The notes beneath the pieces were generated by a model that had not been told where the DNA came from, made no database searches, and worked only from the letters and a program-made list of their open reading frames with translations. A program made the position numbers and the translations under genes. DNA of 64,000 bases from Cordylochernes scorpioides (lineage: Eukaryota; Arthropoda; Arachnida; Pseudoscorpiones; Chernetidae): positions 117,411,072 to 117,475,071 of the forward strand of contig CP092863.1 in assembly GCA_030710605.1 (NCBI GenBank), given 5' to 3'. This document shows, one piece after another, positions 1-64,000 of the stretch (position 1 is its first letter; each line of letters opens with the position of its first letter).

Positions 1-545
1 GCAACAGAAAACCCTAGGATTTTCACAGAAATGACACTTTACCAGCCTAGAGTTACAGTTTTGTGTGGGTTCACTTCATTTATTATTGGGTCATTTTTCT
101 TTGAAAAATCAATAGAAGAACTTTTAAAACCGTTTTTGTTATTGGTGAACGTTTTGAGAAAAGGGTATTCCCATATTGCAGGGTAAAAGCACTAAGCGAA
201 ATAACATTCATGAAAGATGGAGGACCTTCTCATATCTCCCGAGGTGCCAAACAATTGCTGAAGGATACGTTCAGTGAAAATCGTGTGATAGGTCGCCACT
301 TTATATACCAGTGGCCTCCAAGATCAACAGTCTTGACGCCTTGCGATTTTTGTTTATGGGGATACATTAAATCGTGTGTTTATCGATGCTGGCCTACCAC
401 ATTGGCCATGTTGAAGGCTTCTATCAGATGGCACGCTTTATCAATTTAACAGATATGTTATTTAATGCTGTCCATTCTGTCATTTATCGTCTGCAGGCGG
501 TGATTGAAAATGAAGGGTGCCACATTGAGCAAGGATTGTGACCTA
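1..545 (+). pseudogene. Mariner-like DDE transposase remnant, 3' part
   Basis: This is the C-terminal half of a transposase of the Tc1/mariner superfamily, of the kind widespread in arthropod genomes; the window edge or an earlier break removes the 5' part. Reading across frames, bases 1-110 encode a stretch resembling the family's strand region (ENPRIF, then RVTVLCGFTS). An open frame at 210-449 holds the second catalytic block MKDGGPSH and, further on, TPCDFCLWGY, where the last catalytic aspartate lies. The C-terminal end (RLQAVIENEGCHIEQG) reads on to about 540 after a stop near 447. At least one frameshift lies before 210. It cannot make active enzyme as it stands. Confidence 0.75.
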
Positions 546-1691
546 ATACAAGAGAGAAGGCAGTTACCTCATGTGTTGTATAAGCCGCCATGTATTATAT
601 TATCTATCAATATTTTGCAGCTCTTTGTGTTGGGATATGGGGATAATAAATGCTGTCCTCACATCTTGACTCTTTTTTTTTTGTGAACAGTAATATTTTG
701 TTTGTCATTTGCTCACATATTATGTCGTGCAAACCAGAGTGTTATAACTTCTCGAATAACACTGGTACACACAATTTTACCCCTTATGTTTAGTTTTTCG
801 CTTTTCGCTCATTAGAAGAAATACATAGATAATAGATAACATAGAAATACATACATAAGAAATACATGTAGCATAAGGAATATTTTCTGTACACCAATAA
901 CTTTAGAAATTTTGTGAAAAAAAAAATACAAAATGATTTTACTACCACGTTTTTCAACGCAATAGGTTGATTTAAAATTTATTTTTATTTGAGGGGACAC
1001 ATTTTTAAAATTGTGTACAGTATAATAAACAATGATAACATTTGACAAGCCCATAGGATATTTGGAATAAAGTACGACAAATATATTTTGTCACTCCCCT
1101 CTATATTTCATTTGTTGGATCATGACAAATATCCAGTTAAATAGTCAAGGGTCGCCAATCAGTCAAGAAACTACACATTTCTTATAGCAAGAAATCCTAT
1201 TAATATTGCCATCATAATTTTTGGTACTATATTAACATTTCAAAAATTCGTGTATTGATATCAGCAGTGTTTTTCAAACATTCAATCTATTTCACAAAAC
1301 CTCATATAAAAATAAATATTTCGCTACATGTTTTAATTTGCATTTACCTATTTTACATATCTCTGATTGTATTTAAAATCGTTAAACAATTCTTCATACT
1401 TTTGGCGAAGTGGTGTTTTATTAATTTGTTATTTGATATTATTAGGGTTCTTTCCTGGTATTCAAAAAGGAAAAATACGTGTCGATCAGTTATATTTTTC
1501 AATTCATCAAACAATTTGGCCGCTGAATCTCTGATTCTGGTAGAGCGCCATCTGGCGAATAAAATTGTAACTAAAATCAATTTCGAATTTTTCATTATTT
1601 GCCATAAAAAATCCCATTGCATCCTGATTACAATGGTGTTTACCGCATTGCTCTAGCGCAAATATTCGCGGAGTTATTAATTTTTAAAGTT
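546..1691. other. AT-rich interior, no gene seen
   Basis: This stretch lies between the transposase fossil and a terminal-repeat-like sequence at 1692. It is AT-rich with many stops. The open frame at 1255-1656 has no recognisable motif and biased composition, so I do not call it a gene. It could be the 3' non-coding part of the same transposon or a later insertion. Confidence 0.4.
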
Positions 1692-1717
1692 GTGCGGGAC
1701 TTTTGGATCACCCTGTA
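1692..1717 (+). mobile_element. Terminal inverted repeat-like end of a mariner-like element
   Basis: The segment contains GGGACTTTTGGATCACCCTG followed by TA. This resembles the terminal repeats of the mariner-like elements that carry transposases of the 1-545 type. It is in the right orientation to be their right end. The matching left end would lie before base 1, so the pairing is an inference. Confidence 0.5.
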
Positions 1718-2049
1718 TTTTCCACCTTTGTTAAATTTGATTAAAAGAATCAATAAAATTGTTTAAATTGTCTATGACCCGACCCTTGATCGAAACCAAC
1801 ACCAAATCTACTGTATCCTCGTAAACTAAGTAAGACGAGACCAAGATTGTGATAGATGAAGGGGATGGTCCAAGATGGTACCAGGCGATGAGTGCATAAT
1901 GAGACGGAGGGGTGACAAAGGCAGCTGCGGTGTCAAACGCGGAAGACCATTGTCCAGCTAACCTTGAGTCCGTCCTTACGTCACCTCTGTTTAATTGGGT
2001 ACTGTAGTCCAGTAACTGTAGGACCATTGCCATAGATGGAGCAGGTCGG

Positions 2050-2129
2050 AGAGAGGGTAAGATGGTAGTGTTCACTACTGATGAGCCAGGCCATCCCAAT
2101 AGTTTTATCATTGCAGTAAAAACAGCTGT
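2050..2129. repeat. Fragment of foldback element (CTGATGAGCCAG family)
   Basis: The stretch carries CACTACTGATGAGCCAGGCC and then TTTATCATTGCAGTAA. These are the subterminal sequences of the foldback family seen at 7190, 8719, 9605 and 58160. It directly abuts the 92-bp array. Confidence 0.55.
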
Positions 2130-5060
2130 TGTCGTGTCCAATGAAGAGCCTCAGATATCTCCATGCATCTTTATCACAGCAGTGTTCTCTATCTTGGGTG
2201 TGTATACTGTATTGTTGCTGTTGTCGTGTCCAATGAAGAGCCTCAGATATCTCCATGCATCTTTATCACAGCAATGTTCTCTATCTTGGGTGTGTATACT
2301 GTATTGTTGTTGTCGTGTCCAATGAAGAGTCTCAGATGTCTCCATAAATCTCTATCACAGCAATGTTCTCTATCTTGGGTATGTATACTGTATTGTTGTT
2401 GTTGTCGTGACCAATGAAGAGTCTCAGATATCTCCATGCATCTTTATCACAGCAGTGTTCTCTATCTTGGGTGTGTATACTGTATTGTTGCTGTTGTTGT
2501 GTCCAATGAAGAGTCTCAGATATCTCCATGCATCTTTATCACAGCAGTGTTCTCTATCTTGGGTGTGTATACTGTATTGTTGCTGTTGTTGTGTCCAATG
2601 AAGAGTCTCAGATATCTCCATGCATCTCTATCACAGCAATGTTCTCTATCTTGGGTGTGTATACTGTATTGTTGTTGTTGTTGTGTCCAATGAAGAGTCT
2701 CAGATGTCTCCATACATCTCTATCACAGCAATGTCCTCTATCTTGGGTGTGTATACTGTATTGTTGCTGTTGTTGTGTCCAATGAAGAGTCTCAGATATC
2801 TCCATGCATCTTTATCACAGCAGTGTTCTCTATCTTGGGTGTGTATACTGTATTGTTGTTGTTGTTGTGTCCAATGAAGAGTCTCAGATGTCTCCATACA
2901 TCTCTATCACAGCAATGTCCTCTATCTTAGGTGTGTATACTGTATTGTTGCTGTTGTTGTGTCCAATGAAGAGTCTCAGATATCTCCATGCATCTTTATC
3001 ACAGCAGTGTTCTCTATCTTGGGTGTGTATACTGTATTGTTGTTGTTGTTGTGTCCAATGAAGAGTCTCAGATGTCTCCATACATCTCTATCACAGCAAT
3101 GTCCTCTATCTTGGGTGTGTATACTGTATTGTTGCTGTTGTTGTGTCCAATGAAGAGTCTCAGATATCTCCATGCATCTTTATCACAGCAGTGTTCTCTA
3201 TCTTGGGTGTGTATACTGTATTGTTGCTGTTGTTGTGTCCAATGAAGAGTCTCAGATATCTCCATGCATCTTTATCACAGCAGTGTTCTCTATCTTGGGT
3301 GTGTATACTGTATTGTTGCTGTTGTTGTGTCCAATGAAGAGTCTCAGATATCTCCATGCATCTTTATCACAGCAGTGTTCTCTATCTTGGGTGTGTATAC
3401 TGTATTGTTGCTGTTGTTGTGTCCAATGAAGAGTCTCAGATATCTCCATGCATCTCTATCACAGCAGTGTTCTCTATCTTGGGTGTGTATACTGTATTGT
3501 TGCTGTTGTTGTGTCCAATGAAGAGTCTCAGATGTCTCCATGCATCTCTATCACAGCAGTGTTCTCTATCTTGGGTGTGTATACTGTATTGTTGCTGTTG
3601 TTGTGTCCAATGAAGAGTCTCAGATATCTCCATGCATCTCTATCACAGCAGTGTTCTCTATCTTGGGTGTGTATACTGTATTGTTGCTGTTGTTGTGTCC
3701 AATGAAGAGTCTCAGATATCTCCATGCATCTCTATCACAGCAGTGTTCTCTATCTTGGGTGTGTATACTGTATTGTTGCTGTTGTTGTGTTCAATGAAGA
3801 GTCTCAGATATCTCCATGCATCTTTATCACAGCAGTGTTCTCTATCTTGGGTGTGTATACTGTATTGTTGCTGTTGTTGTGTCCAATGAAGAGTCTCAGA
3901 TATCTCCATGCATCTTTATCACAGCAGTGTTCTCTATCTTGGGTGTGTATACTGTATTGTTGCTGTTGTTGTGTCCAATGAAGAGTCTCAGATATCTCCA
4001 TGCATCTCTATCACAGCAGTGTTCTCTATCTTGGGTGTGTATACTGTATTGTTGCTGTTGTTGTGTTCAATGAAGAGTCTCAGATATCTCCATGCATCTT
4101 TATCACAGCAGTGTTCTCTATCTTGGGTGTGTATACTGTATTGTTGCTGTTGTTGTGTCCAATGAAGAGTCTCAGATATCTCCATACATCTCTATCACAG
4201 CAGTGTTCTCTATCTTGGGTGTGTATACTGTATTGTTGCTGTTGTTGTGTCCAATGAAGAGTCTCAGATATCTCCATGCATCTTTATCACAGCAGTGTTC
4301 TCTATCTTGGGTGTGTATACTGTATTGTTGCTGTTGTTGTGTCCAATGAAGAGTCTCAGATATCTCCATGCATCTCTATCACAGCAGTGTTCTCTATCTT
4401 GGGTGTGTATACTGTATTGTTGCTGTTGTTGTGTCCAATGAAGAGTCTCAGATATCTCCATGCATCTCTATCACAGCAGTGTTCTCTATCTTGGGTGTGT
4501 ATACTGTATTGTTGCTGTTGTTGTGTCCAATGAAGAGTCTCAGATATCTCCATGCATCTCTATCACAGCAGTGTTCTCTATCTTGGGTGTGTATACTGTA
4601 TTGTTGCTGTTGTTGTGTCCAATGAAGAGTCTCAGATATCTCCATGCATCTCTATCACGGCAGTGTTCTCTATCTTGGGTGTGTATACTGTATTGTTGCT
4701 GTTGTTGTGTCCAATGAAGAGTCTCAGATATCTCCATGCATCTTTATCACAGCAGTGTTCTCTATCTTGGGTGTGTATACTGTATTGTTGCTGTTGTTGT
4801 GTCCAATGAAGAGTCTCAGATATCTCCATGCATCTTTATCACAGCAGTGTTCTCTATCTTGGGTGTGTATACTGTATTGTTGCTGTTGTTGTGTCCAATG
4901 AAGAGTCTCAGATATCTCCATGCATCTTTATCACAGCAGTGTTCTCTATCTTGGGTGTGTATACTGTATTGTTGCTGTTGTTGTGTCCAATGAAGAGTCT
5001 CAGATATCTCCATGCATCTTTATCACAGCAGTCGCTATGTCCTCTATCTTGGGTGGGGAG
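2130..5060 (-). repeat. 92-bp minisatellite, about 31 units
   Basis: Units repeat at exactly 92 bp over most of the array; the first few are 86-89 bp because the (TTG)n segment varies. Each unit contains GTGTCCAATGAAGAGTCTCA, ATCTCCATGCATCT, TATCACAGCAGTGTTCTCTA, GTGTATACTGTATTG and a TTG triplet run. In the orientation shared with the arrays at 30460 and 61144 the unit lies on the minus strand and ends in (ACA)n. The array ends abruptly at about 5030-5060 in a partial unit. Open frames of 65 and 85 residues in every unit are by-products: 92 is not a multiple of three and the frames step round. Confidence 0.97.
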
Positions 5061-5104
5061 TATAAGAACAGTAGAACTTTCATATTAAAAATGGTGCAAA
5101 ATTA

Positions 5105-5575
5105 AAAAAAAAATTGTAATGGAATATATTAAATTGAAAAATTAAGCAAAAATCATATCCTGACAATGCAGCTGAAAGTTGGTGATGGCTTGCGCCATCC
5201 ATCAGAATATCAATTAAAAATTAATGATTATTTGATATTTATTCCGATAGATGGCGTAATCCATCCGTAAATTTTAGTTGCCCACGATCATAATAGGCTT
5301 TTTCGTAGTATGAAATTAATCTTTAATTGAATATAAATTTCACACTTTAATGGTTTTCTTTCTTTATATATAGAATCTCTGGTGTTAGAATGTCAAATTG
5401 GCCTTTTAGGAATGGTTTGCGTTTAAAGCATTGTTCGATATGCAAATATTTATATGTAATTCTACTGTCCTATTAGCTTATAGTCTATAGTTTGCTTGAA
5501 TGCCATAGCCAAGAATCCGCCCTACAAAATCGAATATTCTTTTTAAAATAAAGCAATCCATAAATAATTCTTTAA
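5105..5575. repeat. Inverted-repeat remnant of hammerhead-family element
   Basis: Bases 5160-5290 contain GGCTTGCGCCATCCATCAGA and, inverted, TATTCCGATAGATGGCG, with an AT-rich centre. These arms match the arms of the ribozyme-bearing element at 40815-41185. No ribozyme core is present here. The rest, up to 5575, is AT-rich with no gene. Confidence 0.55.
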
Positions 5576-6785
5576 ATAAAAAGGCATATATTGGATCAAA
5601 ATATCATTTATTTTACCAATATTTCAGTTGGCTGAACGCCAACCTTTATCAAGGTGTTATAACATATTTAATCTTTACATTTAATCTTTAATCTTAAATC
5701 TTTAACATATTTAAATATGTTATAACACCTTGTGATAAAGGTTGGTGTTCAGCCAACTGAAATATTGGTAAAATAAATGATATTTTGATCCAATATATGT
5801 CTTTTTAATTAAAAAAATCGAATATATAAGCAGAATCGTCCAATACACCATAGCAGAACTCTAAAAAGCGGTATGGTGGATTAAACTGTCCTTACTGCAA
5901 TGATAAAATAATGAGAGAGGCCTGGCCCATTAGTGGTGAACCCTCCCAGCGGTTTCGCCAGTTTAATCTACCATATTCTACCATTATCGTCCAGACGTAC
6001 TGAGGTCGTTAAAAAACCATTTAACTAGTTTGCTATCCCACTACTAGTTTTTTAGTAGTTATAATATTGTGGGAGACACTTCTCCATAACTGTATAAATA
6101 AAAAGACATATATTGGATCAAAATATCATTTATTTTACCAATATTTCAGTTGGCTGAACGCCAACCTTTATCAAGGTGTTATAACATATTTAATCTTTAC
6201 ATTTAATCTTTAATCTTAAATCTTTAACATATTTAAATATGTTATAACACCTTGATAAAGGTTGGTGTTCAGCCAACTGAAATATTGGTAAAATAAATGA
6301 TATTTTGATCCAATATATGTCTTTTTAATTAAAAAAATCGAATATATAAGCAGAATCGTCCAATACACCATAGCAGAACTCTAAAAAGCGGTATGGTGGA
6401 TTAAACTGTCCTTACTGCAATGATAAAATAATGAGAGAGGCCTGGCCCATTAGTGGTGAACCCTCCCAGCGGTTTCGCCAGTTTAATCTACCATATTCTA
6501 CCATTATCGTCCAGACGTACTGAGGTCGTTAAAAAACCATTTAACTAGTTTGCTATCCCACTACTAGTTTTTTTAGTAGTTATAATATTGTGGGAGACAC
6601 TTCTCCATAACTGTATAAATAAAAAGACATATATTGGATCAAAATATCATTTATTTTACCAATATTTCAGGTGGCTAAACGCCAACTTTTATCAAGGTAT
6701 TATAACGTATTAAAGTGTTTACACGCCAACACGCCAATATTGGTAAATTAAATGATATTTTGATCCAATATATGCCTTTTTATTT
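5576..6785. repeat. 522-bp tandem duplication with 230-bp palindromes
   Basis: Two near-identical copies of about 522 bp (starting near 5576 and 6098) are followed by a decayed third (6613-6785). Each begins with a large near-perfect palindrome: TTGGATCAAAATATCATTTA and CAGTTGGCTGAACGCCAACC recur inverted about 130 bp later. The arms are separated by an AT-rich loop. Between palindromes lies a copy of the foldback family (CTCCCAGCGGTTTCGCCAGT at 5943 and 6466). There are few differences between copies, for instance an extra GT at about 5749, so the duplication is recent. Confidence 0.9.
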
Positions 6786-7189
6786 AAAGATTTATTTATG
6801 GATTGCTCTATTTAAAAAAAATAAGTGTATGTGTTCAAGTGACAATATTTAAACTACTCTCTAAAAACATTTGTCTGTTAACCACACGACTGGGAAAGTG
6901 TCAAACTGAAATACAAAATTTATTTAAAGTTTCCTTTTAACAAAGATTGAAGGCTATTCAATATAAAAATAAATATTTCCAAGTGGAAAATTAGGGAAGT
7001 CCAACTTCGGGAGGAGACAACAATTTATTTCAGGCAAAAACAAACTATGAATGGTAAACAAAAGATAAGCCACGAGGGAAATTTACAGAGTAGCAAAATA
7101 TAAACATAAAAATGACCACTCTGTTAATAAAATTAATAAATACTTTGTTACAATACTAAAGGACGTTATTAACATGATGTATTATCACG
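6786..7189. other. AT-rich spacer, no feature seen
   Basis: No open frame or repeat unit was recognised in this stretch. Confidence 0.5.
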
Positions 7190-7379
7190 CCATCTGTTAT
7201 CAAAAATTTAAACTATTTTTGATGCTTATGATTCTTTTTTTAAACATAAAACCTTTTTCTACTGCCCATGGGAAGGTTCACCACTGATGAGCCAGGCCCT
7301 CCCAATAATGTACCATTGCACTAAGGCTAGTAGATAATTGTTTTATATAAATAAAAAAAATCGTACGCGTTATAAATAG

Positions 7380-7885
7380 ATGGGAATTTTGCCGGGAGGA
7401 TATTGATCTAAAGAGACAAAGGTCGCCTTTCCCGTCAAAATAGACGTCAAAAACTGGTGTTGTGGCTTTGTTACCGACCCGAGGCTGCTAGTTGCGGCGA
7501 CGGTCAATAGATGGCGTCTAGTTTTTGACGTCTATTTTGACGGGAGAGGCGACCTTTGTCTCTTTAGATCAATATCCTCCCGGCAAAATTTCCATCTACA
7601 TTTTAGCCATAGATTTGGGCCAGTCACTTTGCCAGCTAAACACCTCTTTGGAAGATTGTCAAGATTCCATGAGATCCCGTGTGGATCTCATGGAATAAAG
7701 CCCGCCCTAGACTGACGAGGGCCATTAGCCGAAACCATGGTCTTTAGGTGGACGCTTTTCAATTTGCCAAAGCTGGTGTTGTGGCTTTGTCACCGACCCG
7801 AGACCGCTAGTTGCGGCGACGGTCAATAGATGGCGTCTAGTTTTTGACGTCTATTTTGACGGGAGAGGCGATCTTTGTCTCTTTA
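7380..7885 (+). mobile_element. Complete 506-bp hammerhead-bearing retroelement
   Basis: The element is bounded by the direct repeat GCGTTATAAATAG at 7367-7379 and 7886-7898, a 13-bp target duplication. It begins ATGGGAATTTTGCCGGGAGG and ends TTTGTCTCTTTA. The outer arms are inverted copies of AAAGAGACAAAGGTCGCC and GTCAAAATAGACGTC. A hammerhead ribozyme motif lies at 7706-7748, followed by GCTGGTGTTGTGGCTTTGTC. There is no coding capacity. Size, variable target duplication and ribozyme fit a non-autonomous Penelope-like or retrozyme-like element. A sister copy lies at 29236-29612. Confidence 0.8.
7706..7748 (+). ncRNA. Hammerhead ribozyme motif 1 (type I, minimal stem III)
   Basis: Self-cleaving RNA motif. 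Stem I is CCTAGA (7706-7711) with TTTAGG (7743-7748), including one G-U pair. The core CTGACGA (7712-7718) fits CUGANGA. Stem II is GGGCCATTAGCC (7719-7730), shortened by an apparent one-base loss. The second core GAAA is at 7731-7734, and CCATGG (7735-7740) forms a two-pair stem III. Cleavage is predicted after C7742 (GUC). Very short stem III is typical of hammerheads in Penelope-like elements. The weak stem II makes activity uncertain. Confidence 0.8.
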
Positions 7886-8094
7886 GCGTTATAAATAGTT
7901 TAAATTTCTGATAAACTGCTCTTACTGTGCAAAGATAAATTAATGGGAGTTTCACCACTGGGAGATTAGCCGGTTTCTCATATATATAATTGTAGTAAGA
8001 TCAGTATAAAAAATTGTTTTATTAAAAAAAACATATATACGGGTGCTATAATATATATAGTTTACATTTCTGATAATAAATAATTTAGTTAAAC

Positions 8095-8325
8095 GAACTA
8101 CATTATTATTAAACCACACATTATTGACTGTATTGACTCATCCATTGATGAGCTCTACTCTTCCCCAGCAGACACCATCAACAAACTTTACAAGCTTGGT
8201 ACCTTAATATGATTGAGTGGAGATAAGAAAGAAGAAGAGACTCATCCCCAGCAGACACCATCAACAAACTTTACAAGCTTGATACCTTAATATGATTGAG
8301 TGGAGATAAGAAAGAAGAAGTTAAA
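8095..8325 (+). pseudogene. ORF1 C-terminal fragment of the 12956-16574 LINE family, duplicated
   Basis: Bases 8110-8211 read HIIDCIDSSIDELYSSPAD and on to a stop. This matches the last codons of the ORF1 remnant at 16425-16574 on the other strand. A second partial copy follows at about 8248-8325, joined head to tail (GACTCATCCCCAGCAGACAC). Each is followed by the ORF1-ORF2 spacer GATAAGAAAGAAGAAG. It is a truncated, duplicated fossil. Confidence 0.75.
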
Positions 8326-8718
8326 CGGGCTGAAATTCAAGTTGAAAATCAGCAAACGTATCAGGAATAACGATAAATAAACATTTAAAGATGAAAATGT
8401 TTGGAAAAGAAAAAAAAAAAAAAGGTTTGATTAGACGTAATCATATAGTTTTAAGATTGATATGTTTTTTTGTGAAAGTAATCAAACGTAAGTAGATAAT
8501 GATTGCAGGGGTACCAATTGTTTATTTGAAGTGGCTTCCTTTATTGAATTACCTCACAGAGGGTTGAGGGTCAATACATTTCTGCCGCCGACCCCTGACC
8601 TATCTGCCCCTAGCTAGGGGATACTTATGACACGTCAGTTTCCCAACCTTCTGTCTGTCGTAATGGTCCTTCTTTGGATCTCTTCCAGTACTGTATGTGG
8701 TGCTGAAGTGAAGATCTA
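8326..8718. other. Spacer, no gene seen
   Basis: The stretch has an A-rich run near 8408 and a short GC-richer part near 8570-8650. No open frame with recognisable motifs was found. Confidence 0.4.
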
Positions 8719-8965
8719 TTATAAGAAAATTTTAACTATTTTTTGGCACGTATGATTCTTTTAGGAATAAATCAATTTTCTACTGTCCTTAATGCAATGA
8801 TAAAATAATGGGAGGGTCTGACTCATCTATGGTGATCCCTCCTAACGGTTTAGCCAGTTTAATCTACAATTCTTTTTATCATTGTAGAAAATTTGATTTA
8901 TTTTTTTAAAGAATCATACGCTTCCAAATAGTTTAAATTTCTTATAATAAGATGGCTAATGCATC
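8719..8965. mobile_element. Foldback element copy
   Basis: The left arm (AACTATTTTTTGGCACGTAT, then TCAATTTTCTACTGTCC) is repeated inverted at 8870-8950 (TAAAGAATCATACGCTTCC). The centre has CTCCTAACGGTTTAGCCAGT. It is the same family as 9605-9885. Confidence 0.65.
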
Positions 8966-9604
8966 GTATAAAGATCCATTGTATTCACTGGGTATATAAC
9001 AGTCAGAGTCTTTTGACTCTTCACTTCCAGTACTGTATGTGATAGAACGCTTCCACTTCCTTGAATTTTGTCCCTAAGTGTATATATAAAGACCAAAGAC
9101 ATATTTTGCTGTTACTATCCTGAAAGGTACAAGTTCTATCTTTAAATATCCAAAACATCATTTTATAATTGAAACGATCAGAATTTCTATACTGGGAACA
9201 GGAGAGAGATAGAAAAGCCTATAAATATCTGTGGAAAGACATTGAAACAAGGAACGTATCTTCAGAACGCTACATTATGTGTTCCAGGAGGGACAAATGT
9301 CCTTGTTCTGAATCCAGAGCATGTTCCTCCGATGGAAGGAAGGTCATGGGAAGGATGGTGGATTAGGTTACTCAAGGTTCAGTCTCCATTCCAGAGAGCC
9401 ATGGGAATATGGAGAGAGAAATAGGTATTCGAGGAACCCGGTACAATTCCGTATTATGAACCTATTGATTTATAACATAAAGTTGCGAGAGGATTGTATT
9501 CATGTAACTAAAAACTCACCTCTCACTTTACATAATAAAAAAAATAAAGAAGACATTTCCTGACCACTAGCACATGTACTTTTAAGATGGCAGAGTACCA
9601 TATT
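8966..9604. other. Unrecognised DNA with a weak coding-like stretch at 9169-9440
   Basis: A frame from about 9242 to 9424 reads TLCVPGGTNVLVLNPEHVPP, which looks more protein-like than its surroundings. It has no motif I can name. It may be a fragment of a retroelement protein. The rest is AT-rich. Confidence 0.25.
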
Positions 9605-9885
9605 TAATATTAAAATTTTGAACTACTTTTTGACCTGTATGATTCTTTTTTTTAAATAAATCAATTTACTACTGCCCCCTTATTGTAATGATAAAATAAT
9701 GGAAGGGCCTATCTCATCAGTGGTGAATCCTCCCAGCGGTTTCGCCAGTTTAATCTACCATTTCACCACTGATGGCCTTCCCATTATTTTATCATTGCAG
9801 TAAGAGCATTAGAAAATAGTTTTATTTTAAAAAGAATCATACGTGTTAAAAATAGTTTAAATTTTTCATAACAGATGGCGCGCTA
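9605..9885. mobile_element. Foldback element copy, best preserved
   Basis: The arms are about 110 bp: TTTTGAACTACTTTTTGACC at 9617 pairs with the inverted AAAAATAGTTTAAATTTTTC at 9849. TTGTAATGATAAAATAATGG pairs with CCATTATTTTATCATTGCAG. The centre carries GCGGTTTCGCCAGTTTAATC. The element is non-coding. Confidence 0.75.
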
Positions 9886-10125
9886 ATGCATCATATGCCT
9901 CTGTGTACTAGTGGATTTAGCCAGGACTTTCCACGCTAGACGTTTTACTGTCCGGCACTGGGGGATGAAAGAGAAATTCTCCGCCAGAGGATTGCTTATG
10001 ACAACAATTGGCCAAATGTTTTATTGGCAGAAGTAGTGAAAAGCAGAACCAATATATTGGCTTTTCATAAATTCTGGAGGACAGCACAGTCAAAAGGTGT
10101 AACACGAAGGAGCACCTATGTTCAC

Positions 10126-12330
10126 CATGTCACACAGAAGAAGTGACCACTACCATGGCACACAAAAGAAGTGACCACCATGGCACACAGAAGAAGTGAC
10201 CAGTACCATGGCACACATAAGAAGTGACCACTACCATGGCACACAGAAGAAGTGACCAGTACCATGGCACACATAAGAAGTGACCACTACCATGGCACAC
10301 AGAAGAAGTGACCACTACCATGGCACACAGAAGAAGTGACCACTACCATGGCACACAGAAGAAGTGACCACTACCATGGCACACAGAAGAAGTGACCACC
10401 ACCATGGCACACAGAAGAAGTGACCACTACCATGGCACACAGAAGAAGTGACCACCATGGCACACAAAAGAAGTGACCACCATGGCACACAGAAGAAGTG
10501 ACCACCACCATGGCACACAGAAGAAGTGACCACTACCATGGCACACAGAAGAAGTGACCACTACCATGGCACACAAAAGAAGTGACCACCATGGCACACA
10601 GAAGAAGTGACCACTACCATGGCACACAGAAGAAGTGACCACCACCATGGCACACAGAAGAAGTGACCACCACCATGGCACACAGAAGAAGTGACCACCA
10701 TGGCACACAAAAGAAGTGACCACCATGGCACACAGAAGAAGTGACCACCACCATGGCACACAGAAGAAGTGACCACTACCATGGCACACAGAAGAAGTGA
10801 CCACTACCATGGCACACAAAAGAAGTGACCACCATGGCACACAGAAGAAGTGACCACCATGGCACACAGAAGAAGTGACCAGTACCATGGCACACAAAAG
10901 AAGTGACCACCATGGCACACAGAAGAAGTGACCAGTACCATGGCACACATAAGAAGTGACCACTACCATGGCACACAGAAGAAGTGACCACTACCATGGC
11001 ACACAGAAGAAGTGACCACTACCATGGCACACAAAAGAAGTGACCACCATGGCACACAGAAGAAGTGACCAGTACCATGGCACACATAAGAAGTGACCAC
11101 TACCATGGCACACAGAAGAAGTGACCACTACCATGGCACACAGAAGAAGTGACCACTACCATGGCACACAAAAGAAGTGACCACCATGGCACACAGAAGA
11201 AGTGACCAGTACCATGGCACACATAAGAAGTGACCACTACCATGGCACACAGAAGAAGTGACCACCATGGCACACAGAAGAAGTGACCAGTACCATGGCA
11301 CACATAAGAAGTGACCACTACCATGGCACACAGAAGAAGTGACCAGTACCATGGCACACATAAGAAGTGACCACTACCATGGCACACAGAAGAAGTGACC
11401 ACTACCATGGCACACAGAAGAAGTGACCAGTACCATGGCACACAAAAGAAGTGACCACCATGGCACACAGAAGAAGTGACCACTACCATGGCACACAGAA
11501 GAAGTGACCACTACCATGGCACACAAAAGAAGTGACCACCATGGCACACAGAAGAAGTGACCACCATGGCACACAGAAGAAGTGACCAGTACCATGGCAC
11601 ACAAAAGAAGTGACCACCATGGCACACAGAAGAAGTGACCAGTACCATGGCACACATAAGAAGTGACCACTACCATGGCACACAGAAGAAGTGAATGGCA
11701 CACAGAAGAAGTGACCAGTACCATGGCACACAAAAGAAGTGACCACCATGGCACACAGAAGAAGTGACCAGTACCATGGCACACAGAAGAAGTGACCAGT
11801 ACCATGGCACACATAAGAAGTGACCACTACCATGGCACACAGAAGAAGTGACCACCATGGCACACAGAAGAAGTGACCAGTACCATGGCACACAAAAGAA
11901 GTGACCACCATGGCACACAGAAGAAGTGACCAGTACCATGGCACACATAAGAAGTGACCACTACCATGGCACACAGAAGAAGTGACCACCATGGCACACA
12001 GAAGAAGTGACCAGTACCATGGCACACAGAAGAAGTGACCACCATGGCACACAGAAGAAGTGACCAGTACCATGGCACACAGAAGAAGTGACCACCATGG
12101 CACACAGAAGAAGTGACCAGTACCATGGCACACAGAAGAAGTGACCACCATGGCACACAGAAGAAGTGACCAGTACCATGGCACACAGAAGAAGTAACCA
12201 CCACCATGGCACACAGAAGAAGTGACCACCATGGCACACAGAAGAAGTGACCACTACCATGGCACACAGAAGAAGTGACCACCATGGCACACAGAAGAAG
12301 TGACCACCATGGCACACAGAAGACCACCAC
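10126..12330. repeat. 25/28-bp minisatellite, about 80 units
   Basis: Units alternate between TGACCACCATGGCACACAGA + AGAAG (25 bp) and the same with CTA, AGT or CAC inserted before CCATGG (28 bp). Minor changes are CAAAAG or CATAAG for CAGAAG. A truncated unit lies at 11694. Both unit lengths equal one modulo three, so all minus-strand frames stay open and give 73-249-residue artefacts. The end near 12320 is abrupt. Confidence 0.97.
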
Positions 12331-12955
12331 ATATAAATACCAAGTATACAGCAGAGAGAATCTTATCAAGCCCCGCGCTAATGACGGCCTCATTGTTATT
12401 TGGTTGCCCTTGGCCGCCTTACCATTGTCTGTCTCCACTCCGCCAAGATTGCCTTTTTTTAATTAAAACGGCCGTCTTATTGGGAGCAAGTTTGGGATCA
12501 AACTGGTTAGATTTGTGTTTGTTTGGCTGTGTAGGGCGGCTCCGGGAATTGATTCGTTGCTGTTCTGAAGTGGTAACGACAACTTGTGAAGGCTGACGAT
12601 ATGCGATATATGTAAATAGGGGGGAAGAAATTAACTATTGTAGTTAGTGCTATATATATAGTATAGTTATGCAAATACACACAGAAGAAATACAGACTAC
12701 AATTGCAGTGTGGGATTTGAAGATGTCAATAAAAGAAAAAAGCTACGTTGAAGAAAGAGTTAAATAAACAGTTAAAGAGAGAAGGCTGGTGAGAATTCGA
12801 TTAAATTGGTAAATAGTATAAAACTAAATTCTATTAAAAACGCAACTAAAGCTGCATATACCAGCATTATTCTGTTTGTTTGCCAAGGTTCCAAGAGGAT
12901 GCGCTATAGCGGGAAGTAGGAATGTTGGGTCGTTGATATAAAAAAAAAAGAAATC
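12331..12955. other. Unrecognised spacer
   Basis: Part (12365-12600) is less AT-rich than most of the window. No protein motif was seen in any frame. Confidence 0.35.
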
Positions 12956-12981
12956 AAATAAACAACAAAAAAGCCTTTATT

Positions 12982-12998
12982 TAGGGTCACTGACCCTA
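12982..12998 (-). other. 3' stem-loop of LINE tail (variant stem)
   Basis: TAGGGTCA and TGACCCTA are perfectly complementary around one central base. The hairpin lies just before AATAAAG in the element's sense. Other tails in the window have TAAGAC/GTCTTA at the same place, so the stem differs in sequence but is kept. Confidence 0.75.
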
Positions 12999-13174
12999 TA
13001 CAGGATTCACCAGAGGTATGCATAAGAACAAAGCAGTGAGGCAAAGGAAATAACGATATATACAGAGTAAAAAGAAAAAAAACAAGAAAAGGAAAAAAAA
13101 ATAAGAAGAAGAAGAAAGAGGGAAGCAAGAAATCAACACAAAAAGAGTAGCAGTAAGAAAGTGAGGAGTGAGTA

Positions 13175-16100
13175 TCACTTGGCCTTCTTCTGAGATATGG
13201 ACTTGTGGAAACCATAAAACGCCGTAGCAATATACTTATTCTGGGTCATATTGTCAATTATTGATGGAAGTGAAGCACAGAGTTGCCCAGTTTTGAGCAT
13301 AAGGGTTCTTCTTTCTTCTTTCAGAGCAGAGCAATCAAAAATATATTGAGTGATTTCATTTTTTAGTTTTGAATTACAGAAGGTACAAGTCGGGTCCTCA
13401 CCGCAGAGCATCTTGGTGTGGTTTTCTCTAAAAAAAACTTGAAAGTATTCTAACTTGTGCGAGTAGTCTTACAACCGGGAAAGGAAAATCCCCTAAAAGG
13501 TATCCCTCCGTCATGAAAGATATGTGAATGTCTTTGTAGTGAGAGTATAGCTTAGATTTATCCATTCTTGTAAGGTCGTTTTGTATAGATTGGTCTGCCG
13601 CTGTTTTTAAGAGCCCTGTAATCGCGCTCCTCAGCGTTTCAGGGTCATCACAGGAAACAAGTGCAGGGGATCCATTATTGTTAAGCAGATTGGTGAGCTT
13701 TTTAATGAAACCGATGGGTGTGCCCGAAGCATTAGACAGTTCCCGTGTTCTATTGAAACATACACGTGGCAATCTGTCACTGCTCATATTCAACACCCGC
13801 AGTCAATACTTCAGGGTTAATTTTAAGGCTGTTACACTCAATGAGATACGACCGGTTTCTAATCTGATTAGGTAACCTGGAGTGTATTTGGGCAGATTCA
13901 GGAACCTACGGATAAATATGTCTTGTATATTGTCCAGTAAGTCTTTATGCTCTGTTGCCCACAATGGAGCGGCATACATCAGGACAGCTCTCACTATTGT
14001 ATCAAAGAGTTTGATTGATAAATTTATTGACTTTGCTTTTGATTTTATTAATATTGGGTGTGTGGCGTTAATTGCTGTAAGTGCTTTTCCTTTAAAGTAA
14101 TTTGCCGGGTGAGTAGTTGTTATTGTTGGTGTCAGAGGGAATCCCAAGTATGTATATCTTGAAGTTATTGTTATGGGTTTATCATTCCAGAACCATCTAT
14201 CCTTATTTGAGGGTTTACCTTCATTACGGAACACCATAATCTTTGACTTGGACTCATTTAGTGTCATTAAGTTCTCATCGAGATATTCTTTCAGTATTTT
14301 GATCTTCTTTTGGAGGTTCATCCTGGACTCACCTATAATTGCTATGTCGTCGGCGTACAGCAATAAATGGATATCTCCAAATTCTGGCAAATTTACACTC
14401 GGCAGGTCTGAGTTATTATAAATTTCGATTAAGTCCGTGATAAATAATATAAATAGCAGTGGGGAAAGTGGTTCTCCCTGGAGGACTTCCGAGTTTATCT
14501 TAATACTTTCCGTAAATGATCCCTTCCATATGATAGCTATAGTTGCTTATTCGTAGTAACTTCTGATCGTACTTATGAATTGGTAACTTATGCCTAGGTT
14601 GTAAAGTTTTTTCCAAAGTATTGAGTGAGGTACAGTATCAAATGCCTTCCTTAGATCGACAAAAAAGACATATAGTTTTCCCCTCTTTTTTCTTAATGAT
14701 AGTTGGATTAAAGTAGTTAGTGTAAATATGTGGTCAATACATGATCTTCCTTTTCTAAATCCCGCTTGGTTTTCGGGTATAACTCTTCTTCCTTCGACCC
14801 ATTCCTCCAGTCGTGATCTTAGGATTGATGTGAAAAGCTTTGATACATTGCTAATCAGTGCAATACCTCGGTAGTTGGAGGGGCTGTTCTTATAACCATT
14901 TTTAAAGATTGGGTGTATAGTGGAATTAGTCCAAATTGCTGGGTATTTTCCAGTCGTCATAACACTATTGTAGAGTTGTTTCAACAGCAGTATGTACGAA
15001 TCAGGGAGTGTTTTAATACTTCATTGGGGATGCCATCGGGCCCGCATGCCTTGTTACTCCTCAAACCAGCTATCTCCTTGTATATGTCTGCATTGGTTAT
15101 CTCCGAGTCCAATATAGGATCGTTCTGAGAAATCACATTATGTAAATTACAAATTCTCAAATTTTTCTCTGTAGTCATTAGTTCGCGGTAAAAGTTCAGC
15201 CAGTCCTGTATAGATATTTCTCCTTGGATTATAGATGTGCTTTTGTAGAGCGCAATAGTTTTCCAGAAGGTCTTTGAGTCTTTAGCATTTCTGAGTTTTT
15301 CCTGTTTTTCATTATCAAAGCCTTTCCTTTTTAGATCCAATAAAACGAGATATTTCTTTCTGGAAGAAGCATAACATTCTCTGTCTTCCAATCTATTTGT
15401 TTTACGATATTTCTTCAGACTTTCTTTTGCCAGTTTTTTCATATCATAGCAGTCCTTATCGAACCACGGCTTAGATTTCATGGGGCCGCCCTTAATTGAG
15501 TAGGTTATTTTTGCAGATGACATTGCTTCCAAAATTCGCTGATTGAAAGTGTATACAAGGTCATCGGAGGCTGGTATGTTTTTTCCCGCAATTCTTCCAG
15601 TTTCATTTTAAACATTGCGAGTCCATCGGCTGACCATCTATATCTCGTAATATTATAATCTTCCCGTTTGGTTTTTTTCTCATTGAAGTTTTGGCCTTTT
15701 ATCGTTAAAACCAAAGGGTGGTGGTCAGAGTACAGTTGGTCATCGACTTTGAAGTCCAGTAAAATTTGTAGTGAACCCTGGGAGAGTATGCAATAGTCAA
15801 TAGTTGAATAGCCTCTTTCAGATATGTATGTAAAATCTCCATCTTTATCACCTCTAGATCTTCCATTAACTATTGTCAAAGAGTTATCTTCCAGGAAATC
15901 AAGAAGTTTATTAGACAGAGATGATATTATATGATCTTTGGCCCTTCTTTCCGATGTTAGAGGGAGCTGGAAATTAAGTGGATTGTGTAGTCCTCCCAAC
16001 TTCCCAGTTCTGATGTTTAAATCTCCAAGTAAAATAATTTCTTTTCCATCTGCTATTTGCTTTTGAATGTATGTAAACAGTTTATCTAAGTTATGCAGCT

Positions 16101-16396
16101 GTATTTGGTTTGGAGGAAGGTATACAAATATTAAACAGATAACATGTTGGGGGGCTCTTGTGTTTGTTGATAAGAAAATAGATAACCAAGTGCCATCCTT
16201 TTCAGAACTCTCTACTCTATATTTCCCGCCTTCCCTAAAACCGACAATTATACCCCCTGACCCTCTTCCCCTTCCAGATTCTTTGGTGGCAGGTAATTCG
16301 ATAATTTGATAATCTTTTAGTGTTATGTTAGTCCTAAAGAAATCAAATAAATTGTAGGGAAAAAAACGATGTTTTCTTGCATATTTTATGTTTCAT
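13175..16396 (-). pseudogene. LINE ORF2: AP endonuclease and reverse transcriptase, broken
   Basis: ORF2 of a non-LTR retrotransposon nicks target DNA and copies the element RNA. The likely start is ATG at 16396. A run of seven T (16366-16360 on this strand) shifts the frame at once. The endonuclease (about 16320-15650) shows ILLGDLNIRTG and YSDHHPL. The reverse transcriptase shows NYRGIALIS, FVDLRKAFDTVPH (about 14660), VLQGEPLSPLLF (about 14480) and the catalytic YADDIAI (about 14350). A C-terminal Cys-rich block (CTFCNSKLKNEITQYIFDC) is at about 13370. Lesions are frameshifts near 16360, 15520, 14983 and 13420-13470, TAA at 14547-14549, and TGA at 13803-13805 where related proteins usually have Trp. 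Confidence 0.9.
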
Positions 16397-16424
16397 CTTC
16401 TTCTTCTTTCTTATCCCCACTCAA

Positions 16425-16574
16425 TCATACCAGGGTATCAAGCTTGTAGAGCTTGTTGATGGTGTCTGCTGGGGATGAGTAGAGCTCATCAATGGATGAG
16501 TCAATACAGTCAATGATGTGGTTTGGTGTTGCAGGTTGAGATTGCATGTTTTCAACATGAACATCTAAAACCCG
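16425..16574 (-). pseudogene. LINE ORF1, C-terminal fragment
   Basis: This is an open stretch of about 50 codons ending at TGA 16427-16425, just upstream of ORF2. It reads MQSQPATPNHIIDCIDSS and continues with DELYSSPADTINKLYKL. The same C-terminus recurs at 8110 and 33505, which supports it as genuine conserved coding sequence of the family. No zinc knuckle or other domain is visible in the part that remains. Confidence 0.7.
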
Positions 16575-16960
16575 ACTATATATAGTAAACATTAATCTAT
16601 ATTATGATCATAAAATGAAAAAGAACATTTTCAAAAGATTCATTTGGATGGAGGAGTGAGAATTGAAAGAGAGAAATAGTAAAGCTATAGGCTTTGAAGA
16701 TGTGGTACTTGCGCCGAAGGATACCATGAAATACCATTAGAATACCAAGGAATACTAATATAATACCATAGAATCCCATTAGAATACCAAAAGAATACCA
16801 TGGAATAACAGACTTAAGAACGAAGATGTTCTGAATATTACCGAGAAGAGATATGGCCCTCTAAAGACGATTGTGAGATTAAAGAACCAGTATGCTTAGG
16901 CATCTTGTCTGACGCTCGGAGGGGATAACGGTAATACTGGAAAAATTTGGAAAATACCCT
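16575..16960. other. Low-complexity DNA with GAATACCATTA-like motifs
   Basis: Bases 16700-16810 repeat degenerate AATACCATTAGAATACCA units of about 10-20 bp. No gene was seen. Confidence 0.5.
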
Positions 16961-17129
16961 ACGATACCATCAAAAGACTAGCCATAGAAATGAAGCTCCG
17001 AGAGGACAGGAATACTGCCAGCTACCAACCTATGGCTGGTTGAGGAGAAATAGATAGACCCTACGATAACATCAAAAGACTAGCCGTAGAAAGGAAGCTC
17101 TGAGAGGACAGGAATACTGCCAGCTATGA
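16961..17129. repeat. About 95-bp tandem duplication
   Basis: CCCTACGATACCATCAAAAG at 16966 and CCCTACGATAACATCAAAAG at 17059 each lead into an AGGACAGGAATACTGCCAGC block. There are two copies, about 90% alike by eye. Confidence 0.75.
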
Positions 17130-17919
17130 CTGTAGTAATATAGGTAGATGACCGAAACAATCAGTGCGTAAACAACACCACTAAATACGGTCGTACAGAG
17201 TGTGGCCTTGAGGGAGTCAAGTACTAAGACTACTAAACCCTTGTATGTTATGGGTGAAAGAGTTGTCCTATGGATTGCACACCCTCCAGAAGTGGCAGAC
17301 CTGCACGCAGGGACAAACCTTGACCCCTTGCAGGACCAAGAACAATAGGTGGTAGCCGGGGGGGGGGGGACCTTTTAGGGCGGCGACGTCCCCAGCGGGG
17401 TTTCCGTCTGGGTCACACATTCGGCCGATCTCTCCGTTTATAACTTTGATTTGCATAGCGTCGCACCCCTTATTTGCATATTTTCCTACTTTATTTGTCG
17501 TTACTTGTTCCAAGTACACATGGTGCACAAGCTATGATTTCTAATGTATACACTCTTTGGATTTTTAAAATTTTATTTATTTCTTTCTTTAGTGTTGTAT
17601 ATACCGGTAGACTGAGAAAGGGAGTGTCGAGAGGCTCGAAAGCTCGCCGTTTTACCGAATTAAAAAAAAAAAAAAACAACAACAACAAAAAAAAAACAAT
17701 TTGTCATTTTTTCATGCAGACCATAATATTCAAGATAAATAAGTAAGTTTTTTTTTTTTTTTAAGGATAGCTGGACATCTCCCCAAAGTAAATTGAAAAC
17801 AGCGGCAACAGAAAACCGATATTCCACAATTGAATCTTCTTTTTCCTCACAAAAAAAAAAAAAAACGCAATTTGACTTGTCTCGATACCTGTTTTAAAAT
17901 AGAGAAATCCATAATTAAA
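17130..17919. other. Spacer with homopolymer runs
   Basis: There is a GC-richer part (17270-17480) with a run of ten G at about 17360, then A and T runs at 17663, 17750 and 17852. No supported gene was found. Confidence 0.4.
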
Positions 17920-18005
17920 TATTTAAATAATAAAAGGTGAATATTGGTTTAAAAAGAATTTACCAATATTTCGATTTGCTAAAAGCCAACTTTTATCAGT
18001 TTAAA
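17920..18005. repeat. Diverged arm of the 5576-type palindrome
   Basis: TTTACCAATATTTCGATTTG followed by CTAAAAGCCAACTTTTATCA matches the pattern of the arm at 5610 (ACCAATATTTCAGTTGGC, then CGCCAACCTTTATC). It is a solo arm with no partner nearby. Confidence 0.5.
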
Positions 18006-18109
18006 ACGATGTATTTGTTATATGTAAGTTCAGCGCCGCTAAATAGATTACGAACACAATTCTGTAACACTTTATATAAAACTATAAATAACCTATTAAA
18101 CCACATTGA

Positions 18110-18960
18110 CCTTTTTATAACAATCTACTAAACCTTTAAAAAAAACCTACCAACTTATCAAATCTTAAACCCTTACTAACTGACAAGATCTACTAACTTA
18201 AACCTTCCACCAATCTACCAAACCTTTTAAAAAACTGTACAAACTTAGCAAATCTTAATCCCTTACTAACTTACGAGATCTTAAGACTTCTAACAATCTA
18301 ACAAACCTTTTAAAAAACTGTACAAACTTAGCAAATCTTAATCCCTTACTAACTTACGAGATCTTAAGACTTCTAACAATCTACCAAACCTTTTAAAAAA
18401 CTGTACAAACTTAGCAAATCTTAATCCCTTACTAACTTACGAGATCTTAAGACTTCTAACAATCTACCAAACCTTTTAAAAACCCTACCAACTTTTCAAA
18501 TCTTAAACCCTTACTAACTTACCAGATCTTAAGACTTCTAACAATCTACCAAACCTTTTAAAAAACTGTACAAACTTAGCAAATCTTAATCCCTTACTAA
18601 CTTACGAGATCTTAAGACTTCTAACAATCTACCAAACCTTTTAAAAAACTGTACAAACTTAGCAAATCTTAATCCCTTACTAACTTACGAGATCTTAAGA
18701 CTTCTAACAATCTACCAAACCTTTTAAAAACCCTACCAACTTTTCAAATCTTAAACCCTTACTAACTTACCAGATCTTAAGACTTTTAACAATCTACCAA
18801 ACCTTTAAAAACCTACCAACTTATCAAATCTTAAAACTTTGATAACTTACAAGATCTTATGCCTTGCAACAACCTACCAAACCATTAAAAACCTACCAAC
18901 TTAGAAAATCTTAACCCTTATATACTAACTTACCAGATATTTAAAGACTTTTCTCTAATA
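18110..18960. repeat. 83-bp minisatellite, about 9-10 units
   Basis: The block ACCTTTTAAAAAACTGTACA recurs at 18222, 18305 and 18388, exactly 83 bp apart. Other unit landmarks are CTTACTAACTTACGAGATCT and TAAGACTTCTAACAATCTAC. Two units carry a variant block (AAAACCCTACCAACTTTTCA), about 250 bp apart, hinting at a three-unit higher-order repeat. The ends are diverged. Confidence 0.92.
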
Positions 18961-19682
18961 ACCTAAAAAATCATTCAAAAATCCAACCATTCACCAAATT
19001 TTAAGCCCCGCCCCAGATCTTAAAAAAACTACCAAAACTTACCAAATCTTAAATACTTACTATCTTGCCGTAACCTTTCAAAACCATCTACCAACCTACC
19101 GAGCTATAAGCCCACAACGAACTTATAAAAGACGTATGAACCTGTAGGGACGGCGGAATCGAGCTGAATTGATTCTGTGTGGAAGAAAGACCCTTCCTCC
19201 TTCTTCCATTTTTTCCAGAAACCGTGACCGTGACCACAGAGGGATTGTTCTCAGGATGTGTCACATGTGTGGCCGGCTTGTGCACATACCCATCTAACAC
19301 AGTCGACATATGGTCAAAGTTACACTCATGGACACAAGGAAGACAGACGTCCCGGACCTTATAAAAGGAAGGAATATAATCCTTAATAATTCAATGATAA
19401 CGAATAAATAGCTATATCTATGCAAACGTGCTTTTGTTCCGCATCCGTTTCTATATGCAATATGCAAATTAATCCGATAAAAAATAAATTTGCATATTAT
19501 GAGGTCAGATAGTTATTATATTTGAAAAAAATAATATATTAAGGGGAATTCTTAATGTATACCATATTACTACTATTATTGATGCTATTATTGAAAATAA
19601 TAAAATTGAACTTTTTAAAAATAAGTAAGGTTAGGCGAATTCTTTGCTTGAGTGGAACCCGCGCAAAGGTGGGTCCGTTATC
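18961..19682. other. Decayed array flank and unrecognised DNA
   Basis: Up to about 19080 the sequence still shows CTTACCAAATCTTAAA-like pieces of the 83-bp family. On the minus strand, 19385-19088 is open and reads GYVHKPATHVTHPENNP, which looks protein-like but matches nothing I can name; it partly overlaps a MITE end (19331-19345). The rest is AT-rich with TTTGCATATTA and ATATGCAAATTA inverted to each other. Confidence 0.3.
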
Positions 19683-19879
19683 TACACTCATGGACAAAAC
19701 TTAAAGTAGTTGTACCTTTTACCATGTATATCGGGATTATAACTCTGAAATATATTACAGTGACCTTTATTGAAGACACACGGGATAACTAAGTTTGAAC
19801 AGCCTCAGTCTTCTTAAATAAATAGACGACAGTCGATATCAAAGACTTTCTAATTCCTTAAGTTTTATCCATGGGTGTA
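19683..19879 (+). mobile_element. Complete Tc1-like MITE, single copy
   Basis: It begins TACACTCATGGACAAAACTT and ends with the inverted version (CCTTAAGTTTTATCCATGGG, then TGTA). It is non-coding, about 197 bp. The long left arm carries TTACAGTGACCTTTATTGAA and the right arm carries AATAGACGACAGTCGATATC. The ends look like Tc1-type terminal repeats starting at TA. Confidence 0.85.
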
Positions 19880-20215
19880 GTTTCCGAATATAAACCTAGC
19901 CAATAGCGCTATATCGAGATTAAGAAGGACCTACTATACCACCACTAGAGAAGTAGGATATCCATATCTTCACATGGCAGGCTGCAGTTTAAATCTGAAC
20001 TTTGAAGCACGCAGAAATATCATTAGCGAGGGAAATTAAGTCCTCAGAGGAAAAGAAGATTAGATTAGAGGATTAAAGCATGATAATTTAGAGAAGTATA
20101 GCGGCACAATAGCAAGGACAAAGCCAGTTAGTAAAAGGTCACTTAGCACTGTCCCTTCAATTGGGGTAATCACACGAACCAACATTACCCTCCTTTCTGG
20201 TGGCCCCTGAGAGAT
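19880..20215. other. Spacer, no gene seen
   Basis: No repeat unit or coding motif was recognised between the MITE and the 42-bp array. Confidence 0.4.
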
Positions 20216-20805
20216 GTGGCCATCACCAGCCAATCTGGCAACTTTCAGCCACATTCTCACTGACAATTCGACCAATCTGGCAACTTTCAGCCACATTCTC
20301 ACTGACAATTCGACCAATCTGGCAACTTTTAGCTACATTCTCACTGACAATTCGACCAATCTGGCAACTTTCAGCCACATTCTCACTGATAATTCGACCA
20401 ATCTGGCAACTTTCAGCCACATTCTTACTGATAATTCGACCAATCTGGCAACTTTCAGCCACATTCTCACTGACAATTCGACCAATCTGGCAACTTTCAG
20501 CCACATTCTCACTGACAATTCGACCAATCTGGCAACTTTCAGCCACATTCTCACTGACAATTCGACTAATCTGGTAACTTTCAGCCACATTATCACTGAC
20601 AATTCGACCAATCCGGCAATTTCAACCACATTCTCACTGACAATTCGACCAATCTGGCAACTTTCAGCCACATTGTCACTGACAATTCGACCAATCTGGC
20701 AACTTTCAGCCACATTCTCACTGACAATTCGACCAATCTGGCAACTTTAAACCACATTCTCACTGACAATTCGACCAATCTGGCAACTTTCAGCTACATT
20801 CGACC
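20216..20805. repeat. 42-bp minisatellite, about 14 units
   Basis: Units consist of AATCTGGCAACTTTCAGCCA followed by CATTCTCACTGACAATTCGA and CC, 42 bp in all. One unit is shortened near 20620. Because 42 is divisible by three, several frames on both strands stay open, giving repetitive ORFs of 121-178 residues. These have no start context or domain and are artefacts. Confidence 0.96.
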
Positions 20806-20967
20806 AAAAGATGAAGTTCTATGATCTAATACCAAACTGTATATTTACTCCATGATGGTAAAAGGTACAAACACCTTTTGAGATGTAAGGAACATACGCG
20901 GAAAGTAACATAAACTATGATGGGTTTGTATGCGTATAGCCTTGGTCTGAAGTTCGCTATATATATA

Positions 20968-22295
20968 CAAGGTATGTCCCATAAGTTCCCGGACTGGGTC
21001 CATAAAAAAATAAATAAATGAAAAATGTAAATATATTTGACAGTTTATCATAGAAAAAATATCTGGCAACACGGTGGTACCAATATCGAGGCGGTACGTG
21101 CGCGTGCGCCAAAGTTATTCTAATTTATTTAAAGGTTACACCTTGCGCTGCGGCGATTTTACGATGGAACAAAAATTGAAGCAGAGGATTTGCATAGATT
21201 TTTGCGTGAAACTTCAAATATCAGCAACCGAAACTTTTGAAATGCTTAATAAAGCATTCCCCAATGACCCCCAAAAGAGAACAACTGTTTTTGAATGACA
21301 TTCTAGATTTAAAGCTGGCAGAATTTCCATTGAAGATGATCCTAGTCAAGGACGCCCAAAATTTCAAAGGACTGATTAAAATGTGCAAAAAAATCACCGA
21401 TTTGATAAAATAAAATCCTCGAACCACTTTTCTGGAGTTATAGCAAGACACAGGCATCTTTAAAACAACGATTGGAAGGATCGTAACCGAAGATTTGAGG
21501 CTCAAAAAGACTCCTGCAAAATTCATCCCAAGATTCCTCACTAATGAGCAAAAACTGTGTCGGCTTGCAACCTGTGAGGACATGCTGGAAATGACAAGAA
21601 CGGATCCGGAATGGAAAGACAAGATAATCACAGGCGACGAGACATGGGTCTATGGCTATGACCCTGAAACCAAGCGTCAATCTGCCGAGTGGAGAGGTCA
21701 GGGTGAGCCTAGACCCAAAAAATCCAGGATATTGAAATCCAGAAACAAGGTGTTGCTGGTCGCTTTTTTGGATAACAAGGGCATTGTTCATCACGAGTAT
21801 CTTCCTGCAGGCCAAACAGTTATTAAGGAAATGTATTTGAGCATTCTTCGCCGCGTCTAAGGGAAGCGATTCGAAAAAAAAAGGCCAGAAAAATGGACTA
21901 ATGGTGACTGGATCCTACACCATGACAATGCCCGCCCTCACACAGCGCACTTGGTGACGAGTTTTTTGGCGAAAAACGGGACAGAAATCCTACCTCAACC
22001 ACCCTATTCCCCAGACATCGCACCAAATGACTTTTTCCTGTTCCCCAAACTCAAAGCAGTTCTAAAAGGAAGACATTTTGACCCCAGGGAAGACATAATA
22101 GAAAAATCGCTGCTGGCATTGAAGAGCATTCCAAAAGAGGCCTATAAAAACTGTTTCGACAATTGGGAGAAACGATGGCGCTGGTGCGTTGAAGCAAGGG
22201 GGGATTACTTTGAAAAGTTTTAATAAAAAAAAAATTTAAAAATCTTACCTTTTTTTTTTATGGACCCAGTCCGGGAACTTATGGGACATACCTTG
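20968..22295 (+). mobile_element. Complete mariner element (1,328 bp), TA target duplication
   Basis: Terminal inverted repeats are CAAGGTATGTCCCATAAGTT and then CCCGGACTGGGTCCATAAA at the left; the inverse lies at 22258-22295. TA flanks both sides (20966-20967 and 22296-22297). The element encodes one transposase, now broken. Length, repeats and the DD34D spacing are those of a mariner. Confidence 0.95.
21164..22223 (+). pseudogene. Mariner transposase (SETMAR-like), inactivated
   Basis: This is a cut-and-paste transposase. The start is ATG 21164 (MEQKLKQRICIDF). The N-terminal helix-turn-helix region is followed by GDETWVYGYDPE (first catalytic Asp), HHDNARPHTAHL (second) and YSPDIAPNDFFLFP (third). 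Counting gives exactly 34 residues between the second and third Asp, the mariner DD34D signature. Lesions are TGA at 21296-21298 where Trp is expected (FE-stop-HSRFKAG), TAA at about 21378, a frameshift between 21380 and 21490, and TAA at about 21858. The C-terminal part (21951-22223) is in frame with 21495-21860. About 350 residues, normal length. Confidence 0.93.
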
Positions 22296-22535
22296 TATAT
22301 ATATTTGACAACCTATCATCACATATTGTTATAAGTGAAAACTGTATATATAGACAAACAAATTTCAATCTAAGACATTCACTCAAGACATCTACTGATC
22401 GATTGCCCAGCATTTCAAGATTATAGAATGAAGAATGAACTAGTTGTTTGTGAACTTAACGATTTGATTTCCGATAAAAATTAATATTTAAAGTTCAATT
22501 CATTTTGTAAATACATTCTAAACTTTCTACAAAAT

Positions 22536-22665
22536 CTGGATCTCTAATGTTTCCATGCGTTGAATAATGTAAATATCTTATGTAAATAAACTTTTCTCCT
22601 TGTTTGGCGCAAGTATCTCTAGCGGGATATAGCGCTTTGGAAATAAAATAATTGATAATTGATCT
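22536..22665 (+). mobile_element. Retroposon 3' tail, family 2, copy 1
   Basis: AATCTGGATCTCTAATGTTT to AAATAAAATAATTGATAATT is about 95% alike with 49240-49372. Both end in a short ATTG- or GGA-type simple tail, as 3' ends of non-LTR elements do. The conserved TTTGGCGCAAGTATC and GATATAGCGCTTTGG lie near the end. Confidence 0.75.
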
Positions 22666-22774
22666 AATAGAGTCAGATATACGATTTAAAATATGTAAAT
22701 ATAATAAATTTTAGCATATATATGAATAGATATTTAATTTTCGTTATGTATAGTTAGCTAGAACTTATACACCT

Positions 22775-22867
22775 AGTTGCTTATGTTGAAGGACATGTTA
22801 GCCCGAAAGCTAGAGAGAAGTAAAATTGTACAAGAAACTTAGCATTGGATTATTCGTTGATGAGAGG
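22775..22867 (+). repeat. CCCGAAAGCTAG family, copy 1
   Basis: GTTGAAGGACATGTTAGCCC, then GAAAGCTAGAGAGAAGTAAA and ACAAGAAACTTAGCATTGG. Other copies are at 28760, 32880, 33610 and 40555-40790. It is a dispersed non-coding family. Confidence 0.65.
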
Positions 22868-23110
22868 GAATGACCTGAAGCTATTCAATTCTCCATGAAT
22901 GTTGACAATTGAAAGGAATGGAGATTTCTGGGAGACACCAATGGATGTCGTTAGAGAAATAAAAATGTACTAGAAACTCTGCCCTGGATGCTTTATTTAT
23001 TTTAATGAAATAACTATCAATAGAAGGAATGACCTGAGACTTTTCAATTCTACAGGAATGTTGAGAATGAAAGGAATGGCAATTTCTGGATGACACCGAT
23101 GGATGTTGTG
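22868..23110. repeat. About 166-bp tandem duplication
   Basis: GGAATGACCTGAAGCTATTC at 22868 and GGAATGACCTGAGACTTTTC at 23026 each lead into a GAATGTTGA, AAAGGAATGG and GACACC block. There are two diverged copies. Confidence 0.75.
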
Positions 23111-23494
23111 GCCCTACATTGTTGTGAGGTGGGTCTATCTGAGACCAACTGGGGTGTCCTGCCGTTGTGATATCGGATTGATGTTACTCAGGCAGCACCG
23201 CCCGTAGCCTGATTCTGATGATGAATGGTTGACCTCCACCCAGTTGGTACTGTGGGAAGAATCTGTTTTGGTGGAAAGATGATTTGCGCTATTTTACCTT
23301 CTAACTTCCAACTAGACTTACAATAACAGCTAGCTAGCATTCCAGAATGACCAGGTTCCTAGCGATGGGTAATTCCGCCATGGGGTGATGTTTTTGCCTG
23401 GTCGTATGGCCATGGACTAAAAGAGCTGTTTGTTTTAATCGCTGATGTTCTAATTTCGCCCTATGGCCATGAGCTAACTGCCTGTGTGGCGATT
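23111..23494. other. GC-richer spacer, no gene seen
   Basis: It is less AT-rich than its surroundings. No open frame or family motif was recognised. Confidence 0.35.
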
Positions 23495-23800
23495 TCTACA
23501 GCTTGCTTAGCCAGGAAATGTACTTGATTCTTAGCTTTCCCAGCCTAGAAATGCTCTTGATGAACGGCTTTGCCTATCCTGACAATTTTCTTGATGCACG
23601 ACTTGTCTATCCTGGAAATGTTCTTGATAAACAGATTTCCCAACCTGTAAATGGTCTTAATTCATAGCTTGCTCAGCCTAGCAATGTTCTTGATCCACAG
23701 CTTGTTCAGCCTGTAAATGTTTTTGATGCACGGCTTTGCCCAGTCTGGAAATGTTCTTGATGCATGGCTTGTGCTCAGCCTGGAAATGTTCTTGGACAGT
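23495..23800. repeat. About 36-bp degenerate minisatellite, 8 units
   Basis: Variants of CAGCCTGGAAATGTTCTTGA followed by TGCACGGCTTGCTCAG recur every 33-38 bp. They are clearly diverged, so this is an old array. Confidence 0.85.
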
Positions 23801-23811
23801 TAGCCAAGCTT

Positions 23812-23850
23812 TGTTATCATGGCCTGTACAACGTGTACTAGTGGGGAAAA
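23812..23850 (+). mobile_element. SINE 3' end fragment
   Basis: TATCATGGCCTGTACAACGT then GTACTAGTGGGG is the tail of the tRNA-derived SINE family described at 45560. Confidence 0.6.
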
Positions 23851-24525
23851 CACTTCGACAACCCCGTTAAATTCGCAAAACCTGATATATCGTCAACCGT
23901 TAAATTGGTATGGTTAAAGGTACATTGATATTGTAATAAATTTCTGACATCCAACAAAACCCTATCCTATATATGTTAGCTTGTCAAAGAGATCAATGAG
24001 AGTGACACAATGGATGCTTTTTGAAAGCGCCAAAGTGGAAGATTAATTGAGCTAGAACATTTGTGCCTATTCTCACTTCTTTCTGTAATGTTTCTTCCTC
24101 TTTGACAGATACAAATGTGACGTGTTCTGTCAGGGAGGCTACAAAACGACAATTCCTCTTTTCTCACAAAGGAACAAGGAATCAACCAAACAATCTGATC
24201 GTTCTGCCAGCCGGAGTGACAACATCGCGTGAGGCGAAACGTTCGGCTTTCCATTTTCCACATGGCTCCACCTGATAGTTGCCACCTCTGAGAATTCCCA
24301 TTTTTCTACACGGCTAGCTGATCACATTTCCCAGAACATTCGTGCAATGGGAGAATTACGCAAAATACATCCAAAATAGGTGGAATATATCTTCTATATA
24401 TTGTTTGAATGGCTATAATTCTAATGATGTCAAAAAGAAAGTCAGAAAAAGACGAGTTTGTATATTTACACTAATTTGTCTTCAATTACCTATTTCACTT
24501 GATTTTTCAGGAAGCCTATAGAATC
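23851..24525. other. Unrecognised DNA
   Basis: Open frames at 24063-24275 (+) and 23976-24263 (-) overlap each other and lack motifs. I see no supported gene. Confidence 0.35.
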
Positions 24526-24660
24526 AGCCTTTTGGTCGTTGAGGACTTGCATCACCCAGTCGAGGACCATGATAAGCATAGTGGATAGTAGTTAGTGACT
24601 GCTTTAACTGTAAGTGTACTAAATGTATATATATGTAGAAAGCATTTCGCGCCATTTAGA
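24526..24660 (-). mobile_element. SINE 3' part joined to a decayed hammerhead-family fragment
   Basis: Bases 24569-24655 match the SINE tail (CCATGATAAGCATAGTGGAT, TTTAACTGTAAGTGTACTAA). Bases 24530-24568 (TTTTGGTCGTTGAGGACTTG, CATCACCCAGTCGAGGACCA) match the sequence leading into the ribozyme at 40985, with the core badly diverged. The SINE appears to have cut a ribozyme-family element. Confidence 0.55.
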
Positions 24661-25104
24661 GCGAACTACAAGTATTTTCTTTGTTAATTTTAAAATATAT
24701 AACAGGTTGTGTTCAAAACTGGTATTCAGGATAAAGTTGTAAGTAATGATATATCCAAGAAGCGCTGCTATATTGAGAGGAATAGAAGGTGGTTTGAACT
24801 GAATTACTGTTACCTATTTATATAATTTGAGGAGAATCCCTAATATTGAAACCCAAATGTCATCCCCCCAGGCGGAAGTGAGGGCAATGTCTCAGGGAGC
24901 GATGTCCTGGGGTCGGAGGGGTGTTGCTGTGCCCTCAATCCCCGGTAGGTCAAGGATTAGGGGGGAGGGGTTGAGGTCTTTCCTTCTTAACAGAAGTCTC
25001 CTGGAAATTTGATCATTTTCTGGCCAACACTTCGTCAGCCTTTGAGGAGAATCATCTATGTATAGTGTAGCGTATAGAAAGTTGGATATATATATATATA
25101 TATA
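24661..25104. other. Spacer, no gene seen
   Basis: It includes a purine-rich GC patch at 24860-24980 and a TA dinucleotide run at 25086-25105 directly before the MITE array. Confidence 0.4.
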
Positions 25105-25820
25105 TACACTCATGGACAAAACTTAAGGAAGTTGTACCTTTCAGCATGTATATCGGGATTGAGACAATAACTCTGAAAGATATTACAGTGACCTTTATTG
25201 AAGACACACGAGATAACCAATATACACTCATGGACAAAACTTAAGGAAGTTGTACCTTTCAGCGTGTATATCGGGATTGACACAATAACTCTGAAATATA
25301 TTACAGTGACCTTTATTGAAGACACACGAGATAACCAATATACACTCATGGACAAAACTTAAGGAAGTTGTACCTTTCAGCATGTATATCGGGATTGAGA
25401 CAATAACTCTGAAATATATTACAGTGACCTTTATTGAAGACACACGAGATAACCAATATACACTCATGGACAAAACTTAAGGAAGTTGTACCTTTCAGCA
25501 TGTATATCGGGATTGAGACAATAACTATGAAAGATATTACAGTGACCTTTATTTAAGACACACGAGATAACCAATATACATTCATGGACAAAACTTAAGG
25601 AAGTTGTACCTTTCAGCATGTATATCGGGATTCAGACAATAACTCTGAAATATATTACAGTGACCTTTATTGTAGACACGAGATAACCAAGTATATATAC
25701 ACTCATGGACAAAACTTGACGAAGTTGTACTTTATGGCATGTATATCAGGATTCAGAAAACTCTGAAAGATATTACAGTGACCGTTATTGAAGACACAAG
25801 AGATAACCAATATCCACTCA
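25105..25820 (+). repeat. Tc1-like MITE array 1, six units of about 118 bp
   Basis: Each unit starts with the terminal repeat TACACTCATGGACAAAACTT and runs through TGTACCTTTCAGCATGTATA, TTACAGTGACCTTTATTGAA and CACACGAGATAACCAATA, where the next terminal repeat begins. Starts are at 25105, 25222, 25340, 25458, 25576 and about 25697. No right arm is present; the array breaks off at 25820. Confidence 0.93.
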
Positions 25821-26680
25821 AGAGTTATTTTCGACAGAGAGACATTACATAAACTTCCAGTAACGATGAACACGGCGTGTACACCCAGCTTTAAACCAAT
25901 TGTCACGCCGTGAGCGGGCGGTCGTTCAGCATTAAGAGCAGCAGCAGTCCGACGCCACAGAAGTCCCGCTGTCTCAGCACAACGTGGCCCGGCATAATGC
26001 GGCCCCTAGTTAAATGCTGAGTTAGTACCGCATTGTGCCCGGGTTTATGGAGGTGTCCCTTTGTGAACATACTGCCGGACCTCGGGAGTGAACGACCTTA
26101 CAGCGGTTCATAATCTACAGAGTTTCTACCTTCGAGTGTGGCTTCGACATTGCAACCACATCCTGGGCTAAGTCCAGAGAATTCACAGTTTCTTCCTGAT
26201 ACTAGAAATTGTGGAAAATCGAGTTGACCCTCTAATTTGCACGGAGGAGAACTCTTCATCGTTGGAAGGGCTTCATCAAATTTACATATGTTGTGAAATA
26301 TAAATCAATCTATATTATGTTACTATGAATGAAACACTTTTATTTTGGATCAATTTACATATTTGCATATGTTGTGAATGTAAAGCAATCTATATGAAAG
26401 TTATTGAGTATGAAACGCTTTTATTTTGGATTAATTATTCTTATTGGTGTCTTCCAATATTTCGATTTGGTCAATAGCATATCTTCTTCAAGGAATATGT
26501 AAATCGAATCCTTCAAGAAAATAGGTAATTAGCCTGATTGGGGAATACACCAATAAAGATTAGTTAATTCACAAAATAAGTATTTCCTACACAATAATAT
26601 ATATACACTATCCTAAAGTGCCAAGCCGGCACACATATTTCCTTCAATCTCCTTTTTATATAAATTCAGAGACAAAAATT
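25821..26680. other. GC-richer unrecognised DNA, then AT-rich spacer
   Basis: Bases 25900-26170 are unusually GC-rich for this window (CGTGAGCGGGCGGTCGTTCA). They contain CAGCATTAA and TTAAATGCTG near-inverted to each other. No motif was recognised in any frame. Bases 26280-26420 hold a short duplication (TTACATATGTTGTGAAATAT and TTGCATATGTTGTGAATGTA). Confidence 0.35.
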
Positions 26681-26886
26681 TTTTAAGTGGAAGTTCTTTG
26701 ATGTCGCCGGTCGTTTTTTATTATTATTATTTTTTTTTTAGAAGACAGGGAATTTTTTGTTATTTCTTGTTTATCTCGTGTGTTTTCAATTTAAAAAAAA
26801 GCCACTGATATCGTTCAGAGTTATTGCCTGAATCTCGATATACATGTTAAAAGGTACAACTTCCTTAAGTTTTGTCTATGAGTGTA
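26681..26886 (-). mobile_element. Tc1-like MITE, single copy
   Basis: The right end is CTTAAGTTTTGTCTATGAGT then GTA. The short arm with the T-run (26718-26740) lies at the left, so the element is inverted relative to 25105. The outer left terminal repeat is truncated. Confidence 0.75.
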
Positions 26887-27118
26887 TATATTTATGCTAG
26901 CAATTACTTACGATATTAATAAAGTATTTTTAAATAACTCTCTAAGTATGTATAGAAGAGTTCGTGATCCCACAGCCTATGGCACAATCCTTCACATGGG
27001 AGGTACTTAGCTTGTCGCCTCGGGGTAAGATGCCACAACCCTTAAATCACGTTCTCATGACTATCCCAGCGGTTTAACCCATCTACCTTAACCTGGGGAA
27101 CTGTTTCTCTCCATAGCT

Positions 27119-28029
27119 TACACCCATGGAGACAAAACTTAAGGAAGTTGTACCTTTTAGCATGTATATCGGGATTATAACTCTGAAATATATTACAGTG
27201 ACCTAATTGAAGACATACGAGATAACCAATATACACTCATGGACAAAACTTAAGGAAGTTGTACCTTTTAGCATGTATATCTGGGTTGAGACAATAACTC
27301 TGAAAGATATTACAGTGACCTTTATTGAAGACATACGAGATAACCAATATACACTCATGGACAAAACTTAAGGAAGTTGTACCTTTTAGCATGTATATCG
27401 GGATTGAGACAATAACTCTGAAAGATATTACAGTGACCTTTATTGAAGACACACGAGATAACCAATATACACTCATGGACAAAACTTAAGGAAGTTGTAC
27501 CTTTCAGCATGTATATCAGGATTCAGACAATAACCCTGAAATATATTACAGTGACCTTTATTGAAGACATACGAGATAACCAATATACACTCATGGACAA
27601 AACTTAAGGAAGTTGTACCTTTCAGCATGTATATCAGGATTGAGACAATAACCCTGAAATATATTACAGTGACCTTTATTGAAGACACACGAGATAACCA
27701 ATATGCACTCATGGACAAAACTTAAGGAAGTTGTACCTTTTAGCATGTATATCGGGATTCAAGCAATAACTCTGAAAGATATTACAGTGACCTTTATTGA
27801 AGACACACGAGATAACCAATATGCACTCATGGACAAAACTTAAGGAAGTTGTACCTTTTAGCATGTATATCGGGATTCAAGCAATAACTATGAAAGATAT
27901 TACAGTGACCTTTATTGAAGACACACGAGATAACCAAGTGTGAACAGCCTCTGTCTCCAAAAAAAAAAAAAAAAATAGACGACCGTCGAAATCAAAGAAT
28001 TTCCACTTAAGTTTTGTCCATGAATGTAT
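27119..28029 (+). repeat. Tc1-like MITE array 2, seven units plus right arm
   Basis: The first unit starts TACACCCATGGAGACAAAAC; later units follow at about 118 bp. The last unit keeps the right arm: GTGTGAACAGCCTCTGTCTC, an A-run, ATAGACGACCGTCGAAATCA, then inverted terminal repeat TAAGTTTTGTCCATGAATGT. It shows that the arrays are internal expansions of one MITE. Confidence 0.93.
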
Positions 28030-28315
28030 ATATACATAAAATCGCATTTTTCGGTCTAATTATATTTTAAAATATTCCATAGCAGAGATGCGTGACATAA
28101 TTAGGCAGATCTACAATACGAGTGGAATATAAACCAAGAAAGAGATAAGACACTAATTGCCTTGAGATAATTGGATTTAATTAGTGATCTCCTTTAACTC
28201 TAGTTCTCTTATATAACTAATTAACACTAGAGAATGAAGTCACTGATACGGATTGCTCTCCGTCATCTTTAGAATGATATTTTAATTAATTAATTAATGA
28301 TAATTACACACACAC

Positions 28316-28365
28316 AAAAAAGCCTTTATTAAGACACACAGGTCTTACAGAGGATTCTTCTTAGG
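28316..28365 (-). mobile_element. Retroposon 3' tail with stem-loop
   Basis: In sense orientation it reads TAAGAC, loop, GTCTTA, then ATAAAGGCTTTTTTGTGTGT. On the plus strand the stem is 28330-28347. It is the same tail type as 12982, 31555, 43156, 48787, 50007 and 56195. Confidence 0.75.
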
Positions 28366-28739
28366 GTTACAAGACGGAGAAACCTATGAAAATGGGAAAT
28401 ATACAATGGGGTAAAAATGGAGAAAGATTATATACACATGGTAAATATATACAGATTATTATTTGAATGATCCTATGGAAAATAAGAATATGGATTTGAA
28501 AATATGGATGGAAGAAGTGGAGAGCGAAAAGAGGAAAGGTAAACAGGTATTTACATATGGAACATACATAAAATGGAACAGTCAATTTAAGTTCTTCTGC
28601 TCACACAGCACAGGTGGACCATGGCTATTTCAAGAAATCTTTAAGAGATTTTCCAGGAAAATCCGAGTGTTCAGAGTTGCAAGGTATTTAATGATAATTA
28701 ATGATATATCCAATAAAATATTCCCTTGTATCAATATAG
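28366..28739. other. Unrecognised DNA upstream of a retroposon tail
   Basis: An open frame at 28463-28744 (+) has no motif. By position this may be the 3' body of the element ending at 28316, on the minus strand. Confidence 0.3.
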
Positions 28740-28960
28740 AGTAACAATATCAGACCTCCAGGGAAAAGTAGCTTTTCATAAACATTTTTTAATTTCTAGC
28801 TTTCGGTCATGAACGGCCTTCTACAGGAGAAATACCTTTCCCTTGACGCCTGATATTTTTACTTAATTAATTATATTTGTTTTAACAAAGGTAATTAACG
28901 TTCAGCGCAATCCATCAGCAACTAAAAGTGTCACGATCGGAGGATGACTTTTCTTAATTC
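28740..28960 (-). repeat. CCCGAAAGCTAG-family copy and ribozyme-family tail
   Basis: TTTCTAGCTTTCGGTCATGA followed by ACGGCCTTCTACAGGAG is the inverted family motif. Bases 28900-28955 (CAGCGCAATCCATCAGCAAC) match the outer arm of the 40815-41185 element. Confidence 0.55.
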
Positions 28961-29235
28961 TTCAAATTCAGTTAAGGGAAAGAAGGAACATCTGAGTACC
29001 ACAAGATTGTAATGTATTTATATACATGTGGTGTCCGGCTGCTACATGGAATAGGGGGTGCTTCTTTAGTCAGCCATATTTCAGAGTTCCCTGTAGGCCT
29101 TCACAGTTACCACAGGACTCACAAAGTCCCCACCGTACTTCGCCCTACAGTACGGTCCTTTACTTGTACTGCTTCTCCTATCCACTAGGTAGAGGAGGGG
29201 TTGGACTTTCGGATGGGATACATAGATGTAATATA

Positions 29236-29612
29236 GATGGAAATTTTTCCGGGAGGAAATTGATCTAAAGAGACAAGGGTCGCCTTTCCCGTCAAAATAG
29301 ACGTCTAAAACCAGACGCCATCTATTGACCGTTGCCGCAACTAGCGACCTCGGGTCTGTGACAAAGCCACAACACCAGCTTTGGCAAACTGAAAATATTT
29401 TAGCCATAGATATGGCCCAGCCACTTTGCCAGCTAAACACCTCTTTGGAAGATTGTCAAGATTCCATTAGATCCCGTGGACGCTTTTCAGTTTGCCAAAG
29501 CTGGTGTTGTGGCTTTGTCACAGACCCGAGGCCGCTAGTTGCGGCGACGGTCAATAGATGGCGTCTGGTTTTAGACGTCTATTTTGACGGGAGAGGCGAC
29601 CCTTGTCTCTTT
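29236..29612 (+). mobile_element. Sister of the 7380-7885 element, ribozyme deleted
   Basis: The 377-bp element is bounded by the 12-bp direct repeat AGATGTAATATA (29224-29235 and 29613-29624). It begins GATGGAAATTTTTCCGGGAG and ends TTGTCTCTTT. The arms and the GCTGGTGTTGTGGCTTTGTC block match 7380-7885. At 29470-29480 the sequence runs GATCCCGTGGACGCTTTTCA, joining two points that in the sister flank the ribozyme. GTGG occurs at both break points. Confidence 0.85.
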
Positions 29613-29624
29613 AGATGTAATATA

Positions 29625-30098
29625 TAATTATAAATATATTCAATCGGGAATGTCCAATATGGGGGTTGGCCCTAATTAATACTTTGTTGCTATCACCAAT
29701 TGTGGGAACGGAACAAACAGATATCTCCTAGGGGATTGGGAAGAGAACCAACGCCACGATTTCAACAGCCATTTGTAACGAAATTCCCATCAAATTATAA
29801 GCTCAGTCAAGTGGAAAGATCGTGTCTAAGAGATTATTCCTTCAGGAACCCCTCAGAGGTCATATTTTTACCTAGAGGTGTTATCAAGGTCTTAAACACC
29901 GTTATTATTTAGTGTTCTCCTAGGAGCAAGGTTAATAAACAGAAGCTAAATCTTTTACTACTCTTGCTCAATTTGATTGCTGTTTAATTTTCAATTTTCG
30001 AATTTGTATTTCTATTAAGTTTTATTTTTTCATTTGTTTTCTTTATATTTTATACGCGGGTGAATATTGACGCAATTCTACTTGTAGAATGGTGAATC
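29625..30098. other. Unrecognised DNA
   Basis: The open frame 29700-29912 lacks motifs. The remainder is AT-rich. Confidence 0.35.
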
Positions 30099-30313
30099 TA
30101 CACTCTTGGAGACAAAACTTAAAGAAATAGAGGGTCTTTGATGTCGTCGGTCGTCTGTTTTTTTTTTTTTTTTGAAGGAGAAGAGGCTGTTCACACTTGG
30201 TTATCTCGTGTTTCTTCAATAAAGGTCACTGTAATATCTTTCAGAGTTATTGTCTGAATCCCGATATACATGCTAAAAGGTACAAATTCCTTAAGTTGTT
30301 GTCTATGCGTGTA
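30099..30313 (-). mobile_element. Tc1-like MITE, single copy
   Basis: Left end is TACACTCTTGGAGACAAAAC; T-run at 30159; TTGGTTATCTCGTGTTTCTT; right end TTAAGTTGTTGTCTATGCGT then GTA. Complete, inverted orientation. Confidence 0.85.
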
Positions 30314-30459
30314 TATCACAAAGAAGTGAACTCTTCTCCCCATCTTGGAAATCATCTTACATTAAAGAAATAAAGAGAAGAACTCAAGATATAGAAAAGC
30401 ATAGTCCTACTGGAGATCAGAACATGCTTTAGAGCAGATAAGAGTAACTTACACCTACC

Positions 30460-30895
30460 CACATATTATAATGTCCAGAAATGGCCGCAGCCTTGCAGTA
30501 AATTGACATGGACCCAGAGCAGCAGCTTTATACACTTAAGATAGAGGACATTGCTATGATAGATATGTATGGAGACATCTGAGACTCTTCATTGGACACG
30601 ACAACAACAACAACACAGTATACAAACCCAAGATAGAGAACATTGCTGTGATAGAGATGTACGGAGACATCTGAGGCTCTTCATTGGACACGACAACAAC
30701 AATACAGTATACACACCCAAGATAGAGAACATTGCTGTGATAGAGATGTACGGAGACATCTGAGACTCTTCATTGGATACAACAACAACAACAACAATAC
30801 AGTATACACATCCAAGATAGAGAACATTGCTGTGATAGAGATACATGGAGACACCTGAGGCTCTTCATTGGACACAACAACAACAGAGATAAGAG
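30460..30895 (+). repeat. 92-bp family, about 3.6 units with unique left flank
   Basis: The left flank ACATGGACCCAGAGCAGCAG leads into CACTTAAGATAGAGGACATT. Units then follow with CATTGGACACGACAACAACA junctions. The same left flank occurs at 32392 and 58826. This suggests a defined element whose interior is the minisatellite. Confidence 0.9.
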
Positions 30896-31255
30896 CGGAA
30901 AAGAGAAAAGATTGAAGAAACTGTTTAGAGAATGATGAAATTGTGTAGAAAATGTTCTTGGAAGATTGGTGGCCGCGGAGAAAATGAAGGCCGGACCTGA
31001 TGAACAACTTCCAGTTGGTTTAACCCCATTCCATCTGTGTGTGTGTGTGCGGAACTGAGTTTCCGGATTTTCCTTCAGAAAGTGATAGCGGTTATATGAG
31101 AAACGGCCTATTTTATTATAGGATAACTACTTCTATTAAAATAATTCAGTCGTTTTTTATATGTCTGTCTCATTTGAATCATTAAGATGGCAATAACTGT
31201 ATTTCTTGGAACAGTATCCAAACATTATTATACCGCAAATACACGTTAATACGAT
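30896..31255. other. Spacer
   Basis: A GT run lies at 31038. No gene was seen. Confidence 0.4.
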
Positions 31256-31538
31256 AATATGATAATCATAGGGAGTAGTTAGCGACTGATTTTACTGTAA
31301 GTACACCACCTGTTTACACATGTAGAAATCAGTTTGACTTTTACATTTACAAGTGTGTCAGAATCCCGTTAGGTTACTTGTACTCATTGTTGGGTTTGAA
31401 GTTTTCCACGAATCAAGGATCAGTGAAGCAGTACTTGCTTCATAAAAAAGCAATCAATGATTTCTTAAGACGAATCCATGTCGTGGCTGTCTAAAAAATA
31501 GACGGTTTATATCACACCTCTACTAACCTCCTATTAAT
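31256..31538 (-). mobile_element. tRNA-derived SINE, full-length but diverged
   Basis: On the plus strand it begins with the tail (ATATGATAATCATAGGGAGT) and passes TTTTACTGTAAGTACACCAC and CACATGTAGAAATCAGTTTG. It ends with a decayed tRNA-like head (CCATGTCGTGGCTGTC, AGACGGTTTATATCACACC). Confidence 0.75.
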
Positions 31539-31543
31539 ACACA

Positions 31544-31735
31544 AACAACTTTATTAAGACCACCTGTCTTATACAGATTCACCACAGGAAGTAGCATAGA
31601 TAGAACTCATATACTCCAGACAGCACAGAACCCAACAACAGCCTCCAGGGTCTTATACAGATTCACCACAGGAAGGAAGCATAGATGGAGCTCCTATACT
31701 CCAGACAGCACAGAACCCAACAACAGCCTCCAGGT
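31544..31735 (-). mobile_element. Retroposon 3' tail with stem-loop, partly duplicated
   Basis: The stem TAAGAC/GTCTTA is at 31555-31571. Beyond it, ATACAGATTCACCACAGGAA and GCATAGATAGAACTCATATA are repeated about 85 bp later (31636-31735). The body is shared with 48735-48800, which gives a clear family. Confidence 0.8.
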
Positions 31736-32237
31736 CCGACACAGTGACCACACCGTAGCTACGTCAAGGTATCACTGAAAAGACGAGTGTGGAATCAGCA
31801 GCGTTCTAGTTTTCGCTTTCCTCGTCCAAATGGACCACGACATTCGACGTATAAATAAATAAATATGTCATTGTGTTCAATATATATAGTTGCCAATGGA
31901 AGTGACAAGAACACAACCTACTTTCTTTAAAAAAGAGAGAGAAAGAACTAAAAGAATTTTATTTAAGAAAGGGCAAAGAATAGTCACTCCCCCGTGTCAC
32001 TTTCGTATTCCACATTCATTGACGTTGTACTATTCGCTGCCTCCCCCATGGATGCAATTTCTCACTTATATGATATAGTAGTGATTGATCACCGTGGGGA
32101 TATCGTTGCAAGCCGGCAATGAGATATATAGTAAAAGAGACTGGTGTATTAATAAAGTCATTATGTGTGTGTGATATAATGTCAATTTTTCGACACACAT
32201 AAGCAGTTTTAAGCTTCTGTTTGGAGGGAAGAATGTT
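31736..32237. other. Unrecognised DNA
   Basis: No supported gene. The frame at 31890-32078 has no motif. Confidence 0.35.
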
Positions 32238-32643
32238 TGTTAAGTGAACCGATCTCCCACGTCATTGGACAAATGTTTGTATATAAGGGGGGACCATAGG
32301 TATGTCTTTCCCAGGAGTGAGTTGAGTGGAGACGTCGTTTTCTATGTTTGGTGGTCTCCTGGCATACCTCTGTAACACCGGTCGGCTCCTTATGGACCCA
32401 GAACAGCAGCTTTAGACACCCAATATAGTGGACATTGCTGCTGTTGTGATAGAGATGTATGGAAACATCTGAGGCTCTTTATCGGACACGACCACAACAA
32501 CAAATCGTGATTTCTTTTTACGTCCTTTTTGTTATTTTTGTTTTACTCTTGAGTGTACGCTCTTCTATGTGTTAAGTTACTTTTACTTTAGGTCTTAGTA
32601 AATTGTACTTTGTGTGTTAACCCGTAAAAAGTAAATTTTGTCA
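32238..32643 (+). mobile_element. LTR-like repeat copy A, carrying an internal 92-bp unit
   Basis: It begins TGTTAAGTGAACCGATCTCC and ends near TAAATTTTGTCA. It has TATATAAGGGGG at 32280 and GGTCTCCTGGCATACCTCTG. It aligns with 50421-50797 over both halves, but 32392-32505 is extra and consists of the 92-bp family. The TG...CA ends and TATA box fit a solo LTR. No coding interior or clear target duplication was found, so this is tentative. Confidence 0.55.
32392..32505 (+). repeat. Single unit of the 92-bp family inside an LTR-like copy
   Basis: It has the family left flank TATGGACCCAGAACAGCAGC, one unit, and the (ACAACA) end. It gives an unexpanded version of the element. Confidence 0.8.
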
Positions 32644-32879
32644 CTACAAATACAGTATTCGAAATTTTCTCATTATATGCACCATTTGTACAAGTATTTC
32701 ATAAGGTTCAAGTAATTCTATAAGTGTAGTTATGTGATGGGTGAACGAGGGACACTACTTGTCCCATACAAGTCTACCTCCTCCCACACCATCGCGGTCA
32801 AGGTCCCTCCCTTAATGGGTGGGCTTCCTTCATCATCGCCTTGTTGACATGTTGCAACATCTTGTTGACACATTCTTGA

Positions 32880-32975
32880 CCAACAAATAGTTGGGTTTAA
32901 TCATTAAGGAATCTAGAGTTTCTTATTTCATTATGTCTCGAGCTTTCGGGACAACATGTTCTTCAACCCTGAGAT
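32880..32975 (-). repeat. CCCGAAAGCTAG family copy
   Basis: GGTTTAATCATTAAGGAATC, TGTCTCGAGCTTTCGGGACA and ACATGTTCTTCAACCCTGAG are the inverse of the motif at 33610. Confidence 0.65.
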
Positions 32976-33504
32976 CCAATAGTTTTGTTTTTTCTTGTCC
33001 CAGGCCTGGACTTCAAGTCTAGACCAGATCCTGAAGGCCTCTTTATCACCTCGATGACCACAGCTGGGTCGGTGTAGATGTCTGTTCGGCAATGCCCGAT
33101 GAATTGTTCTGGGCTCGCTGGAGAATCCTGACATTTGGTGCAATTCGGAAAGGTTTTGGATCCACTTGTGAAAATCATTGGACGTAGAGAACTCTGCCTT
33201 TGCCGGTCCCAAGCCCGGATGAAAAAGGAGGAGAGGGAGCAGTAACAAGCTCACTAAAAAACCTGGGCTCAGCTGGCCCGGCTGATAGTACCCTGTAAGG
33301 ACTCCAGGGATACAGGATGAGCAGCGTTTGTACTCCATATTAGGAGCGGCTGCACATGGCGTCTGTTCCTCATGTCAGAGGCGGCCATTTATTTTGGAGC
33401 TAAGTCGGCCTGCTACTGAGTAGTGCTCCCAGTCTTAATCCCAAGGGTAGACGCATTCTACTTCACCCAGTCATGATGGTTGTCAAATCTCTTTATCAAA
33501 AAGT
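32976..33504. other. GC-richer DNA with a weak minus-strand frame
   Basis: A minus-strand frame (33338-32931) is open for 135 codons. It has a hydrophobic stretch but no start context or known domain. I do not call it a gene. Confidence 0.3.
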
Positions 33505-33565
33505 CTCAAGCTTTACAAGCTTGACACCCTAATATGATTGAGTAGAGATAAGAAAGAAGATTGGA
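33505..33565 (+). pseudogene. ORF1 C-terminus fragment of the LINE family
   Basis: CTTTACAAGCTTGACACCCT then AATATGATTGAGTAGAGATA is the end of ORF1 and the spacer seen at 16425 and 8200. Confidence 0.6.
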
Positions 33566-33605
33566 TGTAGATGGCCTGTTCTAAGATCCAATAGTAAAAC
33601 TGAAG

Positions 33606-33720
33606 TACAAGCTATACTTCAGGATCTCCGTGTTGAAGAGAATGTTAACCCGAAAGTTCGAGATATAAAAGAAATAAGAAACCCTTGATTCCTTAATGAT
33701 TAAACCAAAGTGTAAAAGCA
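33606..33720 (+). repeat. CCCGAAAGCTAG family copy
   Basis: CCGTGTTGAAGAGAATGTTA, then CCCGAAAGTTCGAGATATAA and TGATTCCTTAATGATTAAAC. It is the inverse partner of 32880-32975, about 640 bp away. Confidence 0.65.
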
Positions 33721-33952
33721 CGGATGAATCTTTATTATAAATAGGAGAGTAGAGAAATTCGGAACGTAATAAACAAAATACACGTATCATATTAAGGGCC
33801 TCCTTGTAATATCGGAACCAAAAATATTTTTACCATAGTATAAAAGAAAACAGAGATTCATTCAACAGCTAACCAAATCCTATTAGTATGAAGCATTTTT
33901 TATAGAAATGAAGGTTATCTCAGAAAAATACCAAAGTTTTAGAATGGTTTAT

Positions 33953-34142
33953 ATACTCATGGACAAAACTTAAGGAAGTTGTATCTTTAAGCATGTATAT
34001 CGGGATTGAGACAATAACTCTGAAATATATTACAGTGACCTTTATTGAAGACATTTGAACAAAATTTCCTCTGGTACTTAAAAAATAGACGACCGGCGGC
34101 ATCAAAGATTTCCCACTTCCTTAAGTTTTGTTCATAAGTGTA
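33953..34142 (+). mobile_element. Tc1-like MITE, single copy
   Basis: TATACTCATGGACAAAACTT at the left and TTAAGTTTTGTTCATAAGTG then TA at the right. Complete, about 190 bp. Confidence 0.85.
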
Positions 34143-34409
34143 TTTCAGAATATTTTTTTAAACGCAAAGGAGAAAAATGATAACTCATCAGTGTGAATAT
34201 TGGTGTTTTTCCTTTAGTAATAAATACAAAAATCTAAAATAGTTTATATTACTGACCGCCCAGAAGTCAGAAATTTTGTCAACTTGCATTGTCATCGGGT
34301 ATGAGCAAATGTAACAAATCCCAGATTTCTAGATGGGTTCTGTATATATATTAAAAATTTATCACAAGATTTATGGACAAACAGACATGGAACAAGTTAA
34401 ATAGAAGTA

Positions 34410-35156
34410 CAGTGCACTCCGCTTATAACAAAGTCGTTTATAGCGAAATTCCGCATATAGCGAATGAAATTGTCTGCACGAAAGAAAAGAAGGGCTTAAA
34501 CCATTAAAAGAACTCTGGATATTGCGAAGTCGGATATAAAGAATTTTCGCTTATAACGAAGTGATTTGCATGTATAAATTTTTATTTTATCCGTTTATAA
34601 CGAAGTTTTCTCATTTACCATTATAATTGACTAATATATTATGCATAATATATATCAAATTACAACGTGTGAATGACACAAATTTAATGATACACAACAA
34701 ATAAGTTAATAATATACAATTTTAAAATATGCAAACATATTATAAGTATTTTTTTACATTATTTTTACATTTTTTTTACATTACAAGAAGTAGACCCAAT
34801 TGTCCACATTCCGCATCCAAAAGAGGTCTTGGAGAGCATTCAAACTCTGCGATTGTTTCTTCAATGTCAGGATGAGTCCAAGTCTCTTCATAGGCATCTG
34901 TCAGACTTGGACAACATCGAAAAGAGTGTTCAGCACTTGTTACTGACTTCTAAATGTCAAAAGAAAATCACAAACTACTTCCCCAAAAACACCTGATGAG
35001 GTTGTTATTGATCTTTGTGTTGCTCTTTTGAGTTGAATAGTAAATAAAATTATTGGTACAAAACATTTTTTTTTCCAACTGCGGATATAACAAACTTCGG
35101 ATATAACAAAGTGATTGTCATGGATAATGCGACTTCGTTATAAGCGGAGTACACTG
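34410..35156 (+). mobile_element. Short Tigger/pogo derivative (747 bp), TA target duplication
   Basis: Terminal inverted repeats are CAGTGCACTCCGCTTATAAC at the left and GTTATAAGCGGAGTACACTG at the right, flanked by TA at 34408-34409 and 35157-35158. Internal GGATATAACAAA-type subterminal motifs recur. It retains only the C-terminal coding end of a transposase, so it is an internal-deletion derivative. Confidence 0.9.
34787..34996 (+). pseudogene. Tigger transposase C-terminal remnant
   Basis: A frame of 69 codons to TGA 34994-34996 reads EVDPIVHIPHPKEVLESI and ends KKITNYFPKNT. The KKIT-x-YF ending is characteristic of Tigger/pogo transposases. The catalytic domain and DNA-binding part have been deleted. 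The frame remains open, so the deletion may be fairly recent. There is no plausible start codon. Confidence 0.8.
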
Positions 35157-35425
35157 TATTTTAAAAGAAGAAATAATATGTATATTGGATTGATAAAGAT
35201 ATATGATTTTGTATAGTTTCACAATAAGGTAAACTTACCATTGACAAGTCCGCCGCACAATTGCAGGCCTTCCCTGCACCAACACACAACATCATTCTTC
35301 CGCTGCTAAACATGCAACATTTCTATATGGCTAGTGAGATGGGGTAAAATTAAAATCAAACAATATATATACAAATAAACTACATACAGCATAGTAAATT
35401 ATATGATATATGCTACGGGTATATT

Positions 35426-35883
35426 TACACTCATGGACAAAACTTAAGGAAATGGAAAGTCTTTGATATCACCCCAGTCGTCTGTTATATTGAAGGAGAC
35501 AGAGGCTGTTCACGCTTGGTTATCTCGTGTGTCTTTAATAAAGGTCACTGTAATATCTTTCAGAGTTATAATCCCGATATACGAGGTGTGTTCAAAAAGT
35601 ACATGCTAAAAAGTACAACTTCCTTAAGTTTTGTCCATGAGTGTATATTGGTTATCTCGTGTGTCTTTAATAAAGGTCACTGTAATATCTTTCAGAGTTA
35701 TAATCCCGATATACGAGGTGTGTTCAAAAAGTACATGCTAAAAAGTACAACTTCCTTAAGTTTTGTCCATGAGTGTATATTGGTTATCTCGTATGTCTTC
35801 AATAAAGGTCACTGTAATATCTTTCTGAGTTATTGTCTCAATCCCGATATACATGGTAAAAGTACAAATTGTCCATGAGTGTA
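35426..35883 (-). repeat. Tc1-like MITE array, three units, with an 18-bp insert in two
   Basis: Inverted orientation. Two units of about 132 bp carry CGAGGTGTGTTCAAAAAG flanked by TA (35582-35599 and 35714-35731). The third lacks it. Outer ends are TACACTCATGGACAAAACTT and GTCCATGAGTGTA. Confidence 0.88.
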
Positions 35884-35889
35884 GTTTGA

Positions 35890-36460
35890 AACAATGAGGG
35901 AGACTTATCGAATTTGCCAAAGCCGGTGTTGTGTCACTGGAGTGAATATGATAGATTTCAGTGACGGTTCATAGATGGCACATAGTTTATACGTCTCTCT
36001 CTCTACGAAATAGATATATTTTATTTTGAAGTATAAACGTGGTACCTCTCCCTTTAAAAATGCATTTTGTTCATCACCCCAGTACAAAATGTAATGATGA
36101 TAAGGGGAAAAAAGATCCATAACATCTTTTTGGCAAATTAGACCGATTCCATAACCCCTCTCGTAGGATGTTATGAAGCCGTCCCTGTACTGATGAGGGT
36201 CATAGCCTGAAACCATGGTATACAGGTTGTTGGCTGTTGTCTGGATTTGTCAAAACTGGTGTTGTGACTTAGTCTTTATCACAGCCTTTAAGTATTGTAC
36301 TGGTGTGATAAACCAAAATGCATTGTTTTAATTCATTTTTAAAGGGAGAGGTGCCTCTATTGGTAAATGAATACCATCCTCCCGCAACGTGTGTAGGTGA
36401 TTGGGAATGTCTAACTGTACAGTCGGTCGGTCGGATATGAGGAAATGACAACGGACGGAC
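35890..36460 (+). mobile_element. Hammerhead-bearing element, diverged from 7380-7885
   Basis: TTTGCCAAAGCCGGTGTTGT at 35915 and TTTGTCAAAACTGGTGTTGT at 36246 both match the block that follows the ribozyme at 7760. Inverted arms include CCTCTCCCTTTAAAAATGCA at 36041 and TGCATTGTTTTAATTCATTT at 36319. The exact ends are not clear. Confidence 0.6.
36184..36226 (+). ncRNA. Hammerhead ribozyme motif 2 (type I, minimal stem III)
   Basis: Stem I is CCTGTA (36184-36189) with TACAGG (36221-36226), six perfect pairs. The core CTGATGA is at 36190-36196. Stem II is GGGTCATAGCCT (36197-36208) with two G-U pairs, and GAAA follows at 36209-36212. CCATGG forms stem III and cleavage is predicted after A36220 (GUA). 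All invariant core bases are present. Stem I differs from motif 1 by compensating changes. Confidence 0.85.
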
Positions 36461-36599
36461 GTGCGTGACAGGGACGAGGAGTTTCCTGTCCGTTCAACAA
36501 CCCTATTTACACATAAACGTCTTTACATAACTTTTGTTTTGATAAAACTTTCCTTTTTTTTTTGACGTGACAACGTCTTAAATTAGGTTGCGGCTGGGA

Positions 36600-36900
36600 G
36601 TCACTTATGAAAAAGTGTAACGCCCGGTAACGTTACGATGAGTCATCGAACGAGAGTGCTGCGCGCGCAGCTGCGCGCGCAGCGCTAGAGAATTAGGCGC
36701 ATTGAATCGGCGCATGCTTGTCTCTGTCTTTGTCTTTCTCGAACGTTCTTGGCGTTGGAAAAACAAGAAAGCGTCATAATACAAGTTCACACGTGTGGTT
36801 AAAGTATCGTCAGCTGTGTCTGTAGTGAAAATGTGGAGTGCTTAGATTCGTCATTTACAACAACTACAACAATAAAGGTAAATAATTGTACACTGATATT
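36600..36900 (+). other. GC-rich block with 26-bp perfect palindrome
   Basis: At 36658-36683 the 13-bp half GCTGCGCGCGCAG is followed by its exact inverse. Upstream is TGTAACGCCCGGTAACGTTA (36617), which could be an LTR start. Downstream are ACACGTGTGG and CAACAATAAAGGTAAATAAT. It could be a promoter or LTR of an old element, but no pair or coding interior was found. Confidence 0.35.
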
Positions 36901-37068
36901 TCATTATCGTAAACTATGATTGATTGATTAATTGTTAGATTGACACAAAAGTTGAGAAACTGAGTTTATAGGTTATGTCATACTATTGATAAATGTTGAT
37001 AGTGTTAAGTAAATTATTAGTTTAAAATTAATTAATTAATTATTATTTTACAAATTTTAAATAGTTTC

Positions 37069-37335
37069 AAATTTATTTAGCAAAAATTTGAACCTTCGAT
37101 CTGAATAAATGTTTTGATTTCCGAATTGATTCTTTAAAATTACAAATATTAAGAAAAAGTGGCAGATATAAGAAAACTTTATTTAAACTGTGTTGAGCAA
37201 GAATTTTAACATCTAATTTAAGTAAATGTTTTAATTTTCAACTTCATCATTTACAATTACAAATTTTATTTAATTTCAAATTTATTTAGCAAAAATTTGA
37301 ACCTTCGATCTGAATAAGTGTTTTGATTTTCAAAT
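37069..37335. repeat. Direct repeats of a TTTGAACCTTCGATCTGAAT block
   Basis: Two clear copies (37086 and 37296) and a diverged middle copy (37190-37260) of the block lead to TAAATGTTTTGATTTCCGAA or similar. They directly abut the endonuclease fossil. Confidence 0.65.
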
Positions 37336-37875
37336 ACCAACGCGGCTGGTGGAGTGGCGATCTATCGTAAATTATCATCGACATCTACGGTGGAAGTGTT
37401 CCAAGTTGCGATTACAGACGTAACTCGTGTCATTAAAACCAAGGGTGACATGTGCATGACTGAAGTTACTTGCTTCGCCGCTAATACTAGCTTCAAGTTT
37501 ATACTCGGTGCTGTATATATTCATCCAGGAGCTAGTATGCAGGATATTGGAATGTTACTATGGCAAGGACTCGGTCCGTACATTCACAACAGCCAGTACG
37601 TGCCACCGTTCGTGCAAGTTGATTCTAGTATACCGATTCTTCTGTGTGGTGATTTTAACAAAAACGTAAAGCCTGACAACTCGCTTCTTAATTTCATGAA
37701 AAATACGTATAATCTTGATTGCGTATCAAACGTTTCTAAGTCAACTACGTTAAAAGGAACAACTATCGACTTGACTTTCGCAAGACACATTACAGCAGAA
37801 ACACTTCCTTTCATTTCATATTTCTCCTATCATCGTCCTATCCTCAACAAAATCACTCAAATAGGAATTAGTTAA
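37327..37875 (+). pseudogene. Endonuclease/exonuclease/phosphatase-domain fragment
   Basis: The frame is open from 37327 to TAA 37873-37875, about 182 codons, with no stop. The 5' end is missing (no ATG; the repeat block joins straight on). Motifs of the DNase I-like fold are NAGGVAIYRK near the start, YIHPGAS, LLCGDFN (about residue 115), TTIDLTFAR and the closing YHRPI. These domains accompany LINE reverse transcriptases and, in arthropods, some Helitron-like helicases. I cannot say which, because no partner domain lies nearby. Confidence 0.7.
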
Positions 37876-38451
37876 GTTTAAGTTTACATGTACAATGTTT
37901 TAGTAAACAAAATATATTTCTATAGTTAAAATTTGTGCAATTCTTATTTTCATTCAATTCCTTGTTCCTATTGTGCAATTTAATTATATTCATATCAATA
38001 AATATTCTACCGTTGTCACGTAAAATCTTCGCCCGTAAAACCGACTTTACAGGCAACCATTGTTTTTTTCTCTAAGATCATTTGTGATTATTTTCTTCAA
38101 AAATGCCTATGTGAAAACTATGTGATTATCAAAATAAAGATACTCTTGTTGATATTTTATTATTGGTTTTCGATTCTTTTGAAAATGGTTTCGAGAATGA
38201 GAGTATTCCTATAGCCCGTGAAAGAGCACCATCCTCGAAAACCTTTATTTTACTTAATTTAATTAACTTAATTTCCCAACAATCGTAGATACGCCCAACA
38301 ACTGATTGTATTTATTTAAAGAAATACCCCGGTCGTTTATTCTTCATATCAAAAGGTATGATAGAAAGATGTATAAGAGAAAAAAAAAGGAAAAATATTA
38401 GAATTCTGTTTCAGAAATCACGTCATTATGGATAAGTATAAAAGGGATACA
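37876..38451. other. AT-rich spacer
   Basis: No gene was seen. It includes TTATTTAATT-type runs near 38250. Confidence 0.4.
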
Positions 38452-38634
38452 TACACTCATGGAGACAAAAAACATAAGGAAGTTGTACCTTTTACCATGT
38501 ATATCGTGATTCAGACAATAACTCTGAAAGATATTATAGTGACCTTTATTGAAGACACACGAGATAACCAATTGTGAACAGCCTCTGTCTCCTTCAAAGA
38601 CTTTCCACTTCCTTAAGTTTTAACCATGAGTGTA
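38452..38634 (+). mobile_element. Tc1-like MITE, single copy
   Basis: TACACTCATGGAGACAAAAA at the left; TCCTTAAGTTTTAACCATGA then GTGTA at the right. About 183 bp, lacking the A-run of other copies. Confidence 0.87.
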
Positions 38635-38647
38635 TACCTATATGATC

Positions 38648-38947
38648 CCTAGAACACGTGGTACAGGCCATGATAATCATGGTGGGTAGTGGTTAGCGAC
38701 TGTTTATACTATAAGTAGCACCACATGTCTACATATGTAGAACGCATATTGGAATTTTGCACTTACAAGTGTGCCAGAACCCCGTTTGGTTACATGCATT
38801 CACTAGTGGAATCCGACTTTTTCAATAATCAAGGAGTCATTGTAACATTTTTTTTTATATATATAAAAAGTGCTATATGCGGGGTTCGAACCCAGGTCGT
38901 GGCTGTCAGAAATCGACGGTTTACACCACTCGACCATCGACCCGGTA
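38648..38947 (-). mobile_element. tRNA-derived SINE, full-length
   Basis: In its own sense (minus strand) the head resembles a tRNA gene. The A box TGGTCGAGTGG (near 38933) and B box GGTTCGAACCC (38884-38894) fit the RNA polymerase III promoter. The body includes GTGCCAGAACCCCGTTTGGT on the plus strand. The 3' end holds CCATGATAATCATGG and CACGTGGTACAGG. There is no 3' tRNA processing context, so it is a retroposon rather than a tRNA gene. Confidence 0.88.
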
Positions 38948-39514
38948 GTATGTAAAAAGGAATAGAGCTATATCAACCTTTCTTGGTTTATTTACTTCTC
39001 GACTTTGCGGCGACTCACTGTGTCACTCTCCTAAGGCGAATAAAGATTTATTATCGATTGTTTTAAAGACAAAAGTTTAATCCATTGATAGCTTTACTAT
39101 TCTGAAAGTTATTTTCATAGTAAAAAGAGATGTTTTTCCTAGTGGTGCGCGACTTTCCCCATAGCAGAAACCAGAAAAACTAGAGAGCTCCTGCCCAAAC
39201 CGGTAGTGTAATATTTCCTAATAGGGGAGTGGAGGGTTTTGTAGTCTGGACTTAATGATGTTTGGAACTATGCTTTGTTCCCAACCTAATGGTCTCTTCT
39301 CAGAAAGCTCAGAGCCGCGAGTGAAGGGAAACTTTCTAAAGACGCCACCATAGCTCCTTCAAGTACCAACCTCATTCCATGTAATTGCATAATTAGCTCA
39401 GTGTCCAGTATGGAAATTTGTTTTATATATATGTGAGAGAAGATGATGTTAGCTCCATCCAAGATTTTGTTTTTCAGCAATGTTTATTTATGTATAGGAC
39501 ATTTTATATATGTG
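38948..39514. other. Unrecognised DNA
   Basis: No supported gene; short minus frame 39480-39286 without motif. Confidence 0.35.
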
Positions 39515-40335
39515 CCACACGCTCCAGGAGTCCGGGTTACATCAAGAAATAGAGGTATATTTGCATAGTGTGCAGTGCATATTTACACATTGTGCATTTG
39601 TTAAAGTTTGAGTAAATATCTGAGTAGTTTATTTGCATAGTGTACAGTGCATATTTACACATTGTGCATTTGTATAAAGGTGGAGTAAATATCTGAGTAG
39701 TGTTTATTTGCATAGTGTTCAGCACATATTTACACATTGTACATTTTTATGTGACGTTATAAATATTTTAGTTTGTTTACATATGGTGTATTGTATATAT
39801 TACACATTGTGCATTTGCATAAATATGGAATGGATATCTAAGTAGTGTTTATTTGCATAGTGTTCAGCACATATTTACACATTGTGCATTTTTATGTGAC
39901 GTTATAAATATTTTAGTTTGTTTACATATGGTGTATTGTATATATTACACATTGTGCATTTGCATAAATAAGGAATGGATATCTAAGTAGTGTTTATTTG
40001 CATAGTGTGCAGTGCATATTTACACATTGTGCATTTTTATGTGGCGTAGTGAATATTTGTTTGTTTACATATGGTGTATTGCATATTTACACATTGTGCA
40101 TTTGTATAAAGGTGAGTGAATATCTGAATAGTGTTTATTTGCATAGACTATAGTGCATATTTACACATTGTGCATTTTTATGCGACGTTATAAATATTTT
40201 AGCTTGTTTACATATGGTGTATTGCATATTTACACATTGTGCATTTGCATAAAGATAAAATGGATATCTGAGTAGTGTTTATTTGCATAGTGTGCAGAAG
40301 AGAATATAGAGGTAACCCGGGCTCCTGGAGCGTAA
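39515..40335. repeat. Tandem-repeat element bounded by inverted CGCTCCAGGAG ends
   Basis: The ends are CGCTCCAGGAGTCCGGGTTA (39518) and the inverse TAACCCGGGCTCCTGGAGCG (40313). Inside, two related subunits alternate, with TTTGCATAGTGTGCAGTGCA, ATTTACACATTGTGCATTT and GTTTACATATGGTGTATTG, at about 70-75 bp each. The inverted ends suggest that the array is the interior of one element. Confidence 0.85.
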
Positions 40336-40544
40336 ATCGCCAACTACCCGAATAGTGTGCAGTGTATATTTTCATATAGCGTATTGTTTATTTGCATATG
40401 GTGTATTTGCTCATTTTTTTATGTGGGAGCATTACATGGTGCATTGTTTATCTATATACAGGGTATAGTTTATTTATATAACTGTTTTTATTGTGTAGGT
40501 GTATAGGGTAAACCTTCTTCCCTTGACTTATAATTGAATAAAAC

Positions 40545-40795
40545 CAATAAAGCATCCAGGATCAAGTTTCTTGTATAATTTTAATTCCCTAGCTTTCGGG
40601 CTGACATACCCTTAACAGGAGCAACTAAGAGTATAACTTCCAGCTAACAATACATACCGAAGTTATACTCCTAGTTGCTCCCCTGTTGAAGAGCACGATA
40701 GCCCGATAAAAAAAAAGCTAGAATAATATAATTTAATAAGAAATTAAACCCTTTGGATGCTTTTTATTGATTTTATTCAATTAAAGGTATATATA
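40545..40795. repeat. CCCGAAAGCTAG family, inverted pair
   Basis: The left copy is inverted (CCTAGCTTTCGGGCTGACAT at 40591). The right copy is direct (CCTGTTGAAGAGCACGATAG at 40683), separated by TTATACTC-type sequence. The outer parts (AAAGCATCCAGGATCAAGTT and TTTGGATGCTTTTTATTGA) also pair. It is a foldback of about 125-bp arms. Confidence 0.8.
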
Positions 40796-40814
40796 ATGTA
40801 TTAAGAAAAAGGGC

Positions 40815-41185
40815 ATCTCATTATCGTGCAATTGAAAGTTGCTGATGGCTTGCGCCATCTATCGGAATAAATATCAACTATTCTCGTTGATTTTTAATTA
40901 TTCCAGAATTGGCCAAACTACCCGTTTCATGATTTTTTAGGATGCCTTAATGACCAATTTTTTGGTCGTTGAGGTACAGATTGCACCACGCTGATGAGGG
41001 CCAACAGCCCGAAACGCGTCCGTGGTTAGCTTTTCTTGATTAAACAAGAATGGGTATTTGGCCAATTCTGGAATAATTAAAAATCAACGAGAATAGTTGA
41101 TATTTATTCCGATAGAGGGCGCAAGCCATCAGCAACTTTCAGTTGCACGATAAGAAGATGCCTTTTTCTTAATTTATGCACCTTA
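40815..41185 (+). mobile_element. Foldback element with a hammerhead ribozyme in its loop
   Basis: Arms of about 125 bp: GGGCATCTCATTATCGTGCA and TCGTTGATTTTTAATTATTC at the left are inverted at 41060-41175 (GAATAATTAAAAATCAACGA and CTTTCAGTTGCACGATAAGA). The spacer between the arms, about 110 bp, holds the ribozyme at 40985-41026. Related arm sequences without ribozyme are at 5160, 28900, 52410, 53615, 57975 and 63232. Confidence 0.85.
40985..41026 (+). ncRNA. Hammerhead ribozyme motif 3 (type I, minimal stem III)
   Basis: Stem I is ACCACG (40985-40990) with CGTGGT (41021-41026), six perfect pairs. The core CTGATGA is at 40991-40997. Stem II is GGGC/GCCC around CAACA (40998-41010), and GAAA is at 41011-41014. 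CGCG gives a two-base stem III, and cleavage is predicted after C41020 (GUC). Every conserved core position is intact and all Watson-Crick, so this is the best candidate for activity in the window. Confidence 0.92.
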
Positions 41186-41633
41186 TCCCAGTACAATATT
41201 ACATTTGTACTATTTTTTTCACATATATAGTATATATTGAATATTTGTATGTGGTGTTATTGCATATTGTTTGGATGTATTTAAGTCTTGAATCGGGGAG
41301 GTAGCTAGAACAATAGATAATCTCCTGAGGACCTTGTAATGCGAATAGATTCCAGAGATCTGGGGGGAAGAGCTATCTGATCCCCATTGTTGTGTGTTAT
41401 CATCGCCCTCTGTCTCCCGAAAGCTCCACCGTGTCATGAGAAAATTGTTCCTTCTAATATGTAAATAACTTGGGGAAACTTTAGAAAATATGTAAATACG
41501 TTCATACGGATATGTCATTTTAGCACGTGTGCAGGTACTCAATTTGTAGAGATGCACGAAATAGGTACTGCTAAAGTGAAAGTGTTCGTGTATGTATGCA
41601 TGTGTACATTGATGTGCGTGTAAATCATCTATG
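41186..41633. other. Unrecognised DNA
   Basis: The minus-strand frame 41650-41219 (143 codons) has no motif and runs into a MITE arm, so I do not call it. Confidence 0.35.
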
Positions 41634-41686
41634 TTGACCGGCGACATCAAAGACTTTCCACTTCCTTAAGTTTTGTCCATGAGTGT
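41634..41686 (+). mobile_element. Tc1-like MITE, right arm only
   Basis: GACCGGCGACATCAAAGACT then CACTTCCTTAAGTTTTGTCC and ATGAGTGTA. Truncated at the left. Confidence 0.8.
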
Positions 41687-41689
41687 AAG

Positions 41690-42690
41690 TGTAGGCCAGT
41701 TATGCAAATCATATATTCGTAAACCGCTATGTGCACCTAGGATTTTGTACATCGACTATGAGTATTGCATGTATATAAACCATGTATATATGCGTGTATG
41801 AAACATGCATCAAGAATGTACATAAATGCCAGTTATGCAAATCATATATTCGTAAACCACTATGTGCATCTAGGATTTTGAACATCGACTATGAGCATGC
41901 ATGTATATAAACCATGTATATATGCGTGTATGAAACATGCATCAAGAATGTACATAAATGCCAGTTATGCAAATCATATATTCGTAAACCACTATGTGCA
42001 TCTAGGATTTTGAACATCGACTATGAGCATGCATGTATATAAACCATGTATATATGTGTGTATGAAACATGCACCAAGCATATACATAAATGCCAGTTAT
42101 GCAAATAAAATATTTGTGGGCCACTGTGTGCACTGGATTCCCATACATCGAATATGCGCATGCATGTAAACCATGTATATATGCAACAAGAATGTACGTG
42201 CAGGCCAGTTATGCAAATCATAAATTTGTGGGACACTGTGTGCACTAGATTCTAAAGCATCCCTAAACCAGAATGACGAAAAGTGGGGGAAAAAAGGAAA
42301 AATACACCCACCTTGAATATCAAACAAGCCAAACAAAACCTTCTCAAGAACAATATCCCCAAGGGGACCTGAGGACATCAATATAAATTATAATTGTAAA
42401 TGAACAAACCCTGAACATCCCCCACAGTATATTGTAAATATGATGATCTAGGTTGCTCTTTTTGAGCTGCACCTAATAAAGTTATTTGGAACCTGGACCA
42501 AAGCATCGAATATGCACATGCGTGTAAACCATGTATATATGCATCGAGAATGTACGTAAAGGCAAGTTATACAAATCATATATTTGTGGACCACTGTGTG
42601 CACTATATTCCAGTGCATGGAATATGCGCATGTAAATATGCAACAGGAATGTAGGTACAGGGCAGGCATGTAAATCCTGCAGCAGCACGT
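41690..42690. repeat. 133-bp minisatellite, about 6-7 units, interrupted once
   Basis: GCCAGTTATGCAAATCATAT recurs at about 133-bp spacing from 41694 (copies near 41827 and 41960, then diverging at 42093 and 42206). Other landmarks are CTATGTGCATCTAGGATTTT and GTATATAAACCATGTATATA. Each unit keeps ATGCAAAT. Units after 42240 are more diverged. A 238-bp insertion splits the array at 42262-42499. Confidence 0.9.
42262..42499 (+). mobile_element. 238-bp retroposon insertion with 8-bp target duplication
   Basis: AAAGCATC occurs at 42254-42261 and 42500-42507, with the 133-bp array continuing on both sides. The insert ends in an imperfect hairpin (AGGTTGCTC, T-run, GAGCTGCACCT) followed by AATAAAGTTATTTGG. 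It is a short, non-coding retroposon, probably a 5'-truncated LINE 3' end. Confidence 0.7.
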
Positions 42691-43140
42691 GTGAAGAAGG
42701 GTGCGTGTGGGTCAGCGAGGGGTCTCAAGGTCAGTCCTACAGGAAGTTCGCCATTGTGCTCCTGGCGACGTAACCTGCTGGCCACCACGGTCCCAAATGG
42801 AACAACGCCATAGCCTACCACATTCGATATATTTCTATAACTCACACACATCTCTCCCCAACTCTATGTTAGCTTTAAACCTATATACCCAGTACAACAC
42901 ACCAAAAACTAAATATACAGATTAAAAATAGACGATTTATAAACCGCTGTTAAACCATCTAATATGTAAATAGGTTGTTCTCGAACTAATTTGCATAGTC
43001 CGGGGGATTACTTCCAGACCTAACTCTCCACATGGTGTCAAAGTTTCGTTGAGGTATTGTCATATATAATTGTGGAGACTTATGAAGAACACAAACAAAT
43101 ATAAAAACTTCTTTATAAATACAAAAAAAAAACAAAACAA
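42691..43140. other. Unrecognised DNA
   Basis: No supported gene; GC-richer patch at 42690-42800. Confidence 0.35.
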
Positions 43141-43195
43141 TAAAGGCCTTTGATTAAGACACCTCTCGTCTTTATATAGATTCACACCGGAGTCC
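43141..43195 (-). mobile_element. Retroposon 3' tail with stem-loop
   Basis: AAGAC (43156-43160) and GTCTT (43168-43172) pair; the sense strand then reads AATCAAAGGCCTTTA. The body continues as TATAGATTCACACCGG on the plus strand, as in the sister tails. Confidence 0.7.
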
Positions 43196-43238
43196 AAAAA
43201 GAAAAAAAAAATGGCAAGGTCATCAGCTATATACAATA

Positions 43239-43786
43239 TACACTCATGGACAAAACTTAAGGAAGTTGTACCTTTTACCATGTATATCGGGATTATAACT
43301 CTGAAAGATATTACAGTGACCTTTATTGAAGACATACGAGATAACCAATATACACTCATGGACAAAACTTAAGGAAGTTGTACCTTTTACCATGTATATC
43401 GGGATTATAACTCTGAAAGATATTAGAGTGACCTTTATTGAAGACATACGAGATAACCAATATACACTCATGGACAAAACTTAAGGAAGTTGTACCTTTT
43501 GCCATGTATATCGGGATTATAACTCTGAAAGATATTACAGTGACCTTTATTGAAGACATACGAGATAACCAATATACACTCATGGACAAAACTTAAGGAA
43601 GTTGTACCTTTTACCATGTATATCGGGATTATAACTCTGAAAGATATTACAGTGACCTTTATTGAAGACATACGAGATAACCGAGTGTAAACAGCCTCTG
43701 TCTCCTTCAGAAAAAAAAAAAACAAAAAAAAAAACAGACCACTGCCGACAGCAAAGACTTTCCACTTCCATTTTGTCCATGAGTGT
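43239..43786 (+). repeat. Tc1-like MITE array 3, four units of 112 bp plus right arm
   Basis: Starts are at 43239, 43351, 43463 and 43575. Units are 112 bp because GAGACA is absent after CGGGATT. The right arm (AGTGTAAACAGCCTCTGTCT, A-run, terminal repeat) closes it at 43786. Confidence 0.93.
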
Positions 43787-44059
43787 AGATGTTCATTCAT
43801 AGCAACTACTGCATATTCTCTACTCATTTCATTTTTTAGATATTTCAAACTTATCCGAACTGTAGAACTGGTAGTAAAAGAAGACAGAAATCTCTCTTAT
43901 CTGCCAATAAATCAAATAAAATCTTATTAAAAAATAATCTTTGACTTTTTACATTGATAGACATGCGAAACTTTAAATTTTTATCTTTTTCCATTTAACC
44001 AGAGACAATAAATAATACTATATAGGACATCCTATCTTAAATTTCATCAGCGCATAATT

Positions 44060-44515
44060 TACACTCATGGACAAAACTTCAGGAAATTTCATATTTTGAT
44101 GTCGCCGATCGTCTATTATTATTTTTTTTTTTTTTTGAAGGAGACCGAAGCAATTTTTATATACCTAAATGTTTGAACATTAGCTATATACACTCTCATT
44201 AACAAAAACTTGAGGAAGTGGAAAGTATTTGATAGCGCGGGTCGTCTATTATTTTTTTTCAAGGAGGCCGAGGCTGTTCACACTTGGTTATCTCGTGTAT
44301 CTTCAATAAAGGCCACTGTAATATCTTTCAGAGTTATTGTCTGAATCCCGATATGCATGCTGAAAGATACAACTTCCTTAAGTTTGTCCATGAGTGTTTA
44401 TTGGTTATCTCGTGTGTCTTCAATAAAGGTCACTGTAATATCTTTCAGAGTTATTGTCTCAATCCCGATATACATGCTGAATGGTACAACTTCCTTTGGT
44501 CCATGAGTATATTGT
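44060..44515 (-). repeat. Tc1-like MITE fragments and short array
   Basis: A truncated short arm (44060-44160, TACACTCATGGACAAAACTT and T-run) is followed by a second element at 44189-44515 with two long-arm units and GTCCATGAGTGTTTATTGG between them. Confidence 0.82.
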
Positions 44516-45077
44516 AACGTTTTAGTGTTAAATGTTAAAATGTTTTTAATTGTTAATTTAAGTTTGTTGTTGTTTTATAATAAAGAAGATGCAAATTTAA
44601 TTGTTGTTGTTGTTTATCGTTTGTTTAAAAAAAATACATTGCATGTTATGATGATAACAAAAGACTTTCTAATTTAATAATAAAAAATCAATGAAAAATA
44701 AATAAATTATAAAATTCACAAACGTGACAGTATATTTCAAGCCCGCAACAATTAACAAATTATTTATAAATAGATTTGAACTTGTTAGCTAACCAATATA
44801 CCATTTGTAAAGAACAATCCCTCACTCCAGGTGTTGGCAATAAAGGTCACGACATCGGAAGCTTGTTAAAGAACAGCTCAAGAGGCGCGCGCGTCAAGCA
44901 GTAGCCCTAAACAATTGACCTTGCCGTTTATGTCTTTGCTATCTATATATACAAGCTATGTAGGCCGTCGTTCCCTGTAATAACTTGGGATTATAAAGGG
45001 GAGAGAGCCCCTTTTGGTATATAACTTCATTAACAACTAAAGTAGAACACTTGTTCTAAAATACATTTTTTAATTAT
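44516..45077. other. AT-rich spacer
   Basis: TTG-rich near 44565-44620 and a short GC-rich motif (GAGGCGCGCGCGTCAAG) near 44882. No gene was seen. Confidence 0.4.
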
Positions 45078-45122
45078 CCCTAGTACATGTGGTACAAAGC
45101 CATGATAATCATGGTAGATAGT
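45078..45122 (-). mobile_element. SINE 3' end fragment
   Basis: CTAGTACATGTGGTACAAAG then CCATGATAATCATGG and TAGATAGTA. It meets the head of the next SINE copy directly. Confidence 0.7.
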
Positions 45123-45123
45123 A

Positions 45124-45434
45124 TTTAGGGGGTCGGTGGAAGGGGGGTCTAAACCGTTGTTTTTTCGACCACTACGACCCGGTATCGAATTCCGAATTCG
45201 AGACTTTTTTCTAATTGAAAAAAAAAATGATTCAATGACCACCGATTCTTGCAAAAGTCCAACCCCACCAGGGAGTGTAAGTAACCAAACGGAACTCTGT
45301 CACATTTGTAAGTGCAAAAGTCGAACTGCTTTTCACATGTGTAGACATATGGTGTACTTACAATAAAATCAGTCTCAACTTCTACCCACCACACATGATT
45401 ATCATGGCCTGTGCCACGTGTACTAGGGATAAGA
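45124..45434 (+). mobile_element. tRNA-derived SINE
   Basis: Head GGGGGTCGGTGGAAGG, B box-like GGTATCGAATTCC, body CCAAACGGAACTCTGTCACA, end CATGATTATCATGGCCTGTG then CCACGTGTACTAGGGATAAG and an A-run. Confidence 0.85.
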
Positions 45435-45559
45435 AAAAAAAAATTACTTATTTTTAAAAAGTGTATCATTGTTTATTTTATTTTTACTTAGAGCGTTATA
45501 TGTCTCACTAGAGACACTTTTACGTTAAAGGTGAACTAAACTTCTTTTTTTTTTGCTTA

Positions 45560-45866
45560 TCCCTAGTACACGTGGTACAGGCCATGATAATCATGGTTGG
45601 TAGAAGTAGGCGACTGCTTTTACTGCAAGTGCACCACATATCTACACATGTGAAAATCAGTTCGACTTTCACTTACAAATGTGCCAGAACCCCGTTTGGT
45701 TACTTGCACTCGCTGATGGTTTTGGGATTTTTCAAGAATCGGGGAGGCCATTTGAGCATTTTTTAATCAGAAAATAAGTGCCCAATGCGGGAATTGAACC
45801 CGGGTCGTATTGGTCGAAAACCAACGGTTTAGACCATCCTTCCACCGAATCCCTGGTAACTAAACA
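45560..45866 (-). mobile_element. tRNA-derived SINE, best-preserved copy
   Basis: On the minus strand the head has an A-box-like TGGAAGGATGG and the B box GGTTCAATTCC, then GCATTGGGCACTTATTTTCT. The body runs to CCATGATTATCATGGCCTGT and ACCACGTGTACTAGGGATAA. It is about 305 bp and ends in an A-run (T-run at 45546-45556 on the plus strand). Confidence 0.9.
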
Positions 45867-46147
45867 TAGAACGAAATATCATTTGAAATATGTACAATAA
45901 TACAATTTAGTTAGATGAAAAGAGAAGAAAATATCAACACAATTGTTGAAAAGTGTGAAACTGCTGTTGTGGGCAGTGTTACTAAGGTACGGCTGTAGCC
46001 AATGAACACACAGACACTGAGAGATGCCTCAGTTCGGACATTGCTGTGACGGAAATGTAAGTTAATGAGAACGTCTCATTACTGTCTTATTTTTAGCGTC
46101 GCGTTAACCCACATTTGAATTTTAAATTTACGCTGCTCATTTATTTT

Positions 46148-46570
46148 GTGGTTTCTTTATAGGTTTGTTGGTGGTGGACGAGTGGCCGTCGATTTCCGAA
46201 CAGCTACGATCCGGGATCGAATCCTGCAATGGACATTTTTTTTTAAATTAGATTTTCTCCAATGGTACCCTCGATTCTTAAAAAGTCCAACCCTACCAGT
46301 GAATTCAAGTAACCAAAAGGGTTTCTGATATACTTGTAAGAGTAAAAGACAAACTACGCTTTCTACACGTATCCGGCCTAACCTGCCTCTTCCCTGACGG
46401 TGATCCTGTCCTTAGCCTCTCCACCCTGGTCATAGTGGTTTTATATATTCCGCTTTATGCGGCCATTGGGGCTCAAAAATCATTTATTTTGGTTAGCAGC
46501 CCCGTAAATGAAGATATTTTCTCTTTCTACACTTGTAAACATGTAGCACACTTACAGTAAAGGTGTTGAC
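46148..46570 (+). mobile_element. tRNA-derived SINE, split by a 154-bp insertion
   Basis: The head GTTGGTGGTGGACGAGTGGC and B-box-like GGGATCGAATCC lie at 46165-46230. The body breaks at 46368 and resumes at 46533 (TTGTAAACATGTAGCACACT). Confidence 0.82.
46369..46522. mobile_element. 154-bp insertion with 10-bp target duplication
   Basis: CTTTCTACAC occurs on both sides (46359-46368 and 46523-46532). The insert, starting GTATCCGGCCTAACCTGCCT, is GC-richer and contains ATTCCGCTTTATGCGG, a small hairpin. I do not recognise its family. Confidence 0.7.
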
Positions 46571-46781
46571 TTTGCTTTGAATTTTTAATGAAACTGATTC
46601 CAAAAATTATACTTAATCAAACAAAATTTATTGATATACAAGAGAAAGAGAACAATAAAAATAAAAGGAAAACTAATATTAAACAAAGGAACTTTTTTCT
46701 GTTTCGGTTAGCGCCTATTAACCTGTGAGCTTACACACACTCTGTGATAACAATTAATTAATATATATATACAACAAAAGG

Positions 46782-46842
46782 CAGTCGCTAACTATTACCC
46801 AGCATGATTATCATGGCCTGTACGACGTGTACTAGGGGGATA
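46782..46842 (+). mobile_element. SINE 3' end fragment
   Basis: GCAGTCGCTAACTATTACCC then GCATGATTATCATGGCCTGT and ACTAGGGGGATAA. Confidence 0.7.
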
Positions 46843-47365
46843 ATATATAAATAAAGGTTCCTTTATCGACTTGTAACACTAGCGGATAAAAATATGTTTA
46901 CATTAAAGACAATCTATTGAGTAGATGCATAATTTTATTGACGCAATTTCCCAAAAGAAAACATCTTAAAATGGTTATTTTTCTGGATCATATTAATCAT
47001 CAACTTCAATTACTGTTTCCAAGATTTTTGAGACGATGGAAAATGGTTGAATGTTTCACATTGAAGTTTTCGGCCAACATTCTCCTTACTAAGCTATCGT
47101 TCTCTTCCATAACTGGCTATAAGTGGCTGCTGTTGGTCGAACATTTCCTTCATATCAACGAGGTTTGTATCGCTAAACTTCATAAAGCCATCTTTCAACT
47201 CAGCTCTTTCTGATTGTTCTTTCGCTAAAAAGGTTTGTGTTTAGATTGCGAAATACCTGTGCTATATTCCAGGCTTTCTCAAAACTGTAAAGCATCATTT
47301 TGGTACGCATTTTTCATTATCTGAAAGTAAATATTTAAATTTTCATTTAAAAAAAAGGGCCCAGT
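46843..47365. other. Unrecognised DNA
   Basis: The frame 46917-47213 (98 codons) has no recognisable motif. Confidence 0.35.
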
Positions 47366-47367
47366 TC

Positions 47368-48515
47368 ATGGTCCCTGCGATACTATATGGGCGGTACAAC
47401 TACTACAATAGGAAGGATACAGAGAAGATTAGCATGGTCCCTGCGATACTATATGGGCGGTACAACTACTACAATAGGAAGGATACAGAGAAGATTAGCA
47501 TGGTCCCTGTGATACCATTTCGGCGGGACAACTACTACAATAGGAAGGATACAGAGAAGATTAGCATGGTCCCTGTGATACCATTTCGGCGGTACAACTA
47601 CTACAATAGGAAGTATACAGAGAAGATTAGCATGGTCCCTGTGATACCATTTCGGCGGGACAACTACTACAATAGGAAGAATACAGAGAAGATTAGCATG
47701 GTCCCTGTGATACCATTTCGGCGGGACAACTACTACAATAGGAAGTATACAGAGAAGATTAGCATGGTCCCTGTGATACCATTTCGGCGGTACAACTACT
47801 ACAATAGGAAGAATACAGAGAAGATTAGCATGGTCCCTGTGATACCATTTCGGCGGGACAACTACTACAATTGGAAGGATACAGAGAAGATTAGCATGGT
47901 CCCTGTGATACCATTTCGGCGGTACAACTACTACAATAGGAAGAATACAGAGAAGATTAGCATGGTCCCTGTGATACCAGTTCGGCGGTACAACTACTAC
48001 AATAGGAAGGATACAGAGAAGATTAGCAATGCTCCATGTGATACCAGTTCGGCGGTACAACTACCACAATAGGAAGGATACAGAGAAGATTAGCAATGCT
48101 CCATGTGATACCAGTTCGGCCGTACAACTACCACAATAGGAAGGATACAGAGAAGATTAGCAATGCTCCATGTGATACCAGTTCGGCGGTACAACTACTA
48201 CAATAGGAAGGATACAGAGAAGATTAGCAATGCTCCATGTGATACCAGTTCGGCGGTACAACTACTACAATAGGAAGGATACAGAGAAGATTAGCAATGC
48301 TACATGTGATACCAGTTCGGCGGTACAACTACTACAATAGGAAGGATACAGAGAAGATTAGCAATGCTACATGTGATACCAGTTCGGCGGTACAACTACT
48401 ACAATAGGAAGGATACAGAGAAGATTAGCATGGCCCCTGTGATACCAGTTCGGTGGTACAATTACTACAATAGGAAGGATACAGAGAAGATTAGCAATGC
48501 TCCATGTGATACCAG
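47368..48515 (+). repeat. 66/67-bp tandem array derived from U6 snRNA, about 17 units
   Basis: Each unit corresponds to roughly nucleotides 1-65 of U6 spliceosomal RNA. GATACAGAGAAGATTAGCAT matches the U6 ACAGAGA box and AGC triad, and in the unit at 48412-48439 the match runs 28 bases through GGCCCCTG. Before it, TTCGGCGGTACA and CTACTACAATAGGAA align with U6 TTCGGCAGCACA and TATACTAAAATTGGAA. Units are 66 bp to about 47960 and 67 bp after, where CATGGTCCC becomes CAATGCTCC. A 234-residue open frame across the 66-bp part is a by-product of a length divisible by three. No U6 3' half or promoter is present, so it is not a working U6 gene. Confidence 0.9.
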
Positions 48516-48830
48516 AGAAGGCCAACATGGCCCACACACAGGCCGTGAATGGCCGAGCAGAGAAAGCGGAGGAGGCAATAACCCCAGCAGCCTGCCGTGT
48601 CAGCAGTCCCATTAAGTCCGCGCCACGAAACAATGCCAGCGCGTGACGTCCTGATTTACATCGCTCAACTTTCTTCCCTCAGGAGAAGCAATCACAGACA
48701 ATTTGTACCATTCCGTGTGGATCTATCTGACTACAGCCGTTGCTATAGGAGCTCCATCTATGCTTCATTTCTGTGATGAATCTGTATAAGACCGGTGGTC
48801 TTAATAAAGCCGTTGATACTCTCTCTCCGT
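48516..48830 (+). mobile_element. Retroposon 3' body and stem-loop tail joined to the U6 array
   Basis: The body includes CTATAGGAGCTCCATCTATG, shared with 31560-31735. The stem TAAGAC (48787-48792) pairs with GTCTTA (48798-48803), followed by ATAAAGCCGTTGATACTCTC. It has the same sense as the U6 units. The whole 47368-48830 therefore reads as U6-derived head plus LINE or SINE tail. Confidence 0.8.
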
Positions 48831-49239
48831 GTTGTCCCATGCTACAAGAATATCCATCTTTTATTGAAAACAAACACATCTCAGAATAATGATATCTTGG
48901 CGAAATATTCAGTTACGCAATATTGCATATCAAGGGAGGCAAAGTTGGACTGTGATGTGGTTCCCCCTGGATAGCCAATCAAAGACAGCAGCTCTTTTTA
49001 CCCATCATGGAGACTTATGGATTTTCAGGCTTAAAACTGGCCATACAAGACTGCTCATCTTTCAGGATGGTATCAAGACCACAATGCACCATCTAGAGGA
49101 CCAAATAGGCCTCACTAGACCACCTTTTGGAATGTATGGGGGCCTCAAGTTAGGCGACCTTTATTCCATACCTACCAAGATTGTGAATTTTATCAATGAA
49201 TTAAGTCTCTCCATTATCTTATATATCTTATATAATAAA
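48831..49239 (+). other. Possible 3' body of a family-2 retroposon
   Basis: The frame 48889-49242 is open for 117 codons (WFPLDSQSKTAALFTHHGDL) and stops just where the family-2 tail begins. That position suggests the end of a retroposon ORF or a chance frame; no domain can be named. Confidence 0.3.
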
Positions 49240-49372
49240 TAATCTGGATCTCTAATGTTTTCATGCGTTGAATAATGTAAATATCTTATGTAAATAAACT
49301 TTTCTCCTTGTTTGGCGCAAGTATCCCTTGCGGGATATAGCGCTTTGGAAATAAAATAATTGGAATTGGAAT
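49240..49372 (+). mobile_element. Retroposon 3' tail, family 2, copy 2
   Basis: AATCTGGATCTCTAATGTTT to AAATAAAATAATTGGAATTG; the second copy of 22536-22665. Confidence 0.78.
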
Positions 49373-49995
49373 GGGATAATGATTTTAAAATATTGCATAT
49401 CATTAGCTTACTAGTTTTCTACTAAGCTAGAACCAGAGATTCTTGACGAAATAGATCCTACAAGGGGAACTTAAAGAGAAACAAAATCTGACATAACTTT
49501 GGGGTAACTAATTGTGGCGGTAACAGAATTTATATCACAGACAATACACATTTATACTGTAAAACGACGTTTGACAATTTTTACCGCAAATGTTTCTTTT
49601 GAACGAAAAATCGTAATTTATTTTAAGAAGAAATAACGACTATTTTTATCCTTAGGGATGAAATATGAAAGGATGAATTGTGAAGAGTAATGATGAAGGG
49701 AAAAATAAAACCGCTAAAATACGGTCGTATATAGGGCCATTTCTACAGTTTTACACATTTCTAAGCATTTTCTTTCTACAACCCATCTAGAAGATGGTCG
49801 ACTTCCTTTAAAGTCAAGCCACTATAGACAGATAACAATAGACCAAATAATAAAAATAATTAATTGTTAAAGATTCTTAGTATAATTTCAAAACCATATT
49901 AGCATTAAAAGTAATTAGCTTTAAAATAATAGCATTGCTTATCACTGATACTATTGCTGTTATTCCTACATATACTCTACATTTCTGTGTGCTTA
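49373..49995. other. AT-rich spacer
   Basis: No gene or repeat was recognised. Confidence 0.4.
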
Positions 49996-50062
49996 GAAAA
50001 TCTGCATACGACTAAAAGGTCCTAATAAAGCTTTTTGTTATTGTTATTGTTGAATAATTTAA
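49996..50062 (+). mobile_element. Retroposon 3' tail with one-mismatch stem-loop
   Basis: GAAAATCTGCATACGAC, loop TAAAAG, GTCCTA, then ATAAAGCTTTTTGTTATTG. TACGAC and GTCCTA pair except at one position. A diverged member of the stem-loop tail group. Confidence 0.6.
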
Positions 50063-50420
50063 AAAGAATAAACACAATTAATCGATTAGGAGAATTCTAA
50101 TAAATTTCTTTATTAGTATAGGTTATAAACTTATTTCAATTCTACTAATTGATCCACATAGCTAATGAAAGATATCTCTGGAATTTATCAATTCACATCT
50201 CATTCAAAAGTTGCATAGTGTTGTTACTCTTTCATCTATACTGGACTTTCCTTTGTTTAAAATATATTTGCATATATCCTGCAAATACATCAGGAATATA
50301 CATCTCTTATTGTAACTCTATTTGTTCTTCTGTGGAAATGTTATATTGTCAAATTATATTGACAAATATTTGCACTTTTATCTTATTTCAGGTTTTACTG
50401 GGAAGATTTTTGTTTTCGTT

Positions 50421-50797
50421 TGTTAGTGAACCAATCTCTCCCGCCTTCTCATTGTACGAATGTGGCCATGTTTGTATATATAAGGGGGCTATGGTATTGC
50501 GAGGAGGAATGTGGTGGATATTTGTGTGGAGATACTTAAAGTGTTCTCTGCGTGATTTATCCGTGTCTGGCTATCTCCTCGCATACCTGTGTGACCCCGG
50601 TCCGATCACTACCAACGCAACAATAAAGATAAGTACTGTGTGTTTTTTTTAAATTTTATTTAACAAATTGTGAGTTATCATTTACTTTTTTGTGTTGTAC
50701 TTTTGAGTGTACGATTTTTGTGTGTTTAGTTACTATTACTCTAGGCCCTAGTAATTTGCAACTTTGTGTATTAACCCGTAAATAGTAACTTTTGTCA
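50421..50797 (+). mobile_element. LTR-like repeat copy B (uninterrupted)
   Basis: It begins TGTTAGTGAACCAATCTCTC and has TATATATAAGGGGG at 50475. It shares TATCTCCTCGCATACCTGTG and TTTTGAGTGTACGATTTTTG with copy A, and ends TAACTTTTGTCA. An open frame of 167 codons across its left edge (50149-50652) has no domain and is not called. Confidence 0.55.
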
Positions 50798-51354
50798 GTA
50801 TAATGATGATATAGAGGGACATATATAACTCCGCTATATGGAGAGAGACTGAATATCGGATTCTCTCCACAGCAGACACACATAAAAAGACAAGGATCCA
50901 AGCCAGTTTAGAAGAAAGAAAGAAACTGAATTAATTCAAGAAGTAGGTCATGGAAGAAGATGCCAATAAGGGTCGAGAACAAAAAAAAAGGAAAGGTAAA
51001 AGTTCCAGCAAGTTTTAGGCTTTGAGAACCAGTTTGGGAGACCTCCAGAACCTGCCTGGATCTCAGTTATGAAAACATCGTAGGTTTGCATAATCTACGG
51101 TCACAAGTGTTCCCCCATACATACCATGGTATTATGCTGTATACCGGTGCTCTATAACTTTTCTATATCTATAGTACCTATACAAACTTATATCACAATA
51201 ACACTTGTAAATAGAATATTTGGGTGAAATATAGTAGAGAAAATAACTATAGAAAATAAATACATGGAATAAGAGCGGCATCAGTATTCGAAAACCAGGT
51301 CCTATCAACAGAGTGTCACTGCAGTATGGACTTGTTTACATTTATAAAGATACA
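50798..51354. other. Unrecognised DNA
   Basis: No supported gene. Confidence 0.35.
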
Positions 51355-51571
51355 TACACTCATGGACAAAACTTAAGGAAGTGGAAAGTCTTTGATATCG
51401 CCGGTCGTCTTTTTTTTTTTTTTTTTTTTTAAGGAGACAGAGGTTGTTCGGAGACTTGGTTATCTGGTGTGTCTTCAATAAAGGTCACTGTAATATCTTT
51501 CAGAGTTATTGTCTGAATCCCGATATACATGCTAAAAGGTACAACTCCCTTAAGTTTTGTCCATGAGTGTA
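51355..51571 (-). mobile_element. Tc1-like MITE, single copy
   Basis: TACACTCATGGACAAAACTT at the left, T-run near 51412-51430, CTTAAGTTTTGTCCATGAGT then GTA at the right. Complete. Confidence 0.88.
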
Positions 51572-52404
51572 TGCGCATAAATAGCTTATAATTTGAATGA
51601 AATAGTTTCATTTATATTAACTATATTTTAGTAAACATAAGAGTATATACTTTAATATACACAAGAAACAGAAAATGAGTAAAAAATATATTTTTATTTC
51701 TGAAGAGAGAGAGTGAACCTCTTCCTATAATTCTAATAAATATTTAATATTTTCAACAGCACACAAGATTTAACCAAGCTTTTACATCAGCTCTTAAGGC
51801 GTCATACACTCGCATATCCAACAAAACAAACAACTGGGACATAACAAACCGGAATTTCATCAATAATTCTTAATTAATCAATCCAACCAACATACGCTTT
51901 TCAGACTGTGATGTATATTTCAAGGCTAAAGTGTTGACTGTACATATTTCAAGCTACTATTTCTAATTGCTATATGCAAAATTTGACATCGAACGTTTAA
52001 TTTTCATGATTCCTAATGTTCAATTGTATTAATTGTATATAATTTCAGATATACACGCAATTATCCTAATTGTGGATATGGCGTGTCTCTCCCAACTGTT
52101 AAATAAATAAATAAATGTACACAGTTGTTTATTTGTCTTGTATAATATTTCATTTATAAATTAATCTCATAATTTAGTGTGTGAAAATAAAAATATTTGA
52201 CTGATGACCAAACTAACTGTAAATAGATGGTTTAGTGTTATGTAGTTATGTAATTAATTGTGATGGTTTAATTGGAATAAAATATATAAAGTTTAAATGT
52301 GTTTTAATCTTTAATAACAAACACAAAACAGACTGTTGCCCTTTGAATAATCAAGAAAGAGTGTTTGGTTAATATTCCGAAATAACAATATACAATAAAA
52401 TCAA
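51572..52404. other. AT-rich spacer
   Basis: No gene was seen. Confidence 0.4.
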
Positions 52405-52490
52405 CAATAATTTGATATTTATGCCGATAGATGGTGCAAGTCATCAGTAACTTTCAGTTACACGATCAGGAGATTTTTTTATTTTTATTT
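52405..52490. repeat. Ribozyme-family arm fragment
   Basis: TTTGATATTTATGCCGATAG then ATGGTGCAAGTCATCAGTAA and CTTTCAGTTACACGATCAGG match the right arm of 40815-41185. Confidence 0.65.
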
Positions 52491-52554
52491 ATGAACCCGA
52501 TTTATAGGTACACACACAAATTTATTTTGAAAATAGAGCATTCCATAAATAAAT

Positions 52555-52660
52555 CTTTAATTAAAAAGGCATATATTGGATCAAAATATCATTTATTTTA
52601 CCAATATTTGACTGAACGCCAACCTTTATCAAGGTATTATAACATATTTAATGTGTGTAA
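52555..52660. repeat. Solo arm of the 5576-type palindrome
   Basis: AGGCATATATTGGATCAAAA, TCATTTATTTTACCAATATT, GAACGCCAACCTTTATCAAG. A single arm, close to the copies at 5590 and 6113. Confidence 0.8.
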
Positions 52661-53099
52661 ACAATCGGTTTAACAGAATCAAGACACATGGGTAAAAATT
52701 GGAACACAGCCCAATAATCTATGGGGGAGATAAGTGAAAGTGATCAGTTCAAACCAGAACTCCATCTTGATCGACTGCCTCCAATTAATATTTACATAGC
52801 GCGCCCATATTTGCATACTACTCGGTCAAATTGGTCGAGGAGGAATCTCCCTTATCCGGATGTTGAAAAAAAAAAACGAAAATTTTCTTTTTTCTTTTCC
52901 TCAACTACTGACCTCATACCAATAACCCTAATCATTTAAGAATTCTTAAAAATAGGCGTTATTTAGGTCAAATATGTATTTAGGAAACTTTCTCGAATAA
53001 ATCATATATATTTCGTTTTATAACACATTCTTTATCAATGGATTAACGAGAGAAAATCTATATTATAAGGAATAATATGTTTGTATTTCGTTTTTATAT

Positions 53100-53515
53100 T
53101 ATATATATTTATGTGGTACAGCCTACTCCACGTTGACGAACGCCAACAGCGCGAAACGCGTTCGTGGATGGCTTTTCTTGATTTATTAAGAAATTGGGTT
53201 GGCCAAATATCAGGGAACAGGTTAAATCAATGTTTAGTTGATTTCTTTTACACCAGATGGCGTTCTGTCTTCTAAAAAGCACATGTGCTCCTGGTCAGGA
53301 TATTGCTTTTTTTATGTTTAATATATTTATGTGAAAAAAATAATATTTAAAAAGAGAAAAAATGTTAGGTGTTGATATTAAAAACAAATTAGGCATATCC
53401 TGACCTCTCAAATTATTTTTTTTAGATGGCAGAGCGCCATCTAGTGTAACAGAAATCAACTAAACGTTGATTTAACCTGTTCCCTGATATTTGGCCAACC
53501 CATTTTTATACCAGG
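53100..53515 (+). mobile_element. Hammerhead-family foldback element, decayed
   Basis: The ribozyme remnant (53127-53168) is followed by GATGGCTTTTCTTGATTTAT as in the 40815 element. Inverted arms follow: TGGGTTGGCCAAATATCAGG at 53191 and CCTGATATTTGGCCAACCCA at 53483, with AGATGGCGTTCTG and CAGAGCGCCATCT inside. Unlike 40815, the ribozyme lies outside the surviving arms. Confidence 0.75.
53127..53168 (+). ncRNA. Hammerhead ribozyme motif 4, probably dead
   Basis: Stem I is TCCACG (53127-53132) with CGTGGA (53163-53168), six pairs. The core reads TTGACGA, so the invariant C is T. Stem II is ACGC/GCGC around CAACA, with an A-C mismatch next to the core. GAAA and CGCG are intact; the site is GUU. 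The lost core C makes cleavage unlikely. Confidence 0.75.
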
Positions 53516-53609
53516 GGCATTGTTGGTACCAGTTGGTATACCTCTAAAAGAAAGAGAGAAAATAAGCAAATATAGAGCTGAATGACTAGTTAAAGATAAA
53601 AATATATTT

Positions 53610-53700
53610 CTCTGATCAGTAACTTTTAGTTGCACAATCAGGAAATGCCTTTTGCTTAATTTATCAACTTAATCCCAGTATAATTTCACTCTTTTATACT
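53610..53700. repeat. Ribozyme-family arm fragment
   Basis: GATCAGTAACTTTTAGTTGC, then ACAATCAGGAAATGCCTTTT, matches the outer right arm of 40815-41185. Confidence 0.6.
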
Positions 53701-53865
53701 ATTTTTTCCATCTAGTTAAAGAGTGTCTTGAGAAGCTGTTTTAATTCTTAACTATACATCAATAACCTTGTAGAACTGGAAATATTGGTAAACTGAATAT
53801 TGGTAATGAAAAGACTGTGAAGAGTTGATATGATTTTTTTTAAATCAAGACGGGGATATAGACTA

Positions 53866-54290
53866 TGCAAATCAAATTTGAGGCCAGAGTAAGGATTTTC
53901 CCAATCCTCTCTACCATAGGAAGGATGCAGCTCTAGAATATCCTCTCTTGTACATGGGGGCCTCTAGACAGAATGTGTACTATGATTCTCAAATAATCTT
54001 AATCAAAACAGGGGCACACTATGCAAATCAAAATTGAGGCCGGAGTAAGGATTTTCCCAACCTGTCCAATCCTACCATAGGAAGGATGCAGTTCCAGAAT
54101 ATCTTCTGTTGTACATGGGGGCTACTATACAGAATATCTACTGTTGTACATAGGGGCTACTGGACAGAATATGTACTATGATACTCAAATAATCTTAATA
54201 AAAACAGGGACACACTATGCAAATCAAATTTGAGGCCGGAGTAAATATCTTCCCAACCTGTACCGTCTACCATAGGAAGGAAGTGGTCAA
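53866..54290. repeat. Three diverged tandem units of about 140-190 bp
   Basis: CTATGCAAATCAAATTTGAG, CGGAGTAAGGATTTTCCCAA and CCATAGGAAGGATGCAG recur at 53870, 54010 and 54217. The middle unit has an internal duplication of its TACAGAATATCTACTGTTG part. Each unit keeps ATGCAAAT. Confidence 0.85.
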
Positions 54291-55610
54291 TGTATATAGC
54301 CAGCATAACATATTTTAATGACAAATGCGATCTAATAGAATAAATTGAGGAATTCTTGAAGGTATTGGAGAAAACTATCAACAAATGTAAGATTTGTTAT
54401 CGAAAAAAAATAAGAATATTTCAATTTGAAGGTAGGAATTGATAGATAGGGGGTATTTTCCGTTGCAAGGGACTGAAGAAATCCTACAATATATAATTTT
54501 TTAAGCCAAATTGGATAATCCAACGTGAAGTAACAGCAGCTAGCTATTGTCCTCCCTCTTGTTGAGAAACAAATTACGTCTGCGAAAGTTTTCCTCCTCT
54601 CTAATTGGGTTAGGGTTCAATTTTTGGAGAGGGGGGGGGGGGGGGGGGGAAATTAATCGGGTCATCGGTCAAATTTAAAAATTCCTTTTTCGTTTTTCAT
54701 TGAATTTTTACACACAATATGTTGAGAAGGTGGAATTTATATCCTTGAGAACAAATTTTTTTTTTTTGTAATAATTTAATATTATTTTTAACCTTTCGCT
54801 TTTTAAAATGATTGTTGTTTAATTTTCAAGGAATTTTGCTGAGAAAAGAGTGATTTCAAAGACGTTGACCTAACATCACGTTGTTAAATCACTTTGAAAT
54901 GGGAGTATATAATAGAATGGAAACTTCCCTTTTCTGAGAAACTATTCTAGAAATTGGCATGAAAGAACTGAATAATTGATTACAAATAAAAAGGATGGTT
55001 TTAAGCATGTTTTAGCGTTAAAATTTGTAAATATAATTTTTGGCAATATATGTTTCTTATGATATTGTATTAAAATATTATATTCAATTTAATTTTTTTT
55101 GATATATAAATATTTTTTCTAATTTAAAACAAAAAAACAAAAATATTTTTTAAATTATTATTTTGTTCTGTTGTATGTATATAGATTTGTTTTTTTTTCT
55201 TTTGGGTTGGTTAAATGTGTTTTTTTAATAAACTCATTTCCCAAAAATATAATATTATATAGTTTTTTTTGTGTTTAAAATAAAATAAGCATATTTGCTA
55301 ATGATTGATATTTCATTCTTCTTTTTTTTTTTTTTTTTTTGTAAGTAAAATTTGCATTCGACAATCTAAACATTACTTAATAATTAATTACTTTTTTATA
55401 TATATATTCCCTCACCCCGAATATAAGAGATATATATTATTTTATGAATATATTATTAATTTGACATTTATATGTTTTGCTACTCTCTGTGAACTTGCCT
55501 TATTGTCTATCTGGTACTTTATAAGATTTTTGTTACAATAAACAAATTGCAGTGTCATTCTGAGGTTTGTCTATCCTAATTTTCTCTCTACGTGAGAATA
55601 TACGATCAAA
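54291..55610. other. Long AT-rich stretch, no gene seen
   Basis: A run of 19 G lies at 54631-54649, with many T and A runs after 55100. No repeat family or coding motif was recognised. Confidence 0.45.
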
Positions 55611-55817
55611 TACACTCATGAACAAAACTTAAGGAAGTGGAAAGTCTTTGATATCACCGGTCTTTTATTTATTTATTTATTTTTGAAGGAGACAGAGGCT
55701 GTTTACACTTGGTTATTTCGTGTATCTTCAATAAAGGTCAGTTTAATATCTTTCAGAGTTATTGTCTCAATCGCGATATACATGCTGAAAGGTACAACTT
55801 CCTCAAGTCCATGAGTC
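55611..55817 (-). mobile_element. Tc1-like MITE, single copy
   Basis: TACACTCATGAACAAAACTT at the left and ACTTCCTCAAGTCCATGAGT at the right, the latter shortened. Confidence 0.82.
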
Positions 55818-56189
55818 TCTTTAGAAAGCTAAGGCTTTATGTGTATTTTGACCATCGACTAAGGTCAATAAGATTGTGTTCTAACATCTACAATAAAGGA
55901 TTAGACAGGGAGGTAGGATGCAGCGGCGACCTTCAACATCCCACCGTGGACTGCCGCCTACCTGGCACCGTGGGATGAACGTATTACTCCACCCCACCGG
56001 TGTTTACCTCGTTGACACAACTCCGCCGAAGCAGATAGATCTGTGCCGTTCCAGCGAGGATCCATGTAATGGAGGAGTATTGCAACACCGTCATATGGGG
56101 AGCCTTGTAACCCTTCCATCTACTGGATTGTTACTGGAAAACTCCCTAACAGACTTCCTTAATCTTTTTTTTTTACAACAATAACAAAC
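55818..56189. other. GC-richer DNA, probably body of the next retroposon
   Basis: Bases 55910-56150 are GC-rich and lie upstream of a minus-strand tail at 56190. They may belong to a different element; no domain was seen. Confidence 0.3.
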
Positions 56190-56240
56190 TTTATTAAGAC
56201 CTTGTAGTCTTATATAATTTCTTCGAGCAGAATTGTAGAG
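56190..56240 (-). mobile_element. Retroposon 3' tail with stem-loop
   Basis: TAAGAC (56195-56200) pairs with GTCTTA (56207-56212). The sense strand then reads ATAAAGTTTGTTATTGTTGT. Confidence 0.72.
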
Positions 56241-56399
56241 AACATGTAGGAGTAACAGTAATAGTAACAGTATCTTTTTATAAACGTTTATTGTTCTTTT
56301 GACGTTTAAGCGACCCCACTTTCACCCTTAAAAAAATGTAGAAAGCTTATTAGTGAAGTATTGTCTTTTGTTTCGATCTTATTCTCTCTCCAGTACATA

Positions 56400-57286
56400 T
56401 ACACTCGTGTACAACACTTAAGGAAGTTGTACCTTTTACCATGTATATCGGGATTATAACTCTGAAATATATTACAATGACCTTTAATGAAGACACACGA
56501 GATAACCAATATACACTCATGGACAAAACTTGAGGAAGTTATACCTTTTACCATGTATATCGGGATTGAGACAATAACTCTGAAATATATTACAATGACC
56601 TTTAATGAAGACACACGAGATAACCAATATACACTCATGGACAAAACTTGAGGAAGTTATACCTTTTACCATGTATATCGGGATTGAGACAATAACTCTG
56701 AAATATATTACAATGACCTTTAATGAAGACACACGAGATAACCAATATACACTCATGGACAAAACTTGAGGAAGTTATACCTTTTACCATGTATATCGGG
56801 ATTGAGACAATAACTCTGAAATATATTACAATGACCTTTAATGAAGACACACGAGATAACCAATATACACTCATGGACAAAACTTAAGGAAGTTATACCT
56901 TTTAGCATGTTTATCGGGAATGAGACAATAACTCTGAAAGATATTACAGTGACCTTTATTGAAGACATACGAGATAACCAATATACACTCATGGACAAAA
57001 CTTAAGGAAGTTGTACCTTTTACCATGTATATCGGGATTCAGACAATAACTCTGAAAGATAGTACAGTGACCTTTATTGAAGATACACGAGATAACCAAT
57101 ATACACTCATGGGCAAAACTTAAGGAAGTTGTACCTTTTACCATGTATATCGGGTTTCAAACAATAACTATGAAAGATATTACAGTGACTTTATTGAAGA
57201 CACACGAGATAACCAAATGTGAAAAACCTCTGTCTCATAAAAAAAAAAAAAAAACAGACGACCAGCGACATTTGTTCATGAGTGTA
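56400..57286 (+). repeat. Tc1-like MITE array 4, seven units plus right arm
   Basis: Starts are at about 56400, 56512, 56630, 56748, 56866, 56984 and 57101. Three units (56512, 56630, 56748) share the variants CTTGAGGAAGTTATACCTTT and ACAATGACCTTTAATGAAGA. The right arm is shortened (CAGCGACATTTGTTCATGAG). Confidence 0.93.
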
Positions 57287-57959
57287 TACGTAAGGAAAAA
57301 CGTTCAGTGATGCAAAAAACTATAACAGTAGTAGTTGTTAAACTATGTTATTAACTTTTAAGCTTTTTCGGGCCTTGAAGCCTTTATACAGGCGTAGAGA
57401 GAGATAAAATAGAGGTATCCCGGGCTCCAAACCACCAACTACTCGGGCAGTACAGTTACAATGTAGAAGTCTGGGAGAGCAGATTGCTGTGTTGAACCAG
57501 ATAGTTCCAGACTGAGTCAGGAAGTAGAGGCAGGTTGTAGGACTGAAGTCCAATGGAGTATTGCTAACTAACGGTAATAGTCAAAAACGGTAATTTAAAA
57601 TCCTTCTTAGTATTTCTAAGGCCCCTCAATGACTAAACGACAAATAGAGAAATACGCGGTTATCGAACAGAATAAGTGCGGGATACAACAACAAAAATCC
57701 AACACCTACAGTTTGTCTTCCCACTATCTTCAAATCTAAGAGTTACGGGGAAAAGAGGGGATGAAGGGAGCGGAGCACGGCCTCACTATCTTCCCAAGGG
57801 ATCTTTACAACCGGAAATGTGCTCTGTATCGCCCTAGGAAACCTGATGGGATTTGCATAACGATCGGAGAGAAGGAAGAGAGCACGTGGAGCTCTGGCAC
57901 GTTCAGATTTGATCTTGTCGTCGTACATTGGAGGGTGGAGAAATTGGAATATCGGTCTA
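57287..57959. other. Unrecognised DNA with one element end
   Basis: TAGAGGTATCCCGGGCTCCA at 57409, then ACCACCAACTACTCGGGCAG, matches the right end of the 39515-40335 element (TAGAGGTAACCCGGGCTCCT, CGCCAACTACCCG). The rest is unrecognised. Confidence 0.45.
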
Positions 57960-58110
57960 AACCCATAGAACAAGAAAATGGGTTGGCCAATATCATGGAA
58001 ACAATGTTTTGTTTATATTTATCCCGATAGATGGCGCTCTGCTATCTAAAATGATCATTTGGACTCGTCAAGGTAGGGTTATCTATCTAATTTTGGCTGA
58101 TGTCAATATT
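57960..58110. repeat. Ribozyme-family arm fragment
   Basis: AATGGGTTGGCCAATATCAT and TATCCCGATAGATGGCGCTC match the arms of the 53100 and 40815 elements. Confidence 0.6.
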
Positions 58111-58149
58111 ATATCCACTCATAAGATACAAATGTTTCTTTCACACATA

Positions 58150-58470
58150 AAACAAACTTATACTGTCCTTACTGTGATAAAAAAATATTGGGAGGATTGT
58201 GTGGTTCATCAATGGTTGTCCTTATTGTTTGCGAAAGAGCATTGCTCAATGCAAATATTTATATGTAATTCTACTGTCCTGAAAGCTTATGTCCATAGTT
58301 TGCTTGAATACCATTTCTGTGATTCCAACCTTTCAGTGTAGCATATATAAGCAGAATTGTCCAATACAGCATTAGACTCTGAGAAGCGGTCTGGTAGATT
58401 AAATTGGCGAAACTGCTGGGAGGGTTAACCACTGATGAGCCAAGTCATCCCAATATGCGAAGTAAGGAGA
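58150..58470. mobile_element. Foldback element copy
   Basis: TACTGTCCTTACTGTGATAA and GGAGGATTGTGTGGTTCATC at the left. At 58396 are TTGGCGAAACTGCTGGGAGG and then GTTAACCACTGATGAGCCAA. It belongs to the family of 5888, 8719 and 9605. Confidence 0.6.
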
Positions 58471-58494
58471 GTAGAAGTTTGTTTTATGTATAAA

Positions 58495-58590
58495 AGTAAA
58501 AAAGGTGCACAATGCGGGATTCGATACCGGGTCGTAGCTGTAGAAACTTGATGATTTCTACCATTTCACCACCAACTTAGATAAATAGTA
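58495..58590 (-). mobile_element. SINE head (tRNA-like part only)
   Basis: On the minus strand it has an A-box-like TGGTGAAATGG and a B-box-like GGTATCGAATCC followed by CGCATTGTGCACC. The 3' body is missing. Confidence 0.65.
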
Positions 58591-58862
58591 ATCCTTGTAT
58601 ACTATTCTGGATATTGAGGCTAAATTAAGGGAAGACACGAAAGATGAAATATGCGAAATAAACTCTGAGAAAAGAATCACAAAACATTAATGAGACTAGA
58701 ATGAAACACTATAAAGGAATGGCAATACATCCAGATGGCACAAGAACCTACAGGACAATTGTCCTGGTGTGGAACTAACACCTACCCACATATTCTCATG
58801 CCCAGCAATGGTTGCAGAAAATTGACATGGACCCAGAGCAGCAGCTTTACACACCCAAGATA

Positions 58863-61143
58863 CAGTGGACCCTCGGTTTGCGAGCATAATCCGTTCCAGA
58901 GCCATGCTCGTACTCCTAAACGCTCGTAGTGCGAAACTAATTTCTTATTTTTAATAATTGAAACTCGGGCAATTCTTCCATGAATTTTAGTTTAATTAGA
59001 GTCGGTAAACACTTCGTGATAAGTATAAGAGAAGCTTGTACTCCATTCAATATTTGAAATCATAGCTATCATATTTTTAATGAAAGATTCGAAAGAAAAA
59101 TTTTACACGTGATAGTTACTGAATTTCAAACCTAGTGATAAGTAAATAAAAAGATAATGCATAAATAAATGTATAAAAAAAGATAAAATAAACAAAAATA
59201 AAAGATAATGTTGGGATGGCTGATGCAATTGCGTTAAAAAACCACTATTGCTGTTCACCAGACAACCCCTTAAAATCATATGCATGGACGATGTGAGGCC
59301 ACAATTTTGTCCAAGCAGAAACGAGAGTTCTCTGGGAGACTCCATTCCATGCTTTATCAATGATCTTAAGGCAGTGGACAATGTTGAAATGATTCTGCCA
59401 AAACTCTCGGAGAGTAAGGTTTGTTTCTTCCGTTAATTCGAAGCATCTCTGAAAAAGTTCTTTGATATATATTTTCTTAAAGTTGGAAATGACCTGCTGA
59501 TCCATAGGCTGCAGTAGTGGGGTGGTGTTAGGAGGGAGGAACCTGACCTCAATAAACTTGAATTCATCCAGTAAGTGATCCTTAAGGCTTGGTGGATGAG
59601 CAGGAGCATTGTCCATAACCAGCAACGCTCTGAGTGGCAGTTTTTTTTCCGAAAGGTATTTCTTCACTGCAGGACCGAATGCTTCGTTCATCCACTCAAC
59701 AAACAACAAACGAGTGACCCAAGCCTTAGTATTCGACTTCCACAAAACGTTCAATTGGCTCTTTTGCACTTTGTGTTTCTTGAAAGCCCGTGGATTCTCA
59801 GAATGATACACGAGCAGTGGCTTTACTTTCAAATCTCCACTTGCATTAGCACACAGCAAGAGGGTGAGACGGTCTTTCATGGGCTTGTGACCGGGCATTG
59901 TATTCGCTTCGGCTGTAATGTAGGTTCTCTTCGGCATCTTTTTCCAAAAAAGTCCTGTTTCATCACAGTTAAAAACTCGCTGTGGGAGGTAACACTCGGT
60001 AACAACGAGCTTCTCGAACTCGGCAGTGATTGTCTCAGCTGCTTTAGCATCCGAACTTGCACCCTCTCCATGCCTCGTGACACTATGGATGCCACTTCTC
60101 TTAAAGTTTTCGAACCACCCCTTGCTGGCTTTGAAGTCTGCATGTACTTCGTTCTCTATTGATGTACATGGTATTTTACTCCCGAGTTCGGCGTACAAGG
60201 CCTTTGCCTTTTCACATATTAAATTCTGGGTTATGGTATCACCTGCTAATTGCTTCTCGTTTATCCATACAAGAATCAATTTTTCAACCTCTTCTAGAAG
60301 ACGTGGACGCTGTTTTGATAGTCTTGTGACTCCTTTTGCTGCATCTAACTCCCTTAATTCCTTTTTCTTCTTCAATATTGTGCAAATCGTTGATGTCGAC
60401 TTCTTATAAAATCTCGCTATTTCTGTCATCCGCATGCCACGTTCGTGCTTTTCAATCATTTCCCTCTTTGCCTCCATTGTGATAATATCCTTCTTCTTAC
60501 CCAATTCTCTTTCAACATATTTCTTCACGGGGCCCATTTTGCAGTGGTTATAGGATTTTTATAGCAAGAGAGGTAGAAATTGTCACCAATTTTTGAAAAT
60601 ACATATATAATCTAAAAAATAAATAAGAAATTTAAAAAAGCTATTCCTTTATCATTGAGAGATAATTTTATCGTTGAATTAAAATTAGTCAAAATGATAT
60701 ACAGAGTATTTTAAGATTAAAGAAAACGTTTTAACTTTAATAGCAACTTTTTAAATTTTAATAGCAACTTCTTAAATTTTAATAACACCTTCGAGCCTTT
60801 GTTTACAAATGGAAAAAGTTATCTTAAAAATTAAAAAAGTTTTCTTTAATTTTAAAATACTATATACATGTATATATATATATATGTCGATTTGAATATA
60901 TTCATTATAGTATGTATTAAATATATATACTGTACTTATATTATAATGATTAATAACAATCCATATATAAAATAATATTTAATATAAAAATATGCCCTCA
61001 TCCCGCCGCTAAAGGTGGAAATGGAGAAGAGGGGCAACCATCACGAGTTGCTCGTAATGCGAAATTTCACTCGTAATCCGAGGCAAAATTTTTCAAAAAA
61101 TTGTGCTCGTACTCCAAGGTGCTCGTAAACCGAGGGTCCACTG
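58863..61143 (-). mobile_element. Tigger element (2,281 bp), TA target duplication
   Basis: Terminal inverted repeats are CAGTGGACCCTCGGTTTGCG and the inverse GTAAACCGAGGGTCCACTG, flanked by TA at 58861-58862 and 61144-61145. Subterminal GCTCGTACTCC motifs recur at both ends. It carries one transposase on the minus strand. Confidence 0.95.
59245..60537 (-). CDS. Tigger/pogo transposase, uninterrupted
   Basis: This 430-residue protein would bind the element ends and cut and join DNA in the nucleus. Residues about 15-60 form the psq-type helix-turn-helix (MTEIARFYKKSTSTICTIL). Residues 75-150 are the CENP-B-type DNA-binding domain, closing with KGWFENFKRSGI. The DDE domain has Asp192 (FNCDETGLFW), Asp309 (LLVMDNAPAHP) and Asp346 (TTPLLQPMDQQV), with 36 residues between the last two. 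It ends HAYDFKGLSGEQQ, shorter than many Tigger proteins, so the C-terminal tail may be trimmed. The start ATG lies just inside the right end. No stop or frameshift is present, so a recent or selected copy is possible. Confidence 0.93.
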   Translation of the reverse strand: MGPVKKYVERELGKKKDIITMEAKREMIEKHERGMRMTEIARFYKKSTSTICTILKKKKELRELDAAKGVTRLSKQRPRLLEEVEKLILVWINEKQLAGDTITQNLICEKAKALYAELGSKIPCTSIENEVHADFKASKGWFENFKRSGIHSVTRHGEGASSDAKAAETITAEFEKLVVTECYLPQRVFNCDETGLFWKKMPKRTYITAEANTMPGHKPMKDRLTLLLCANASGDLKVKPLLVYHSENPRAFKKHKVQKSQLNVLWKSNTKAWVTRLLFVEWMNEAFGPAVKKYLSEKKLPLRALLVMDNAPAHPPSLKDHLLDEFKFIEVRFLPPNTTPLLQPMDQQVISNFKKIYIKELFQRCFELTEETNLTLREFWQNHFNIVHCLKIIDKAWNGVSQRTLVSAWTKLWPHIVHAYDFKGLSGEQQ

Positions 61144-62040
61144 TAGTTGAAATTGCTGCGATAGAGATGTATGGAGACATCTGAGGCTCTTCATTGGACA
61201 CAACAACAACAACAATACAGTATACACACCCAAGATAGTGGACATTTCTGTGATAGAGATGTATGGAGACATCTGAGGCTCTTCATTGGACACAACAACA
61301 ACAACAATACAGTATACACACCCAAGATAGTGGACATTTCTGTGATAGAGATGTATGGAGACATCTGAGGCTCTACATTGGACACGACAACAACAACAAT
61401 ACAGTATACACACCCAAGATAGTGGACATTTCTGTGATAGAGATGAATGGAGACATCTGAGGCTCTACATTGGACACGACAACAACAACAATACAGTATA
61501 CACACCCAAGATAGAGAACATTTCTGTGATAGAGATGTATGGAGACATCTGAGGCTCTACATTGGACACGACAACAACAACAATACAGTATACACACCCA
61601 AGATAGTGGACATTTCTGTAATAGAGATGTATGGAGACATCTGAGGCTCTTCATTGGACACAACAACAACAACAATACAGTATACACACCCAAGATAGTG
61701 GACATTTCTGTGATAGAGATGTATGGAGACATCTGAGGCTCTACATTGGACACGACAACAACAACAATACAGTATACACACCCAAGATAGTGGACATTTC
61801 TGTGATAGAGATGTATGGAGACATCTGAGGCTCTACATTGGACACGACAACAACAACAATACAGTATACACACCCAAGATAGAGAACATTTCTGTGATAG
61901 AGATGTATGGAGACATCTGAGGCTCGACATTGGACACGACAACAACAACAATACAGTATACACACCCAAGATAGTGGACATTTCTGTAATAGAGATGTAT
62001 GGAGACATCTGAGGCTCTACATTGGACACGACAACAACAA

Positions 62041-62424
62041 GGGAAGACCACAGGAGAACGACTCAACAACAAGGCAGCGGTGGGTGATTCATTGTTAGAA
62101 GGAGAGCTCCCCAATTTCACGGACGTTGCCTGGAGGCTTCCTGATTCCTATCCCGGTGAACTGGCTCGGCAACCCTGCATGCCGTTAGGATGGAATCTTT
62201 TAATTAGCCCGGCAACATTGCCTGCTGATCTCCTTTTCTTGTTTAGGGCGCACGCCAAGCTGATACATACTTCTTATGATTTTTTAGGTTTATCATTTTT
62301 ATTTTTAAATTCATTATAACATACTGTACCTATTTCCGTAGAGGCCAATGACATTATAGAATCCATTTCACCCTTTTCTCAGCAATCCTCTTCACTTCTT
62401 CCTAACTTTTCCAGACCATTCTTC
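62041..62424. other. Unrecognised DNA
   Basis: A frame to 62319 runs out of the array and has no domain. Confidence 0.35.
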
Positions 62425-62746
62425 TACACTCATGGATAAACTTAAGGAAGTTGAAACTCTTTGATGTCGCCGGTCTGTTTTTTTTTTTTTTTTTTTAAGG
62501 AGACAGAGGCTGTTCACACTTGGTTATCTGGTGTGTCTTCAATAAAGGTCACTGTAATAATTTCAGAGTCATTGTCTCAATCCCGATATACATGCTGAAA
62601 GGTACAACTTCCTTAAGTTTTGTCCATGAGTGTATATTGGTTATCTCGTGTGTCTTCAATAAAGATCACTGTAATAACTTTCAGAGTTATAATCCCGATA
62701 TACAAGGTAAAAAATACAACTTCCTTAAGTTTTGTCCATGAGTATA
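62425..62746 (-). repeat. Tc1-like MITE, two long-arm units
   Basis: TACACTCATGGATAAACTTA, T-run near 62478, then two long arms separated by GTCCATGAGTGTATATTGGT. It ends GTCCATGAGTATA. Confidence 0.87.
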
Positions 62747-63231
62747 GATAATCTAAACAATCCTTTCTTTGGTCTACCCACCTCTTCCTTCATTCTTCAA
62801 GTAGCCTACTCCTAGTTTTGAAGCAATTTTCAAATTTAATAAACGATAATAACGAAGAAACTATGCGTTTTTAAAAAAAATGGCATCACAGTAATTATGA
62901 ATAGAAATGACAATGCCAATGCAAATCTAAAATCAGATTCAATTGAACCTTTTTATTATATTTTAGACATGTTTCTATCTGAAAAAAATATAGTTGGCAT
63001 AACAAAATAGTTTCAAGAGAAAAGTTATTCATCCTAGGACAGTATGGGCGGCTTTTTAGCAAAAAAAAAAAAAAAACAGGGGGGATTTCGATAGGTCCCT
63101 CGGGTTAAACAAACAAATTGTTAATCTCTCCAGAATATTAGTGAACAGTCTACACTACACTGACATAGAGGTTAACACCTCTTAATTATTCAAGAAACTG
63201 TTTTGTAATAAAAAAAACAACAACATTTAGT
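62747..63231. other. AT-rich spacer
   Basis: An A-run lies at 63061-63076. No gene was seen. Confidence 0.4.
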
Positions 63232-63300
63232 TGATACTTATTCCGATAGATGGCGGTTAGCAATCATTAACAATCAGTTGAATGATCAGATAATTTCTTT
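63232..63300. repeat. Ribozyme-family arm fragment
   Basis: TAGTTGATACTTATTCCGAT then AGATGGCGGTTAGCAATCAT; matches the right arm of 40815-41185. Confidence 0.6.
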
Positions 63301-63586
63301 TCAATATGTTATAATAGAAGTTGAGTGTAGAAACTGCTAGTGTGCGTGGAGCACGCTGATTGGTTGAAAGATCGGTGCTGGGGCAAAGAGGGCAGCTGGC
63401 AGAGTCAACACTCTAGAGGCTGGCTGTAAGAAGTTCTTTAAGAACTCTCCCAGGAACCGAGTGTGCGGGGAAACACCTTGAGATTGTTGACTTGAGGTCA
63501 CCTTGGAATGTCTGTCAGTGAGAATGGCCGACAAACAAACGGAAGAATTTCTTCTAAAATATAATCATTACCCGGAGAAAAATTGC

Positions 63587-63925
63587 AATGTGTCCAATGA
63601 AGAGCCTCAGATAACTCCGTACATCTCTATCACAGAAATGTTCTCTATCTTGGGTGTGTATACTGTATTGTTGTTGTTGTCGTGTCCAATGAAGAGCCTC
63701 AGATGTCTCCATGCATCTCTATCACAGCAATGTCCTATATCTTGGGTGTATATACTGTATTGTTGTTGTTGTTGTGTCCAAAGAAGAGCCTCAGATGTCT
63801 CCGTACATCTCTATCACAGAAATGTTCTCTATCTTGGGTGTGTATACTGTATTGTTGTTGTTGTCGTGTCCAATGAAGAGCCTCAGATATCTCCATACAT
63901 CTCTATCACAGCAATGTTCATTAAG
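63587..63925 (-). repeat. 92-bp family, about 3.7 units
   Basis: GTGTCCAATGAAGAGCCTCA and ATGTTCTCTATCTTGGGTGT recur at 92 bp. The array ends inside a unit at 63920. Confidence 0.93.
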
Positions 63926-64000
63926 GTCGTATAATGTCGTTATAACATAATAATTGTTATTATATTTAGTCTCCATCAAGCCTACTTTTGGTGGCACTAT

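Follow-up and report, generated by a model that had tools for sequence, protein, structure and literature searches.

A dispersed U6 snRNA-derived tandem repeat family in Cordylochernes scorpioides, with a truncated member as the starting locus

INTRODUCTION

LINE-mobilized U6 retropseudogenes of mammals carry target-site duplications, show template switching, and include 3′-truncated copies, as described in the accessible part of PMC4476161, the text of which does not contain the words "tandem," "concatemer," or "dimer." For satellite DNAs, the accessible part of a 2025 review (PMC12692304) gives transposons, rRNA-gene spacers, microsatellites, and minisatellites as sources, and the word "snRNA" is absent from that text, section 4.1 included. 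Here we describe a tandem family in Cordylochernes scorpioides that touches both systems. Like mammalian U6 retropseudogenes, it comprises dispersed U6 copies with a true 5′ end and target-site duplications, but it is a derived lineage in which many copies carry an internal 66-nucleotide repeat. Like satellites from transposons or rRNA-gene spacers (5S rDNA-derived ones, for example), so far as the accessible part of the review describes them, it leads from a sequence of known origin through tandem repetition to many short arrays, but its source is U6 snRNA.

Tandem snRNA gene clusters likewise hold snRNA sequence head to tail, but the clusters repeat whole genes with their promoters, whereas the 66-bp unit holds U6 nucleotides 1 to 67 only. 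SINEU families are snRNA-derived nonautonomous retroposons that are headed by U1 or U2 and carry a tail of other sequence; the elements that were read here differ in being U6 from end to end. We claim no SINE label for them because U6 promoters are external. The initial annotation of the locus knew of no described U6 minisatellite, and we likewise found no U6-derived tandem family in the literature searched, the coverage of which excludes most subscription papers; the accessible parts of PMC4935994 and PMC5575873 held nothing to the point. U6 retropseudogenes and repeat-derived satellites are each known, and their combination is without report in the literature searched.

RESULTS

A U6-derived array in the window

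The window is the whole 64,000-nucleotide stretch that was analyzed (GenBank assembly GCA_030710605.1, contig CP092863.1, forward-strand positions 117,411,072 to 117,475,071). The initial annotation, made from the letters alone, had proposed an array of about 17 units of 66 to 67 bp aligning with U6 nucleotides 1 to 65, and Tandem Repeats Finder, Rfam, and alignment to the genome's own U6 all agree with that proposal. The array and its surroundings are as follows.

47367 to 48515, plus strand: array of 17 units (66 or 67 bp) in head-to-tail order, each matching about U6 nucleotides 1 to 65 (Tandem Repeats Finder, Rfam, alignment)
47376 to 47507, plus strand: units 1 and 2, head CTGCGATACTATATGGGCGG, CTGCG of U6 nucleotides 61 to 67 kept
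47508 to 47969, plus strand: units 3 to 9, 66 bp, head TGTGATACCATTTCGG
47970 to 48515, plus strand: units 10 to 17 and the broken next unit, 66 or 67 bp, head TGTGATACCAGTTCGG (the family consensus)
46630 to 47366, no strand: 5′ flank, 92% over 730 bp in common with locus L062, no U6 5′ end
48513 to 48745, no strand: 3′ flank, 99% identity with L062 along 233 bp, U6 3′ domain absent
48744 to 48813, no strand: copy of another dispersed repeat family (tandem elsewhere), absent from L062

Tandem Repeats Finder returned a period of 66 with 17.3 copies and 96% matches at 47367 to 48514. When positions 46500 to 49500 were scanned with the Rfam U6 model (RF00026), 15 plus-strand matches were obtained within 47380 to 48503 (E values of 2.6e-11 to 1.6e-5), all 15 beginning at model position 1; 13 ended at model positions 58 to 65, and the other two were stretched to position 105 by way of the next unit. 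A scan of the 64-kb window gave U6 as the sole family listed, and seven U6 matches reached the gathering score. The array thus satisfies the U6 covariance model, although without a true match to its 3′ portion. In alignments to the genome's own U6, each of the 17 units had 49 to 55 identities in 66 to 67 columns, and the local score was 48, compared to a maximum of 16.5 among 106 control pieces from the same window. The 28-base perfect match pointed out by the annotation lies in unit 16 (48372), where 26 mismatch-free bases fall inside the unit and the following TG completes the run. We conclude that chance similarity to U6 is ruled out by the control pieces and the Rfam E values.

Within the array, ATGGCCCC was replaced by AATGCTCC in five of the eight units 10 to 17 and by AATGCTAC in two, and units 1 and 2 probably carry the older form of the junction. 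The window copy lacks both ends of U6: no U6 5′ end was found at the array border, and the best tail score was 6, compared to a control maximum of 11. It therefore differs from a full-length U6 gene, which has a 3′ stem-loop and a T-run terminator. Neither a TATA element about 24 bases upstream nor a PSE was visible by eye in the 5′ flank, the array was not among the places listed by genome-wide promoter pattern searches, and no target-site duplication was present at this copy. For the window copy, then, the annotation was right about the missing 3′ stem-loop. RNA polymerase III is stopped by TTTT, and it would not be stopped in the array because TTTT is absent from both the 66-bp unit and the window array.

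The species' own U6 and the array junction

To define the species' own U6, the best 30 U6 matches of the genome were fetched, and TATATA was judged by eye. Copies with TATATA 24 bases before the start were found on C20 near 27.70 Mb, at C3:93.94 Mb, and at C6:10.21 Mb, and these TATA-bearing copies read GTACTCG or GTACACG, then CTTGTTCGGCGGTACATATACTAAAATTGGAACG. They carry TTCGGCGGTAC, and for that reason TTCGGCGGTAC, which the annotation had offered as an example of drift in the 5′ stem-loop, is the normal U6 of this species.

The array unit differs from U6 at the head and in the body. U6 starts with GTACACGCTTG-TTCGG, whereas the array unit reads CCCCTG-TGATACCAG-TTCGG across the head junction; besides TGATACCAG, the heads TGATACCAT and CGATACTAT occur in the window. 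We define bodies with ACTACTACAATAGGAAGG as array type and bodies with ATATACTAAAATTGGAACG, the sequence of U6 itself, as U6 type. The junction of the array unit is CCCCTGTGATACCAGTTCGG, and TGTGATACCAG was the junction recognized most often in 29 of 30 locus files; in the window, the one exception, CCAT prevails. We conclude that the 66-bp fusion spread by copying.

Other junctions were CTGCGATAC, in window units 1 and 2 and in L058, and TGATACTTG, in L116. Compared by sequence, the junctions suggest that U6 nucleotides 1 to 67 (ending in CCCCTGCG) became joined to the head of a second U6, of which a few bases were lost, and we infer that CG changed to TG and TTG to CAG afterwards. Body and junction types also occur crossed, with a U6 body and a CAG junction in L121, an array body and a TTG junction in L116, and array bodies with a CAG junction, and L001 is a mosaic of U6-type (U) and array-type (a) bodies in the order U U a a a U U. 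The crossed types indicate that recombination or template switching also takes part.

A genome-wide family

The genome comprises 2.62 Gb in 24 contigs. Among the matches listed for a dimer query, for which 40 of 785 candidates were scored, there were at least 35 array loci on at least 16 of the 24 contigs. Pattern searches that allowed up to three mismatches, and for which each reversed-pattern control gave 0, located the unit junction at 18,341 places, the U6 5′ end with an array-type body at 346, a U6-type body with the array junction at 412, a U6-type body with the U6 tail at 1417, and the U6 5′ end with a U6-type body at 1185; these counts are not locus numbers because one array may give several matches. 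By the same kind of search, again with 0 for the reversed control, an array-type body ran into the U6 3′ tail at 441 places. The unit consensus was identical in nearly every locus, such that the family, like a minisatellite or satellite, has one consensus in tandem at many loci. The annotation was correct on U6 origin, unit length, and copy number, and an isolated minisatellite would be too limited a view. We conclude that the window array belongs to a dispersed U6-derived family and is truncated, with both of its U6 ends gone.

Anatomy of complete elements

A complete element opens with the U6 5′ end, passes through k units of 66 bp, closes with the U6 3′ domain, and has unique sequence on either side; where borders were read, the last unit continued into the U6 3′ domain. 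Those read had k = 0 (L115, L118, and L119), k = 4 (L116, L117, and L121), or k = 5 (L120). The 3′ end was unreadable at 6 of 35 loci; at 21 of the 29 readable array loci a U6 tail scored above all 2913 controls, barely so in two (L091, C3:2.25; score 12 versus a control maximum of 11), and at the other eight, the window included, it was absent. The missing 3′ domain reported by the annotation is therefore true of the window copy and of seven other readable loci but not of most of the family members read. A U6 head scored at least 9 at 14 of the 23 loci with a readable 5′ end, three of them at 9 to 10, where 99.5% of controls scored 8 or less and the control maximum was 10; the remaining nine loci, again including the window, had no such head. 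True U6 ends, as expected of a LINE-mobilized retropseudogene, are thus found in the family and not in the window copy.

Among the matches listed, 17 head-tail pairs were recognized by eye, and 13 were spaced by exactly 23 + 66k (seven with k = 0, three with k = 4, and one each with k = 5, 10, and 15); the other four missed a whole k by 1 to 8 bp, and the largest of them had k near 77. Examples with k = 0, 4, and 5 were fetched and read, and far pairs were assumed to bound one array. Array-type U6 without repeats accounted for 7 of the 17 pairs and was also found in L115.

End repeats

Direct repeats at element ends were scored, and mismatched pairs of loci served as the controls. The run with strict anchors was relied on, as a run with looser anchors, which gave a Mann-Whitney P of 0.04, misplaced several 5′ ends. 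End repeats scoring at least 20 occurred at 6 of 17 loci and in 7 of 272 mismatched pairs (Fisher P = 2e-5; P = 0.005, 7e-4, and 8e-5 at thresholds of 16, 18, and 22, respectively). Short complete elements scored at least 18 in five of six cases and at least 20 in four of six, and the best of 30 mismatched pairs scored 16. By two thresholds (20, or 18 for short elements), 11 of 23 elements had direct repeats of 11 to 19 bp (10 of 23 at a threshold of 20), one of the 11 being L118, whose repeat overlaps the U6 5′ end, and 12 of 23, L117 among the short ones, had no clear end repeat. L115 (k = 0) and L120 (k = 5), both with array-type bodies, had perfect end repeats, that of L115 being 13 bp. 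Array-free U6 copies of the same genome scored at least 20 in 5 of 14 cases, compared to 0 of 182 controls, in the looser-anchor run. Repeats of 11 to 19 bp at true U6 ends are the trace left by LINE-type retroposition (accessible part of PMC4476161), and the family bears target-site duplications in part.

The window also contains broken LINE-type open reading frames with reverse transcriptase (PF00078) and endonuclease (PF14529) domains on the minus strand at 13803 to 16392, and nothing ties them to the U6 elements.

Length and age of arrays

Unit number differed between duplicated loci. L062 (C1:117.505 Mb), which lies 46 kb from the window locus and is its duplicate, has 11 units versus 17 in the window, and the duplicates L046 and L047 have 11 and 9 units. 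A four-unit higher-order repeat was seen by eye in L033. Mean differences between units were 0.7 to 8.8% within loci and 5.5% between loci. The arrays may have been inserted ready-made, or they may have entered with one or a few repeat units and grown later.

The relative ages of arrays and U6 ends were compared in two sets. In 15 loci chosen by array similarity, a choice that may bias the result, 21 of 383 non-CpG tail sites had diverged versus a unit mean of 2.0% (paired test, P = 0.004; 14 loci, L001 omitted), which favors invasion of old pseudogenes by arrays. In 36 places where body and tail were matched with one mismatch, a small set of young copies only, there were 8 tail mismatches on 13 sites and 19 body mismatches on 43 (P = 0.49), with 9 more at CpG, and the like rates favor insertion in one piece. 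A younger age for the arrays than for the U6 ends is made less likely by this less selected set and is retained as evidence for invasion.

Promoter searches and conservation of the catalytic motifs

Genome-wide searches for TATATA before U6 heads found no promoter-bearing source. TATATA preceded array-type heads three times, compared to a hand estimate of two to three from base composition, and preceded U6-type heads at 23 places (one double-counted), several of which were the known copies on C20, C3, and C6. One candidate source, at C3:89213199, has TATATA 24 bases before an array-type-tailed element, but this TATATA lies inside a CT microsatellite.

The annotation had stressed that the ACAGAGA box and AGC triad are kept, and relative to U6 they are. 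As a sign of special conservation the claim failed, as unit positions 40 to 59, which hold both motifs, varied by 2.2% versus 1.6 to 2.1% elsewhere in a set of 630 units (without L001 and three files that overlap or duplicate others). The figure counts all the more against conservation because this core had served to find the units, a choice that favors conservation at these positions. No selection on the two motifs was seen.

Neighboring repeats and genes

Other repeats are abundant in the window. A second dispersed tandem family with a unit of about 92 bp occurs in both orientations at 2125 to 5032, 30538 to 30885, 61144 to 62040, and 63590 to 63919, and pieces of it flank L052, L058, and L059. 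A third, with units of 112 to 132 bp (mostly 118), lies at 25102 to 25820, 27131 to 27937, 35516 to 35833, 43234 to 43682, 44284 to 44496, 56397 to 57216, and 62520 to 62743, and single copies or pieces flank L001, L035, L045, L050, and L052. Three more minisatellites, at 10124 to 12323, 18118 to 18920, and 20230 to 20801, have units of about 28, 83, and 42 bp, respectively. A repeat related to an 85-bp unit beginning TCTTATACAGATTC is present at 31566 to 31734, at 48744 to 48813, and at C18:8.092 to 8.096 Mb; the copy beside the U6 array has about 100 genome matches and a 133-bp-spaced array on C18, and the U6 array at C8:60.80 Mb directly adjoins another related copy. A 437-amino-acid open reading frame at 59245 to 60558 on the minus strand has DDE_1, Tc5-type HTH, and CENP-B_N domains and is a pogo/Tigger-like transposase. 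Elsewhere, L042 (C1:112.12 Mb), an array whose U6 3′ domain is missing, adjoins an exon-like stretch resembling a ULK/ATG1-like kinase by eye, and L033 (C2:192.82 Mb) lies within an inverted repeat (flanks 82% over 67 bp).

DISCUSSION

We consider it probable that the family is a LINE-mobilized U6 retropseudogene lineage, founded by a fusion of U6 nucleotides 1 to 67 to U6, whose arrays change length as DNA. First, template jumping of reverse transcriptase or tandem duplication would have joined U6 nucleotides 1 to 67 to a second U6 that lost a few head bases, giving a U6 with an internal 66-nucleotide repeat. Next, RNAs of the lineage, with or without repeats, would have been inserted by LINE-type target-primed reverse transcription at hundreds of sites, leaving true U6 ends between short direct repeats, a step that is supported, though short of proof. 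Finally, unit number changes in place, as seen at the two duplicated loci. The window copy has lost both U6 ends. In favor of this reading are the U6 ends and end repeats of complete elements, the similar repeats at array-free U6 copies, the one prevailing junction, the array-type copies without repeats, and the like tail and body rates at the one-mismatch places. Against it stand the elements with no clear end repeat, the more diverged tails of the array-selected loci, the crossed body and junction types, the TATATA searches, which found no promoter-bearing source, and the eight array loci that lack a U6 tail.

Less probably, the lineage might be a still-active retroelement made of U6 only, in which an RNA of repeated U6 5′ domains from a source near true U6 goes back into the genome as arrays that are already complete. 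The splicing RNA would then be a polymeric, SINE-like parasite gaining fresh U6 by template switching. Such an element would leave copies with five unit bodies equal to U6, as in L121, and copies with perfect repeats, as in L115 and L120.

A different history, less likely but a serious alternative, is invasion at the DNA level, in which a satellite derived from U6 recombines into existing U6 retropseudogenes, either in the form of circular DNA or through gene conversion between loci. The U6 ends and the direct repeats would then be those of the host pseudogene, and the array would be a later arrival. Consistent with invasion, tails were more diverged than units in the array-selected loci, the unit consensus is nearly universal, the body-plus-tail places offer many potential hosts, and in L033, L042, L050, L052, L057, L059, and L092 the first unit is U6 type and is followed by array type, with L001 as a mosaic. 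Moreover, euchromatic satellites of Drosophila enter arrays of another satellite, according to the accessible part of PMC7919458. Nonetheless, tail and body were similar in age at the less selected places, the young elements L115, with no unit, and L120, with five, which have perfect end repeats and array-type bodies, would require conversion soon after insertion, and the pure U6-type array L121 would require an invader equal to U6.

Independent local expansion of each U6 pseudogene, without spread of the 66-bp form, is very unlikely, although U6 does become tandem by other routes. Tandems of full-length U6 were read at L123, with a period of 107 bp, and at L011, with a period of 120 bp and T-run spacers; periods of 112, 113, 115 to 123, and 191 are known from coordinates only, and the several periods indicate that U6 copies turn tandem in more than one way. 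In L117, moreover, each of the five units carries a GGCACC that is private to this locus. Against independent expansion, the breakpoint and derived junction are shared genome-wide and dominate nearly all locus files, and the 75-bp array of L122, in which CCTGTGATAC is followed by a fuller U6 head, looks like a relative of the 66-bp form rather than a separate case. We note that L011/L017 (C1:170.086 Mb), L123 (C15:21.04 Mb), and L013 (C5:34.80 Mb) comprise tandem full-length U6 copies, three with T-run spacers or 107-bp spacing, and one U6 beside an inverted U6 piece.

That the array is the inner part of a larger transposon is more improbable still. The many other dispersed tandem families of the window and the inverted repeat around L033 could be read in its favor, but an all-against-all flank comparison of 25 locus files found scattered repeats at varying distances, no common border sequence, and no carrier transposon next to the arrays, and the borders are U6 ends at most readable loci. 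Least probable of all is a working RNA whose repeats are kept for the function of the U6 catalytic strand, as ACAGAGA and AGC equal U6 in the unit consensus but vary as much as the rest of the unit, and no promoter was seen. Nothing tested favors a role for array transcripts, given motifs without excess conservation and no visible promoter, and the window array is most likely neutral or selfish DNA rather than a working splicing RNA.

The series from U6 retropseudogene through a single array-type copy between direct repeats to an array of tens of units presents a housekeeping RNA as the founder of a minisatellite family. The derived junction and the two body types are markers that make retroposition versus DNA-level invasion testable within one genome and its relatives. 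In such genomes, U6-based searches, primers, and small-RNA normalization meet thousands of U6-like cores.
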